This document shows positions 1-64,000 of a stretch of DNA of 64,000 nucleotides, piece by piece. The notes under the pieces were generated by a model. The model was not told where the DNA came from. It saw only the letters and a list, made by a program, of their open reading frames with translations, and searched no databases. How positions within the stretch are numbered: the stretch's first letter is position 1; each line of letters starts with the position of its first letter. The stretch is from Aquila chrysaetos chrysaetos (Eukaryota > Chordata > Aves > Accipitriformes > Accipitridae): contig NW_024470393.1 of the NCBI RefSeq assembly GCF_900496995.4, positions 62,001 to 126,000 on the forward strand, in the 5' to 3' direction. Position numbers and translations under genes: made by a program.

Positions 1-309
1 CTTGCAGAGCCCCAAAACTCCAGGGGAACACTCCAGTTGCCCCTCAGCCCCCCTAAAACAGCAGGGAGGTGCTCCCCAGCCCCCCAAGACACCAAGGGGG
101 GGTACCCCAATTCCTCTCTATCCCCCCCCCAAAATATTGGGGAGGGGAAACAGGCGGCCATTTGCTTGCCTTGAATTGGGATGGGGGCCCAACCCACTGC
201 ATGTAGGGATTTAAAATGGGGTGGGGGGTCTCTCCATTGCCCTTCCAAGATATCGGGGGGCCACCGCTTGTCACTCAACGGCCCCCCAATATTCCCGCCT
301 CCCCCCCAG
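1..309 (+). other. HUWE1 intron (3' part) at window edge
   Basis: GC-rich intron ending in a C tract and the AG acceptor at 308-309. I see no exon, RNA or clear repeat in it. The preceding HUWE1 exons are outside the window. Confidence 0.8.
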
Positions 310-3300
310 TGCGAGCTGTACCACTGGGTGGATCTCCTGGATCGTTTCGATGGAATCTTGGCGGAAGCGGGTCGACCGGTGGAAAACATGTCCTGGATGT
401 TGGCCTGCGACCGCCCAGAACGAGAGCAGCTGAAAGCTCTTCTCCTGGCTCTCCTCAATTTCACCGCTCTCCTCATCGAGTACAGCTTCTCCCGTCACCT
501 TTACAGCTCCATCGAGGTACCAGGGAGGGGGGGCAACCCTAAAAATATATTTGGGGGGGTTCTAAGAGATGGTATTTGTCACCTGATGGGGGTTGTTTGG
601 TGTCACGCAGCACCTGACGACGCTCCTGGCTTCCTCGGACATGCAAGTGGTGTTGGCGGTGCTCAATCTCCTCTACGTCTTCAGCAAACGTTCCAATTAT
701 ATCACCCGGTTGGGGTCCGACAAACGAAGCCCCCTCCTCTCCCGCCTTCAGCACCTGGCTGAGGTGAGAGGGTGGGGGTCCCACCAACTGTTTTTGGGGT
801 GTTTCTTAACGTCCCTTCGATGTTTTGGTTGACTTTTATGTTTTCTTTTGTCACTCGCGCAGAGTTGGGGCGGAAAAGAGAATGGATTTGGGTTGGCTGA
901 GTGCTGTCGGGACCTCCACATGCTGGTGAGCCTCAATCTTGGCGTCCCTCAAAACCGACCTGTTCCCTCCTGTCACATTCCAGGGTCCCCAACATTGTCT
1001 TGTGTCCCCTTGTCATGTTCTGGCGTCCACCAATGCTGTTTTATGTCTCTTTATCACATCCTGACGTCCCCCGATGCTGTCTAGTGTCCCTTCGGGGTGG
1101 CCTGGGGTCCCCCAACAGTGTCCTATCATCGTTTTCTGTCATGTTGTGGGGTCCCCAAAACTGTCCTGTCCCCCACCTGTCATGTCGCAGGGTCCCCCAA
1201 TGCTGTCCTGTGCCCCCTCAAGGTCCTCCACACCATTCTGGGGTCCCCCAGAGCTGTCCTGTGTTCCCTTGGGGTGTCCTGGGGTTCCCTGACACTGTCT
1301 TGTGCTCCTCTTTTGTCACATCTTGGGGTCCCCAACACCGTCCCATGTCCTAGAGTCCCCCAACACTCTCCCATTTCCCCTCAGTGTCCCCCAATGCTGT
1401 CCCATCTCCCCTCATTGGGTTCTGGGGTCCCCCAACACTGTCCCGTGTCCCCTCAAGGTGTTTTCAGGTCCCCCCACTCTGTCGTGTCCCCTCTTTCATG
1501 TCCTGGGGCCACCAACACTGTCTTGTGTGTGTGTGTGTCCCATCAAGTCCCAGGGTCCCCCGATGCCATCTCGTGTCCCCTCATCGCGTCCTGGTGTCAC
1601 CCATCATGTCCAGGGTCCCCCAACGATGTTTTGTCACCCTTATCACGTCCTGGGGTTCCCCAGTCCCTTTCTGTCACCCCTCTTGTGTCCCCACGCCTGA
1701 TGCTGTCACTCCATTTGTGTTCTGGTGTCCCTGGCCCTTATCCTGTCACCCCTCTTGTGTCCCCAAACCCGATCCTGTCACCCTTCTTGTGTCCCGGTGT
1801 CCCCAAACTTGATCCTGTCACCCCTCTTGTATTCTCAAATCCCATCCTGTCACCCTTCTTGTGTCCCCGGGCCCAATCTTGTCACCCCTGTTACGTCCTG
1901 GTGTCGCCAAACCTAGTCATGTCATCCTTATCGTGTCTCCAGACCTCATCCTGTCACCCCTCTTGTGTCCTGGTGTCCCCGGGCCTGATTCTGTCACCCC
2001 TCTTGTGTCCTGGTGTCCCCGGGCCTGATTCTGTCACCACTCTTATTTATGTCCTGGCGTCCCCAAACCTAGTCGTGTCGCCCCCATTGTGTCCCCAACC
2101 CTGATCTTGTCACCCCTCCCATGTCCCCCATGTTCCCAACCCAGGGGAGGGGACACTGCTGTCCCCTCCCCACTCACCCCTGTGTGTCCCCCCCCCACCG
2201 CAGAAGTACCCCCCCAGCGCCACCACTCTCCACTTCGAGTTCTACGCCGAGCCGGGCGTCGAGGTGAAGGTGGACAAGCGGGTGAGTGACAGAGGACATT
2301 TGGGGACACAGGAGACACTTGGGGACATGGGGGAGCCCCCCAAAACACCAGGGCCCCCCCTAACCCCCCCCCAACCCCCCCCACAGGCCACCAGCACCAC
2401 CCTACACTACATTCACATCGAGCAGCTGGACAAGGTAAGCATTGCGGGGGGGGGGACACAGCATCAATTGGGGGGGCCCCCACCTTCTGCACCCCTGTTT
2501 TTCTCTGTGTGCCCCCATTTTCTCTCTGCGTCCCATCCCCATTCCCCCCCCCCAGATTTCGGAGAGCCCCTCGGAGATCATGGAGTCCCTCACCAAGATG
2601 TACAGCATCCCCAAAGACAAGCAGGTGAGTGGGGCAAAAACGGGGAGGCACCTGAGGAATTTGGGGGGGCACACCATGGTGACCCCCCCAAATTGTTCTG
2701 TTCCCTTCTAGATGCTCCTTTTCACTCACATCCGCCTGGCTCACGGCTTCTCCAACCACAAGAAACGACTACAAGCGGTGCAAGCCCGGCTCCACGCCAT
2801 CTCCATTTTGGGTAGGAGAATTAATTAGTCTTAATTAACGGTTTTTAATTAGGGAAAAGTTGTTTTAATGGGGGGGGGGGGGTTGGTTTTGGGGGGGTCT
2901 GGGGGGCTTTTTTGGGTGACACCCCCCCTTTTTTTTTTTTTTTTGCAGTGTATTCCAACGCCTTGCAGGAGTCGGCCAACAGTATTTTGTACAACGGCCT
3001 CATTGAAGAATTGGTGGACGTTCTCCAGATCACCGACAAGCAATTAATGGTGAGGAGCTCCCCCCTCCCCAAAATAAGCCCCCCAGCCCCCCAAAAACAC
3101 AACCCACATCACCCCGTGCTCCCCTCCGCCCAGGACATCAAGGCAGCTTCTTTGCGGACCCTCACCTCCATCGTGCATCTGGAGCGAACCCCAAAACTCA
3201 GCAGCATCATCGATTGTACTGGCACTGCTTCTTATCACGGTTTTCTTCCCGTTTTAGTCCGGAATTGTATCCAAGCCATGATCGGTGGGTTCACAGAAAT

Positions 3301-6169
3301 CCCAAGGGGGGGGGGGGTCCCTGAATTACTTTGCGGGGGGTTAACCCACCCTAACACCCTCCTGCCCACCCCCCCCAGACCCCTCCATGGAGCCCTATCC
3401 CCACCAGTTCGCCACCGCTCTCTTCTCCTTCCTCTACCACTTGGCCAGCTACGATGCCGGCGGCGAAGCTTTGGTGTCCTGCGGCATGATGGAGGCATTG
3501 TTAAAGGTGAGCGTGAAGCCATGGGAGGGGCGGGGGGCGTTCCTAAATATTTTGGAGATCCCTTCACCCCCTTTTTTTTATCCCCTCTCCCCCAAAAAAG
3601 GTCATCAAGTTCCTGGGGGATGAGCAGGATCAAATCACCTTTGTCACCCGAGCCGTGCGGGTGGTGGATCTCATCACCAACCTTGACATGGCCGCCTTCC
3701 AGTCACACAGCGGCCTCTCCATCTTCATCTACCGCCTCGAGGTAGCATGTCCATCCCCGCGACACCCCTAATTTTGGGGTGCTGAGTACCTTTTCGGGGT
3801 GCTGAGGATCTCCTTCCCCCCCCCCCAGCACGAGGTGGATCTGTGCCGTCGCGAGTGTCCCTTCGTCATCAAGCCCAAGGTGCAGCGTCCCCCCGCTGCC
3901 GCCCTCCCCGAGGGCGAGGAGATGGAGACAGACATGGAGGGTGAGGAGAAGGGCGGGAAAAGGAGTGTCACCCCCCCCCGATGTCATTTGTCACTCCTCT
4001 GATGTCACGGTCACCCACACAGTGACGGACGTGGCCATGGAGAGCAGCCCTGGTCCTTCGAGCGAAACCCGACAGGATCCAGCGCCGCCGGCAAACGCTG
4101 CCGCCGCCGTGCCCAGCACCAGCACCGCCACTGCCTCTTCCCCGCGCGGTGGTAGGTGACACCCTGGCGTTGGGGACACCCCAGGGGAGGATGTTGGAGA
4201 CACCACTGCGGGGGGGCTCACGCCTATGTGTGTGTGTGTGTCCCCCCCCACCCCGGCTTTAGGAGTCCAATGCATCCCCCAACGCGCCGCCTTGCTCAAA
4301 TCCATGCTGAATTTCCTCAAAAAAGCCATCCAAGATCCCGCTTTCTCCGACGGCATCCGCCATGGTGAGTGTCCCCCGACGTCCCTAACCCCCAGGGGAC
4401 ATTGGAGAGGGGGGGCATCACCCCCTCACCCCCCTTTTTTTGTGCCCCCCTCCCCCCCAAAAAAAGTGATGGACGGCTCGCTGCCCACCTCCCTGAAGCA
4501 CATCATCAGCAACGCCGAATATTACGGCCCTTCGCTCTTCCTCCTGGGTGAGCTTCGCCCCCAAAACCCGACAGAAGGGGAATTTGGGGGGGTGGGAAAA
4601 GATTTGGGGATCCTTCCCCCCCCCCCAAAAAAAACAATGCACCCGCCCCCCCCCTCCTCAGTGCCCCCCGTCTCTCTCCTCCCGCCGCAGCGACCGAGGT
4701 GGTGACGGTCTTCGTGTTCCAGGAGCCTTCGCTGCTCTCCTCCCTGCAGGACAACGGCCTCACCGACGTCATGCTCCACGCTCTCCTTATCAAAGACGTG
4801 AGTTTACGCATCCCCCGCGCCCTCTCCCCACACGCCGTGGGGCTGCCCCACGTTTCCTACCCCCCTTTTTTTCATTTTATTTTAAAGGTACCGGCTACTC
4901 GAGAGGTTTTAGGTTCGTTACCCAACGTTTTCAGCGCTCTTTGTCTCAATGCCCGGGGTCTGCAATCCTTCGTTCAGTGCCAACCCTTCGAGCGCCTCTT
5001 CAAGGTGCTGCTCTCCCCCGATTACCTGCCTGCCATGCGACGACGACGCAGTTCCGACCCCCTCGGTGAGCTGCAGTGGGGGGGGTCATCCTTTATTTTG
5101 CGGGGGGGGTCTCTTATTTTTGTGAGGGGGAGACCCATTTGTACGAGAAAGGGTGTCGGGAGAGGCACCTCACCGCTGTTTCGGGGCCGCACTGGCGGCC
5201 TGTTAATACACTTTTTTGGGGGGGTTGTTTATCGTTTCTGGGGTGCTTCTGTTTATTTTGGGGAAACTCCTCCCTCCCCCCCGCTGCTGTTTTCTAGCAA
5301 GGAGGCCCCCCCCCCCCCCAAAAAAATCTCTGTGCCCCCACAGGAGACACAGCCTCCAACCTGGGCAGCGCCGTGGACGAGCTGATGCGGCACCAACCCA
5401 CCCTAAAGACCGACGCCACCACTGCCATCATCAAGGTGATGCACGAGGGACGTTTTTGGGGTACCAGGACCACCCCAAGGGCCCCCCCCCCTAAAATTTT
5501 GGTCCCCCCCTGTCCCTTTTTTTTCAGCTTTTAGAGGAGATTTGCAGCTTGGGCCGGGATCCCAAATACATTTGCCAGAAACCCTCGATGCAAAAAGCAG
5601 ACGGGACAGCGGCGGCCCCCCCTCCTCGCTCCCCCCACGCCGCTGAAGAAGCTTCGAGCGAGGATGAGGAGGAGGAAGAAGTTCAGGCCATGCAGAGTTT
5701 CAGCGCTACCCAACAGAGCGAGACCGAACCCAGTCAGCAGTGAGTATTTTTGGGGGGGGGGAATAAGAGATTGGCGGGGGTGGGGTGGACACTTTTCAAC
5801 GTCACCTCGTCTTTGATTTTTAGGGTGGTGGGCACGGAGGAGCGCATCCCCATCCCCCTGATGGATTATATTCTCAATGTGGTGAGGAAAAAAGAGGGTT
5901 CACTCCCCACTTAGGGGGTTGTTGGGATTTTGGGGACCCCCCCCAAACCCCAATTTCCCCCCTGAACCCCCAAATTTCCCCCCCCCCCAAAGATGAAATT
6001 CGTGGAGTCAATCCTCAGCAACAACACAACGGACGATCACTGCCAGGAATTCGTGGCTCAACGGGGGTTGCGTCCCCTTGTCACGATTTTGGGGCTCCCC
6101 AATCTTCCTGTTGACTTCCCCACCTCCGCCGCTTGTCAGGCCGTAGCCGGAGTCTGCAAATCTATCCTG
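310..6169 (+). CDS. HUWE1: HUWE1 exon block 1: N-terminal armadillo-like region (DUF908/DUF913)
   Basis: Exons: 310-516, 611-763, 863-925, 2204-2281, 2387-2434, 2556-2624, 2712-2811, 2949-3049, 3134-3284, 3379-3506, 3601-3741, 3829-3940, cassette 4023-4151, 4263-4364, 4467-4547, 4691-4797, 4888-5065, 5344-5435, 5528-5739, 5824-5881, 5993-6169. The translation is close to human, for example [50 protein letters not shown] and [19 protein letters not shown]. This alpha-solenoid forms part of the ring that presents substrates to the HECT domain in published HUWE1 structures. The acidic stretch [17 protein letters not shown] lies in exon 5528-5739. Phases close across every junction in this block. 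I see no frame break here. Confidence 0.95.
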
Positions 6170-9100
6170 GTATGGGGGGGAAAGTTTTGGGGTGCTGGGG
6201 GGGGGACCCCAGAAAGGTTTGGGAGGGACAACGGCAGCCCCTGAAATGGAGTTGGGGAGTAGGTGAGGGCTGGCAGGGCGCTGATGCTGTCCCCCACCTC
6301 AGTGAGGGGCAGTGGGGGTCTGAGGGGACCCCAAAAAGGTGACAAGGCACTGAGGGGACACCCCAAAAAGGTCAGTGGGTGTTTTGGGGGGGCTGGGGGG
6401 ACCCCTAAAAGGTGACAGGGTTCTGGGCAGAGGACCCGAGACAGCTGATAGGAGTCTAGGGGGGACCCCAAAAAGGCATCAGGGGCTTGGGGGGGGCACC
6501 CCAAAAAGCTGACGGGGGTCTAGGGGAGACCCCAGAAGGGCCTCGGCGGGGGGGGGGGTCTGGGGGGAACCCCGAAAAGCTGACAGGGAGCAGGTGGGGG
6601 ATGGCAGGGTGCCCATGCCAGTGCAGGGGTGATGCTGGGTGCCGTCCTGGGGACACCAGCTGCCGTTTTACTTCCCCGCAAAATTCGGATTTGCCTCAAT
6701 AAATTTGAATTCGCACCTATGAATTTTAGTTTTTTCCTGAAATTTTAATTCATTCGATGGCAATTTTGATTTGTTATTTAAGTTGTAAGTTGTCCTGTCA
6801 ATTTTAATTTTTGGTTCAGGTTTTAATTCTCTCTTTGAATTTTACTTTTTCTCAAATTTTAATATTACCCCCAATTTTGATTCTTTCTTCCAGTTTTAAT
6901 TTTTTGTTTTAGATTTTGATTCTTTTTCCAAATTATAGTTTCGTGTTCCTGATTTTGATTTGCTGCTCCCACATTGTGATTTATTCTGCTGTGATTTTGA
7001 TTCCCCCCCTTCCCAGATTTTGATTCCCCCCCTTCCCAGATTTTGATTCCCCCCCTTCCCAGATTTTGATTCCCCCCCTTCCCAGATTTTGATTCCCCCC
7101 CTTCCCAGATCTTGATTAACCCCCTAATTTTCTACCTCCTCTCCCCGCCCCCAGACGCTGTCTCACGAGCCGAAGGTGCTGCAGGAGGGTTTGCTGCAGC
7201 TGGAAGCGGTGCTTTCGGCGCTGGAACCCCTCCACCGTCCCATCGAGGCGCCGGGGGGGTCGGTGCTCTTGCGGGAGCTGGCGGGGGCTGGCAGCGTCCC
7301 CGATGCCACCCTCTCGGCGCAAGCCACCCCCCTCCTTCACGCCCTCACCGCCGCTCACGCTTACATCATGATGTTCGTCCACACGTGTCGCGTGGGGCAG
7401 GTAAAGAGGACGGGACGCAACACTTGGAAGGGGGACACCCCCCCAGCCCCATATTTTGGGGGGGGGGTCATCATCTTTTTCTCATTCCCCAGAGTGAAAT
7501 CCGGGCAATTTCGGTGAACCAGTGGGGATCCCAGTTGGGATTGAGCGTTTTGGGGAAACTGAGTCAGCTCTACTGCTCCTTGGTGTGGGAGAGCACCGTG
7601 CTGCTGTCGCTTTGTACCCCTAATAGGTATTGGCGGGGGGGGGACGGGGGGGGACGACTGGGGAGGATCTAGGGGGTTGAGGAGGACTTTGGGGGAGTCA
7701 AGGAGGAGTTTGGGGAGTAATGGGGAGCACCTAGGGGGAATGGGGAGGATCTGGGGGGGTACTGGGGAGCATCCTGGGTAGGTGAGGAGGATTTTGGGGG
7801 GCTGATGAGTTTCGGGGGGGGGGGCTGGGGAGGATCTGGGGGGGTTGAGGAGGACTTTGGGGGACTGAGGAGGATTTGGGGAGGATCTGGGGGTCTGGAG
7901 AGGATCCTGGGGGGGTGAGAAGGATTTGGGGGGGGTTAAAGAGCATCTTGGGAGAGCTTCAATAAGATTTGGTGGGTTTCAAGAGGATCTTGGGAGTATT
8001 TGGGGGGGGTGAGGAGCATCTTGGGGGAGGATCTGGGGGGCATCCCCTCCCACATGGGATATCGGGGGGGCTCTTAGGGCGTAGGGGGGTGCTGAGGAGC
8101 CCTCCCCCTGCCAAACTATAGAGCACCCCAATGACCCCCCCGCGTTTTCATATACCCCCCCTGCAGCCTCCCCCCGGGGTGTGAGTTCGGGCAGGCCGAC
8201 ATGCAGAAGCTGGTGCCCAAGGAGGAGAAGGCAGCGCCCAGCCCCCCCCAGGGCGGCAAGAGGGCAGGTAGGTTTTGGGGGGGGGGGTCTGTAGGGATGT
8301 GGGGGGGTTTTATAGGGGTGGGGGGTGTATTTGGCAGGGTCTTTAATGGAAAAAGGGGATGTCGTTAATGGAAGAGGGGAATATTTAATAGAAAAGAGGG
8401 ATTGGGGGGGTCTTTAGGGGAAGGGGGGGTCTTTGGGGGGTTCTTGGGAAAGGGAAGGTTTTGGGGGGGGTCTTTTGGGGTAAGGGGGGGTCTGTAGGGG
8501 AAAGGGATTTTTTTAGGGGGTGTCTTGAGGGGAAGGGGGGGTTTTGGGGGGGGCTCTAGAAGAGGGGAGGTGTTTGGGGGTATCTGGTGTAAAAAGAAGC
8601 TCTTTAGGATAAGGGGGGGTCTCTGGGAAGTCTTCTGGGGAAGGGGGGAGGTATTTGGGGGTGTCTTTAGAGGGAAAGCGGGGGTCTTTAGAAGGAAGGG
8701 GGGCCTTTAGGGGGAATGGGGGGAGCTTGGGAGGGGTCTGTAGCGGGTCTTTAGGGGAATGGAGGGGTCTTTAGGGGAACGGGGGGTCTTTAGGAGAACG
8801 GGGGGGCTTTAGGGGAGGGGAGGGTTTGGGGGGTCTTTAGGGGAATGGGGGGTTCTTAGGGGAAGGGGGAGACATTTGGGGATGTCTTTAGAGAGAAAGG
8901 GGGCCTTCGGGGGGTCTTTAGGGGGAATGGGAGCTTGGGAGGGGTCTTTGAGAGGGGTCTTTAGGGGAAGGGGGAGGCATTTGGGGGTGTCTTTGGGTGG
9001 TTTTAGAGGGAAGGGGGGGCCTTTGGGGGTCTTCAGGGGGAAGGGGGGGTCTCTGGAAGGGGGGTCTTTAGGAGGAATGGTGGAGCTTGGGAGGGGTCGT

Positions 9101-12100
9101 TGAGGGGGGTCTCTACGGGAAGGGGGGGGGGTCTCTAGGGGACTCCCGGCAGCACTTTAGGGGCGCTCACCTCTTTCTCTCCGCCTCCTTCCAGAAGGTG
9201 AAGCGGAGGGTCCAGGCCCCGGGGTGGGGGCGGTGGGCAGCGAACCCCCCCCCCCACCCCCAGCCCAGGGGTTACTGGAGGGGATGGGGTTGGAGAGCGA
9301 AGCCCTGGCCCCCATGGAGACGGACGAACCCAGCGCCGCCGACCCCAAGGCCAAGGCCAAGATCACCCCTGCCATGGCCGCCCGCATCAAACAGATCAAA
9401 CCCCTGCTTTCCCGGTGAGGGCGGGGGGGTCCCCAAAAAAACAGCAGGTGGGGGAGGCCCCCAAAAAAACAGCGAGGGGTCCCCCCCAAGAAAAACAGTG
9501 GGGGGGGCCCTCTTGAATTGCTGAGGGGAGCGGGGAGAGGATGGGCAATGTGGGTGGTTTTGGGGGGGGGGGGGGTAGCTTGGACACAGGGGTCCCCAAA
9601 AATGGAGTATGGATAGGGGGTCCCTGAAAAGGTGAGCGGGAGAGCCCAGATGTTGGGGTGTTTCTTGGGGGGGTGGCCCAAGGGTCTTGGGTGCTGGATG
9701 TGGGGGTCCCTAGGGGGCTCGGGTGCTGGATTTTGGGGGTCCCCGGGGGTCTCGGGTGCTGGATGTGGGGGTCCCTAGGGGGCTCGGGTGCTGGATTTTG
9801 GGGTCCCCGGGGTCTCGGGTGCTGGACGTGGGGGTCCCTAGGGGGCTCGGGTGCTGGATTTTGGGGTCCCCGGGGTCTCGGGTGCTGGACGTGGGGGTCC
9901 CCTAGAGGGCTGGATGCTGGAATTTGGGGTCCCCATCCATTTTTGGGGGGGTGGCTAACACCGTGACGCGTTCCTCTCCCCCCCCCGCAGCCTCGTCGCG
10001 GCTGGGCCGGGCGCTGGCGGAGCTCTTCGGGCTCCTGGTGAAGCTGTGCGTGGGCTCGCCCGTTCGGCAACGCCGGAGCCACCACGCCGCCGCCGCCGCG
10101 CCCGCCCCCACCCCGGCCGCCCGCGCCACCGCCTCCGCCCTCACCAAACTGCTGACCAAGGGCTTGAGCTGGCAGCCCCCCCCCCTACACCCCCACCCCC
10201 CGCTTCCGGTGAGTGCCAAGGGCGAGGAGCCGAGGGGAAGGGGTGGGGCTGGGGGTGGAGCCAATGGGGGGAGGGGTGGAGCCGAGGGGGAAGGGGTGGA
10301 GCCGGGGAAAGGGGTGGGGCTGGGAGGGTGGAGCTGAGGGGAAGGGGTGGGGCTGGGAGGGTGGAGTGGAGGGGAAGGGGTGGAGCCAAGGGGAAGGGGT
10401 GGAGCTGAGGGGGGAGGGGTGGAGCCGGGGGAAGGGGTGGGGCTGGGGGGATGGAGTGGAGGGGAAGGGGTGGGGCTGGGGGTGGAGCCGAGGGGGGAGG
10501 GGTGGGCTGGGGGTGGAGCCGAGGGGAAGGGGTGGGGCTGGGGGGTGGAGCCGAGGGGAAGGGGTGGGGCTGGGGGGTGGAGCTGAGGGGAAGGGGTGGG
10601 GCTGGGGGGGTGGAGCTGAGGGGAAGGGGTGGGGCTGGGGGGTGGAGCCGAGGGGGAAGGGGTGGAGCCGGGGGAAGGGGTGGGGCTGGGGGGGGTGGAG
10701 CTGAGGGGAAGGGGTGGGACCGGGGGTGGAGCTGAGGGGGGAGGGGTGGAGCTGAGGGGAAGGGGTGGGGCTGGGGGGTGGAGCTGAGGGGAAGGGGTGG
10801 GACCAGGGGTGGAGCTGAGGGGGGAGGGGTGGAGCCGAGGGGAAGGGGTGGGGCTGGGAGGGTGGAGCTGAGGGGAAGGGGTGGGGCTGGGAGGGTGGAG
10901 CTGAGGGGAAGGGGTGGGGCTGGGGGTGGAGCCAATGGGGAAGGGGTGGGGCTGGGGGGGTGGAGCTGAGGGGAAGGGGTGGGACCAGGGGTGGAGCTGA
11001 GGGGGGAGGGGTGGAGCCGAGGGGAAGGGGTGGGGCTGGGGGGTGGAGCTGAGGGGAAGGGGTGGGGCTGGGAGGGTGGAGCTGAGGGGAAGGGGTGGGG
11101 CTGGGGTGGAGCTGAGGGGAAGGGGTGGGGCTGGGGGTGGAGCCGAGTGGAAGGGGTGGGGCTGGGGGTGGAGCCGGGGGGGTGGAGCCGGGGGGGAGGA
11201 GCCAAGGGGGGAAGGGGTGGAGCTGGGGTGGAGCCAATGGGAAGAGTGGGGGCTGGGGGGTGGAGTCAAGGGGAAGGGGTGGGGCTGGGGGATGAAGCCA
11301 AGGGGTCAGGCTGAGGGGTGGAGCCAAAGGGGAAAGGGGTGGAGCCAAGGGAGAAGGGCTGGGGGTGGAGCCAAGGGAGGGGGTGGGGATGAGGATAAGG
11401 ATTGGGCCTGGGAGGGTGGAGCCAAGGGGAAAGGGGGGGGGGCTGGGGGTGGAGCCAAAGGAGAAGGGTGGGGCTGAGGATAAGTGGGGGTGGGTGGGGC
11501 CAAGGGGAAGGGGTGGGGTTGGAATGGGGTGGAGCTAAGGGGAAGGGGTGGGGCTGCAGGTAAGGGTGGAGTTTAGGCTGGAGTTATGCAGAAAGGTGGG
11601 GCTTAATTGGGGTGGAGTCAAGGGGAGGGGGTGGAGCTAAGACAAAGGGGTGGGGCTTGATTGAGGTTGAGCCAAAGGGTAGGGCTGGGGTGGGGGTGTG
11701 GCTTAGTAGCCTGTGGGCGGGGCTTGTATGCCACGCATCCCAGATTTGAGAAGCAAGAGCAGCACACAGCCTGGGGATGGGGGCCTGGGCGTGGTGCCTT
11801 GTGGGCGTGGTGCCTTGTGGGCGTGGCCAGGCTGCCCGCAGGCAGAGCCTGACCCCTCCCTATCCCCTCCTCTTCCTCCCTAGGCTAACCTTCTTCATTT
11901 GCTCGGTGGGCTTTACCTCGCCCATGCTCTTCGATGAACGCAAGTTTCCCTACCACCTCATGCTGCAGAAATTCCTCTGCTCCGGCGGCCACAACGCCCT
12001 CTTCGAGTAAGCCCACCTCCAAACCCCACCCTAAAAATTTGAGGACCCCCTTCTGTTTTTCCTTATTTTACGCTTTTACCACCCAGAACCTTCAACTGGG

Positions 12101-15100
12101 CGCTATCAATGGGGGGTAAAGTGCCGGTAGCGGAAGGATTGGAGCACCCTGATTTACCTGACGGTACCGGGGAGTTTTTGGACGCTTGGTTGATGTTGGT
12201 GGAGAAAATGGTGAACCCCAGTACGGTACTGGAATCGCCCCATGCTTTGCCGGCGAAAGCTCCTGCTCACGGTCAACCCCATTTCAGCGCCTTGCGGTTT
12301 CTCGTTGTCACCCAGAAGGTGGGGATAGGGACGGAGGAGCTGCGGAGGGAGCTTGGGGGGTGCAGAATGGAGCGCAGAAGGGACTTTGGGGGGCTGTGGA
12401 GGGGACTTGAGGCATGGAAAAGGGACTTGTGGGGCTGGGGGGGTAGCAGAGGGGGCTTGAGGGGTGCAAAGTGGGGTGCAGAGGGGATTTGGGGGATGGA
12501 GAAGGGACTTGGGGGGCTGGGGGCTGCAGAGGGGAATGTGCAGGGGGCTTGGGGGTTGCTGAGTGGGGTGCAGAGGGGATTTGGGGGGTGCAGAGGGAGC
12601 TGCAGATGGGGATGGGGGGCTGTGGAGGGGGATTGGGAGATGTAGAAGGGACTCAGGGGCTGTGGAGGAGGTTTGAGGGGGCACAGAGGGGACTTGGGGG
12701 GCACAGAGGGGACTTGGGGGGCACAGAGCCAACTTGGGGACACATTTAGGGGGGATACAGGGAGCCCTGGGGGCTTGGGGGGCTGTGGCAAGCAGAGCGC
12801 ACCCAGTCGACATGAGGATCCTTTACATGCCGGGGAAGGATACGGGGCACGTAGAGCCAATGCTGAGGGGGTGTCCCCCCCCCAGATTTCTCCCCGCTCA
12901 CCCCAAATTCTTTCCTCCTCTGTCCCTGCAGGCAGCATTCACGTGCATCAAGCAGCTGTGGAACCGGCGGCCGCTGAAGGTGTATGGAGGTCGGATGGCG
13001 GAATCCATGTTGGCCATCCTCTGTCACATCCTACGGGGAGAACCCCTCATCCGGGAACGCCTGGGTCGGGAACGGGAGGGCTCCCGGGGCGAGGAGGAAA
13101 CGGGGGGCGAGGAAGGGGGACCCCGAAGAGAACCGCAGGTTAACCAGCAGCAGCTGCAGCAGGTGGGAACTGGAGAATGGTGGGTTGGGGGGGGCTGTTG
13201 GTGATTTCCAAATCTCTTTTTGTTCTTCCTAAGCTGTTTCTTTGTTTCTTAAAAGCCTTACTGGTTTTTCCAGATGTTCTTTGGATCTTTCCTAATAACT
13301 GTTTTTGTTTCCAAAACCCATTTTCTGCTCCCAAAATCCTTTTTCTGCCCTTTTTAATCCCCATTTTCTCTTCCCAAACTCCTTTCTGATCCCCCCAACC
13401 ATCTCCTGATCCGTCAAATCCCTTTTTCTCCCTGCAAAATTCCCTTGTGATCCTCATGCCTCCTTTGGATTTTCCCTAACAATCTTCTGGTCCCCAAAAT
13501 CCCATTCTTGTTTCCCAAACTACTTTTTTTTATCTTCTCAAACTCTTTTCTCATTCTCGCCCCCAACTGCTTTCTTATCCTCCCCCAATTGTTTTCTGAT
13601 CCATCAAATCCTCTTTTCTCCCCCCAAAACCCCCTTCTGGTCCCCTCAAACCTTCTCTGGATCTTCCCTAACAATTTTTTTGTCTTCCTAAATCCTCTTT
13701 TTTCCCCCCCCAACCCATTTTTTGGTCCCTTTCAATTCTTTGCTTTCTGTTCCTAAATGGTTTTCTGGTTCCCTCAAACCTCTTTTGAGTCCTTTCTAAC
13801 CCCATTCTTGTTCCTCAAAACCCTCTTTCTGTCACCAAAACTGTCTTTTTGTCCCCCCAAAACCCTTTCTTGTCCCCCCTAACCCCTCTTTGTCCCTCCC
13901 TGCTACAGCTGATGGATATGGGTTTCTCCCGGGAGCATGCCATGGAGGCTCTGCTCAACACCAACACCATGGAGCAAGCAACCGAATACCTCCTCACCCA
14001 CCCTCCTCCCCTCATGGGGGGCGTGGTACGGGTAAGAAAGGGGTGCGGGGGGGTGGGGGGAGCCCCCCCAAAACCTCCTGCTCCTTCCTCAGCCCCTCAC
14101 CTCACCTCTGGTCCCCCCCCACACAGGACCTGAGCATGTCAGAGGAAGACCAGATGATGCGGGCCATTGCTATGTCCTTGGGTCAGGACATCCCCATGGA
14201 CCAGCGGGCAGAGTCCCCCGAGGTAGGGGGGGACACTGCGGGGGGGGACACAGAGATGGGGGGACTACGACACGGGGTTTAGAATGGGAGCCCCACATCC
14301 CCCAGCCCAGTTTTGTGCCTCTCGCACCCCGCTTTCCACTCTCCCACCCTGTTTTTCACCCCTTGAGTCTCTCTTGTGACCCCCCCAACTCCATTTCATA
14401 CCCTCTGCTCCCTTTTCTCACCGTGACCCCATTTTGTGCCCCCTGACCCTATTTTGCACCCCCAACCCCATTTTTTATTTTCTAACCCTATTTCTTGTTC
14501 CCAGACCCTACTTTGTGAGCTCCCCGATACCTTTTCTCACTCCCTGGACCTTGTTTTTGCCCCCCCCCCCCCCCCCGCCCCTTTTTGCCCTGTGACCCTA
14601 TTACTCACCCCCACTGACCCCATTTCTTGCCTCATTGCCCCTTTTTTTGCCCGGTGACCCCTTTTCTCACTCCCTGGGCCCCATTTCTTGCCCCCCGACC
14701 CCTTTTTCCTCCTCAATGATCTCATTTTGTGTCCCACCAACCTCATTTCATGCCCCCCCTATCTATTTTCTCACTCTGTGACCCCATTTTGTGCCCCCTG
14801 GACCCCATTTCTCACCCCACCAACCTTATTCCATGCTCTCCAAACCATTTTTTCACCCCGTGACTCCATTTTATACCCCCCTGGACCCCACTTTGTGCTC
14901 TTCTGACCCCTTTTTTCATGCTGTGACCCTATTTTGTGCCCCCTGGACCCTGTTTTGTGCTCCCCAACCCCTTTTCTATTTCTGACTGTATTTCGTGCCC
15001 CTTGGGCCCCATTTGTCATACTGCCACCCCATTTTTCACCCTACCCGACCCCATTTTGTGCACTACCAACCCTACTTTATGCCCTGCAATCTTTTTTTTT

Positions 15101-18100
15101 TCACTTTGTGACTCCATTTTATGTCCTGTTGAGCCCCGTTTTGTGCCCCTTGCACCCCATTTATTGCCTTACCACCCCACTTCTCACCCTGTCCCCCCGT
15201 TTCTTCCCCTGTCCTCGCCGCCGCAGGAGGCAGCCTGCCGCAAAGAAGAAGAAGAACGCCGTGCCCGCGAACGCCAAGAAGAAGAAGAAGCTAAATGCCT
15301 GGAGAAATTCGAAGGGGCCGAACCCTTGGAAGCGGCCGAGCTTTTGGCCTTCACTGACTCCATGCTTCCCGGTTGTTCCCAACTCCTGGATGAACTCCCC
15401 GACACGGTCTACCGTGTGTGCGACCTCATCATGACGGCCGTCAAACGCAACGGGGCTGCTTACCGCGACTCTGTCCTTAAACAAGTGGTCAAACAGGTAA
15501 AAATAAAAGCATCCCCTCTACTATTAAGGTCACCTTGATGTGCAGGTGATGCCCTGACACCCCAAAATTTAGGTTTGGGAAGCGGCCGACGTCCTCATCA
15601 AGGCGGCATTGCCCCTCACCACCAGCGATACCAAAACGGTGTCAGAATGGATCAGTCAAATGGCGACTTTACCTCAAGCTTCTAACTTGGCCACTCGGAT
15701 CCTTCTCCTCACCCTCCTCTTTGAGGTGAGACGATGGGGGCACCCCAGAATATCTGAGGGGGCACCTTTGCTGTATTTCGTTCTCGTATTCATGTTTTAA
15801 CTTTGACGGTGTTTTCCTAATGCTGATTTTCTCTCTAAAATCCTACTCTTTGTGTGAAAGCGTGCAGGTTTGGGGGGGTCTTTAGGTTTTTTGGGGGGTG
15901 TTTGGGGGTTTTTGGGGTGTCCCTGAACCCCGGGACATTTGGGTGACCCCCCCACATAGGAGCTGAAGCTGCCCTGCGCTCGGGTGGTAGAATCAAGCTG
16001 CGTGTTGGATGTCCTCATCAAGCTGCTGGAGGTGGTGCAGCCCTGCCTGCAAGCCGCCAAGGAGCACAAGGAGGTGCAGACCCCCAAGTAAGGAAGGGGG
16101 GCAGCCCCTCAAAACCCCCCCAGTGCCCCCCCATGACCCCCCAGTTGACGTACTTGTGTTTTCCCCCAAAAGGTGGATCACCCCAGTCCTGCTTCTCATT
16201 GATTTCTACGAGAAGACAGCTGTCTCTTCCAAGCGTAGGGCTCAGATGAACAAGGTGGGGGTCCTGGGGGGGGACATGGGGGCTTGAGGGGGACACACAG
16301 GGGGTCTGGGATGGGGCATCCTGGGAGGGATACTGGGTTGTGGGGTGGGGATATGGGGTTTTGCGGAGGGAGAGGGTGTTCTGGGGGGGGGACGTGTTCT
16401 GGGGAGGGGTTATGGTGTCCTGGGGGAGGGACATAGGGGGCTTGGGGGACACATGGGGGGTCTGGGATGGGAATGGGGCAGGCTGGGCGGTATACGGTGT
16501 CCTGGAGAGGGACAGAGGGTCCTGGGGAGGACACGTGGGGTTGTGGGATGGGGATATGGGTCACACGAAGTCCTGGGGGGGAACGACATGGGGTTGTGGG
16601 GACACAGGTGGGGTCTTGGGGGACCGTAAGGGGCCCTGAGGTGACACATGGGGTCCTGGGGAGGAACGTGGAGTCACGAGGGGACACGCGGGGTACTGGG
16701 ATGGGGACACGGTGTCATGGGAGGACACGTGGGGTCTTAGGGAGTCACACGAAGTCTTGAAGGGGGAGACATGAGGTTGTGGGGACACACGTGGGGTCCC
16801 GGGGTGGGGACATGGGCTTATGGGGTGACACATGGGGTCCTGGGGAAGAATATGGGGTCCTGGGGGGGTCACACAGGGTCCTGTGGAGGGTGACAGATTG
16901 TGCTCATGACGCTGTGGGTGGATACAACACATGGTGGCACTCAGAGATTCTGAGTGGGGTTGGGGGGACAAAACTTGGGGGTACACGCTGCTGACCACCC
17001 CTTTTCCCCATCTTTGTCACTTCCTCTCCCAGTACCTCCAGGCAACTGGGAACAACTGGCGCTGGTTCGACGACCGCTCGGGTCGCTGGTGCAGCTACAG
17101 CGCCAGCAACAACAGCACCATCGACGCCGCGTGGCGTGCCGGCGAGACCAGCGTCCGCTTCACCGCCGGCCGCCGCCGCTACACTGTCCAGTTCACCACC
17201 ATGGTGCAGGTACTGGTGTCACCGCAATGAGGTGGGGGGGGCACACACGCGATATGGGGGGTCGACAGCACCCCCTCGTCGTCACTTGGGTGTCATCCAG
17301 GTGAACGAGGAGACGGGAAACAGGCGACCAGTGATGTTGACGCTGCTGCGAGCCCCCCGATCCGGCAAGGGAGGGAAGGACGGTGCCGAAGGCGAGCGAG
17401 CGAGCGAGGAAGGACGGGATCCGGAGGGAAGGGGCAAGGAGGAGCCCCCTGGTATGTGGGGGGGAGGGGGGGCACAGGACGATTTGGGGAAGGGGGGGGG
17501 GTGGAGAGCTTGGGAGGGGATGTGGGGGTTGAGGCTGAAGGGGTGGATTTATGGGTTGGGGGGGGAATTTGGGGGCTTGGGGGGGGGTTGTTAGGGTGTT
17601 TGGGGGGGGTGACCTGTGTCCCTGCACCCCCAAAGGTGGGGGGATACGGGGATTTGGGGGAATGGGGTCGTATAAGGGCGAATTCGGGGGCTGAGGGGGG
17701 TGACCCATGTCCCTGCACCCCCAGAACCACAGCACACAGATGGATACAGGACTCGGGGAGGGGGGGGAAATGGGGTGATAGAGGGGGCTTCTGGGGGGAA
17801 TACTGGGGGGATTTGGGGCTGGGGGGGAAGATTTGGGGGCCCTGGGGGAGTCTAAGAGGCCATGGAGGGGGTCAGAGGAGCCACAGGGGATTGCTAGGCT
17901 TTTGGGGGACTCACCACAACCCACATCCTTGCAGCCCCAGAGCCAACGTCGGAGGAGGAAGCCTCGGCAGCCCCATCCTCATCCTCCCCTTCCCCTTCCT
18001 CCACCTCCCCCTCCCCGGAGGATCCCTCGGGATGGTCGGAAGCTCCAGTGCGAGGTCTGGCAGAAGAAGCGGTACCAGCGGTTCTCCGAGCGTGCGTCAG

Positions 18101-21100
18101 TATGTTGGGGGTACCGGTAGACCCCGATACTCTCCATGCCACTCTCCGTCTCTGCCTTCGTCTCACCCGACACCACAAGCACGCCCTCCTCTTTGCCGAG
18201 CTCCGCAGCACCCGCACTATCCTGGGGCTCACCCAGAGCTCCGGCTTCACCGGCTTCACCCCTCTCGTCACTCTCCTTTTCCGGCACATCATCGAGGATC
18301 CGTGCACCCTACGGCACACCATGGAGAAGGTGCTGGGGGTGGGGCTTGGGAATGAGGGGACGGGGGGCTTGGGGATGGGGATGGAAGAGTTGGGGGTCTG
18401 GGGGACAAGGATCAGGCAGGTAAGGGGATCGGGGAGGTAGGGGTCTGGGGGGCTAAGGAGATCACAGATGGGGCTCTAGGGGACATGGGAATTGGGGGTC
18501 TAGGGGACATGGGAATTGGGGGTCCTGGGGACGAGGGGACACTGGGGATGGGGGAGATGGGGGTCTGGGTGGGGCTCTGGGCTTGGGCAGGAGGGAGCTC
18601 AGAGAGGGTACAGGGCTTTTGAGGAGGACCAGCCCCCCCCATCAGCCTGGTCAGGGGACAGCCTATGGGTCCCCCCAATGTCATGTGTGTGTCCCCCAAC
18701 GTGGTGACTCTCGCCCCTCCCAGGTGGTGCGGTCGGCGGCCACCAGCGGAGCGGGCAGCACCACCTCGGGGGTGGTTTCAGGGAGCCTGGGCTCCCGAGA
18801 AGTCAACTACATCCTTCGGGTGTTGGGTCCCGCTGCCTGCCGCAGCCCCAACGTCTTCACTGAGGTGGCCACCGGTTGTATCCGTATCGCCCTGCCGGCT
18901 CCCCGTGGATCCGGCACCGGTGAGCCTCGGGGGAGGCGTGGGGTGGGGAGCACGGAGTCCAATGGCAGTCCCTGTGATCCAAAATGGGGTTTTGTGGGTC
19001 CCTGTGGCTTCAAAATGGGGTCCCGTGGGGGCTTGTTTCTCAAAAATGGGGTCCCATGGGTGCCTGTGGCTCCAAGATGGGGTGTCAGGGGTGCCTGTGG
19101 CTCAGAAATGGGTGGTCGCAGGGGTCCATGTGGCTCCTGTGGGTGCCTGCAGCTCCAAAGTGGGAGTCCCAGGGGTGTCTGCAGCTCCCGTGGGTGCCTG
19201 TGGCTGAGAAATGGGGGGGTCTCGTGGGTGCCTGTGGTTCCAAAATGGGAGTCCCAGGCATCCCTGTGGTTCCCATGGATGCCTACAGCTCTGAAATGGG
19301 GTCCCATGGCTCCCCATAGGTCCAAAATGGGGGTCCCAGGGGTCCCTGAGGTTACCATGTGGATGCCTGTGGCTCCAGAACGGGGGTCCCACAGGTTCCT
19401 GTGACCCCAAAATGGGGATCTCTAGGGTCCCTTTAGATTCAAAATATGGGGGTCCCACAGGTCCTTTTGGCCCCAAAATGGGTCTCTACAGGTCTGGCAC
19501 CCACAAGCCCTATACAGGGTGACAACGTGGGGGTCCCACAGGTTCCTGCGACCCCAAAATGGGGGTTCCCAGGAGTCTTTTTACCTTCAAAATGGGGATC
19601 CCACAGGCCCCCATGGCTCTGGCACCCCCAAGCCCTATATAGGGTGACAACATGGGTGTCCCAAGGATTCCTTTAACCCCAAAACAGGGGTCGCAGGTGT
19701 CCTTTTGCCCCCAAAATAAGGGTCCCAGTTGGTCCCTTTACCCCCAAAATGGGGACCGTAGGGGTCTCTTTAGCCCCCAAAAATAGGTCCTACATGTCCC
19801 TTTGGTGCTAAAATGAGGCTCCCACAGCTCCAGCACCCGCAAACCCTATACAGGGTGACAACCTGGGGGTCCCCCAAATCCGTGGGGATCTTCCTGACAC
19901 CCCCTTTCTCCCCCCCCCCCAACAGCCTCAGACGATGAATTTGAGAACCTGCGGATCAAGGGTCCCAACGCAGTGCAGCTGGTGAAGACGACGCCGGTGA
20001 AGCCAGCGGCGCTGCCAGCGATCCCCGACCCCATCAAGGACGTCATTTACGACATGCTGAACGCCCTGGCCGCCTATCACGCGCCCGAAGAGGGTACAGA
20101 TGATTTTGGGGCCCCCCCCCCCCCGCCGGGAATTATACACCCCCATTGGGGATTACATCCCTGCCTGGGGGATTAGAGTCACCCCCTGGGGAGTTTTGGG
20201 GGGCAGTGAGGAGGAGGAGGAGGAGGAAGATGGGGGACACTGGGAAACGGATAGCTATGGAGGATGAAGAAGTGGGTGCCCCCCATGGCGGGGGGGAAAT
20301 TGGGGTGCCCCCAGGGGTGGGGAAGGAATTGAGGTGTCTTCAAGGAGTGGGATGTTCTTTGGGGGGAAGAATTGGGGTGCCCACAGGGAGTGGGGTGCAC
20401 ATGGGGGGAAAAATTGGGGTACCCCCAGTGGGATGCGCCTGTGGGTCAGAGACCCTGGGCAAGTTGGGGGTGTCCCTAAGGCTTTTCTTTGGGGGTAGTC
20501 CTTTCACACGTGCCCCCCGCCTCCCCTGAAGGTGATAAGGGGGACCCCAAAAGCGCGGCCCCCAGTGAGGTCAGCCAGCTGCTCTCCGACATCGGGGATG
20601 ACATGTACCAGCAGTACCGCAGCCTGACGCGCCAGCCCGGTGACTTCGACCCCCCCGCCGGCTTCGCCATCAATGTCAGTTGGGGACGGGGGTTTTGCGG
20701 GGGTCGGGGGGGGGGCTTGGAGGGGGGGGGGGGGGGTGGGGTCTGGGGGGAGTGTTCCTAAGGAATGCCACAGGGCAATGGGAGGAGGTATGGGGAAGGG
20801 AAGGGGGTTATTGGGGAGGGGAGGAGGATTTGGGGTGGGAGGGGGGGATATGGGGTGCCGGGGGGGGTTGTGAGGGGGCTGTGGGGTTTTGCGGGCCCCC
20901 CCCGGCTCTGATGTTCCCCCCCCCCTCGGCTCCTGCAGGCCCAGGTCTTTGCTGCTGATGGAGCCGCTGCAGAGACGCCACCGTCGGGAACGCCCCAGGG
21001 AGAAGGTACCGGCATCCCCACATCACCTCCCTGTGCCCCTCGATGCACCCCCAACATCCCCGAGCCCCCTCATGTCCTCTCTGTGTCCCCAAGCCCCCCG

Positions 21101-24100
21101 ATGTCCTTTCCATGTCCCTGAGCCCCCTGATGTCCCTTCTGTGTCCCCAAGCCCCCCGACGTCCCCTCCACGTCCCCGAGCCCCTCAGTGTCCCCTCCTC
21201 ATCCCTGAGCCCCCCAACATCCCCTCTGTGTCCCCAAATCCTGCAACATTCCCTCCGCGTCCCCGAGCCCCTTAACGTCCCCACCACATCCCCAAGCCCT
21301 TCAACGTCCCCTCGTGTGTCCCCAAGTCCCCTAACTCTGTCCCCCCCCGCACCTGCCGGCAGCAGCTAGCCCCGAGGAGGGCCGGGAGGGGCGGAAGGAG
21401 AAGGACGGGGAGCGCGGGGAAGAGCGGCAGCGAGCCAAGGGTTCCAAACCCCTCATGCCCACCTCCACCATCCTGCGGCTACTGGCTGAACTGGTGCGCT
21501 CCTACGTGGGCATCGCCACTCTCATCGCCAACTACAGCTACACCGTGGGACAGTCCGAGCTCATCAAAGAGGTGAAGATACAACCGGGACAGGGTTAAAG
21601 GGGACGTCGCTTGTCCCCGAGGGTCACCCCATAGCAGCGTGCGCGTCCGTACACCCATTGTCAGGGTGTCTTGGTGGCGTGGGGTTGGGGGTACGGTGGC
21701 GGTGTCACTCTGTTGTGTGGCGGGATGGTGGTGTCACCCTGCGTGACGGGGTTCCCCGTCGCTCTGCGTGGGTGTCTTGATTCCCCCCGCCATTTCCCAC
21801 AGGACTGTAGCGTGCTGGCCTTTGTCCTGGACCACCTCCTGCCCCACACGCAGAACGCCGAGGACAAGGACACGCCGGCGCTGGCCCGGCTCTTCCTGGC
21901 CAGTCTGGCAGCGGCAGGCAGCGGCACCGACGCCCAGGTGGCTTTGGTCAATGAGGTGAAGGCAGCCCTGGGACGGGCGCTGGCCATGGCCGAGAGCACC
22001 GAGAAGCACGCCAGGTGGGGGGACACAGGGACACCATGGGGACACCGCGGTGTCACTGCGGGGCCATCGCGGCTGCACCGTTACGGGGTTGATGGGTTCT
22101 CTGTGGGGGGTTGAGATGTTTCTCACGGGGGTGAGATGTTCCTCGTGGGGGTTGAGATGTCCTCCGTGGGGGTGACGGGTTCCTCGTGGGGTTGAGATGT
22201 CCTGCGTGGGGGTGACATGTCCTCCACGGGGGTGAGACGTTCCTCATGGGATTGAGATGTCCTCCACGGGGTGACATCTCCTCTACAGGGGTTGACGCGT
22301 CCTCCACGGGGTTGGCATGTGCTGCGCAGGGTTGACATCTGCTCCACTGGGGTGATAGGACTTCCATGAGAGCGATACAATCTCTGGCAGGGTGTGACAC
22401 GTCCCCACAATGTGTGACACGTTCCCTCATTCTCACCACAGGCTCCAAGCCGTTATGTGCATCATCAGTACCATCATGGAGTCCTGCCCCTCCACCTCCA
22501 GCTTCTACAGCAGCGCCACCAAGACCCAACACAACGGCATGAACAACATCATCCGCCTCTTTCTCAAGAAGGGCTTGGTCAACGACTTGGCGAGGGTCCC
22601 TCACAGCCTCGATCTCTCCAGGTATGACCCCACCCAGACGCCTGGGTCCACTCTTATCAGGGGTCTTGAGGGGTCGTGGTGGGTCTTGAGGGGTCGTAGT
22701 GGGTTGTGGGGGTCATTGGGGTTCTTGGGGGGGTCTTGGAGATTCTTGAAGGGTCATGGTGGGTCTTGGTGGGTCTTGAGGGGTCGTAGTAGGTTGTGGG
22801 TGTCATTGGGGTTCTTGCTGGGTCTTGTGGGGTCTTGAGGGATCGTTGGGGGGTCTTGGAGGGTCTAGAGGGGTTGTGGGGGGTCTTCAGGGGTCATAGT
22901 GGGTTGTGGGGGTCATTGGGGTTCTTGCTGGGTCTTGAGGGATCATGGGGGTTCTTGGAGGGTCTTGAGGTATCGTGGTAGGCCTTGAGGGGTCGTCGTG
23001 GTGGGTCTTGGGGGTCTTGAGGGATCCTAGTGGGTCTTGGGGAGGTTGTGGTGGGTTTTGGGGAGACATGGGGGTCTCCCGGACACTGGGGTCCCACCTG
23101 ACACCCCCCCCACTGCAGCCCCAACATGGCGAACACGGTGAACGCGGCGCTGAAGCCGCTGGAGACGCTGTCCCGCATCGTCAACCAGCCCAGCGGCCTC
23201 TTCGGCACCAAGGGCTCCTCCAGCAAGAGCAAAGGCGAGGGGGCTGGGGGGGCAAGGGAAGCCGGAGCTGCACCCCCCGACGGAGGTACTGATCCCCCCC
23301 GAATCTCCCCTGTCCCCCCCCCCCATATCACCTCTGGCCCCCATCTCTGCTGTGTCCCTCTGTCTCCCCGCGTCCACCTTAAATCTCTTGTACCCACGCC
23401 CGCAAATCTTTTGTGCCCCCCCCAAATCTCTTGTGTCTCCATCTCTCACTTGGGCCCCCCCCATCTCTCCTATCCCCTCCGTCTCCCATGTGTGTCCCCC
23501 CCTATCTCTGGTGTTCCCCCCAATATCTTCCCTGTGTCCCCCCACATCTCTTGTACATCCCAAATTTTTCCTGTCCCCCCCCCACATCTCCCTTGTTGTC
23601 CCCCTGCCATCTCCCATCACTTCAACACTCGGTGTCCCCGCATCACCCCTGTGTCCCCCCCTCATCCCTTCCTTGTGACCACCCCCTCCTCACGGCCAAC
23701 CCTGGGGGGACCTGCCTGTCACCCTGACACCCCCTCTTACTGGTTGTGTCCCCCCCCCCCCAAAAAAAAGGGGACCCTGGGGACCCTGAGCCCCCCGAGG
23801 AGGACGCAGAGGCGGCACAGGCGGAGGCAGCCGATGGTGACATGGATGGGGAAGCAGAAGGTGACACAGTGGTGCTGGCTGGGCAGCCTGAGGGGCTCAG
23901 CACCCAGGAGATGCAGGTGAGGGTCCCCCCTCCCCAAATCCCATGTACCCCCAAATCCGCCCCCCCCCCCTGCCCCGCAGCATTCCCTACACCCTCCCCT
24001 ATGTCCCCCCCCCCAAGGTGGAAAACGAGCTGGAGGATCTCATTGACGAGCTACTGGAGAGGGACGGGGCTGCCGGCAACAGCACCATCATCGGTGAGAG

Positions 24101-27100
24101 CCCCCCCCATGCCAAAACCTACGTCCCCTCAGATATCAGGGAACCCCCAAATATCGGGGTGCCCCCCCTGCACCCCTTAACGGTGTTCCCCCCCCCGCAA
24201 AGTGAGCCGCTCGGGCGAGGATGAGTCGCAGGAGGACGTGCTGATGGATGAAGCTCCCTCCAACCTCAGCCAAGCTTCCACACTGCAGGCTAACCGGGAA
24301 GGTGAGTGTACCGGGGGGGGCCTCCAAGAATTTTGGGGGGCTTGGGGGGGGCCTGGGGGGGATACCGGGGTCCTACCTTCCCCCCTTTACCCCCCCCCCC
24401 CCCCCCGGCAAAGATTCCATGAACATCCTGGATCCCGAAGACGAGGAAGAGCACACGCAGGAGGAAGACAGCAGCGGCAGCAATGAGGATGAGGATGACA
24501 GCCAGGATGAGGAGGAGGAGGAAGAAGAGGAAGATGAAGATGATCAGGTGGGAGACCCGGACACCGGTGTGCCTCCTCGCCATGAGGGTGGAATGATGCT
24601 CCCATTTTGGGTCGGGGTGCCCCCACATTTTGGGTGAGGGGTTGACATTTGGGGTCAGGGTGCCCCCATTTGGGGTTGAGGGTGACATTTTGGGTCAGGG
24701 TGCCCCCATTTTGGGTCACGGTACCCTGTTTTGAGGTCAGTGTGCCCCCATTTTGGGTCGGGGGTGACATTTGGGGTCGGTTGCCCCTGTTTCAGGTCGG
24801 GGTACCCCCGTTTTGAGGTCAGGGTGCCCCCCTTTCAGCTTAGGGTGCCCTCATTTTGGGTCACGGGGTGCCCACTGACTGTCCCCCCCTCCCCGGGATT
24901 GTTCCCCTCAGGATGATGAGGAAGGGGAAGAAGGAGAGGAAGAGGAGGATGACGATGACGGCTCTGAGATGGAGCTGGATGAAGATTATCCCGACATGAA
25001 CGCCTCCCCCCTTGTCCGCTTCGAGCGCTTCGACCGCGACGATGACCTCATCATCGAGTTCGACAACATGTTCTCCAGCCCCAGTACGGACTTGGGGAGG
25101 GGGGTGCAAAAAAGGGGGGACATGGCGATTTGAGGGGGGCTGTGGGGTTCCCCCTTCGCCCCATGGGGTGGTGGGAAGGTGGGTGAGCCGTGGGCTGTCG
25201 TCTCCCTGTGGGTTGGGGGAGGCAAAGTGGGGTACACCCCCTTGACACCCCGTTTTGTCACCACCACTGGTGGTTAAAGGGTTCACGCCCCCAGCACCCC
25301 AATTCTGTCTTCCCGTGACGTTGGGGGGGGGTCGGAAAGGGGTTCACCCCCTTGACATCCCACTTTGTCACCTCCCTGGGGTTTCGGGGAGGTGATTAGG
25401 AAGGGGTTCACTGCCCCAGCACCCCAGTTTTTCATCTCCTTTGGCCTTGCAGTATCTGGGGGGGCAGGTCAGGAAAGAGTTTACACCTTACACCCCAATT
25501 CTTTCTGTCCCCATGACCTCGGGGGGGGGGTAAGAAGGGGTTCACCCCCCCGACACCGCAATTCCTCACCTCCCCATGCATCACACTATTACAGCGATAT
25601 CAAAAAGGTTCTTCCTCCCTCTCCTTGACACCCCATTTCTCCCCCTGTCCCATTTTTTTTCAGCCGATATCCCCCCATCCCCTGGGAACATCCCGGCCAG
25701 TCACCCCCTCCTGGTCCGTCACGCCGACCACGGTTCCCTGGGATTGGGAACCGGAGCCGCCACCACCCGCCTGGCTCAGGGTTTGGGGCGCAGCCAACGT
25801 ACCCTCCGGCAACTCACCGCCAACGCCGGTCACACCATCCACGTCCACTATCCCGGTGCTCGCCAGCCCAACCCCCCCCCTCATCCTTCAGAGGTCAGTA
25901 ACGACCCACCCCGGGGACCCCCCCGGACCCCCAGTGCTCCATTGTCCCTCCGGTGTGCCTCATTGTCCCCTAATTCATCCCTCAGTGTTCCCTCTGGGCC
26001 CTTGAGGCCCCCCCTCGGACCCCCGTGCACCCCCTTGGCCCTCCGTGGACCCCCCCCTGGGCCCCCCGGGACACTTGTGTCGTCCCCCCTCCTCCCTGGG
26101 GTCCCCCCACAATGTTCCCCTCCTCCCTGGGGTCCCCCCCGATGTCCCCCTCCTCTCTAATCCTCATGCCCCCCTCATCCTTGGGTTTCCCTTCCTCAAC
26201 GTCCCCCCTCCTCCCTGGTCTCCATGTCACCCCAGTGCCCCCCCCCCAGTGTCCCCCTTCCTCCTTGGTGTCCCCTTTCAATGTCCCCCTTCTCCCTGGT
26301 GTCCCCCCCTCCTCCCCGGTATCTCCCTCTTCCCCCGTGTCCCCTCCTCGGTGTCCCCCTCCTTCTTGCTGTCCCTCCTCCTTCCTGGTCCCCATGTCAC
26401 CTTCCTCCCTGGGGCGTCCGTCCGTGTGCGTGCGTCCCCCGAACTGACGATGTGTCGTGTCGTCCCCCCCCTGTCCCTGCAGGCTGCTGGGTCCCTCGGC
26501 GGCGGCCGACATCTTACAGCTGAGCAGCAGCCTGCCCTTGCAGAGCCGGGGCCGGGCCCGGCTCCTGGTGGGGAACGAGGACGTTCACATCATCGCCCGC
26601 TCCGACGACGAGCTCCTTGACGACTTCTTCCATGAGCAGGGCAGCGCCGGCAGCCAGGCAGGCGAGTGGGGGGGCAGGGCCTGCCAGGGGGGCGGGGTGG
26701 TGCACCAACTCAACCCATCCCAACCCAACTCAACCCAACTCAACCCAACCCAACTCAACCCAACCCATCCCGTCCCAACCCATCCCGTCCCAACCCATCC
26801 CGTCCCAGCCCAACCCGTCCCAGCCCAACCCGTCCCAGCCCAACCCGTCCCAACCCAACTCAACCCAACCCATCCCAACCCATCCCATCCCAACCCAACC
26901 CAACCCATCCCAACCCATCCCATCCCAACCCATCCCAACCCATCCCAACCCATCCCAACCCAACCCATCCCAACCCAACCCAACCCATCCCAACCCAACC
27001 CATCCCAACCCAACCCAACCCAACCCAACCCATCCCAACCCAACCCAACTCAACCCAACCCAACCGCCTGTAGGGATGGAAAGGAGAGGATGGGGCTGGA

Positions 27101-30100
27101 GAGAGGGGGAGGAGCCTGGAGTAAGGGGGTGGGGACTGAGAGGGGGGCGGTGCCTGAGAGGGGAGCAGAGTGGCACACCCACCCCCCCCCCCCAACCCAA
27201 CTCAACCCAACCCAACCCAACTCTACCCAAATGACTGTGGGGATGGAGAGAGGGGGAGGAGCCTGGAGGAAGGGGGTGGGGCCTAGGTGGGGTGGGTGGG
27301 GGCTGGGGGCGGGGACTGCAAGGGAGCAGGGACACACACATTCCCCAGTGGCTTTTGGGGAGGGGAGGAGCCTGGAGGGTGAAGGGGGAGGGGCCTGACT
27401 GGCAGAGGTGGGGCTTGGCTGGTAGACCCAGGCCCTGAAGTGGGGAAGGGGGGGGGGGGGGGGGGCTGAGACCAATTGGGCTGGGCGTGGCCTAGCCCAA
27501 ATCGGGGCGTGGCCTAGCCCAGGAGGCAAAAGCTTTTCCCCCCCCTCCCCGAATGCCTGGGTTCACTCTGTGCCCCCCCCCCCCCCGCTCCCCCCCCCCC
27601 CCCGCCCCCAGCAGGGACCCTCTCGAGCATCCCCACCGCCCTGACACGCTGGACGGAGGAGTGCAAGGTGCTGGACGCCGAGAGCATGCACGACTGCGTC
27701 TCGGGTGAGCCACCGTGTCCCCAACAACACCCCCCCCCCCCACTGTCACCCCAGTTTCCCCCCCCCCCAAAACCCCCCCCCCCACTGTCACCCCAGTTTT
27801 CCCCGCCCCAAACCCCCCCATCACCACTTCCCCCCTACCCCCAGTATCATCACCCACCCGTCCGATGACCCCTCCAGCGCCGTCACCCAGTGCTCTCAAC
27901 CTCCCAGCACCCCTCCCAACTTGTGGCCCCCCCCCCCCCCCCAAAATTTGTGTGCCCCCCCGCCCCGCAGTGGTGAAAGTTCCCATACTGGCGCGACTGG
28001 AAGCCCTGCGTGACGAGGAGCTGGACGAACGGCGGGAGAAACGCCGGCGGCAGGCGGCCGAGGAAGAAGCCAAAGGCACCGAACGCGGTCCCGAAGACAA
28101 GGACGGGTCTGACGCCCAGGTGAGGGGCACCCCAAACATCCTCCCCCCCCCCCCAGAAAAAAATAAAAACCGGGGGGGGGGGGGGTCCCTTCACCCCCCC
28201 GGCCTCAGTCACCTTCCCCTCTCCAACAGGATGCGGCATCCAAGGCCGCCACCGCCTCCACCGACGTCACCCCCCCAGGTAATCCCCCTCCTCCTGCCAC
28301 CTTCCTTAATTTTAGGGCCCCCCCCCAAACCCTAATGTACCCAGATGTGCCCCCCCCCCCCCCCTTACCCCCAAAATCCTCCCACACCCCTTTTCCCCCC
28401 CCCCCCTCCCCTTGACCTGGCACCCCGCGGGTTGAGGTAGTAGATTGTATAGTTGGAGGGTCACACCCCCGTCTCGGAGATAACTATACAGTCTACTGTC
28501 TTCCTCGCGGGGCGCGCGGCCGCCGCCGGACGCCTGGGTCCCCTATGGCACGGGGGGGGGCTGTTTAATTGAGGGGGGGGCTGGGGGGGGGGGGGGGCTC
28601 TGTAGCATCGCCTCCCCCCCCAGTATAGCCAGTGTTCAGTCAAAGGTTGATAAACGGGGGCGGATTTAGGGGAGTGGGGTGTCCCTTGCTTGTTGTTTAG
28701 GGGGTTGGGGGGGGGGGGTGGGGGTTTGGGGGGGGGGGTTGGGGGGGTTTTAGGGGGGTTTGGGGGGGGGTACGGGAGGGTGAGGTAGTTGGTTGGGGGG
28801 GGGGCAGGCAAGATGGGAGCCCCTAAGCGAGGTATTTCCCCCCCTCCTCAGGACCCCTCTTCTTGTTTTGGGGTGCAGCCAGATGCCTGGGTTCCCCCAA
28901 AGTGGGGGAGGGAGGTTTGGGGGGGGGGGGGGGCGCACTTCCGAATTCCTGGGTGTGTCCCCCCCTTCCCTGCTGCTGATCCCCATGTGTGTGTCCCCCC
29001 CACCGCCTCCCAGAACACAGCGGGACGACGGGAGAGACCCCCCCTCCCGGTCCCCACCGGACTTTGGTGATGCTGGAACCGACGCCGACCCCCCCAGATC
29101 CCCCACCGGGAGCCCCCCAAATTCCCGCTCGCCCCCCCCCAACCCCCTGAACATGAAGAGGGGGGGCCTGGACGACCCCCCCAAGATGCCGAAGCCACCC
29201 AAATGGAACTGTCACCCGCTCCCACCATCAGTAAGTCCTTATTTTTGAGGGGGGATCCCTCTAATTTTAGGGGATCTTCTCAGTTTGGGGGAGGTTTCTC
29301 AGTTGGGGGGGGGGTCTTCTCAGTTGGGGGGGGGGTCTCGCTAAATTTGAGGGGGCCCTATTAACGTCCCTTCCCCTCAGCGTCTCTGTCCCCGGAGCGA
29401 GCGGAAGACTCGGACGCGTTGACGGCAGTGAGCAGCCAACTGGAAGGTTCCCCCATGGATACCTCGAGTTTGGCTTCTTGTACCTTGGAAGAATCGGGGG
29501 GGGGCTCCCCCTCCCCCAACAGCCCCCCAAAATCCTCCCGGGACCCCCCAGGGACCCCCCCCCCCCCCCCGCCCCCCCCGATGCCGCTCAGCCCCCCGAC
29601 GATAGGTAAGAGTCCTCCCTTATCCCAAGACTCCCCCCCCTTACCCCAAGACCCCTGCTGTTTTTTTCCCTTTCCGTCCAAAGGGGATCACGGGTTTGGG
29701 GGTACCCCCCCCCCCCCCCGCCTCCTCCCACCCCACTGCTGACATCATACCTCTCTTCTCTGATGTCATCCCTCCCAAGCTCCCCCCCCGCCTCGTCCTC
29801 GGAAAGTTCGTCCACCCGGGATTCGGCCGTTGCCATTTCGGGAGCCGACTCGCGAGGGATTTTGGAGGAACCCCTGCCCTCCACCAGCAGCGAGGAAGAG
29901 GATCCCCTCGCCGGTCAGTGTCACCTTTGTCACCCCCCTTGTCACCCCCCTTGTCACCCCCCTTGTCCCCCCCCTCCCGGTGAGCCCCCCTACCCCCCCC
30001 CCGCCCCCCAACCTCGACGTAGCTCATGTCACCCGGGGGGGGGGTCCCCATGTCCGATGTCCCGCCACCCCCCGCCACCCCCCCAAGGGCTCAGCTTTGT

Positions 30101-33100
30101 CCCCAGGGGTGTCCCCTCATCCTCGGGGGTGTCCCCACATCCCCAGGGGGGGTCCCCGATGTGTGTGTCATCCCCCCCCCCCCCCCTTTTTCCCTAGGGA
30201 TCAGCCTCCCGGAGGGGGTGGACCCCTCGTTCCTGGCGGCGCTGCCGGACGACATCCGGCGGGAAGTGCTGCAGAACCAGCTGGGGATCCGCCCCCCCGC
30301 CCGGGCTCCGCCCACCCCCAGCCCCGCCCCCCCAGTGGTGGCCAATCCCGGCTTGACCGAGGTCAGCCCCGAGTTCCTGGCCGCCTTGCCTCCGGCCATT
30401 CAGGAGGAGGTGGGTGGGGCCTGGGGGGGTGGGGTTAGGGAGGGTGTGGCCTGAGGGGGTGGGGTTAAATGGGTGTGGCTTGCATTGGGGCAGGGCTTAG
30501 AAAGGGGGTGGGGTTAAAGGGGTGAGGCATGCACTGGGGGTGGAGCCTGAACAGGGGGTGGGGTTAAAGGGGTGAGGCATGCACTGGGGGTGGAGCCTGA
30601 ACGGGGGTGGGGTTAAAGGGGTGAGGCATGCACTGGGGGTGGAGCCTGAACAGGGGGTGGGGTTAAAGGGGTGAGGCATGCACTGGGGGTGGAGCTTAAG
30701 TAGGGGTGGGATTATGGGGGAGTGGCAAGTGTTGGGGTGTGGCTTATGCAGGGGGTGGGGTTAAAGGGGTGGGGCTTAGAAGATGGAGTGTAAAGGGTGG
30801 GGCTTAATTATGGGGGTCAGGTGGGTGGGGCTTGCATGGGGGCGTGGCCACATCTCCCGGGGGGGAGGAGCCTGGCTGGGATGGGTGTGCTCATGGCGGG
30901 GGCGGGGCCTGATGCTCATCGAGGGCTGCGCGGTGTCTTTTAACCCCATCACGCCCTGAACTCTGGGGGAGGCGTGGCCTCCGCGGGGGTGTGGCCACCC
31001 TGCGGGCGTGGCCTCCACGGGAGGGGGATGGCCCCCAGAAGGGGGCGTGTCTAACGGCAGGGCGGGGCAGGTGCTGGCGCAGCAGCGAGCGGAGCAGCAG
31101 CGTCGGGAGCTGGCGCAGGCGACGAGTTCGGATGCCCCCATGGATCCGGTGACCTTTATCCAAACGCTGCCCTCGGAACTGCGGCGTTCCGTGCTGGAGG
31201 ACATGGAGGACAGCGTCCTGGCCGTCATGCCTCCCGACATCGCCGCCGAGGCCCAGGCTCTCCGACGGGAACAGGAGGCCCGGCAACGGCAACTCATGCA
31301 CGAGAGGCTCTTCGGCCACTCCAGCACCTCCGCGCTCTCCGCCATACTCCGCAGCCCTGGTGAGGCAGCCCCCGCCCCGTATTCCTGTCCCCCCGCCCCG
31401 TATTCCTGTCCCCCCGCCCCGTATTCCTGTCCCCCCACCCCGTATTCCTGTCCCCCCGCCCCGTATTCCTGTCCCCCCGCCCCGTATTCCTGTCCCCAAC
31501 CTAGCACACGTGTCCTTTCTCCTCTTCTCCATTTTCTCCTGGCACCCCCCCGTCCTCTCCCAGCACCCCCCCCTCCTCTCCCAGCACCCCAATGCTCTCC
31601 TGACACCCCTTAGGTTTTCCCTGCACCTCCAATGCTCTCCTGACGCCCCTCATTGTTTTCTGACACCCCTCATTGTTTTCTGACACCCCTCATTGTTTTC
31701 TGACACCCCTCATTGTTTTCTGACACCCCTCATTGTTTTCTGACACCCCTCATTGTTTTCTGACACCCCTCATCGTTTTCTGACACACCTTATCGTTTTC
31801 TGACACCCTCAATGCTTTTCTAGCAACATTTCTCTTCCTCTGGCACCCCTAATTCTCTCTTGGCGCTCCCAGATTCTCTCCCAGCCCACCTATTTCTCAC
31901 CTGGCACCCCAAATCCTCTCCTGGCACCTCTAATGCTTTTCTGATATTCTCTGAATCTCTCCTGGCACCCCCAAATCCTCTCCTGGCACCTCTAGTGCTT
32001 TTCTGATACTCTCTTATCCTTTCCCAGTTCCCCTAATTCTCTTCTAGCACCCCTGATTCTCTCCTGGCAACCCCAGATTCTCTCCTGGCAACCCCAGATT
32101 CTCTCCTGGCACCTTTAATGCTTTTCTGATATTCTCTTGATCATTCCTAGCACCGCCAATCCTCTCCTGGTTCTCCTCATCCTTTTCCAGCCCCCTTAAT
32201 TCTCTTCTGGCACCCATAATTCTCACCTGGCACCCCCAAATCCTCTTGCGGCACCTCTAATGCTTTTCTGTTATCCTCTCAATCTCTTCTAGCACCCCTA
32301 ATTCTCCCCCAACACCCCTCTCACCTCCTCCTACCCCACCCTCATCTCACAAATCCCCCCCACTTCCCCTCATGCATCCCTCTTTTCTCACCGTATCCCC
32401 CTCCCCAACCCCACCAACCCCTCCTATGGCCCCCCCCAACCCTCTACACCCCCGCCACGTACGTCATGCCCCCCCTCCCCAAAAAAAAACCCCGATGCCG
32501 GTGTCTCCACAGCTTTCACCAGCCGGCTGAGCGGGAACCGTGGGGTGCAGTACACCCGCCTGGCCGTCCAGCGTGGCGGCACTTTCCCACATGGGGGGCA
32601 GCAGCAGCCACAGCAGGTACTTTTTTTTTGGGGGGGGGGGGGGGGGGTTCAAAAAAGGGAAGTTCTCCGCTTTTCTAATTTTTTAGGAGTGTAACTTAAT
32701 TTATAACGCACCCCCCCCAGACCTTCGGGGAGCAGCGTGGACAGCCTTTTACGTCTCCGCGGTCGTTTATTGTTGGATCACGAAGCTCTTTCCTGCCTCT
32801 TGGTGCTGCTTTTTGTCGACGAACCCAAACTCAACACCAGCCGCCTCCATCGCGTTCTCCGAAACCTTTGCTACCACGCTCCCACCCGAGGTTGGGTGGT
32901 CCGCAGCCTCCTCTCCATCCTCCAACGAAGCAGCGAGAGCGAGCTGTGCCTCGAAGCCCCTCGCGGACCCCCGATAGCCGAAGAAAGACCTCGAAGAGCG
33001 AGCGGAAGAACCGGTAGCGCGACCGGTGCAACCGTCGAACCTCGGGGTTTAGATTTATTACATCGCGTAGAAGCTCGAAGTTCCGGACAACTTTCTTGGC

Positions 33101-36100
33101 TTTCCGTTTCTATGGATGCGGCTTTGGGTTGTCGTACCAACATTTTCCAGATTCAACGAGTTCCGGGACGGAAACATACGGAAAAACACGCCGCTGCCGC
33201 CGGTTCCGCCGTTCACATCCATCCCCAGGCCGCCCCTGTCGTCTGCCGGCACGTCCTCGATACCCTCATCCAGCTGGCCAAGGTGGGGATGAGGGGGGGG
33301 GGCTTGGGGGGAGCTCCTTGATGGAGTTGGGGGTGATTGAGGGGGGCACTGGAGGAATTTGGGGGGCACTGGAGCATGTTAGGGGGTAACAGGGAGTTCC
33401 GTAATGGAGCTGGGGGTGATTTGGGGGGGGGCACTGAGGCACCTCGTGGGGTGTCTGGGGGGGGCTCCCCCAAAGCCACCAACACCAAATCACATCTTGG
33501 GGGGGGGGGGGGCTCCCTAATTGGGGTCCCCTCCCTAAACTTGGGGTCCCACTACAGGGACCCCCCCCCCAAAACCCATGCTGGGCACCAGGGCACGTCC
33601 GGGGGGGGGGGGAGGTGACATTAAGATGTCCCCCAACTTCTGGGGCTATATTTTTGGGGGGGGGGGGGGGTTACTAGCACCCCACTAACCCCCCCCAATA
33701 TTTCCCTGCCCCCCCCCCCCCAGGTCTTCCCCAGCCACTTCACCCAACAACGAGGCCGCGACCCGACGAACGAAGCAGAACGAGACCGCGGCCCCCCAAA
33801 ATCGGGGGGCAGCCCTTGTCCTCCCCAGCCCCCTCCTCAAACCCCTCCAGCTCCCCCTCCCCCACCCCCTCCTCCTCCTCCTCCTCCTCCTCCCCCTCCC
33901 CCTCCCCCAACCGGGAATCTTCCTCCCTCCCTCCCCCCCACCTCAGGCAATCTCTCGACCGATTTTTGGGACCTTTTAGTAAAATTGGATAATATGAACG
34001 TCAGCCGGAAAGGGAAAAGTTCGGCTAAAACGGGAACGGGAAGCGGAGGACCGGAACCGGAAACATCGGGATTGGGTTTAGAAGCGTCACCTTTGGGTCA
34101 ATTGATGAATATGTTATCCCACGGCGTTATCCGTCGGAGCGCGCTCCTGACGGAAAAGCTGCTCCGGCTCCTTTCCCTCATATCCATCGCTTTACCCGAA
34201 GGAGGGAAAGGGGGTGAAGGGGGGACACCTCAAAATGTCACCCCCGCCGCCACCGGCAGCAGTGGCAGCAGTGGCGGCGGTCCGGCGAGTCCGGCGACGC
34301 AAAGCGGGAATGTCGGGAACGCAACGGTGGCGGGAGGCGGCGGCGGAGCGGCTGGTGGTGAGTGTTTTTGGGGATATGGGGACACGGGGATGGGGACACG
34401 GGGATGGGGACAGGGATGGGCATGGGGATGGGGACAGGGATGGGGACAAGGACATGGGGATGGGGACACAGGGATGGGGATGGGGACACGGGGATGGGGA
34501 CGGGGGATGGGGACAAGGACATGGGGACGGGGACACAGGGATGGGGATGGGGACAGGGATGGGGACACGGGGATGGGGACGGGGACAAGGACATGGGGAT
34601 GGGGACACAGGGATGGGGACGTGGATGGGGACAAGGACATGGGGATGGGGACACAGGGATGGGGATGGGGACAAGGACACGGGGATGGGGACACAGGGAC
34701 GGGGATGGGGACATGGGGACGGGGACACAGGGATGGGGACAAGGACATGGGGATGGGGACACAGGGATGGGGACGGGGACAGGGATGGGGACACGGGGAT
34801 GGGGACACAGGGATGGGGACAAGGACATGGGGATGGGGACACAGGGATGGGGATGGGGATGGGGACAGGGATGGGGACACAGGGATGGGGACAAGGACAT
34901 GGGGATGGGGACACAGGGATGGGGATGGGGACGGGGATGGGGACAAGGACATGGGGACGGGGACACAGGGATGGGGACGGGGACAGGGATGGGGACACAG
35001 GGATGTGGATGGGGACAGGGATGGGGACAAGGACATGGGGATGGGGGACACAGGGATGGGGACAGGGACAGGGATGGGGACAGGGACATGGGGATGGGGA
35101 CACAGGGATAGGGATGGGGACGGGGACGGGGATGGGGACAAGGACACGGGGATGGGGACACAGGGATGGGGATGGGGACATGGATGGGGACAAGGACACG
35201 GGGATGGGGACACAGGGATGGGGACGGGGACAGGGATGGGGACAAGGACATGGGGACGGGGACACAGGGATGGGGATGGGGACATGGGGACAAGGACAGG
35301 GACACAGGTGGAGACAAGGACAAAGGACGGGGCTGGGGCCAGGGACGAGGACAGAGCTGGCATCGGGTGGTCGAGGGCAAATCCAGGGGGGCGGTGGCAT
35401 TTCCCCCCCCCCCCCGCCACCGTCCCCACGCGTCCCCCGTTGTCCCCAAGCCAAGAGCGCCAAGTCCCCGGGGCCGAAGGGACCCGAGGCAGGGGGCGGC
35501 GGTGGCAGCGCCGACCCCCGGATGGCGGCGACGGGCTTGACTGAGAGCCAGCTCCAACTCTCCGTCGAGGTAAGCCGGGTCAGGGATCCCCCAAATTATT
35601 TGGGGGGGGCGGGGGGGGGGGGCCGTTGATGTCCCCCAAGCGTCCCCAACCCTCCGGCAACGTCCCCTAGGTGCTGACGTCGCACTCGTGCTCGGAAGAA
35701 GGGTTGGAGGACGCGGCCAACGTCCTCCTGCAGCTTTCGCGGGGGGACGCCGCCACCCGCGACACCGTCCTGCGCCTTTTGCTCAGCGGCGCCCGGCAGT
35801 TGGGGGCCACCCTCTGTCGACAGATCGGTGAGGGACCCGGGGGGGGGGGGGGGGGACACGACACGGGCGCTCGCTGAGGTCATCGTCGGCTCCTGATGAT
35901 GTCACGGGTCTTTTTTTTTTTTTTTTTTTCCGGTGTAGGGACCTTGCTGGCGGAATTACGGGAATACAACTTGGAACAGCAACGACGGGCGCAGAGCGAG
36001 GCTCCTTCTCCCGAAGGGCTCCCCGAGGAGCAGCCCCCCAGCGCCAAGCTCAAGGGGAAGATGCAGAGTCGGTGAGCTCCTGCCTGCCGTTAACTCTGGT

Positions 36101-39100
36101 CCCTACTGACTGCCCTTGCACTTCTTGTTAACTCTGGTCCCTGCTGCTAACTCTGGTCCCTATTGATAACTCTTATTTGCTGCTGTTAACTCTTGCTCCT
36201 ACTGATAACTCTTGCTTTTGCCGTTAAGTTTTGCTCCTATTGATAACTCTTGCACCTGGCATTAACACTTGCCCCTACTGATAACTCTTGTCCCTGCTGT
36301 TAACTCTTATTCCTGCTGATACAACTCTCGTCCCTACTGTTAACCCTTGCCTCTACTGATACAACCCTTGCCCCTGCTGATAACAACTCTTGCCCCTACC
36401 GTTACCTCTTGTTCCTGCCATTAACCCTTGTCCCTACTGGTAACTCTCACCCCACCGTTAATTCTCACGCTACTGACACAACTCTTACCCCCATCGTTAA
36501 CCCTTGTCCCTACTGATAACTCCTGCTCCTCCTGTGAACTCTTGCCCCTACTGGTAACAACCTTTGTTCCTACCAATAACACATCTCCTTCCTGCCACTG
36601 TTAACCCTTGCCCCTACCAATAACACTTCTCGTTCCTGCCGTTAACCCTTGCCCCTACCAATAACACTTCTTGTTCCTCCTGTTAACCCTTGCCCCTACC
36701 AATAACACCTCTTGTTCCTGCCGTTAACCCTTGCCCCTACCAATAACACCTCTTGTTCCTGCCGTTAACCCTTGCCCCTACCAATAACGTTAACCCCGAG
36801 CCCTCCCCCCACCTTCCCCCGCAGGTTTGACACGGCGGAGAGCGTGGTGATCGTGGCCTCACAGAAGCGGGCGCTGGGCGGGCGGGAGCTGCAGCTCCCC
36901 TCCATGTCGGTCCTCACCTCCAAGACCTCGACGCAGCGCTTCTTCCTCCGCGTCCTGCAGGTCATCATCCAGCTCCGCGACGACACCCGCCGCGCGCACA
37001 AGAAAGCCAAACAGGCCGGCCGCCTGGGTAAGGGCCGGGAGGGGGTCCTGTTCAAACACCCCCCCCCCCCCCCCCCAAAAAATCGTGTCCGTTTGTCCCC
37101 CCTAACGCCCTCTGTCCCCCCCCTTTGTCCCCCCCGTGTCCCCCCCCGTGTCCCCCCGTCCCCTCCATCAGGTGCCGGGGGCCTCGGGGCGGCTGGCAGC
37201 ATCCAGGCAGCCGTCCGGCAGCTGGAGGCCGAGGCCGACGCCATCATACAAATGGTACGTGAGGGCCAGAGGGCCCGGAGGCGGCAGCAGGCAGACACGG
37301 TTAGCACGGCCGCCCTTCCTCCCCACCCTCCTCTTCCTCCTCTTCCTCCTCTTCCTCCTCTTCCTCCTCTTCCTCCTCTTCCTCCTCTTCCTCCTCTTCC
37401 TCCTCTTCCTCCTCTTCCTCCTCATGCCATTCCCCCCCTCCATGGCCTTCTTCCCTCTGTGTCCTGCTCCTCATCGCCCTCCTCCTCCTCATCGCCCTCC
37501 TCCTCCTCCTCATTGCCCTCCTCCTCCTCCTCCTCATCGCCCTCCTCCTCCTCCTCCTCATCGCCCTCCTCCTCCTCCTCCTCCTCATCGCCCCTCCTCC
37601 TCCTCCTCCATCTTGTTCTCCCTCCTCCTCTGGTGCCGTCTCCTCTCTTCCTCCTCTCTCCTCATCTCATTCTCCCCATGGCCTTCCTCCCTCTGTATCC
37701 TGCTCCTCTTCATCCTCATCCTCTTCATTGTCATCCTTCTCTTCGTCGTCTTTGTCCTCATCCTTGTCCTCCAACTCATCTTCGTCCTCGTTCTCCTCCT
37801 GCGCCATCTTTTCTCTTCCTCTTCTCTCCTCATCCTGTTACCCCCATGGCTTTTCTCCGTCTTCATCCTCTCTCTTCATCCTCCTCCCTCTTCATTCTCT
37901 CTCCTCATCCTGTTCCCCCTACAGCCTTCCTCCCTCTGCCTCCCACTCCTCCTCCTCCTCATTGTTTTCATCCTCCTTTTCATCACCATCCTCCTGCTCT
38001 TCAGTTTTGTCCTTGTCCTCATCCTCTCTCCTCACCCTCCCCTTCCCCCCACAGCCTTCCTCCCTCCTCTCCTTCCTTTTCTTCATCCTCATCCTCCATC
38101 CTCTCTTCCCCTCCATTCCCTTCCTGTGCCGCCTCCTCTCTTCCTCCCCCCTCCTCATCCTCGCCGCCTTCACCCCCTGCTCCTCCCTCCTTCCTTCTCT
38201 TCATCCCATCCCGCACCTGCTGCTTTTCCTCTTCCTCCTCCTCCTCCCGCCGCTCCCAGTCCCCCCCCCCTGCCCCCCCAAAAGCTGCCGGAGCACCGGG
38301 GTGCCCCCCCTGCAGCTCCTGGGGGGGCGAAGGGGGGGGTAAGGGGGGGGGGGGGGCTGGGGTCCCTCGGCGGGGGGGGGTCCCGGCCCCCTAAACCCGT
38401 CCCCTGTCCCCCATCCCCCCCCCCCAGTCGGAGGCCGGGCAGGCGGACGGCGCTCCCCGTCGCGACGAGTCGCCCATGGATGTGGACCAGCCCTCGCCCG
38501 CCCCGCAGGACGCCCCCTCCGTGGGTGAGAAAACACCTCCCGGTTCAAACCAGTTTATACTGGTCGGGGTTGGGAGGCGGGGGGGGGGCGGGGAGGGCGG
38601 TCCTGACGGCGTTCCCCGCTGCCGCAGGCTCGGAGGGTTCGCAGGGGGGGGAGCGGGACGAACGCCCCCCCCGAGCTGCCCCTGCTGAGTGAGCAGCTCT
38701 GCCTGGACGAGCTCTGGGACATGCTGGGAGAGTGCCTGAAGGAGCTGGAGGAGTCCCACGACCAGCACGCCGTCCTCGGTGGGTACCCCTGGGATTTTGG
38801 GGGGGGGGGGGGTCCCCAAGACCCCTAAGGTGTCCCCAAGACCTCCAGGGAGGTCCCCAAGACGTCCAGGGGGGTCCCCAAGACCCCCAAGGTGTCCCTT
38901 ACACCCAGCGTCCCTTCCCAAAGGGGGCAACATCCCTGCAGCCTCGGGGCGCCCCCTGTGTTTTTGGGGTCCCCCTGAAACCCCATATACCCCCTCCCCC
39001 AATTAGTGCTGCAGACCCCCTCTCATTTTAGGAGGTTCGCAAGACCCCCAAGGTGTCCCCAAGACCTCCAGGGGGTCCCCAAGATGTCCCCCCCACCCAT

Positions 39101-42100
39101 CACAGGGGCTCAGCCCTCTCCAACATCCCATCCCGAGCGGGGCGACATCCCTGCAGCCTCGGGGTGCCCCCCACATCTTCGGGGTCCCCCCCCCGCTCCC
39201 CGCAACACCCCCGTATATCGTTGTTCCGTGTGTCCCGACTCCTCCGCAGTGCTACAGCCAGCGGTGGAGGCTTTTTTCCTGGTGCACGCCACGGAGCGGG
39301 AGAGCAAGCCGCCGGTGCGGGACACGCGGGAGAGCCAGCTGGCCCACATCAAGGACGAGCCCCCCCCTTTGTCACCCGCCCCCCTCACCCCCGCCACCCC
39401 CTCTTCCCTTGACCCCTTCTTTTCCCGAGAACCTTCCTCCATGCACATCTCGGCCAGCCTGCCCCCCGACACCCAGAAATTCCTACGCTTCGCCGGTGAG
39501 AGGGGCGGGAACGGGGGGTTTGGGGGGGATTTCGGGGGGTTCTGCAGGGAGCCTGGGGCTTAGGAAGGGGTTTTGGGGGGTTCTGCAGGGGATTTGGGGG
39601 GCTCTGTGGGGACCCTGCGGCGGTGGGAGGGGATTTGGGGGAGACCTGGGGCTTGAGAATGGGTTTTGGAGGGCTCTGAAGGGAGCCTGGAGCTTTGGGA
39701 GGGGGTTTTGGGGGGACTGGGGGGGCTCCCCAAGGGACTTTGGGGGCCCCCGGGCAGGATTTGGGGTGAACGTTTTAAAGTTTGCCGGGGGAACATGGGG
39801 CAGGGGGGAGCGGGTGAAGTTTGGGGTGCCCAGACATGGCAGAGGAAGCCAAATCGTACCTCCCCAGCAGTTCTAGATCAAGACAGGGGGGTCCCCACAT
39901 TTCGGGGACTCCCCCAAACCCTTCCCCCTGCCCCCCCCCCCCCAGAGACCCACCGGACGGTGCTGAACCAAATCCTGCGTCAATCCACCACCCACTTGGC
40001 CGACGGTCCCTTCGCCGTCCTGGTCGACTACATCCGCGTCCTCGACTTCGACGTCAAGCGCAAGTACGTGGATGGAGGGGTTTAATTTTTAGGGGGGGGG
40101 GGGGGGTGTCCCCTCAATCCCTGACACCCCCTCCCCGCCGCCCCCCCCCAGGTATTTCCGACAGGAACTAGAGCGGCTGGACGAGGGGTTGCGGAAGGAG
40201 GACATGGCCGTCCACGTCCGTCGCGACCACGTCTTTGAGGATTCCTACCGCGAGCTGCACCGCAAATCCCCTGAGGAGATGAAGAACCGCCTGTGAGACC
40301 CCCCCCAAATCCCCTCAGACCCCCCACAAATCCCCTCAGGCCCCCCCCAACCTGGCACCAGCGTCCCCCTGGGTTGGGGACAGGCGGGGAAGGGACCGGG
40401 GTTGGGTTTTAGGGTGATGGGGCGGAGCATGAGGGAGATTCACACCCCCCCCCCTCCTTAATGGGGTGTAGTTGGGGATTTGGGGGGGATCAGGGTTGGG
40501 TTTAGGGGTGTGTGGGGACCCCCCAGGACTGTGTTAGGGTTTGGGGGGGACGACACATGTGACCAGGGATGGGTTTGGGGTTACGTGAGGTCCTTGGGGA
40601 CCAGGTTTTGCGGTTCCCTGGGACTGTTACTAGGGGACTGGGGGGGCCCCAGGTGTGGGTTTGGAGTTACAGGAGGTCCTTGGGTCTCCCAGCCCCCCCA
40701 GAAACACCCCTAACCCCCCCAAAACACCCCCCAGACCCCCAAATCACCCCCCCAAAACACCCCCCAGGCCCACTAAACACCCTCCCAGCCCCCCAAAACA
40801 CCCCCCCAAAACACCCACTAGCCCCCCTGAAACACCCCTCAGCCCCTCAGAACACCCCCAGACCCCCTGGAACATGCCCTAAAACAGCCCCCAGGTCCAC
40901 TAAACACCCTCCCAGCCCCCCAAAACACCCCCTAGCCCCCCCTGAAACATCCCCCAGGCCTCTCAAACACCCCCTAGCCCCTCCAAACACCCCCCAACCC
41001 CCCCAAAACACTCCCCCTACGTGTCTCTTCTCCCCCTCCAGGTACATCGTGTTCGAGGGCGAGGAGGGCCAGGACGCGGGGGGTCTCCTGCGGGAGTGGT
41101 ACATGATCATCTCGCGGGAGATGTTCAACCCCATGTACGCCCTGTTCCGTACCTCGCCGGGTGACAGGGTCACCTACACCATCAACCCCTCCTCCCACTG
41201 CAACCCCAACCACCTCAGCTATTTTAAGTTCGTGGGGCGCATCGTGGCCAAGGCCGTCTACGACAACCGTCTCCTCGAGTGTTATTTCACCCGTTCCTTC
41301 TATAAGCACATCCTGGGCAAGTCTGTCCGGTAAGAAGACGGCCAGGGGTAGCGTGGGGCGGTGAACAGCTTTCTTGGGGTGTCGAATCACCATATGGGGT
41401 GTTGGAACACCTTCACAGGGTGTTGAACCTCCTGGTGGGGGGTTAAATCCATCCTTGGGGTGTTGAACCACCCTCATGAGGTTGCAGCAACACTCCCAGG
41501 GGGTGTTGAATGCCCCTCATGGGATGTTGGAACCTCTTGTTGGGGTGTTGCACCACCCTCGTGGGGTGTTGAACCTCCTGGTGGGGTGTTGAATGCCCCT
41601 CATGGGGTGTTGGAACCTCTTGTTGGGGTGTTGCACCACCCTCGTGGGGTGTTGAATGCCCCTCATGGGGTGTTGAACCTCCTGATGGGGTGTTGAATGC
41701 CCCTCATGGGGTGTTGGAACCTCTTGTTGGGGTGTTGCCACCACCCTCGTGGGGTGTTGAACCTCCTGGTGGGGTGTTGAATGCCCCTCATGGGGTGTTG
41801 GAACCTCTTGTTGGGGTGTTGCACCACCCTCGTGGGGTGTTGAATGCCCCTCATGGGGTGTTGAACCTCCTGATGGGGTGTTGAATGCCCCTCATGGGGT
41901 GTTGGAACCTCTTGTTGGGGTGTTGCACCACCCTCGTGGGGTGTTGAACCTCCTGGTGGGGTGTTGAATGCCCCTCATGGGGTGTTGGAACCTCTTGTTG
42001 GGGTGTTGCACCACCCTCGTGGGGTGTTGAACCTCCTGGTGGGGTGTTGAATGCCCCTCATGGGGTGTTGGAACCTCTTGTTGGGGTGTTGCACCACCCT

Positions 42101-44445
42101 CGTGGGGTGTTGAACCTCCTGGTGGGGTGTTGAATGCCCCTCATGGGGTGTTGGAACCTCTTGTTGGGGTGTTGCACCACCCTCGTGGGGTGTTGAACCT
42201 CCTGGTGGGGTGTTGAATGCCCCTCATGGGGTGTTGGAACCTCTTGTTGGGGTGTTGCACCACCCTCGTGGGGTGTTGAACCTCCTGGTGGGGTGTTGAA
42301 TGCCCCTCATGGGGTGTTGGAACCTCTTGTTGGGGTGTTGCACCACCCTCGTGGGGTGTTGAACCTCCTGGTGGGGTGTTGAATGCTCCTCATGGGGTGG
42401 TGAACCACCCTCACAGGGTGTAGAACACCCCCATGGGGGTGTTGGACCTCCCGGTGAGGTGTTGCAACCCCCTCACGGGCTGTTGAACCCTCCTCAAAGG
42501 GTGTTGAACCACCCTCAGGGGTTGTTCAACCTCCTGGTGGGGTGCTGAGCCCCCCCCTCAAAGAGTGTTGAACCCCCTTTTTGGGGTACAGCCCCTCCCC
42601 TCAGGTTGTTGAACCCCTCGATGGGGTCTTAAACCTCCCGGTGGGGTGTTGAACCCCCGTTTTGGGGTGCCAAACCCCCTTTTTGGGGCGCTGAACCCCC
42701 TCATGCTGTGCCGAACCCCACGAGTGAGGTGCTGAGCCCCCCCCTCGTGGCGTCTCTGACCCCCCCCCCCCCCCCCCCCCCAACCTGGGCGCAGGTACAC
42801 GGACATGGAGAGCGAGGACTACCACTTCTACCAGGGCCTGGTGTACCTGCTGGAGAACGACGTCTCCACCCTGGGCTACGACCTCACCTTCAGCACCGAG
42901 GTACGTGTCACGCCACCCCCCCCCAAACCCCGGGGAACCCCCCCCAGGGGCACAGGTACCCCCAAAAGACGAGGCATGGGGATGTCCATGTCATGTGTCC
43001 CCCCCCACCAAATCTCCCTGGGGAAGGGTCCTTCTGTTTTGGGGGTGTCACTTGTGTCCTGGGGGGGGTCCCCAAGTCCCAGGAGTGTCCCTTGTGTCTT
43101 TGGGGGTGTCCCCTCTGTCTTCGGGGTGTCCTGGTTTGGGGGTGTCCCCTGTGCCCCAGGGTTGTCCCCCCCTCATTTGGGGTGTCCCCTCTGCCCCAGG
43201 GTTGTCCTCTGTGTCCTTGGGGGTGTCCCCTCTGTCCTGGGGGTGTCCTGGTTTGGGGGTGTCCCCTGTGCCCCAGGGTTGTCCCCCCCTCATTTGGGGT
43301 GTCCTCTGTGTCCTTGGGGGTGTCCCCTCTGTCCTGGGGGTGTCCCGGTTTGGGGGTGTCCCCTCTGTCCTGGGGGTGTCTCCCCTCACCCTGCCCACCT
43401 TGAGAGCGTCCCTTCTGTCCTGGAGGGGAGGGGGTGTCCCCTCATTCCCCACCCCCCCTTCTCTAGGGGTGTCCCCTCTCTTTTAGGGGTGTCCCCTGTG
43501 CCCCAGGGGTACGTGTGACACCCCCCCCCCGCCGCCTCGCCCCCCTCTTCCCCGCCCCCAGGTGCAGGAGTTCGGGGTGTGCGAGGTGCGGGACCTGAAG
43601 CCCAACGGAGCCAACGTGCTGGTGACGGAGGAGAACAAGAAGGAGTACGTCCACCTCGTCTGCCAGATGCGCATGACCGGTGAGCGCCGGCGGGTTTGGG
43701 GGTAGCGGGGGGGGCGTCCTCAACAACCCCCCCCTGACGCCTCCCCACCTTCAGGAGCCATCCGGAAGCAACTAGCCGCCTTTTTGGAGGGTTTCTACGA
43801 GATCATCCCCAAACGCCTCATCTCCATTTTTACGGAGCAAGAGCTGGAGCTTCTCATCTCGGGGCTGCCCACCATCGACATCGACGACCTCAAGGCCAAC
43901 ACCGAGTACCACAAATACCAGGGCAACTCCATCCAGGTGGGGTTTTAAACACCACCACCCCCCCCCCCCAAAAAAAATCCTAATTTTGGGGGTTTTGTTA
44001 AGCGCTGATGATCGTTTCCTACCTCAGATCCAGTGGTTCTGGCGAGCGTTGAGATCTTTCGACCAAGCGGACCGAGCCAAATTCCTGCAGTTTGTGACGG
44101 GAACCTCCAAGGTGCCGCTGCAGGGTTTCGCCGCCCTGGAAGGAATGAACGGCATTCAGAAATTCCAGATTCACCGCGACGACCGGTCTACCGACCGACT
44201 GCCCTCCGCTCACACCTGGTATGGGGCTGGGGCAGGGGGGGGACGTTTTTTGAGGGGGGGGGGGGGACAGTGACATAAGGGCCACCAACCCGGTGACGTT
44301 TTTGTGTGTTTTTCCCCCCCCCCCCAAAAAAAAAAAAAAAAGCTTTAACCAGCTGGACCTGCCGGCGTACGAGAGCTACGAGAAGCTGCGGCACATGTTG
44401 CTGCTCGCCATCCAGGAGTGCTCCGAGGGCTTCGGGCTGGCGTAG
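310..44445 (+). CDS. HUWE1: HUWE1, giant HECT E3 ubiquitin ligase (5' partial, about 80 coding exons)
   Basis: HUWE1 (Mule/ARF-BP1) transfers ubiquitin to p53, MCL1, histones, MYC and other substrates in the nucleus and cytosol. The first exon seen starts with [15 protein letters not shown], equal to human residue 49, so the start codon and first exons are upstream of the window. From there the exons follow human HUWE1 in order without a missing block: N-terminal armadillo-like region, UBA, UIM, WWE, a long acidic linker, UBM motifs and the C-terminal HECT domain ending in CSEGFGLA and a TAG at 44443-44445. Nearly all introns are GT-AG with matching phases. Human HUWE1 spans roughly 150 kb; here 80 exons fit in 44 kb. 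About seven one-base frame breaks occur, mainly in C or G runs, and are probably sequence errors because everything around them is conserved. Exon coordinates are given in the block entries below. Confidence 0.97.
926..2203 (+). repeat. Pyrimidine-rich minisatellite in HUWE1 intron
   Basis: Almost the whole intron is a degenerate tandem array of about 20-40 bp units. From 960 to 1700 the motif is ggggtcccccaacactgtcc; from 1700 to 2060 it is ctgtcacccctcttgtgtcc. The youngest copies, around 1960-2040, are nearly identical. No exon is seen in it. Confidence 0.85.
4023..4151 (+). CDS. HUWE1: HUWE1 in-frame cassette exon (43 residues)
   Basis: The exon is 129 nt, has AG and GT flanks, and starts and ends in phase 1, so it can be included or skipped without changing frame. 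It encodes [17 protein letters not shown] followed by an Ala/Ser/Thr-rich stretch. Human HUWE1 has a matching serine-rich segment ([13 protein letters not shown]) between METDM and VQCIPQRA. Only the first dozen residues are conserved; the rest has drifted. Alternative splicing is inferred from the phase, not shown by the sequence. Confidence 0.75.
6170..7154 (+). repeat. HUWE1 intron with AT-rich block and 23-bp tandem repeat
   Basis: 6170-6660 is G-rich with recurring GGGGACCCCAAAAAG units. 6690-6990 is an unusual AT-rich island in which ATTTTRATT recurs every 20-25 bp. 6990-7115 holds about six near-perfect copies of a 23-bp unit containing cccttcccagattttgattc. The AT-rich part looks like a decayed version of the same array. 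Confidence 0.8.
7155..13162 (+). CDS. HUWE1: HUWE1 exon block 2: armadillo-like region continued, up to the UBA exon
   Basis: Exons: 7155-7400, 7493-7626, 8167-8267, 9195-9414, 9991-10208, 11884-12006, 12087-12318, 12932-13162. The translation matches human, for example [81 protein letters not shown] and [20 protein letters not shown]. Two frame breaks occur, both +1: at the end of exon 9195-9414, where the conserved junction LLS|ASSRLG would need one C fewer near 9411-9413, and in the 10-C run at 10176-10185, where nine would give [12 protein letters not shown]. Both flanks are otherwise perfectly conserved, so sequence error is the simplest reading. Confidence 0.93.
7627..8166 (+). repeat. 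G-rich tandem repeats in HUWE1 intron
   Basis: Irregular units of about 20-30 bp built on gaggaggatttggggggg and aggatctgggggg fill the intron to about 8040. A less repetitive stretch precedes the acceptor at 8165-8166. Many G runs make it prone to G-quadruplex formation on the coding strand. No exon is seen. Confidence 0.75.
8268..9194 (+). repeat. G-rich tandem repeats in HUWE1 intron
   Basis: About 850 bp of degenerate units around gggtctttaggggaaggggg, with almost no cytosine runs on the + strand. The array spans nearly the full intron. No exon or RNA is seen in it. Confidence 0.8.
9415..9990 (+). repeat. Two-level minisatellite (about 31 bp, paired) in HUWE1 intron
   Basis: From about 9675 to 9920 a unit containing ctcgggtgctggatgtgggg alternates with ctcgggtgctggattttggg. 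This makes a higher-order unit of roughly 62 bp present about four times. The first part of the intron (9415-9660) is G-rich with no clear period. Confidence 0.8.
10209..11883 (+). repeat. Large G-rich minisatellite (about 31-bp unit) in HUWE1 intron
   Basis: From about 10220 to 11560 there are some 40 copies of a unit built from ggtggagctgaggggaaggg and gtggggctgggg, differing mostly in G-run length. The coding strand is almost pure purine plus T. Because stops are rare in the unit, several frames on both strands stay open for hundreds of codons; these are not genes. 11570-11883 is unique GC-rich sequence leading to the acceptor. Confidence 0.9.
12319..12931 (+). repeat. G-rich degenerate tandem repeats in HUWE1 intron
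   Basis: From about 12340 to 12740, units of about 20-25 bp around ggggacttggggggcacaga and ggggtgcagaggggatttgg. The last 190 bp before the acceptor at 12930-12931 are non-repetitive. No exon is seen. Confidence 0.75.
13163..13908 (+). repeat. T/C-rich intron with a long-period repeat before the UBA exon
   Basis: The intron is strongly pyrimidine-rich. A block containing TTGGATYTTYCCTAACAA recurs near 13270, 13460, 13655 and in weaker form near 13785, suggesting an old tandem repeat with a period close to 190 bp. No exon is seen in it. Confidence 0.6.
13909..14222 (+). CDS. HUWE1: HUWE1 exon block 3: UBA and UIM domains
   Basis: Exon 13909-14031 encodes the UBA domain, [20 protein letters not shown] through [16 protein letters not shown]. 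Its MGF loop and closing leucines are the ubiquitin-binding surface of UBA folds. Exon 14127-14222 encodes [20 protein letters not shown], a ubiquitin-interacting motif with the acidic lead-in and the conserved Ala-x-x-x-Ser core. Both exons are in frame and differ from human at only a few positions. The two modules let HUWE1 hold ubiquitin or ubiquitylated partners. Confidence 0.96.
14223..15226 (+). repeat. Pyrimidine-rich tandem repeats in HUWE1 intron
   Basis: Nearly 1 kb of degenerate units of about 25 bp built on gaccccattttgtgcccc, with a 14-C run near 14563. Single-strand composition is C/T-rich on the coding strand, the opposite of the arrays at 7.6-11.5 kb. No exon is seen. Confidence 0.85.
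15227..16254 (+). CDS. HUWE1: HUWE1 exon block 4: charged helix and helical region before WWE
   Basis: Exons: 15227-15496, 15573-15725, 15960-16087, 16173-16254. The first begins with a highly charged Arg/Glu stretch ([19 protein letters not shown]) that should form a long single helix or coiled coil. It continues with [19 protein letters not shown]. Later exons give [38 protein letters not shown] and [19 protein letters not shown]. All junction phases close and conservation with human is high. No separate enzymatic role is known for this segment. Confidence 0.94.
16255..17032 (+). repeat. G-rich tandem repeats in HUWE1 intron
   Basis: Irregular 25-30 bp units around gggtcctggggagggacacg run from about 16260 to 16890. 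The last 140 bp are unique and lead to the acceptor at 17031-17032. No exon is seen. Confidence 0.75.
17033..17209 (+). CDS. HUWE1: HUWE1 WWE domain exon
   Basis: One 177-nt exon encodes [20 protein letters not shown] through [13 protein letters not shown]. The two tryptophans, the [11 protein letters not shown] turn and the TVQF strand are hallmarks of WWE domains, which in several ligases bind poly-ADP-ribose. The exon is in frame and almost identical to human HUWE1, with SAWKSG replaced by AAWRAG. Confidence 0.96.
17301..22621 (+). CDS. HUWE1: HUWE1 exon block 5: post-WWE helical region
   Basis: Exons: 17301-17451, 17935-18329, 18724-18919, 19926-20093, 20532-20674, 20939-21005, 21363-21571, 21803-22014, 22442-22621. 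Conserved anchors are [108 protein letters not shown] and [20 protein letters not shown]. Between MLTLLRAPR and LRACVS the chain (exons 17301-17451 and 17935 onward) is a Gly/Glu/Ser-rich linker with no match to the human linker. The donor at 20675 (GTCAGT) is weak but is fixed by phase. No frame break is seen. Confidence 0.93.
17452..17934 (+). repeat. G-rich HUWE1 intron with a duplicated segment
   Basis: Runs of G dominate. Two copies of a block containing gtccctgcaccccca, about 90 bp apart (near 17615 and 17706), show a local duplication. No exon is seen. Confidence 0.6.
18330..18723 (+). repeat. G-rich short repeats in HUWE1 intron
   Basis: Units around gggtctaggggacatgggaa, about 24 bp, repeat between 18430 and 18560. 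The remainder is unique GC-rich sequence. No exon is seen. Confidence 0.6.
18920..19925 (+). repeat. Nested tandem repeats (about 33 bp within longer units) in HUWE1 intron
   Basis: Units around gtgcctgtggctccaaaatg fill 18980-19450. A longer block containing ccctatacagggtgacaac recurs near 19510, 19635 and 19845 with variants of the short unit between. No exon is seen. Confidence 0.8.
20094..20531 (+). repeat. G-rich HUWE1 intron with weak repeats
   Basis: After a C run near 20110 the intron is G-rich, with a loose 30-60 bp repetition of aattggggtgcccccag between about 20290 and 20430. No exon is seen. Confidence 0.5.
21006..21362 (+). repeat. C-rich minisatellite in HUWE1 intron
   Basis: About ten units of 30 bp on the pattern gtccccaagccccccgatgtcc-like (key parts CCCCGAGCCCC and TGTCCCC) span about 21030-21340, up to the acceptor at 21361-21362. 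Confidence 0.8.
22015..22441 (+). repeat. Minisatellite of about 37 bp in HUWE1 intron
   Basis: From about 22090 to 22370, units around gttgagatgtcctccgtggg recur about eight times with drift. No exon is seen. Confidence 0.8.
22622..23118 (+). repeat. G/T-rich minisatellite in HUWE1 intron
   Basis: Units built on cttgaggggtcgtggtgggt and ttgtgggggtcattggggtt repeat from about 22655 to 23060, with a longer higher-order unit near 120 bp. No exon is seen. Confidence 0.8.
23119..25083 (+). CDS. HUWE1: HUWE1 exon block 6: acidic linker region
   Basis: Exons: 23119-23285, 23771-23916, 24018-24093, 24203-24301, 24414-24547, 24912-25083. Conserved anchors are [57 protein letters not shown] and [20 protein letters not shown]. 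Exons 24414-24547 and 24912 onward encode a run of about 60 mostly Asp/Glu residues, which matches the long acidic tract of mammalian HUWE1. All phases close. Confidence 0.94.
23286..23770 (+). repeat. C/T-rich HUWE1 intron
   Basis: Pyrimidine-rich throughout, with a loose 25-30 bp repetition of CCCATCTCTCCT-like motifs. It ends with an A run before the acceptor at 23769-23770. No exon is seen. Confidence 0.6.
24548..24911 (+). repeat. 21-bp-type minisatellite in HUWE1 intron
   Basis: Units around gggtgcccccattttgggtc repeat about 14 times between 24590 and 24870. No exon is seen. Confidence 0.85.
25084..25663 (+). repeat. Long-period tandem repeat (about 85 bp) in HUWE1 intron
   Basis: Blocks containing GGGGTTCACCCCCTTGACACC and TTTGTCACCTCC recur about five times between 25200 and 25570. 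The end of the intron is T-rich before the acceptor at 25662-25663. Confidence 0.7.
25664..28278 (+). CDS. HUWE1: HUWE1 exon block 7: conserved linker after the acidic tract
   Basis: Exons: 25664-25893, 26483-26661, 27615-27704, 27971-28119, 28230-28278. Anchors are [73 protein letters not shown] and [17 protein letters not shown] +1 frame break lies in the 9-C run at 25872-25880; eight Cs would restore human-like NPPLILQRLLG. The intron after 26661 starts with GC rather than GT, and the acceptor choice at 27613-27614 is set by the conserved [10 protein letters not shown] reading. Confidence 0.9.
25894..26482 (+). repeat. C/T-rich minisatellite in HUWE1 intron
   Basis: Irregular units of about 20-25 bp around ctccctggtgtccccc fill about 26080-26420. 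No exon is seen. Confidence 0.75.
26662..27614 (+). repeat. Pentanucleotide (CCCAA/CCCAT)n array inside a GC-AG intron of HUWE1
   Basis: 26703-27065 is an almost pure 5-bp microsatellite of CAACC and CATCC units, with a second short block at 27193-27232. Between and after them are G-rich units of about 30 bp around ggggaggagcctggag. Long C/G homopolymers near 27440-27600 precede the acceptor. The unit is TTGGG on the other strand; it is not the vertebrate telomere TTAGGG. Confidence 0.9.
28279..29013 (+). other. HUWE1 intron hosting let-7f-2, otherwise G/C homopolymer-rich
   Basis: Apart from the let-7 hairpin at 28426-28510 the intron is made of C runs (28320-28410) and G runs (28540-28800 and 28918-28935). 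The human intron at this place carries let-7f-2 and then miR-98. No second hairpin is seen here. Confidence 0.8.
28426..28510 (+). ncRNA. let-7f-2: let-7f-2 microRNA precursor in HUWE1 intron
   Basis: The 5p arm at 28433-28454 begins tgaggtagtagattgtat and matches mature let-7f over its 22 nt. The 3p arm at about 28484-28505 begins ctatacagtctactgtc, matching let-7f-2-3p. The loop keeps the human let-7f-2 signature (GGGTCA, then ACCCC, TCT and GGAGATAA). The basal stem pairs cgcgg (28426-28430) with the bases around 28504-28510. It lies on the HUWE1 sense strand in an intron, as in mammals, and would be processed from the HUWE1 transcript. let-7 represses LIN28, RAS, HMGA2 and similar targets. 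Confidence 0.95.
29014..29913 (+). CDS. HUWE1: HUWE1 exon block 8: poorly conserved Pro/Ser linker
   Basis: Exons: 29014-29230, 29381-29605, 29780-29913. The first exon is recognisable only at its end, where [13 protein letters not shown] matches human [13 protein letters not shown]. The second contains [20 protein letters not shown] and [13 protein letters not shown]. The third contains [20 protein letters not shown] and [17 protein letters not shown]. The frame that gives these matches requires one C fewer in the C run at about 29131-29140 and one fewer in the long C tract at about 29555-29580; with that, PPDDSSPPASS lines up with human PPEDSSPPASS. The 5' limit of the first exon is the least certain in the gene. 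Confidence 0.8.
30198..31359 (+). CDS. HUWE1: HUWE1 exon block 9: ubiquitin-binding motifs (UBM)
   Basis: Exons: 30198-30409 and 31071-31359. They encode three related segments: [40 protein letters not shown] and [20 protein letters not shown], each with the Leu-Pro core typical of UBMs. They are followed by [20 protein letters not shown], a fourth similar segment, and a basic helix [17 protein letters not shown]. Conservation with human is very high, and the frame is continuous. These motifs bind ubiquitin around its Leu8 patch in the families where they were defined. Confidence 0.95.
30410..31070 (+). repeat. 51-bp minisatellite in HUWE1 intron
   Basis: Between about 30495 and 30700 a unit of about 51 bp containing ggggttaaaggggtgaggca and tgcactgggggtggagcctg is repeated about four times almost exactly. 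The rest is G-rich unique sequence up to the acceptor at 31069-31070. Confidence 0.9.
31360..32511 (+). repeat. Two distinct young minisatellites and decayed relatives in HUWE1 intron
   Basis: 31366-31498 holds six copies of a 21-bp unit, gccccgtattcctgtccccc plus one base. 31640-31800 holds about eight near-identical 20-bp units, cattgttttctgacacccct. 31840-32300 is a drifting array with ctcctggcacc and atgcttttctgat motifs that looks like an older expansion of the second type. No exon is seen. Confidence 0.9.
32512..34357 (+). CDS. HUWE1: HUWE1 exon block 10: C-terminal helical region
   Basis: Exons: 32512-32616, 32721-33282, 33724-34357. Anchors are [106 protein letters not shown] and [19 protein letters not shown] +1 frame break lies in the first exon: five instead of six Gs at 32593-32598 would give [11 protein letters not shown] as in human. 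Exon 33724-34357 replaces the human Ser/Cys-rich linker with a run of about 20 prolines and ends in a Gly/Ala/Ser-rich tail. Confidence 0.93.
33283..33723 (+). repeat. G-rich HUWE1 intron with weak repeats
   Basis: G runs dominate, with a loose repeat of GGGGGCACTGGAG and AGTTGGGGGTGAT-like motifs at 33300-33440. No exon is seen. Confidence 0.5.
34358..35450 (+). repeat. Hexanucleotide-based array (GGGGAT/GGGACA)n in HUWE1 intron
   Basis: From about 34375 to 35330 the coding strand is almost only GGGGAT, GGGACA and AAGGACAT hexamers in higher-order units of about 42-60 bp. The array has no stop in several frames on either strand, so the HUWE1 frame entering from exon 33724-34357 stays open through the whole array, reading Gly/Asp/Met/Thr/Trp-rich. 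Only the last 110 bp are unique. Confidence 0.92.
35451..38778 (+). CDS. HUWE1: HUWE1 exon block 11: helical region before HECT
   Basis: Exons: 35451-35569, 35671-35827, 35939-36071, 36825-37027, 37172-37299, 38428-38524, 38628-38778. Anchors are SGL-like [120 protein letters not shown] and [18 protein letters not shown] +1 frame break lies in the 8-C run at 38665-38672; seven Cs give [13 protein letters not shown] as in human. The phase arithmetic across 38524/38628/38778 independently requires that one base. Confidence 0.93.
36072..36824 (+). repeat. 41-bp minisatellite and decayed array in HUWE1 intron
   Basis: 36090-36590 is a drifting array of CTGTTAACTCTTGCCCCT-like units. 36590-36790 holds about five near-identical 41-bp units containing gttaacccttgcccctacca. 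The array resembles an old repeat with a recent local re-expansion at its 3' end. Confidence 0.85.
37300..38427 (+). repeat. 1-kb polypyrimidine tract (CTT/CCT) in HUWE1 intron
   Basis: From 37312 to about 38260 the coding strand is nearly all C and T: 9-bp cttcctcct units at 37320-37425, then cctcctcctcatcgc units, then a less regular tract. Mirror-repeat character makes it a candidate for triplex (H-DNA) formation. The long Leu/Ser/Pro- or Arg/Glu-rich open frames across it are compositional only. Confidence 0.9.
38779..39249 (+). repeat. HUWE1 intron with a diverged internal duplication
   Basis: A block containing gacatccctgcagcctcggg recurs near 38920 (as aacatccctgcagcctcggg) and 39143, with related ACCCCCAAGGTGTCCC sequence upstream of each copy. 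This points to an old duplication of about 200 bp. No exon is seen. Confidence 0.65.
39250..44445 (+). CDS. HUWE1: HUWE1 exon block 12: HECT catalytic domain and stop
   Basis: Exons: 39250-39495, 39946-40063, 40152-40292, 41042-41329, 42795-42900, 43562-43679, 43755-43936, 44028-44218, 44343-44445. The N-lobe begins around [20 protein letters not shown] and includes [20 protein letters not shown], which contacts E2 in HECT enzymes. The C-lobe has [15 protein letters not shown] and the active site [20 protein letters not shown]. The catalytic Cys codon TGC is split by the last intron: TG at 44217-44218 and C at 44343. The chain ends CSEGFGLA. Identity to human is near complete and all phases close. 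Confidence 0.98.
39496..39945 (+). repeat. G-rich tandem repeats in HUWE1 intron
   Basis: Units of about 60 bp around ggagcctggggcttaggaag and ggggttttggggggttctg recur four to five times between 39500 and 39720. No exon is seen. Confidence 0.7.
40293..41041 (+). repeat. C-rich tandem repeats in HUWE1 intron
   Basis: 40480-40690 has two diverged copies of a block with ttggggttacgtgaggtcctt. 40690-41010 is a C-rich array of 12-30 bp units with aaacaccccccag. No exon is seen. Confidence 0.75.
41330..42794 (+). repeat. 83-bp higher-order minisatellite in the HUWE1 HECT region
   Basis: The basic unit is 20-21 bp, starting GTTG and ending GGGGT. Four variants in fixed order (gttgaacctcctggtggggt, then forms with gaatgcccctcat, ggaacctcttgtt and caccaccctcgt) make an 83-bp unit present about ten times from 41490 to 42390. 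Copies are nearly identical, so the expansion is recent. Decayed units continue to about 42720. A long C run precedes the acceptor at 42793-42794. Confidence 0.95.
42901..43561 (+). repeat. Minisatellite in HUWE1 HECT-region intron
   Basis: From about 43060 to 43510, units around gggtgtcccctctgtcctgg, about 22-27 bp, recur some 15 times, with a longer unit near 110 bp duplicated around 43130-43300. No exon is seen. Confidence 0.85.
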
Positions 44446-44692
44446 CCGTGGCGGGGAGGGGCGGGGGGGGGGGCGGCGCGTGACGGTGACAATGACGGCG
44501 GTGGGGGGGGGGAACCCCCAAAACCACACACACACACACCACCCCCCCCTCAACCCTTCCCTTCCCCTCCCCAGGGGGGCGGGCACGGCAGAGACGGCAA
44601 AGGATCTCTATAAATATATATATATATTTTTTGGTTTCGTTGGCTTTTTTGGGGGGGGGGGGGGGGTTGGTTTTTTGGGGGGTTGGTTTGTT

Positions 44693-44728
<36 letters not shown>

Positions 44729-44930
44729 CGGTCTGGGGTTATTTTTTTGGTCTGTTGGGGGGGAGGGGTGTAGTCTTACCCCTGCCTCCACACACATCCC
44801 CCCCTCCCCGTGGGGGGGCACAGGGACGGACAACCCCCCCCCCCCAAATTATATATAAGAGGAGGTTCGGCCCCCTCCCCCACCCCCAAATTGAGAGAAA
44901 AAGGAATAAAAAAAGTGCACTCTTGGTAAG
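44446..44930 (+). other. HUWE1: HUWE1 3' untranslated region
   Basis: Follows the TAG at 44443-44445. It contains G runs, an (AT)n patch near 44615, a T run of about 28 near 44695-44726, and ends near the AATAAA at 44905. Confidence 0.8.
44905..44910 (+). terminator. HUWE1 poly(A) signal
   Basis: AATAAA about 460 bases after the stop codon, the only canonical hexamer between the HUWE1 stop and the GNL3L promoter. Cleavage is expected near 44925-44935. Confidence 0.85.
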
Positions 44931-44990
44931 GGCAGTCCCGGTCGTTTTTGGGGGGGGAGGGAGGGGAAGGTGGGGGTGGTGTCATGGTAG

Positions 44991-45458
44991 CCGCCATCTT
45001 GGGGGGGGGGGCGGGTGGCAGGGTGGGGTGGGTCCGCCATCTTGAGTGTGGCTGTGACACGGCGCGGCGGCCATCTTGAGTGTGGCGGTAACGGGGGGGG
45101 GGGGGGTGGTGTCGGCCATCTTGAGTGTGGCCAGCGCACCACCTTCGGCACGGCGTGTCAGCCATCTTGGGTGTGGCGGCCGCCTTGGGTGCAGCAGGAG
45201 TCTCACCACAGCGCGGCGGCCATCTTGGCTGTGGCAACAGTCCTTTTTGCCGCCATCTTGGGTGTGGCGGTGGAGTCCTGTGGCGGCCATCTTGGGTGTG
45301 GCAGCGGAGCACGCTCGCCGGGAAATGCGGTGGTGCTTCACTAACAAGGGACGGAAGTTTCCCGGTCGCCCCGGAAGTGACGCCGAACTGACGCGAAACG
45401 CAGCACCAGAGGCGTGATCCCTCAGCCGGAGGGGGGGGGGGAACGACGCGACACAGCC
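44991..45458 (+). promoter_or_regulatory. GNL3L promoter: eight YY1-like motifs plus an ETS site
   Basis: Copies of C(C/G)GCCATCTTG or close variants lie at 44991, 45033, 45067, 45112, 45159, 45218, 45250 and 45284, all in the same orientation and most followed by GTGTGGC. The core GCCATCTT is the reverse of the AAGATGGC motif bound by YY1. A CCGGAAGTGACG element (ETS, overlapping a CRE-like TGACG) sits at 45371-45382. No TATA box is seen. The array spans the 530 bp between the HUWE1 poly(A) site and the GNL3L start. Confidence 0.75.
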
Positions 45459-48400
45459 ATGACCCGCTCCCGTCAGTCCTGGGGGGGTTGGGGGGGAGCC
45501 GGGGGGGTTTTGGGGGACACCCCCCTTCACTCTGCCCCTCTCCGCAGGGCGACAAGTCGAAGCTGCCCGAAAGAAGAGGGTCCAGGTGAGGGTCGACCCG
45601 CCGAGGGTTACCGCCCCCCCCCCCCGCCAAAGCCCGGGAGAGGGTCGGGGGGCACCGGTCTGGTTTGGGGGTGCCAGCCCCCCCATACCGTGTGTGTCCC
45701 CCAGGGAAAACGCGCGAAGGCAGCGGTTAAGAAGGACCCGGGGGTGCCACAGCTGGGCCGCTTCGCCGCCCACGTCCAGCAGCAGAACGAAAACAGGCAG
45801 AAAAGGGTAAAAAAAGAAAGAAATAGATCAATGGGGGGGGGGGGAAGTTTGGGGGTGCCCCCCCCCCGGGTTTTGAACCCCCACCACCACGTCCCCGCAG
45901 GCGGCAGAGGCCCGGCGTCGTCGGGAGGAGGCCCGGGAGACGGAGGTGGGACGGCGGCGGAGCCTGGCCGGGTTGCAGTATGACGCCCTGCGACGGCAGC
46001 GGGAGTTCGAGCGCAAGGTGGGATGTTGGGGTAGCCCTGTTTTTTTTTTGGGGGGGGGGGGGTGTCTTTCAGATAGCAGGGTGCCCTCCCCCATAACACG
46101 GGGTGTCGTGTAGGAGGTGGTGACGACCCAGCCTGACGCACAAGAAGAGGCCTCGCTGCGGCAGTACGGGAGGGAGTTGCGCAAGGTCAGTCCTTGGAGG
46201 GGGAGTGGTGGGGTTTTGGGGGGGGGGGGGGTCTCCCCCCACCCTGAACCCCCTTTTTTTGGTAGGTGTTGGCGGCATCTGATGTGGTCCTGGAGGTGCT
46301 GGATGCCCGTGACCCCCAGGGCTGCCGCAGCCCGCAGCTGGAGGCCGCCGTCCGGCAGGCCGGGCACCGCCAGCGCCTGGTGCTCGTCCTTAACAAGATC
46401 GGTATGGGGCGGGTGTTTGAGGAGGGCGAGATTTATTGGGAGCCATGGGGGTCCCTATTTCCTGCACACGATTGGGAGACACCCTTTTTTTGTCTCTTTT
46501 TGCCACCCTACCACCCCCAGATCTGGTGCCGCGGGACGTGGTGGCGGCGTGGCTGAAGTACCTGCGAGCCGAGTTCCCCACCGTGGCTTTCAAGGCGTGC
46601 ACACAGCAGCAGAGCCGCAACCTGGTGGGGTCCCTGGAAGGAAAAAGAGGGGGGGGGAGTTGATTTATGGTGGGGGTCACAGCAGGGACACCCCCTCACC
46701 CTGATGTACCCCCCACTCTGACCCTACAGAAGCAGAGCCGGCTGCCGGCAGCGACGGCCCCGGAGGAGGTCCTGGCCGGGGGAGCCTGCGTGGGTGCCGA
46801 CTGTTTACTCCGCGTCCTGGCCAACTACAGCCGCTCCGGGGAGGTGAAAACGACCATCACCGTGGGTGTCGTGGGTGAGCGGGGGGGGGTCTGCAAGAGG
46901 GGGCGGGGGCAGGCTTTGGGGATACACTGCTGATTGCTACCCCCCCGCCTCCCAGGGTACCCCAACGTGGGCAAGAGCAGCCTCATCAACAGCCTGAAGC
47001 GGAGCCGGGCCTGCGGGGTGGGGGCTGCACCGGGTGTCACCAGGTGAGCCCCGCCCCCGGGGGTGGGGGGAGGAGCCTGCACTGACCCCACCCCTCCGCA
47101 TGGGAGGGGTTTGTGAAGCCCCGCCCCCCCCCCCTTGACCCCACCCCCTTTTAGGTGCCTGCAGGCAGTGCAGCTGGACCGACACATCCAACTGTTGGAC
47201 TGTCCCGGAGTCGTCATGGCGACGGGGGCCCCCCCCGCCGCCGCCCCCCTGAGGGGAGCCCTGGCCCCCCAACGCCTACGGGACCCCCTGAGCCCCGCCG
47301 CCGCCATCCTGCGCCGCTGCCCCCCCGAGCAGGTGGGTGGGGGACCTCCCCAGGGGGAGTGGAGACACCCCCCCCCCCCCCTTGGGGGCTTAGGCCTGCC
47401 GTCATGGCAACTGGGGAGTCTGGGGGGGCTTAGGCCTGTCGCCATGGCGACTAGGGGTGTTGGGGACCCCCCCACTGGGGGCTCAGACCTGTCACCATGG
47501 CGCCTAGGGGTGTTGGGTACCCCCCCTTGGGGGTTAGGCCTGTTGCCATGGTGACTAAGGGTGTTGGAGACCCCCCTTTGGGGGGACTAAGGGTATACGG
47601 GGACCCCTTTTGCTGTGGCAACGGTGAGGGTTGGGTTGGTTTTTTTGGGGGGGGGGGGCCCCCTCTTTTGGCATTTCCACCCCATTTTGGGCCCAAAGTG
47701 GGGAGCTAAAGGGAGGAGTGTGGGCTGCAGAGTGACAACAGCGTGGGAGGAGGTGACAAAACGCTGTGTGTGTGTTATCCCGTGTTTCCCCACCCCAAAA
47801 CAGCTGAGCGAGCTTTACGGGGTCCCCCCCTGTGCTGACCCCCGGGAATTCCTGTCCCACCTGGCCCGACGACAGGGCCGGCTCCGTCCCGGGGGGCTGC
47901 CAGACCCCCACGCCGCCGCCGTGGCCCTGCTGCGTGACTGGACCAGGTGGGTGAGTTGGGGGGGGGGGGAGCTGGGGGGGGTCTCCCCACACCCTGAACC
48001 CCTTTTTAGGGGGCTAGAGGGGTGTCCCCGCTCCCTGACCCACTTTGGAGGGGGAGCTGGAGGGGGTCTCCCCACTCCCTGACCTCCCCCTTTTCTGCTG
48101 CAGCGGGAAGATCTCCTACTACACCCACCCCCCTGAAACGCGGGGGGTGCAGCTGGAGGCCCAAATCCTGACGGCTCTGGGACCGGCGCTTGACCTGGAG
48201 GCACTGGAGAGGGGCGATGCTGAGGCACTGGCAGGTGAGAAGTAGGGGATACCCCCCGCCTTTGCATGGTGGGGTGACACACACACCCCCCCCCCTTAAA
48301 GCTCACCTGACACCTCCCCCCCCCCGTAGCTGTACCAGTGACGGTGACGGGTATTGGGCTGTCCCCGTGTGTCCCCGAGGTGGAGGAAGAGGAGGAGAAA

Positions 48401-48889
48401 TCCGGCGGGGAGGAAGAAGTAGCCATGGAGGATGATGATGGCGACCTGGAGGTGCAGAAAGAATTGGGGGTTTGCTGAGGGATTGGGTTTTTTTGGAGGG
48501 GGTGGGGCTGATGGGTTTATCTTTGATGCCTTCCACCCCAGCTCGGCACGGTGACGGTGGAGCTGAAGCCCCGGGTGAAGACGGCGGGCAGCGGGGAAGG
48601 GTCCACAATCCGTGCCCCCCGTTTGGAGGAGGTGGCCGCCCTCCACCCCCTGTTACAGGGCCAGGGGCTGCGTGCTGCCAGCAAACGGAGGAAAAAGCTA
48701 CAAAAAAGAGCGGGTGAGTAAAGACACCTCCTTTTCCCAAGCCCCCAAAACCCCTGTGAACTCCCCAAAACCTCCCTGACCCCCTCCAAAATCCTTCTGG
48801 TCCCCCCCAAACTGGGACTGTCCCCCCATCCTGCAGAGAAAATCGCCACAAAGCTTTCGGAGACACTGGAGGCGGCCATGCAGTTCTGA
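45459..48889 (+). CDS. GNL3L: GNL3L, nucleolar circularly permuted GTPase
   Basis: Exons: 45459-45486 (uncertain), 45548-45585, 45705-45806, 45901-46017, 46114-46185, 46266-46401, 46521-46624, 46730-46874, 46956-47043, 47155-47332, 47804-47946, 48104-48234, 48330-48451, 48542-48713, 48837-48889; about 542 residues against 582 in human. GTPase motifs come in permuted order: VLDARDP (G5-like), VLVLNKIDLVP (G4), [20 protein letters not shown] (G1), PGVTR (G2) and LLDCPGV (G3), as in the YlqF/nucleostemin family. The basic N-terminus ([17 protein letters not shown]) fits nucleolar targeting. The C-terminal [14 protein letters not shown] matches human GNL3L rather than GNL3. GNL3L acts in ribosome biogenesis and telomere-protein regulation. 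The first exon is set only by phase, and its donor is weak. Confidence 0.93.
47333..47803 (+). repeat. Minisatellite in GNL3L intron
   Basis: Units of about 55-60 bp containing ttaggcctgtcgccatggcg and ctaggggtgttgggg recur about five times between 47385 and 47600. The last 200 bp are unique. No exon is seen. Confidence 0.8.
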
Positions 48890-48961
48890 AGACGAGGTGG
48901 TTGCAGCGAAGATTTATTATTTTTTTAAAGCAAGAAAAGGTTAAAAAAGCACCCTTTTTAA

Positions 48962-48967
48962 AATAAA
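48962..48967 (+). terminator. GNL3L poly(A) signal
   Basis: AATAAA 73 bases after the TGA at 48887-48889. Confidence 0.85.
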
Positions 48968-48984
48968 AGCAAGGGCAGTATAGG

Positions 48985-49860
48985 GGTGCATCTGGGAGGT
49001 ACAGTTTTTTTGGGGGGGGGGGTGTCTGGGGGTCTCTCAACCTGGAGGTTGGATTGTAGAGGCTTGGAGGGGGGGAAGGAGAGGGCCCCCCAAATCCCTA
49101 TGGAGGTTTTGGGGGGCTCATCCCATTTCATCAGCTGGGGGGGGTGTCACAGAATAGGGATGTGTCCCCCCCCCAGTTTTGGGGGGAGCCCCATTTTTCC
49201 AGCTGACTCAGCAAAGGCAGTGCTCAGCTACTAAACGCCAAAATTGGGATCAAGGGGGGCTCAACTGGGGGGGGGGGGGATATGACAGTCGGGGGGGTAC
49301 TCTATTCCTTAGCCTTTTCCAATCTCTATGGGGCAGCCTATACCCCCACTTGACACCAAATGAGCCACCTCAACCATACAGAGCACCCCAAAAGCCATCC
49401 TGCATCCCCACCACCACACCCCGCTGCTCCCCAAAACCTCTTGTACACCCCCAAAAGGAACAGGGTCACCCCCCAAAGTTCTCCACCGTACCCCTTCATG
49501 GTGTCCTCAGCTGCACAGGCAAGTGATGAAGGCTTCCCTGCGGTTTTGGGGTGCGGGGTACACCCCCCACACACCGCACCGGGATGGCCGTGAGCAACGA
49601 GCTTCCCTCAGCCTCGGCCGCCATTTTGTCGCCTCTTCCTCCCCCTCAGCGGAGGGCTCTGGAGGCACGGGGGCAACAGAGGTGCTTTAAGTACCTTTAT
49701 TTAGGCGAAGGGAAGGGTAAAATCGGCCATTTTGGGTTGTTTGGGGGTGTTTTTATCTCGTTTTTAGCGGTGGATGCGACGCGGGGCTGCTGTTGGGCGC
49801 CATTTTGTCTCCCTGAGGGGACGGGGGCGGGGGGCGGCGCGCGCGCGCAGGGCTTTTCCC
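48985..49860. other. Intergenic region between GNL3L and the MAGE gene
   Basis: No supported gene. It contains G runs (49010-49020, 49267-49280), a C/A-rich stretch at 49350-49570 and a GCCGCCATTTTG element near 49618. TTTATT near 49697 would be an AATAAA on the minus strand, but no minus-strand exon with a conserved product leads to it. Confidence 0.6.
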
Positions 49861-50293
49861 GCCTTTTTTGCCACCTGAAGGGAGGGGGGGGGGGGGGGGG
49901 GGGTCGCGAGGCGCGCCTCGCGGCCGCCGGCCCGCACGTGCAAACGGGGAGGGGCGGAACGAAGCGCGGCGGCCGCTCGCCCAGTCGCGGTGCGACAAAA
50001 ACGGGGTGGGTGGGGAGAAAGGAGGTGCTCGGGCCAATAGGAGGCGGGGCGGGTTGGTGTGGGCGGGGCCGCTGCGGGCGCATGCGCAAAGCGAGAGCCA
50101 GCGCGCAGGCGCGGTGTGAGGGAAGCGGGTAACGGCGGCGGGGCCGGGTCCTTTTAACGGGCCTTGGGGGGGGGTTGAGGGAGGGTTCTGTGGCCTGGTT
50201 GAAGCGGGAGAGGCGGGGAGGGGATGTGGGGAACATCCATTCGCAGTTTCAGCCCTCCTGGCGCTTCTTTTCTCCTCAGAGCTGCTGTGAGAA
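49860..50293 (+). promoter_or_regulatory. CpG-island promoter of the MAGE/NSMCE3 gene
   Basis: CpG density is very high from about 49800 to 50160. A CCAAT box lies at 50034-50038, GC boxes (GGCGGGGCGGG) just after 50042, and a perfect NRF1-type palindrome GCGCATGCGCA at 50078-50088, about 200 bp before the ATG. No TATA box is seen. This is a typical housekeeping promoter. Confidence 0.75.
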
Positions 50294-52110
50294 ATGTCGC
50301 AGAGGAAGCGCAGTAAAGGGTCGGGTTTGTCTCAGGTAAAAGGCTGCCTCCTCGCCATTTCTGCGTTCTTTCTTCCTTTTCCCACCTGAGTGTGGGGTTC
50401 CCTCTCTACAGCAGCAGTATGTTCTTGGTCTTTCGCTTCAGGGCGGTGATGGGGATGAGGATTTTAACCAGAGCCAGATGCCAACGCACAGCCAGGTGCA
50501 GAGGAACCTGGAGAGGCGCTCCCAGGATCAAGTGAATCAGAAGGTGGGTCGAGGCAATCCCCTCTCCTGGAGTGATGTATCTTATCTTTTCTGTTATCTT
50601 CTAGTTCTCCGCCTTTCCCCTGTCTTTGCCTCGCAGGTGAGCGAGCTAGTTCAGTTCTTGCTTGTGAAAGACCAGAAAAAAATCCCCATCAAGAGAGCAG
50701 GTGAGTTTAGGGGACCCCAAAAACCTTAGTGCCCTTGGGGAGTTCAGGTATCCAGGGTCTCTCAGGGATTCCCTCCCCTTTCCGTGTAGATATGCTGAAG
50801 AAAGTCATCCGGGAATACAGAGATGTCTACTCAGAGATTGTCAACCGGGCGGGCAAGACCCTGCAGCAGGTGGGGGTATTTTTTTGGGCGGGGGGAGGGG
50901 CAGAAACCCCCTGCTAGATTAACCCTTTGCTTTTTGCAGGTATTTGGGTTGCAGCTGGTGGAGATTGACACCAAACACCATATCTACATCCTCACCAGCG
51001 ACCTGCCCCGTGCCGAGGGGGAGAACCTGCACCGGTGAGGGGCTACTGCTGGGTAATTGGGGGGGGGGGGAGCAGACCCCATCAGCGTGTGTCCCCCGCT
51101 CACGTGGGTGACACACATTTCTCTCTGCTGCAGGGACAACCAGACAGCAAAGCTAGGGCTGCTCCTCATCATCCTCAGCTTCATATTCATGAAGGGCAAC
51201 ACGGCCAAAGATGGTGAACCCCCCCCCCCCCCGGCTTTCTGTACCCCACTCCCCCTTTGTGCCACCCCCCCCACCACTGACACCCCCTCTTCCAGGTGCT
51301 GTCTGGGAATTTCTCCGCCGGCTCCGGGTGCAACCAGGGTAGGATACTGGGGGGGACATGCACATACACAGATAATGGGGGGACACGGGTCTCGTTGCTG
51401 CCGCACCTCGTTAACCCCACCGCCCTCAGGGAACGACACGAGGTCTTCGGCGATGTCAAGAAGTTGGTGACAGAGGAGTTTGTGCGGCAGAAGTGAGTCT
51501 GGGGATCCATTTTTCCAGACTGTGGGGGGTGGGGGGTGTCCCCCCCTGCCTTTTTCCAGACCCTGGGGTTGCCCCTGTCCCCGTCGTGTTGTTCCCCCCC
51601 CCCCCCCCCCCCCCAAAAAACCCCGGTGCGCACAGAGCAGCCCCGGCACCAGTCTCAGCCGGGCTGTTTATACCGTACCGCAGATCAAAAAAAAAAAAAA
51701 AAACCAACCTGCGGCCCCCCCCGCCTCCCCCCAGCGACTTGAGAGGTCTGTTGTGGGGCTGGGGAGCGCCGGACAACCCCTCTGGGGTACCCAAAAGGTG
51801 TTGGGGGGTTTCACCATGCCCCCCCCCCCTTGCAGGTATTTAGAGATCACCCCCATCCCCCTGACAGACCCCCCCGAATTCAGTTACCAGTGGGGGCCGC
51901 GGGCGGCCAAGGAGACCTCCAAAAGGGACGTGCTGCGCTTCGTGGCAAAGGTGAGGCTGTGTTGGGGGGTGGCCCTGGGTTTTGGGGGGGCCCGGGGCTC
52001 GATTTAACAACCCCCCTCTCTTTTTCTTCCCCCCCCCCCCCCCCCAGATCCAAGGGAAGGATCCCACGTTTTGGATGAGCCAGTACAACGAGGCCGAGGC
52101 CACCCCCTGA
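50294..52110 (+). CDS. NSMCE3: Multi-exon MAGE family gene, NSMCE3 (SMC5/6 subunit) type
   Basis: Exons: 50294-50335, 50442-50543, 50637-50700, 50790-50869, 50940-51034, 51134-51213, 51296-51338, 51430-51492, 51836-51950, 52048-52110; 248 residues, all phases close. A short charged N-terminus ([14 protein letters not shown]) precedes the MAGE homology domain: [20 protein letters not shown], the winged-helix signature [43 protein letters not shown] and [23 protein letters not shown]3/MAGE-G1 binds NSE1 and NSE4 in the SMC5/6 complex and stimulates NSE1 ubiquitin-ligase activity. Non-mammals usually have a single MAGE gene that is orthologous to the whole mammalian family, so NSMCE3 is a functional rather than strict one-to-one name. 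Mammalian NSMCE3 itself is an intronless copy. Confidence 0.9.
51493..51835 (+). other. Intron of the MAGE gene
   Basis: GC-rich, with a C run near 51595, an A run at 51688-51704 and another C run before the acceptor. No exon or repeat array is seen. Confidence 0.6.
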
Positions 52111-52142
52111 CCCCCCCAAACCCTGGCATTCCCCCCCCCCAA

Positions 52143-52148
52143 AATAAA
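52143..52148 (+). terminator. MAGE/NSMCE3 poly(A) signal
   Basis: AATAAA 33 bases after the TGA at 52108-52110. It lies 105 bases from the PFKFB1 stop codon on the other strand. Confidence 0.85.
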
Positions 52149-52207
52149 GGTGCCCTTTTGGGGTGCAGCCCTGCAACTTCCAGGCTCAGTGCTTCGTTAA
52201 GGCAAGG

Positions 52208-52213
52208 TTTAAT
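52208..52213 (-). terminator. Probable PFKFB1 poly(A) signal (ATTAAA)
   Basis: On the minus strand ATTAAA occurs 40 bases after the PFKFB1 stop (52253). No AATAAA occurs earlier. Transcripts of PFKFB1 and the MAGE gene would end within about 30 bases of each other or overlap. Confidence 0.6.
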
Positions 52214-52252
52214 TTGGGGGGGGGCCCTGGGCCCCCCCTTGCCGAGGACCCC

Positions 52253-55953
<3,701 letters not shown>

Positions 55954-56426
55954 TTTGGCGGGGGGGGGGGTGGGAAACGGGTGCTGCGGTTGCCCCCCGG
56001 GAAGGTCAGAGGTAATGCTATACCCTGGCCGGTCGCCACGTTAGGAGGGAGGATGGGACAAGGCGGGGGGGGGGGCAGTGGGGGCCCCCCCAGGGTCCTG
56101 ATCCTATCCCCTGGAGGGGAGGGGGTGTCCCCATTCTGTCCCCTTTTTTTTGGGGGGGGGGGTGGTCTTAATGTTGCCCCCTCCGGGGGGGTCTTGACCC
56201 CATCCCCCTTGGAGGGGGGGGTGTCCCCATCCTGTCCCCCCTCCCCTTGGGGGGGGGGGAGGTCCCCCCATCCTCTCCCCCATAGGACTCCCCACCCGTG
56301 TGTGTGTATGTCGTGTGTGTCCCCCCCCTCTTCCCTCCCCCCCCCCCCGGCCCTCCCACGATCCCTCCCGAGCTCCGCCCCCCCCCCCCCCCCCCCGCTC
56401 GCATTGGCCGGGCAGCGGGAGGAACG
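55954..56426. promoter_or_regulatory. Head-to-head promoter interval of PFKFB1 and HSD17B10
   Basis: The two start codons are 473 bp apart on opposite strands. The interval is GC-rich with many C and G runs and a (GT)n patch near 56299-56320. An ATTGG (CCAAT reverse) at 56403-56407 and a GATGGCGGCCAT overlap at the HSD17B10 start are the only clear elements; no TATA box is seen. Confidence 0.6.
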
Positions 56427-58409
<1,983 letters not shown>

Positions 58410-58745
58410 TTTTTTTTTGGGAGGGGGGGGCCCGTATCCCAATTTTGGGGTGTTGGGGGGGGGGGTGTCCACAGTGGGGAATGCTCCCTGTAACCCCAGG
58501 GGTGGATGGCCATGAAGCTCCCTGGGGTGAGTGGGGGGGATGACACGTGGATTGGGGACACCTCCATGAGTGCCCTCCCCCCCCCGCCACGAGTGGGGAT
58601 ACCCCTGGGATTTGGGGGATCCCCCCCTCCCCAGAATGTGCACCGGGGGCACCCCTGGGAGCTGGGACACCCCACGATAGGGACACTCCACGGGACCCAT
58701 CCTGGGCGTGGGGACCCCCCCCCGTGGGGACCCCCCTTCCCCCGC

Positions 58746-58751
58746 AATAAA
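58746..58751 (+). terminator. HSD17B10 poly(A) signal
   Basis: AATAAA about 340 bases after the TAA at 58407-58409. The 3' UTR between is GC-rich with no second reading frame of note. Confidence 0.8.
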
Positions 58752-58759
58752 GCGTGTTC

Positions 58760-59237
58760 AGCCACGCCGCCTCTGTGTGCTCTGCGCTGCCCCGCCTTTC
58801 CTCCCTCCCCATTGGCTCACGGCGCTGTCAATCCGTTGCGCCGCTAAGCGCGATTGGGTAGGGAAGGGGGTGGGAGAAGGTAAAGCTCGTCCCAGCCTCC
58901 CCCCCCCTCCGCCCCTTCCCCGGGGTGCAGCTGTGATTGGTTGGCAGCAGTTGAGCGGTGGGTTTGGCTGGGGTCCGCGTGACTCGCGCGGAGGTCGTCT
59001 CTGATTGGTTGAGGGCAAAGGGTAGAGTGGGGCGTGGCTAGTCCCGTCTCCGCCCCCCCAAGCTCCAGTCACTGATTGGCTAAGGCGGCTGTCAGTACGT
59101 CGCGAGGCGGGATGAGCAGGGGGGCTGGATAAGCGGGTGGACGGGCTTAGCGCTGATTGGTCGGGGTGACTCCTTCCGCCGGAAGCGGCGCCAGAGGGGA
59201 GAGGGAAGGCGGCGGAACCGGCGGGGCGGCCGCAGCC
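58760..59237 (+). promoter_or_regulatory. NAA10 promoter with six CCAAT (ATTGG) boxes
   Basis: ATTGG occurs at 58811, 58853, 58936, 59004, 59075 and 59156, all in the same orientation. Most are in a GATTGG context (CTGATTGG at the last three) that fits NF-Y. The spacing of the last five is 68-83 bp. The region is CpG-rich, has no TATA box, and lies between the HSD17B10 poly(A) signal and the NAA10 ATG. Confidence 0.75.
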
Positions 59238-62606
<3,369 letters not shown>

Positions 62607-62704
62607 GGGCCCCCCCAAATTTGGGACACCTGCCCCAAATATGGGAGCCCCCCCCCCCGACCCTGAGACCCCCCCAGACTCCCCCTTGGTGCTGGGGGGG
62701 GGGC

Positions 62705-62710
62705 AATAAA
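62705..62710 (+). terminator. NAA10 poly(A) signal
   Basis: AATAAA 99 bases after the TAG at 62604-62606. Confidence 0.85.
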
Positions 62711-62759
62711 CCCCCTCCCTCTCCAGCCCATGCCTCTTTTCTCCCCCCCCTCCTGTAGT

Positions 62760-63086
62760 CTGGGGGGCTTGTGGTCCTGGGGGGGGGGGGGGGTTGTGGG
62801 TGGGTAATGTGGGGGGGGGGATCTCTCGCTGCCCCCCCCCCGCGGCCATAGAGGTGGCTGTGGGGAAGGGAGGAGGAATGAGGGGGCGTGGTATCGCCTG
62901 GCCGCGCCTCTCCCCGCGTCGGCCACGCCCCCCCATAGCTGCCTGATGTTGCTAGAGGGTGGTTAAGAGTGGGGGCGTGGCCTGCGCTTCTCCCTCACCC
63001 GCTGATTGGTGGCGGCGCGGCCTCGCAGTTTACGCGCCCCGCCTCCTTCCCTCTGATTGGCGGAGGCGCGGCGTTGCGGCGCCGCC
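62760..63086 (+). promoter_or_regulatory. Promoter region of the NUDT16-like gene
   Basis: Two GATTGG elements at 63004-63009 and 63055-63060, each followed by a GGCGGCGCGG or CGGAGGCGCGG box, sit within 90 bp of the ATG in CpG-rich sequence. GCCGCCATG around 63081 places a GCCGCC Kozak context directly at the start codon. Confidence 0.6.
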
Positions 63087-63627
63087 ATGTGGGAGAGAGG
63101 GGAGCAAGCGCCGCTAAGCCGAGCGGAGGCTTTGGCCTTGGGCCGGAATGGTACCGGGAACCGGGCAGCAGGAGCGGGCTGGCGGCACGCCTGCCACGTC
63201 ATGCTGTACGCCCCTCTACCCACCGGCTCCCCACCGCCTGGCTACGCCGTACTGGTGCGTACTGGTGAAGCGGGGGAGGGAGAAACCCCCCCTCCTTGCC
63301 GGTTTTCGTGACTGATCCCTGCCGCTCCGGTAGATGCAACTGCGGTTCGACGGGCGGTTCGGGTTCCCGGGGGGGCTGGTGGAACCCGACGGGGAATCGC
63401 TGGAAGCCGGCTTACACCGAGAACTACGGGAAGAACTAGGCCCGGCGACGGCCGGTTTACGTTTACGACCCCGCCACCATCGGGGCGCGAGGGTTTGGCC
63501 GGCGGGTGGCACCGGAAGCGGAAGTGACGCCGGGCTCGTGACGCATTTCTACATCCGGCGCTTATCCTGGGAGGAACTGGTGGCCATCGAGAGGGGCGGC
63601 CCGCGGGCACCGGAGCACGGCCTGGAG
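63087..63627 (+). CDS. NUDT16: NUDT16-like Nudix hydrolase (3' partial)
   Basis: Two exons are visible, 63087-63254 and 63334-63627, in phase; the rest lies beyond the window. The N-terminus reads LSRAEALALGRN and GWRHACHVMLYAPLPTG; then YAVL joins MQLRFDGRFGFPGGLVEPDG, followed by the Nudix-box core RELREELG and GLVTHFYIRRLSWEELVAIE, ending HGLEV. Human NUDT16 (U8 snoRNA and mRNA decapping, also IDP hydrolysis) has the same order of motifs, including HACHALLYAP, MQMRFDGRLGFPGG and KDHGLEVLG. A Gly/Ala/Pro-rich insert (VWPAGGTGSGSDAG) replaces a shorter human stretch. A second GT at 63261 could serve as donor, but the conserved L|MQ join favours 63254. A NUDT16-family paralogue cannot be excluded. 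Confidence 0.85.
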
Positions 63628-64000
63628 GTGGGGGGGGGGGGGGGTCTTGGGGACACCGGGACCCGTTGAGGGGGAGTTTAAAGGGGCGGGGGGGGGGGCT
63701 GGGGGACACCGGCACCCGATGGGGGGGGGGTCTTGGGGACACCCGCACCTGCTGGGGGGGGGGTTTAAGGGGCGGGGGGGCTGGGGGACACCGGCACCGG
63801 TTGGGGGGGGAGTTTAAGGCGGGGGCGGGGGTCTTGGGGACACCGGGACCCGTTGAGGGGGAGTTTAAGGGGGGGGGGGGGCGGGCTGGAGGACATCGGC
63901 ACCGGTTGGGGGGGGTCTTGGGGACACCGGCATCGGTTGAGAGTGGAGTTTAAGGGGGGGGGGGGCTGGGGGACACCGGCACCGGTTGGGGGGGGGGGGA
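63628..64000 (+). repeat. Minisatellite in NUDT16-like intron, cut by window end
   Basis: Units of about 30-45 bp containing ggggacaccggcaccggttg and gagtttaaggggg recur about nine times to the end of the window, differing mainly in G-run length. Confidence 0.9.

Follow-up and report, generated by a model that had tools for sequence, protein, structure and literature searches.

A probable let-7f-2 ortholog in a HUWE1 intron of Aquila chrysaetos chrysaetos, with a candidate relic of miR-98 downstream

A hairpin on the forward strand, at 28427-28508, is the avian ortholog of let-7f-2, with the processing and function proposed below; we give this reading a probability of roughly 0.88. The identity of the hairpin, its place and strand, its fold and the conservation of its arms are shown here, and the remainder we infer. 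The window, i.e. the whole 64-kb stretch of DNA that was analysed, extends from base 62001 to base 126000 of its contig, which is 176,708 bases long.

The let-7f-2 hairpin and its host intron

The Rfam let-7 model (RF00027) matches 28427-28508 on the forward strand with a score of 75.2 bits, compared to a gathering score of 53.5 (E-value of 5.1e-14). The alignment covers model positions 1-84 of 84 and thus a full-length hairpin, which confirms the sequence-only reading that an intact let-7 hairpin lies at 28426..28510. No other match of any Rfam family exceeds its cut-off in the 64-kb window. When positions 26000-31000 were searched with E-values up to 5, the other 34 of the 36 matches were all below cut-off and mostly located in G/C-rich stretches. 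An antisense precursor was considered and rejected: mir-3596, on the minus strand of the hairpin, scores 55.7 bits, below its cut-off of 96, and mirrors the let-7 match.

The 5p arm (28433-28454) contains the let-7 seed (TGAGGTAGTAG...) and is identical to mature let-7f. This exact sequence is present in one copy in the window, both strands being searched. The 3′ part of the terminal loop holds GGAG (28476-28479), the LIN28-binding motif of pre-let-7. The 3p arm has a 19-nt core (28484-28502) identical to nucleotides 1-19 of human let-7f-2-3p in a table of PMC3940920, where let-7a-3p differs at one of these 19 positions. All three elements are on the forward strand. Folding of 28400-28530, which had been proposed as a check of the hairpin, yields a stable structure (MFE of -61.6 kcal/mol, z value of -3.85), and none of 200 shuffled sequences folds as well. 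The mean pairing probability of the 5p/3p stem is 0.902 with each of the flanks used (30, 60, 100, 200 and 300 nt). In the base-pair table, the lower stem on the forward strand pairs 28423-28431 with 28504-28512 through 9 pairs, including one G-U, and the predicted fold leaves bases 28432-28433 unpaired at the putative Drosha site.

The hairpin is located in a HUWE1 intron. The exon upstream (28230-28278, forward strand) is 49 nt long and ends in phase 1, its splice sites being read from the sequence. Alignment of this exon and the coding sequence before it to human HUWE1 covers residues about 2661-2727 (E-value of 7.6e-12), the exon corresponding to residues near 2727. The host intron (28279-29013, forward strand) would be 735 nt long, from a GT at 28279-28280 to a putative acceptor AG at 29012-29013. 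Three-frame translation places a downstream exon at 29014-29230 on the same strand, its start following from this acceptor, and the next exon starts in frame. Both downstream exons have counterparts in human HUWE1. The earlier proposal that the host is HUWE1, on the same strand as in mammals, is therefore supported on both sides of the hairpin. HECT pieces are found further downstream of the hairpin on the forward strand (40563-41330 and 43776-44270), followed by PFKFB-type exons on the minus strand and HSD17B10-type exons on the plus strand. Pfam, with E-values up to 0.01, returned no family for 5 of the 10 reading frames tested.

Given the putative acceptor and phase, the reading frame of 29014-29230 must change within about 29071-29148, an interval that contains a C9 run (29132-29140). 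The frame change is either an assembly homopolymer error or real, and it calls for caution about the base accuracy of the contig. Small indels in the assembly are thus possible, the contig being rich in homopolymers and this exon, about 0.7 kb from the hairpin, requiring a frame change in an interval that includes the C9 run.

The start of a MAGE-domain gene was also observed at 50340-50726 (plus strand), with MAGE-G1/NSMCE3 as best match (E-value of 1.7e-05). It stands between a GNL-type GTPase exon (47117-47551), which weakly matches GNL2 (E-value of 0.00093), and the PFKFB-type gene on the minus strand. In human, MAGED2 and TRO lie between GNL3L and PFKFB1. The MAGE-domain gene may mark the ancestral site of the mammalian MAGE-D genes.

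Identity, conservation and proposed function

Among 12 human let-7 hairpins, let-7f-2 gives the top score (59.0, with 72 of 83 aligned positions identical), followed by let-7a-1 (55.0, 68 of 79). Since let-7a-1 is nearly as close by whole-hairpin identity, it is chiefly the 3p core and the host gene that justify the f-2 name. The 3p core was searched for in the assembly (1,233,704,830 bases in 144 contigs). Its single exact match in these 1.23 Gb is its own locus. One mismatch adds 5 places, 3 of them let-7 loci, and two mismatches add 18, which is the chance level, since a control with the pattern written backwards and up to two mismatches returned 48 places versus 24. The 3p core, the best human hairpin score and the single exact genome match together support the identification as let-7f-2 made in the sequence-only reading. 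In the same assembly, an 88-Mb contig carries one match above cut-off to mir-2954 (98.4 versus 96 bits), a bird-specific family, which supports the avian origin assumed in the sequence-only reading.

Since all let-7 precursors are similar, a retrocopy or local duplicate of a different let-7 locus, if recent, could mimic an ortholog. At least 9 let-7 matches, all above the Rfam cut-off, are present in the assembly, 28427-28508 included, which leaves at least 8 possible sources. However, the best-scoring of the other 8 hairpins listed, a let-7a-1-like copy on contig C20, is identical at just 68 of 81 positions, and the hairpin at 28427-28508 is therefore not a recent copy of any of these 8. Its host gene and strand are moreover those of human let-7f-2 and its 3p core is of the f-2 type. 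We regard a recent copy as very improbable.

Conservation was assessed by comparing this one bird genome with a human let-7f-2 hairpin of which the 3p arm alone was checked against print. None of the 41 arm positions differs, compared to 11 of 42 positions in the loop and lower stem (Fisher p value of 0.0005). These 11 differences comprise 9 AT-to-GC, 1 GC-to-AT and 1 A-to-T substitution, and are accompanied by one inserted base. The differences that raise GC content are thus confined to the loop and lower stem, with none in the arms. The loop accounts for 5 substitutions in 28 aligned positions and the inserted base, and the outer stem for 6 of 14 positions. It had been claimed that both arms and the loop match mammalian let-7f-2, and that conservation of the 3p arm and loop argues for active selection. 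The arms do match and are kept better than the rest of the hairpin, but the loop is conserved rather than identical. At position 28464 the window agrees with human let-7a-1, whereas the let-7a-1-like copy of the bird itself has T, as does human let-7f-2. As this position illustrates, the human comparison alone does not orient the changes.

The contig provides a background for these counts. The GC content of the window is 0.62, and that of 11 other 10-kb pieces of the contig ranges from 0.53 to 0.67. Coverage by Tandem Repeats Finder is 0.21 in the window, with a mean of 0.28 over the 11 other pieces, and falls to 0.12 in 28279-29386. By comparison, 49 other loci of the genome, out of 58 returned by four genome searches and some of them overlapping, have a mean GC content of 0.39 and a mean repeat coverage of 0.004. 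The hairpin could owe its intact look to incomplete decay and be an unprocessed relic, a reading in line with the changed outer stem and with the apparent loss of the neighbouring miR-98. On a contig so much richer in GC and repeats than those loci, however, the arms are unchanged and the lower stem keeps its 9 pairs. Decay of this kind appears unlikely.

The hairpin at 28427-28508 is probably an orthologous and functional let-7f-2, as judged from sequence. From knowledge of the let-7 family, it would be transcribed together with HUWE1 and excised from the intron by Drosha/DGCR8. The resulting pre-let-7f-2 would be exported and then diced into a let-7f 5p guide and a locus-specific 3p strand, and its loop GGAG may expose it to LIN28 control. 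The product would then repress let-7 targets. Every step of this scheme, from transcription and processing to LIN28 binding and target repression, is extrapolated from the let-7 family. Wherever HUWE1 is expressed, a let-7f 5p guide from its intron would thus contribute to the overall dose of let-7 repression. In development, the dose of let-7 acts as a central switch.

miR-98 in the host intron

In mammals the cluster of let-7f-2 includes mir-98. Human HUWE1 lies on the minus strand, so that let-7f-2 precedes miR-98 in the direction of transcription. A table in PMC5133852 places miR-98 at 53556223-53556341 and let-7f-2 at 53557192-53557274, both within HUWE1. No intact mir-98 was found downstream in the host intron of the eagle, the window containing one let-7 family match. 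A search of the whole assembly for the miR-98 5p arm gave no place with 0-1 mismatches. With 2-3 mismatches the arm occurs at 25 places (13 for the control), and all 4 two-mismatch places read as let-7a 5p. As miR-98 is not intact in the intron and no 5p match with 0-1 mismatches is present in the assembly, the cluster appears here to be reduced to one member, a point that the sequence-only reading did not raise.

Similarity and position point to a candidate relic of miR-98 at 28777-28826 (forward strand), in which a let-7-like 5p start (28781-28795) leads into sequence that resembles a loop. The sequence TGAGGTAGTTGGTTG at 28781 is one mismatch away from the let-7a 5p start and two from miR-98. 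It lies on the same strand, 348 nt 3′ of the let-7f-2 5p start, and the strand and order, let-7f-2 then fragment, are those of human let-7f-2 and miR-98. The fragment could also be a chance match in G-rich sequence, miR-98 having left no trace in the intron. In eight 4-Mb simulations, the let-7a criterion (one mismatch) was reached 0 times in each, the miR-98 criterion (two mismatches) 0-2 times per simulation (at most 1.7e-4 per 335 nt), and exact TGAGGTAGT 0-7 times (at most 5.9e-4 per 335 nt). These counts speak against chance, but the criteria were chosen post hoc, the site having already been seen. A let-7a match with at most one mismatch was likewise obtained in 0 of 400 simulated 2.5-kb regions.

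Local alignments are less clear-cut. The fragment aligns to miR-98 with a score of 18.5, which 10 of 1000 nulls attain, or 4 of 1000 when the nulls are trained on a different set. It aligns better to human let-7b (20.5, reached by 2 of 1000 nulls), and the name miR-98 therefore rests on position. Against 9 let-7 hairpins of the same genome, the best score is a weak 16.5, equalled by 49 of 1000 simulated introns. Rfam, run on 28740-28880 with E-values up to 10, returned 32 matches, none of them let-7 and all below cut-off, mostly G/C-rich. The full 22-nt miR-98 5p arm has no match within 3 mismatches at 28777-28826. A 3p remnant was sought and rejected, the best local score of 6.0 (TTTCCC) being reached by 122 of 1000 simulations. 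Apart from the miR-98 alignment scores, these results favour a chance match. An origin by local duplication of the let-7f-2 of the window found no support (score of 12.0, reached by 200 of 1000 and 187 of 1000 nulls). Weighing this mixed evidence, we consider a chance match possible but somewhat doubtful, and we lean towards 28777-28826 being a candidate relic of miR-98, on position more than on sequence.

The broader scenario has about an even chance of being right: birds would have kept let-7f-2 and lost miR-98 by decay in a fast-changing GC-rich intron where a relic is still visible. If so, the absence of miR-98 in birds would be a real lineage loss and any absence of let-7f-2 from older bird assemblies an assembly artefact, two opposite causes of absence 350 nt apart. 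Kept let-7f-2 and missing miR-98 form a natural case of selective retention and loss within an intron of a GC- and repeat-rich bird contig.

Other let-7-like sequences were observed in the genome. On contig C24, a let-7 match (positions 1501-1588 of locus L007) is paired with a copy about 200 nt upstream. The 5p arm of the first copy, TGAGGTAGTAGATTGAATAGTT, is that of let-7k, and the second copy has a let-7a-type 5p arm with its own 3p arm. To our knowledge, a cluster of the C24 type is missing from mammals. On the minus strand of contig C14 (8463238-8463259, L051), TGAGGTAATAATTTGTATAGTT is three mismatches from miR-98. This site is not among the let-7 matches listed for the assembly, and its surroundings fold only partly as a hairpin (MFE of -20.2). 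It is either a decayed let-7-like copy or a chance occurrence.

Bird assemblies and known systems

A let-7f-2 copy is expected in birds, and recent assemblies may already annotate one. Bird let-7 gene counts rest on assemblies, some of them without HUWE1. What is new here is a documented bird copy, a 3p tag with a single genome match and evidence on miR-98. The locus-specific 3p core offers an exact tag for reads of this locus in existing bird small-RNA data. The location of let-7f-2 within HUWE1 is already known in mammals (for human, PMC5133852) and axolotl (PMC7710800). The sequence-only reading suggested that bird miRNA catalogues may lack this let-7 copy. On this point, in the open-access literature we found nothing on chicken let-7f-2 with HUWE1, nothing linking MirGeneDB, birds, let-7 and missing GC-rich microRNAs, and nothing on let-7/mir-98 paralogs, genome duplication and chicken. 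The bird names (gga/tgu/apl) of mir-98 and let-7f-2 matched that literature through gga-let-7f-3p only. The available part of PMC10359484 (ncOrtho) describes miRNA families missing in birds through multiple independent losses, let-7 being unnamed in its main text. PMC7710800 gives miR-98 as common in tetrapods except birds, following miRBase v21. As far as their accessible text goes, mir-98 is absent from PMC7931589, and HUWE1 figures in PMC8851675 solely as a teleost gene pair.

A table of PMC5470226, which to our reading lists genes that chicken RNA-seq recovered, has HUWE1 in its row 'Predicted absent in birds'. This supports the earlier view that the HUWE1 region is GC-rich and easily missed. 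The GC- and repeat-rich contig also resembles the dot-chromosome introns of PMC12954441, which reports intron 'stuttering' in birds and, exceptionally, in gerbil genes. Within the window, a HUWE1 intron contains a long and imperfect repeat (34300-35540), open in several frames, that is similar to these 'stuttering' introns.

The eagle locus shares with human let-7f-2 (HUWE1 intron, Xp11.22) the host gene, the strand, the 5p arm, the first 19 nt of the 3p arm and the overall fold. It differs in its GC-richer loop and lower stem, in which the 11 substituted positions and the inserted base are found, and, unlike the human cluster, it has no intact miR-98 partner. Its host intron, with the putative acceptor, is 735 nt long versus 2,461 in human, taking the column in PMC2635472 as intron length. 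Axolotl let-7f-2, in huwe1 intron 57, is likewise without an associated mir-98 (PMC7710800). That salamander copy comes from a transcript assembly, whereas the eagle copy is known from genomic sequence. A miR-98 relic goes unmentioned in the available part of the axolotl report, while the eagle has a candidate one. Finally, the other let-7 clusters of the eagle genome, on contigs C20, C17 and C24, likewise consist of let-7 precursors, and their arms are of the let-7 type. The fragment at 28777-28826 occupies the position of the second copy in these clusters, but their second copies, unlike the fragment, exceed the Rfam cut-off. The spacing between first and second 5p starts is 442 nt on C20, 875 nt on C17 and 348 nt in the HUWE1 intron.
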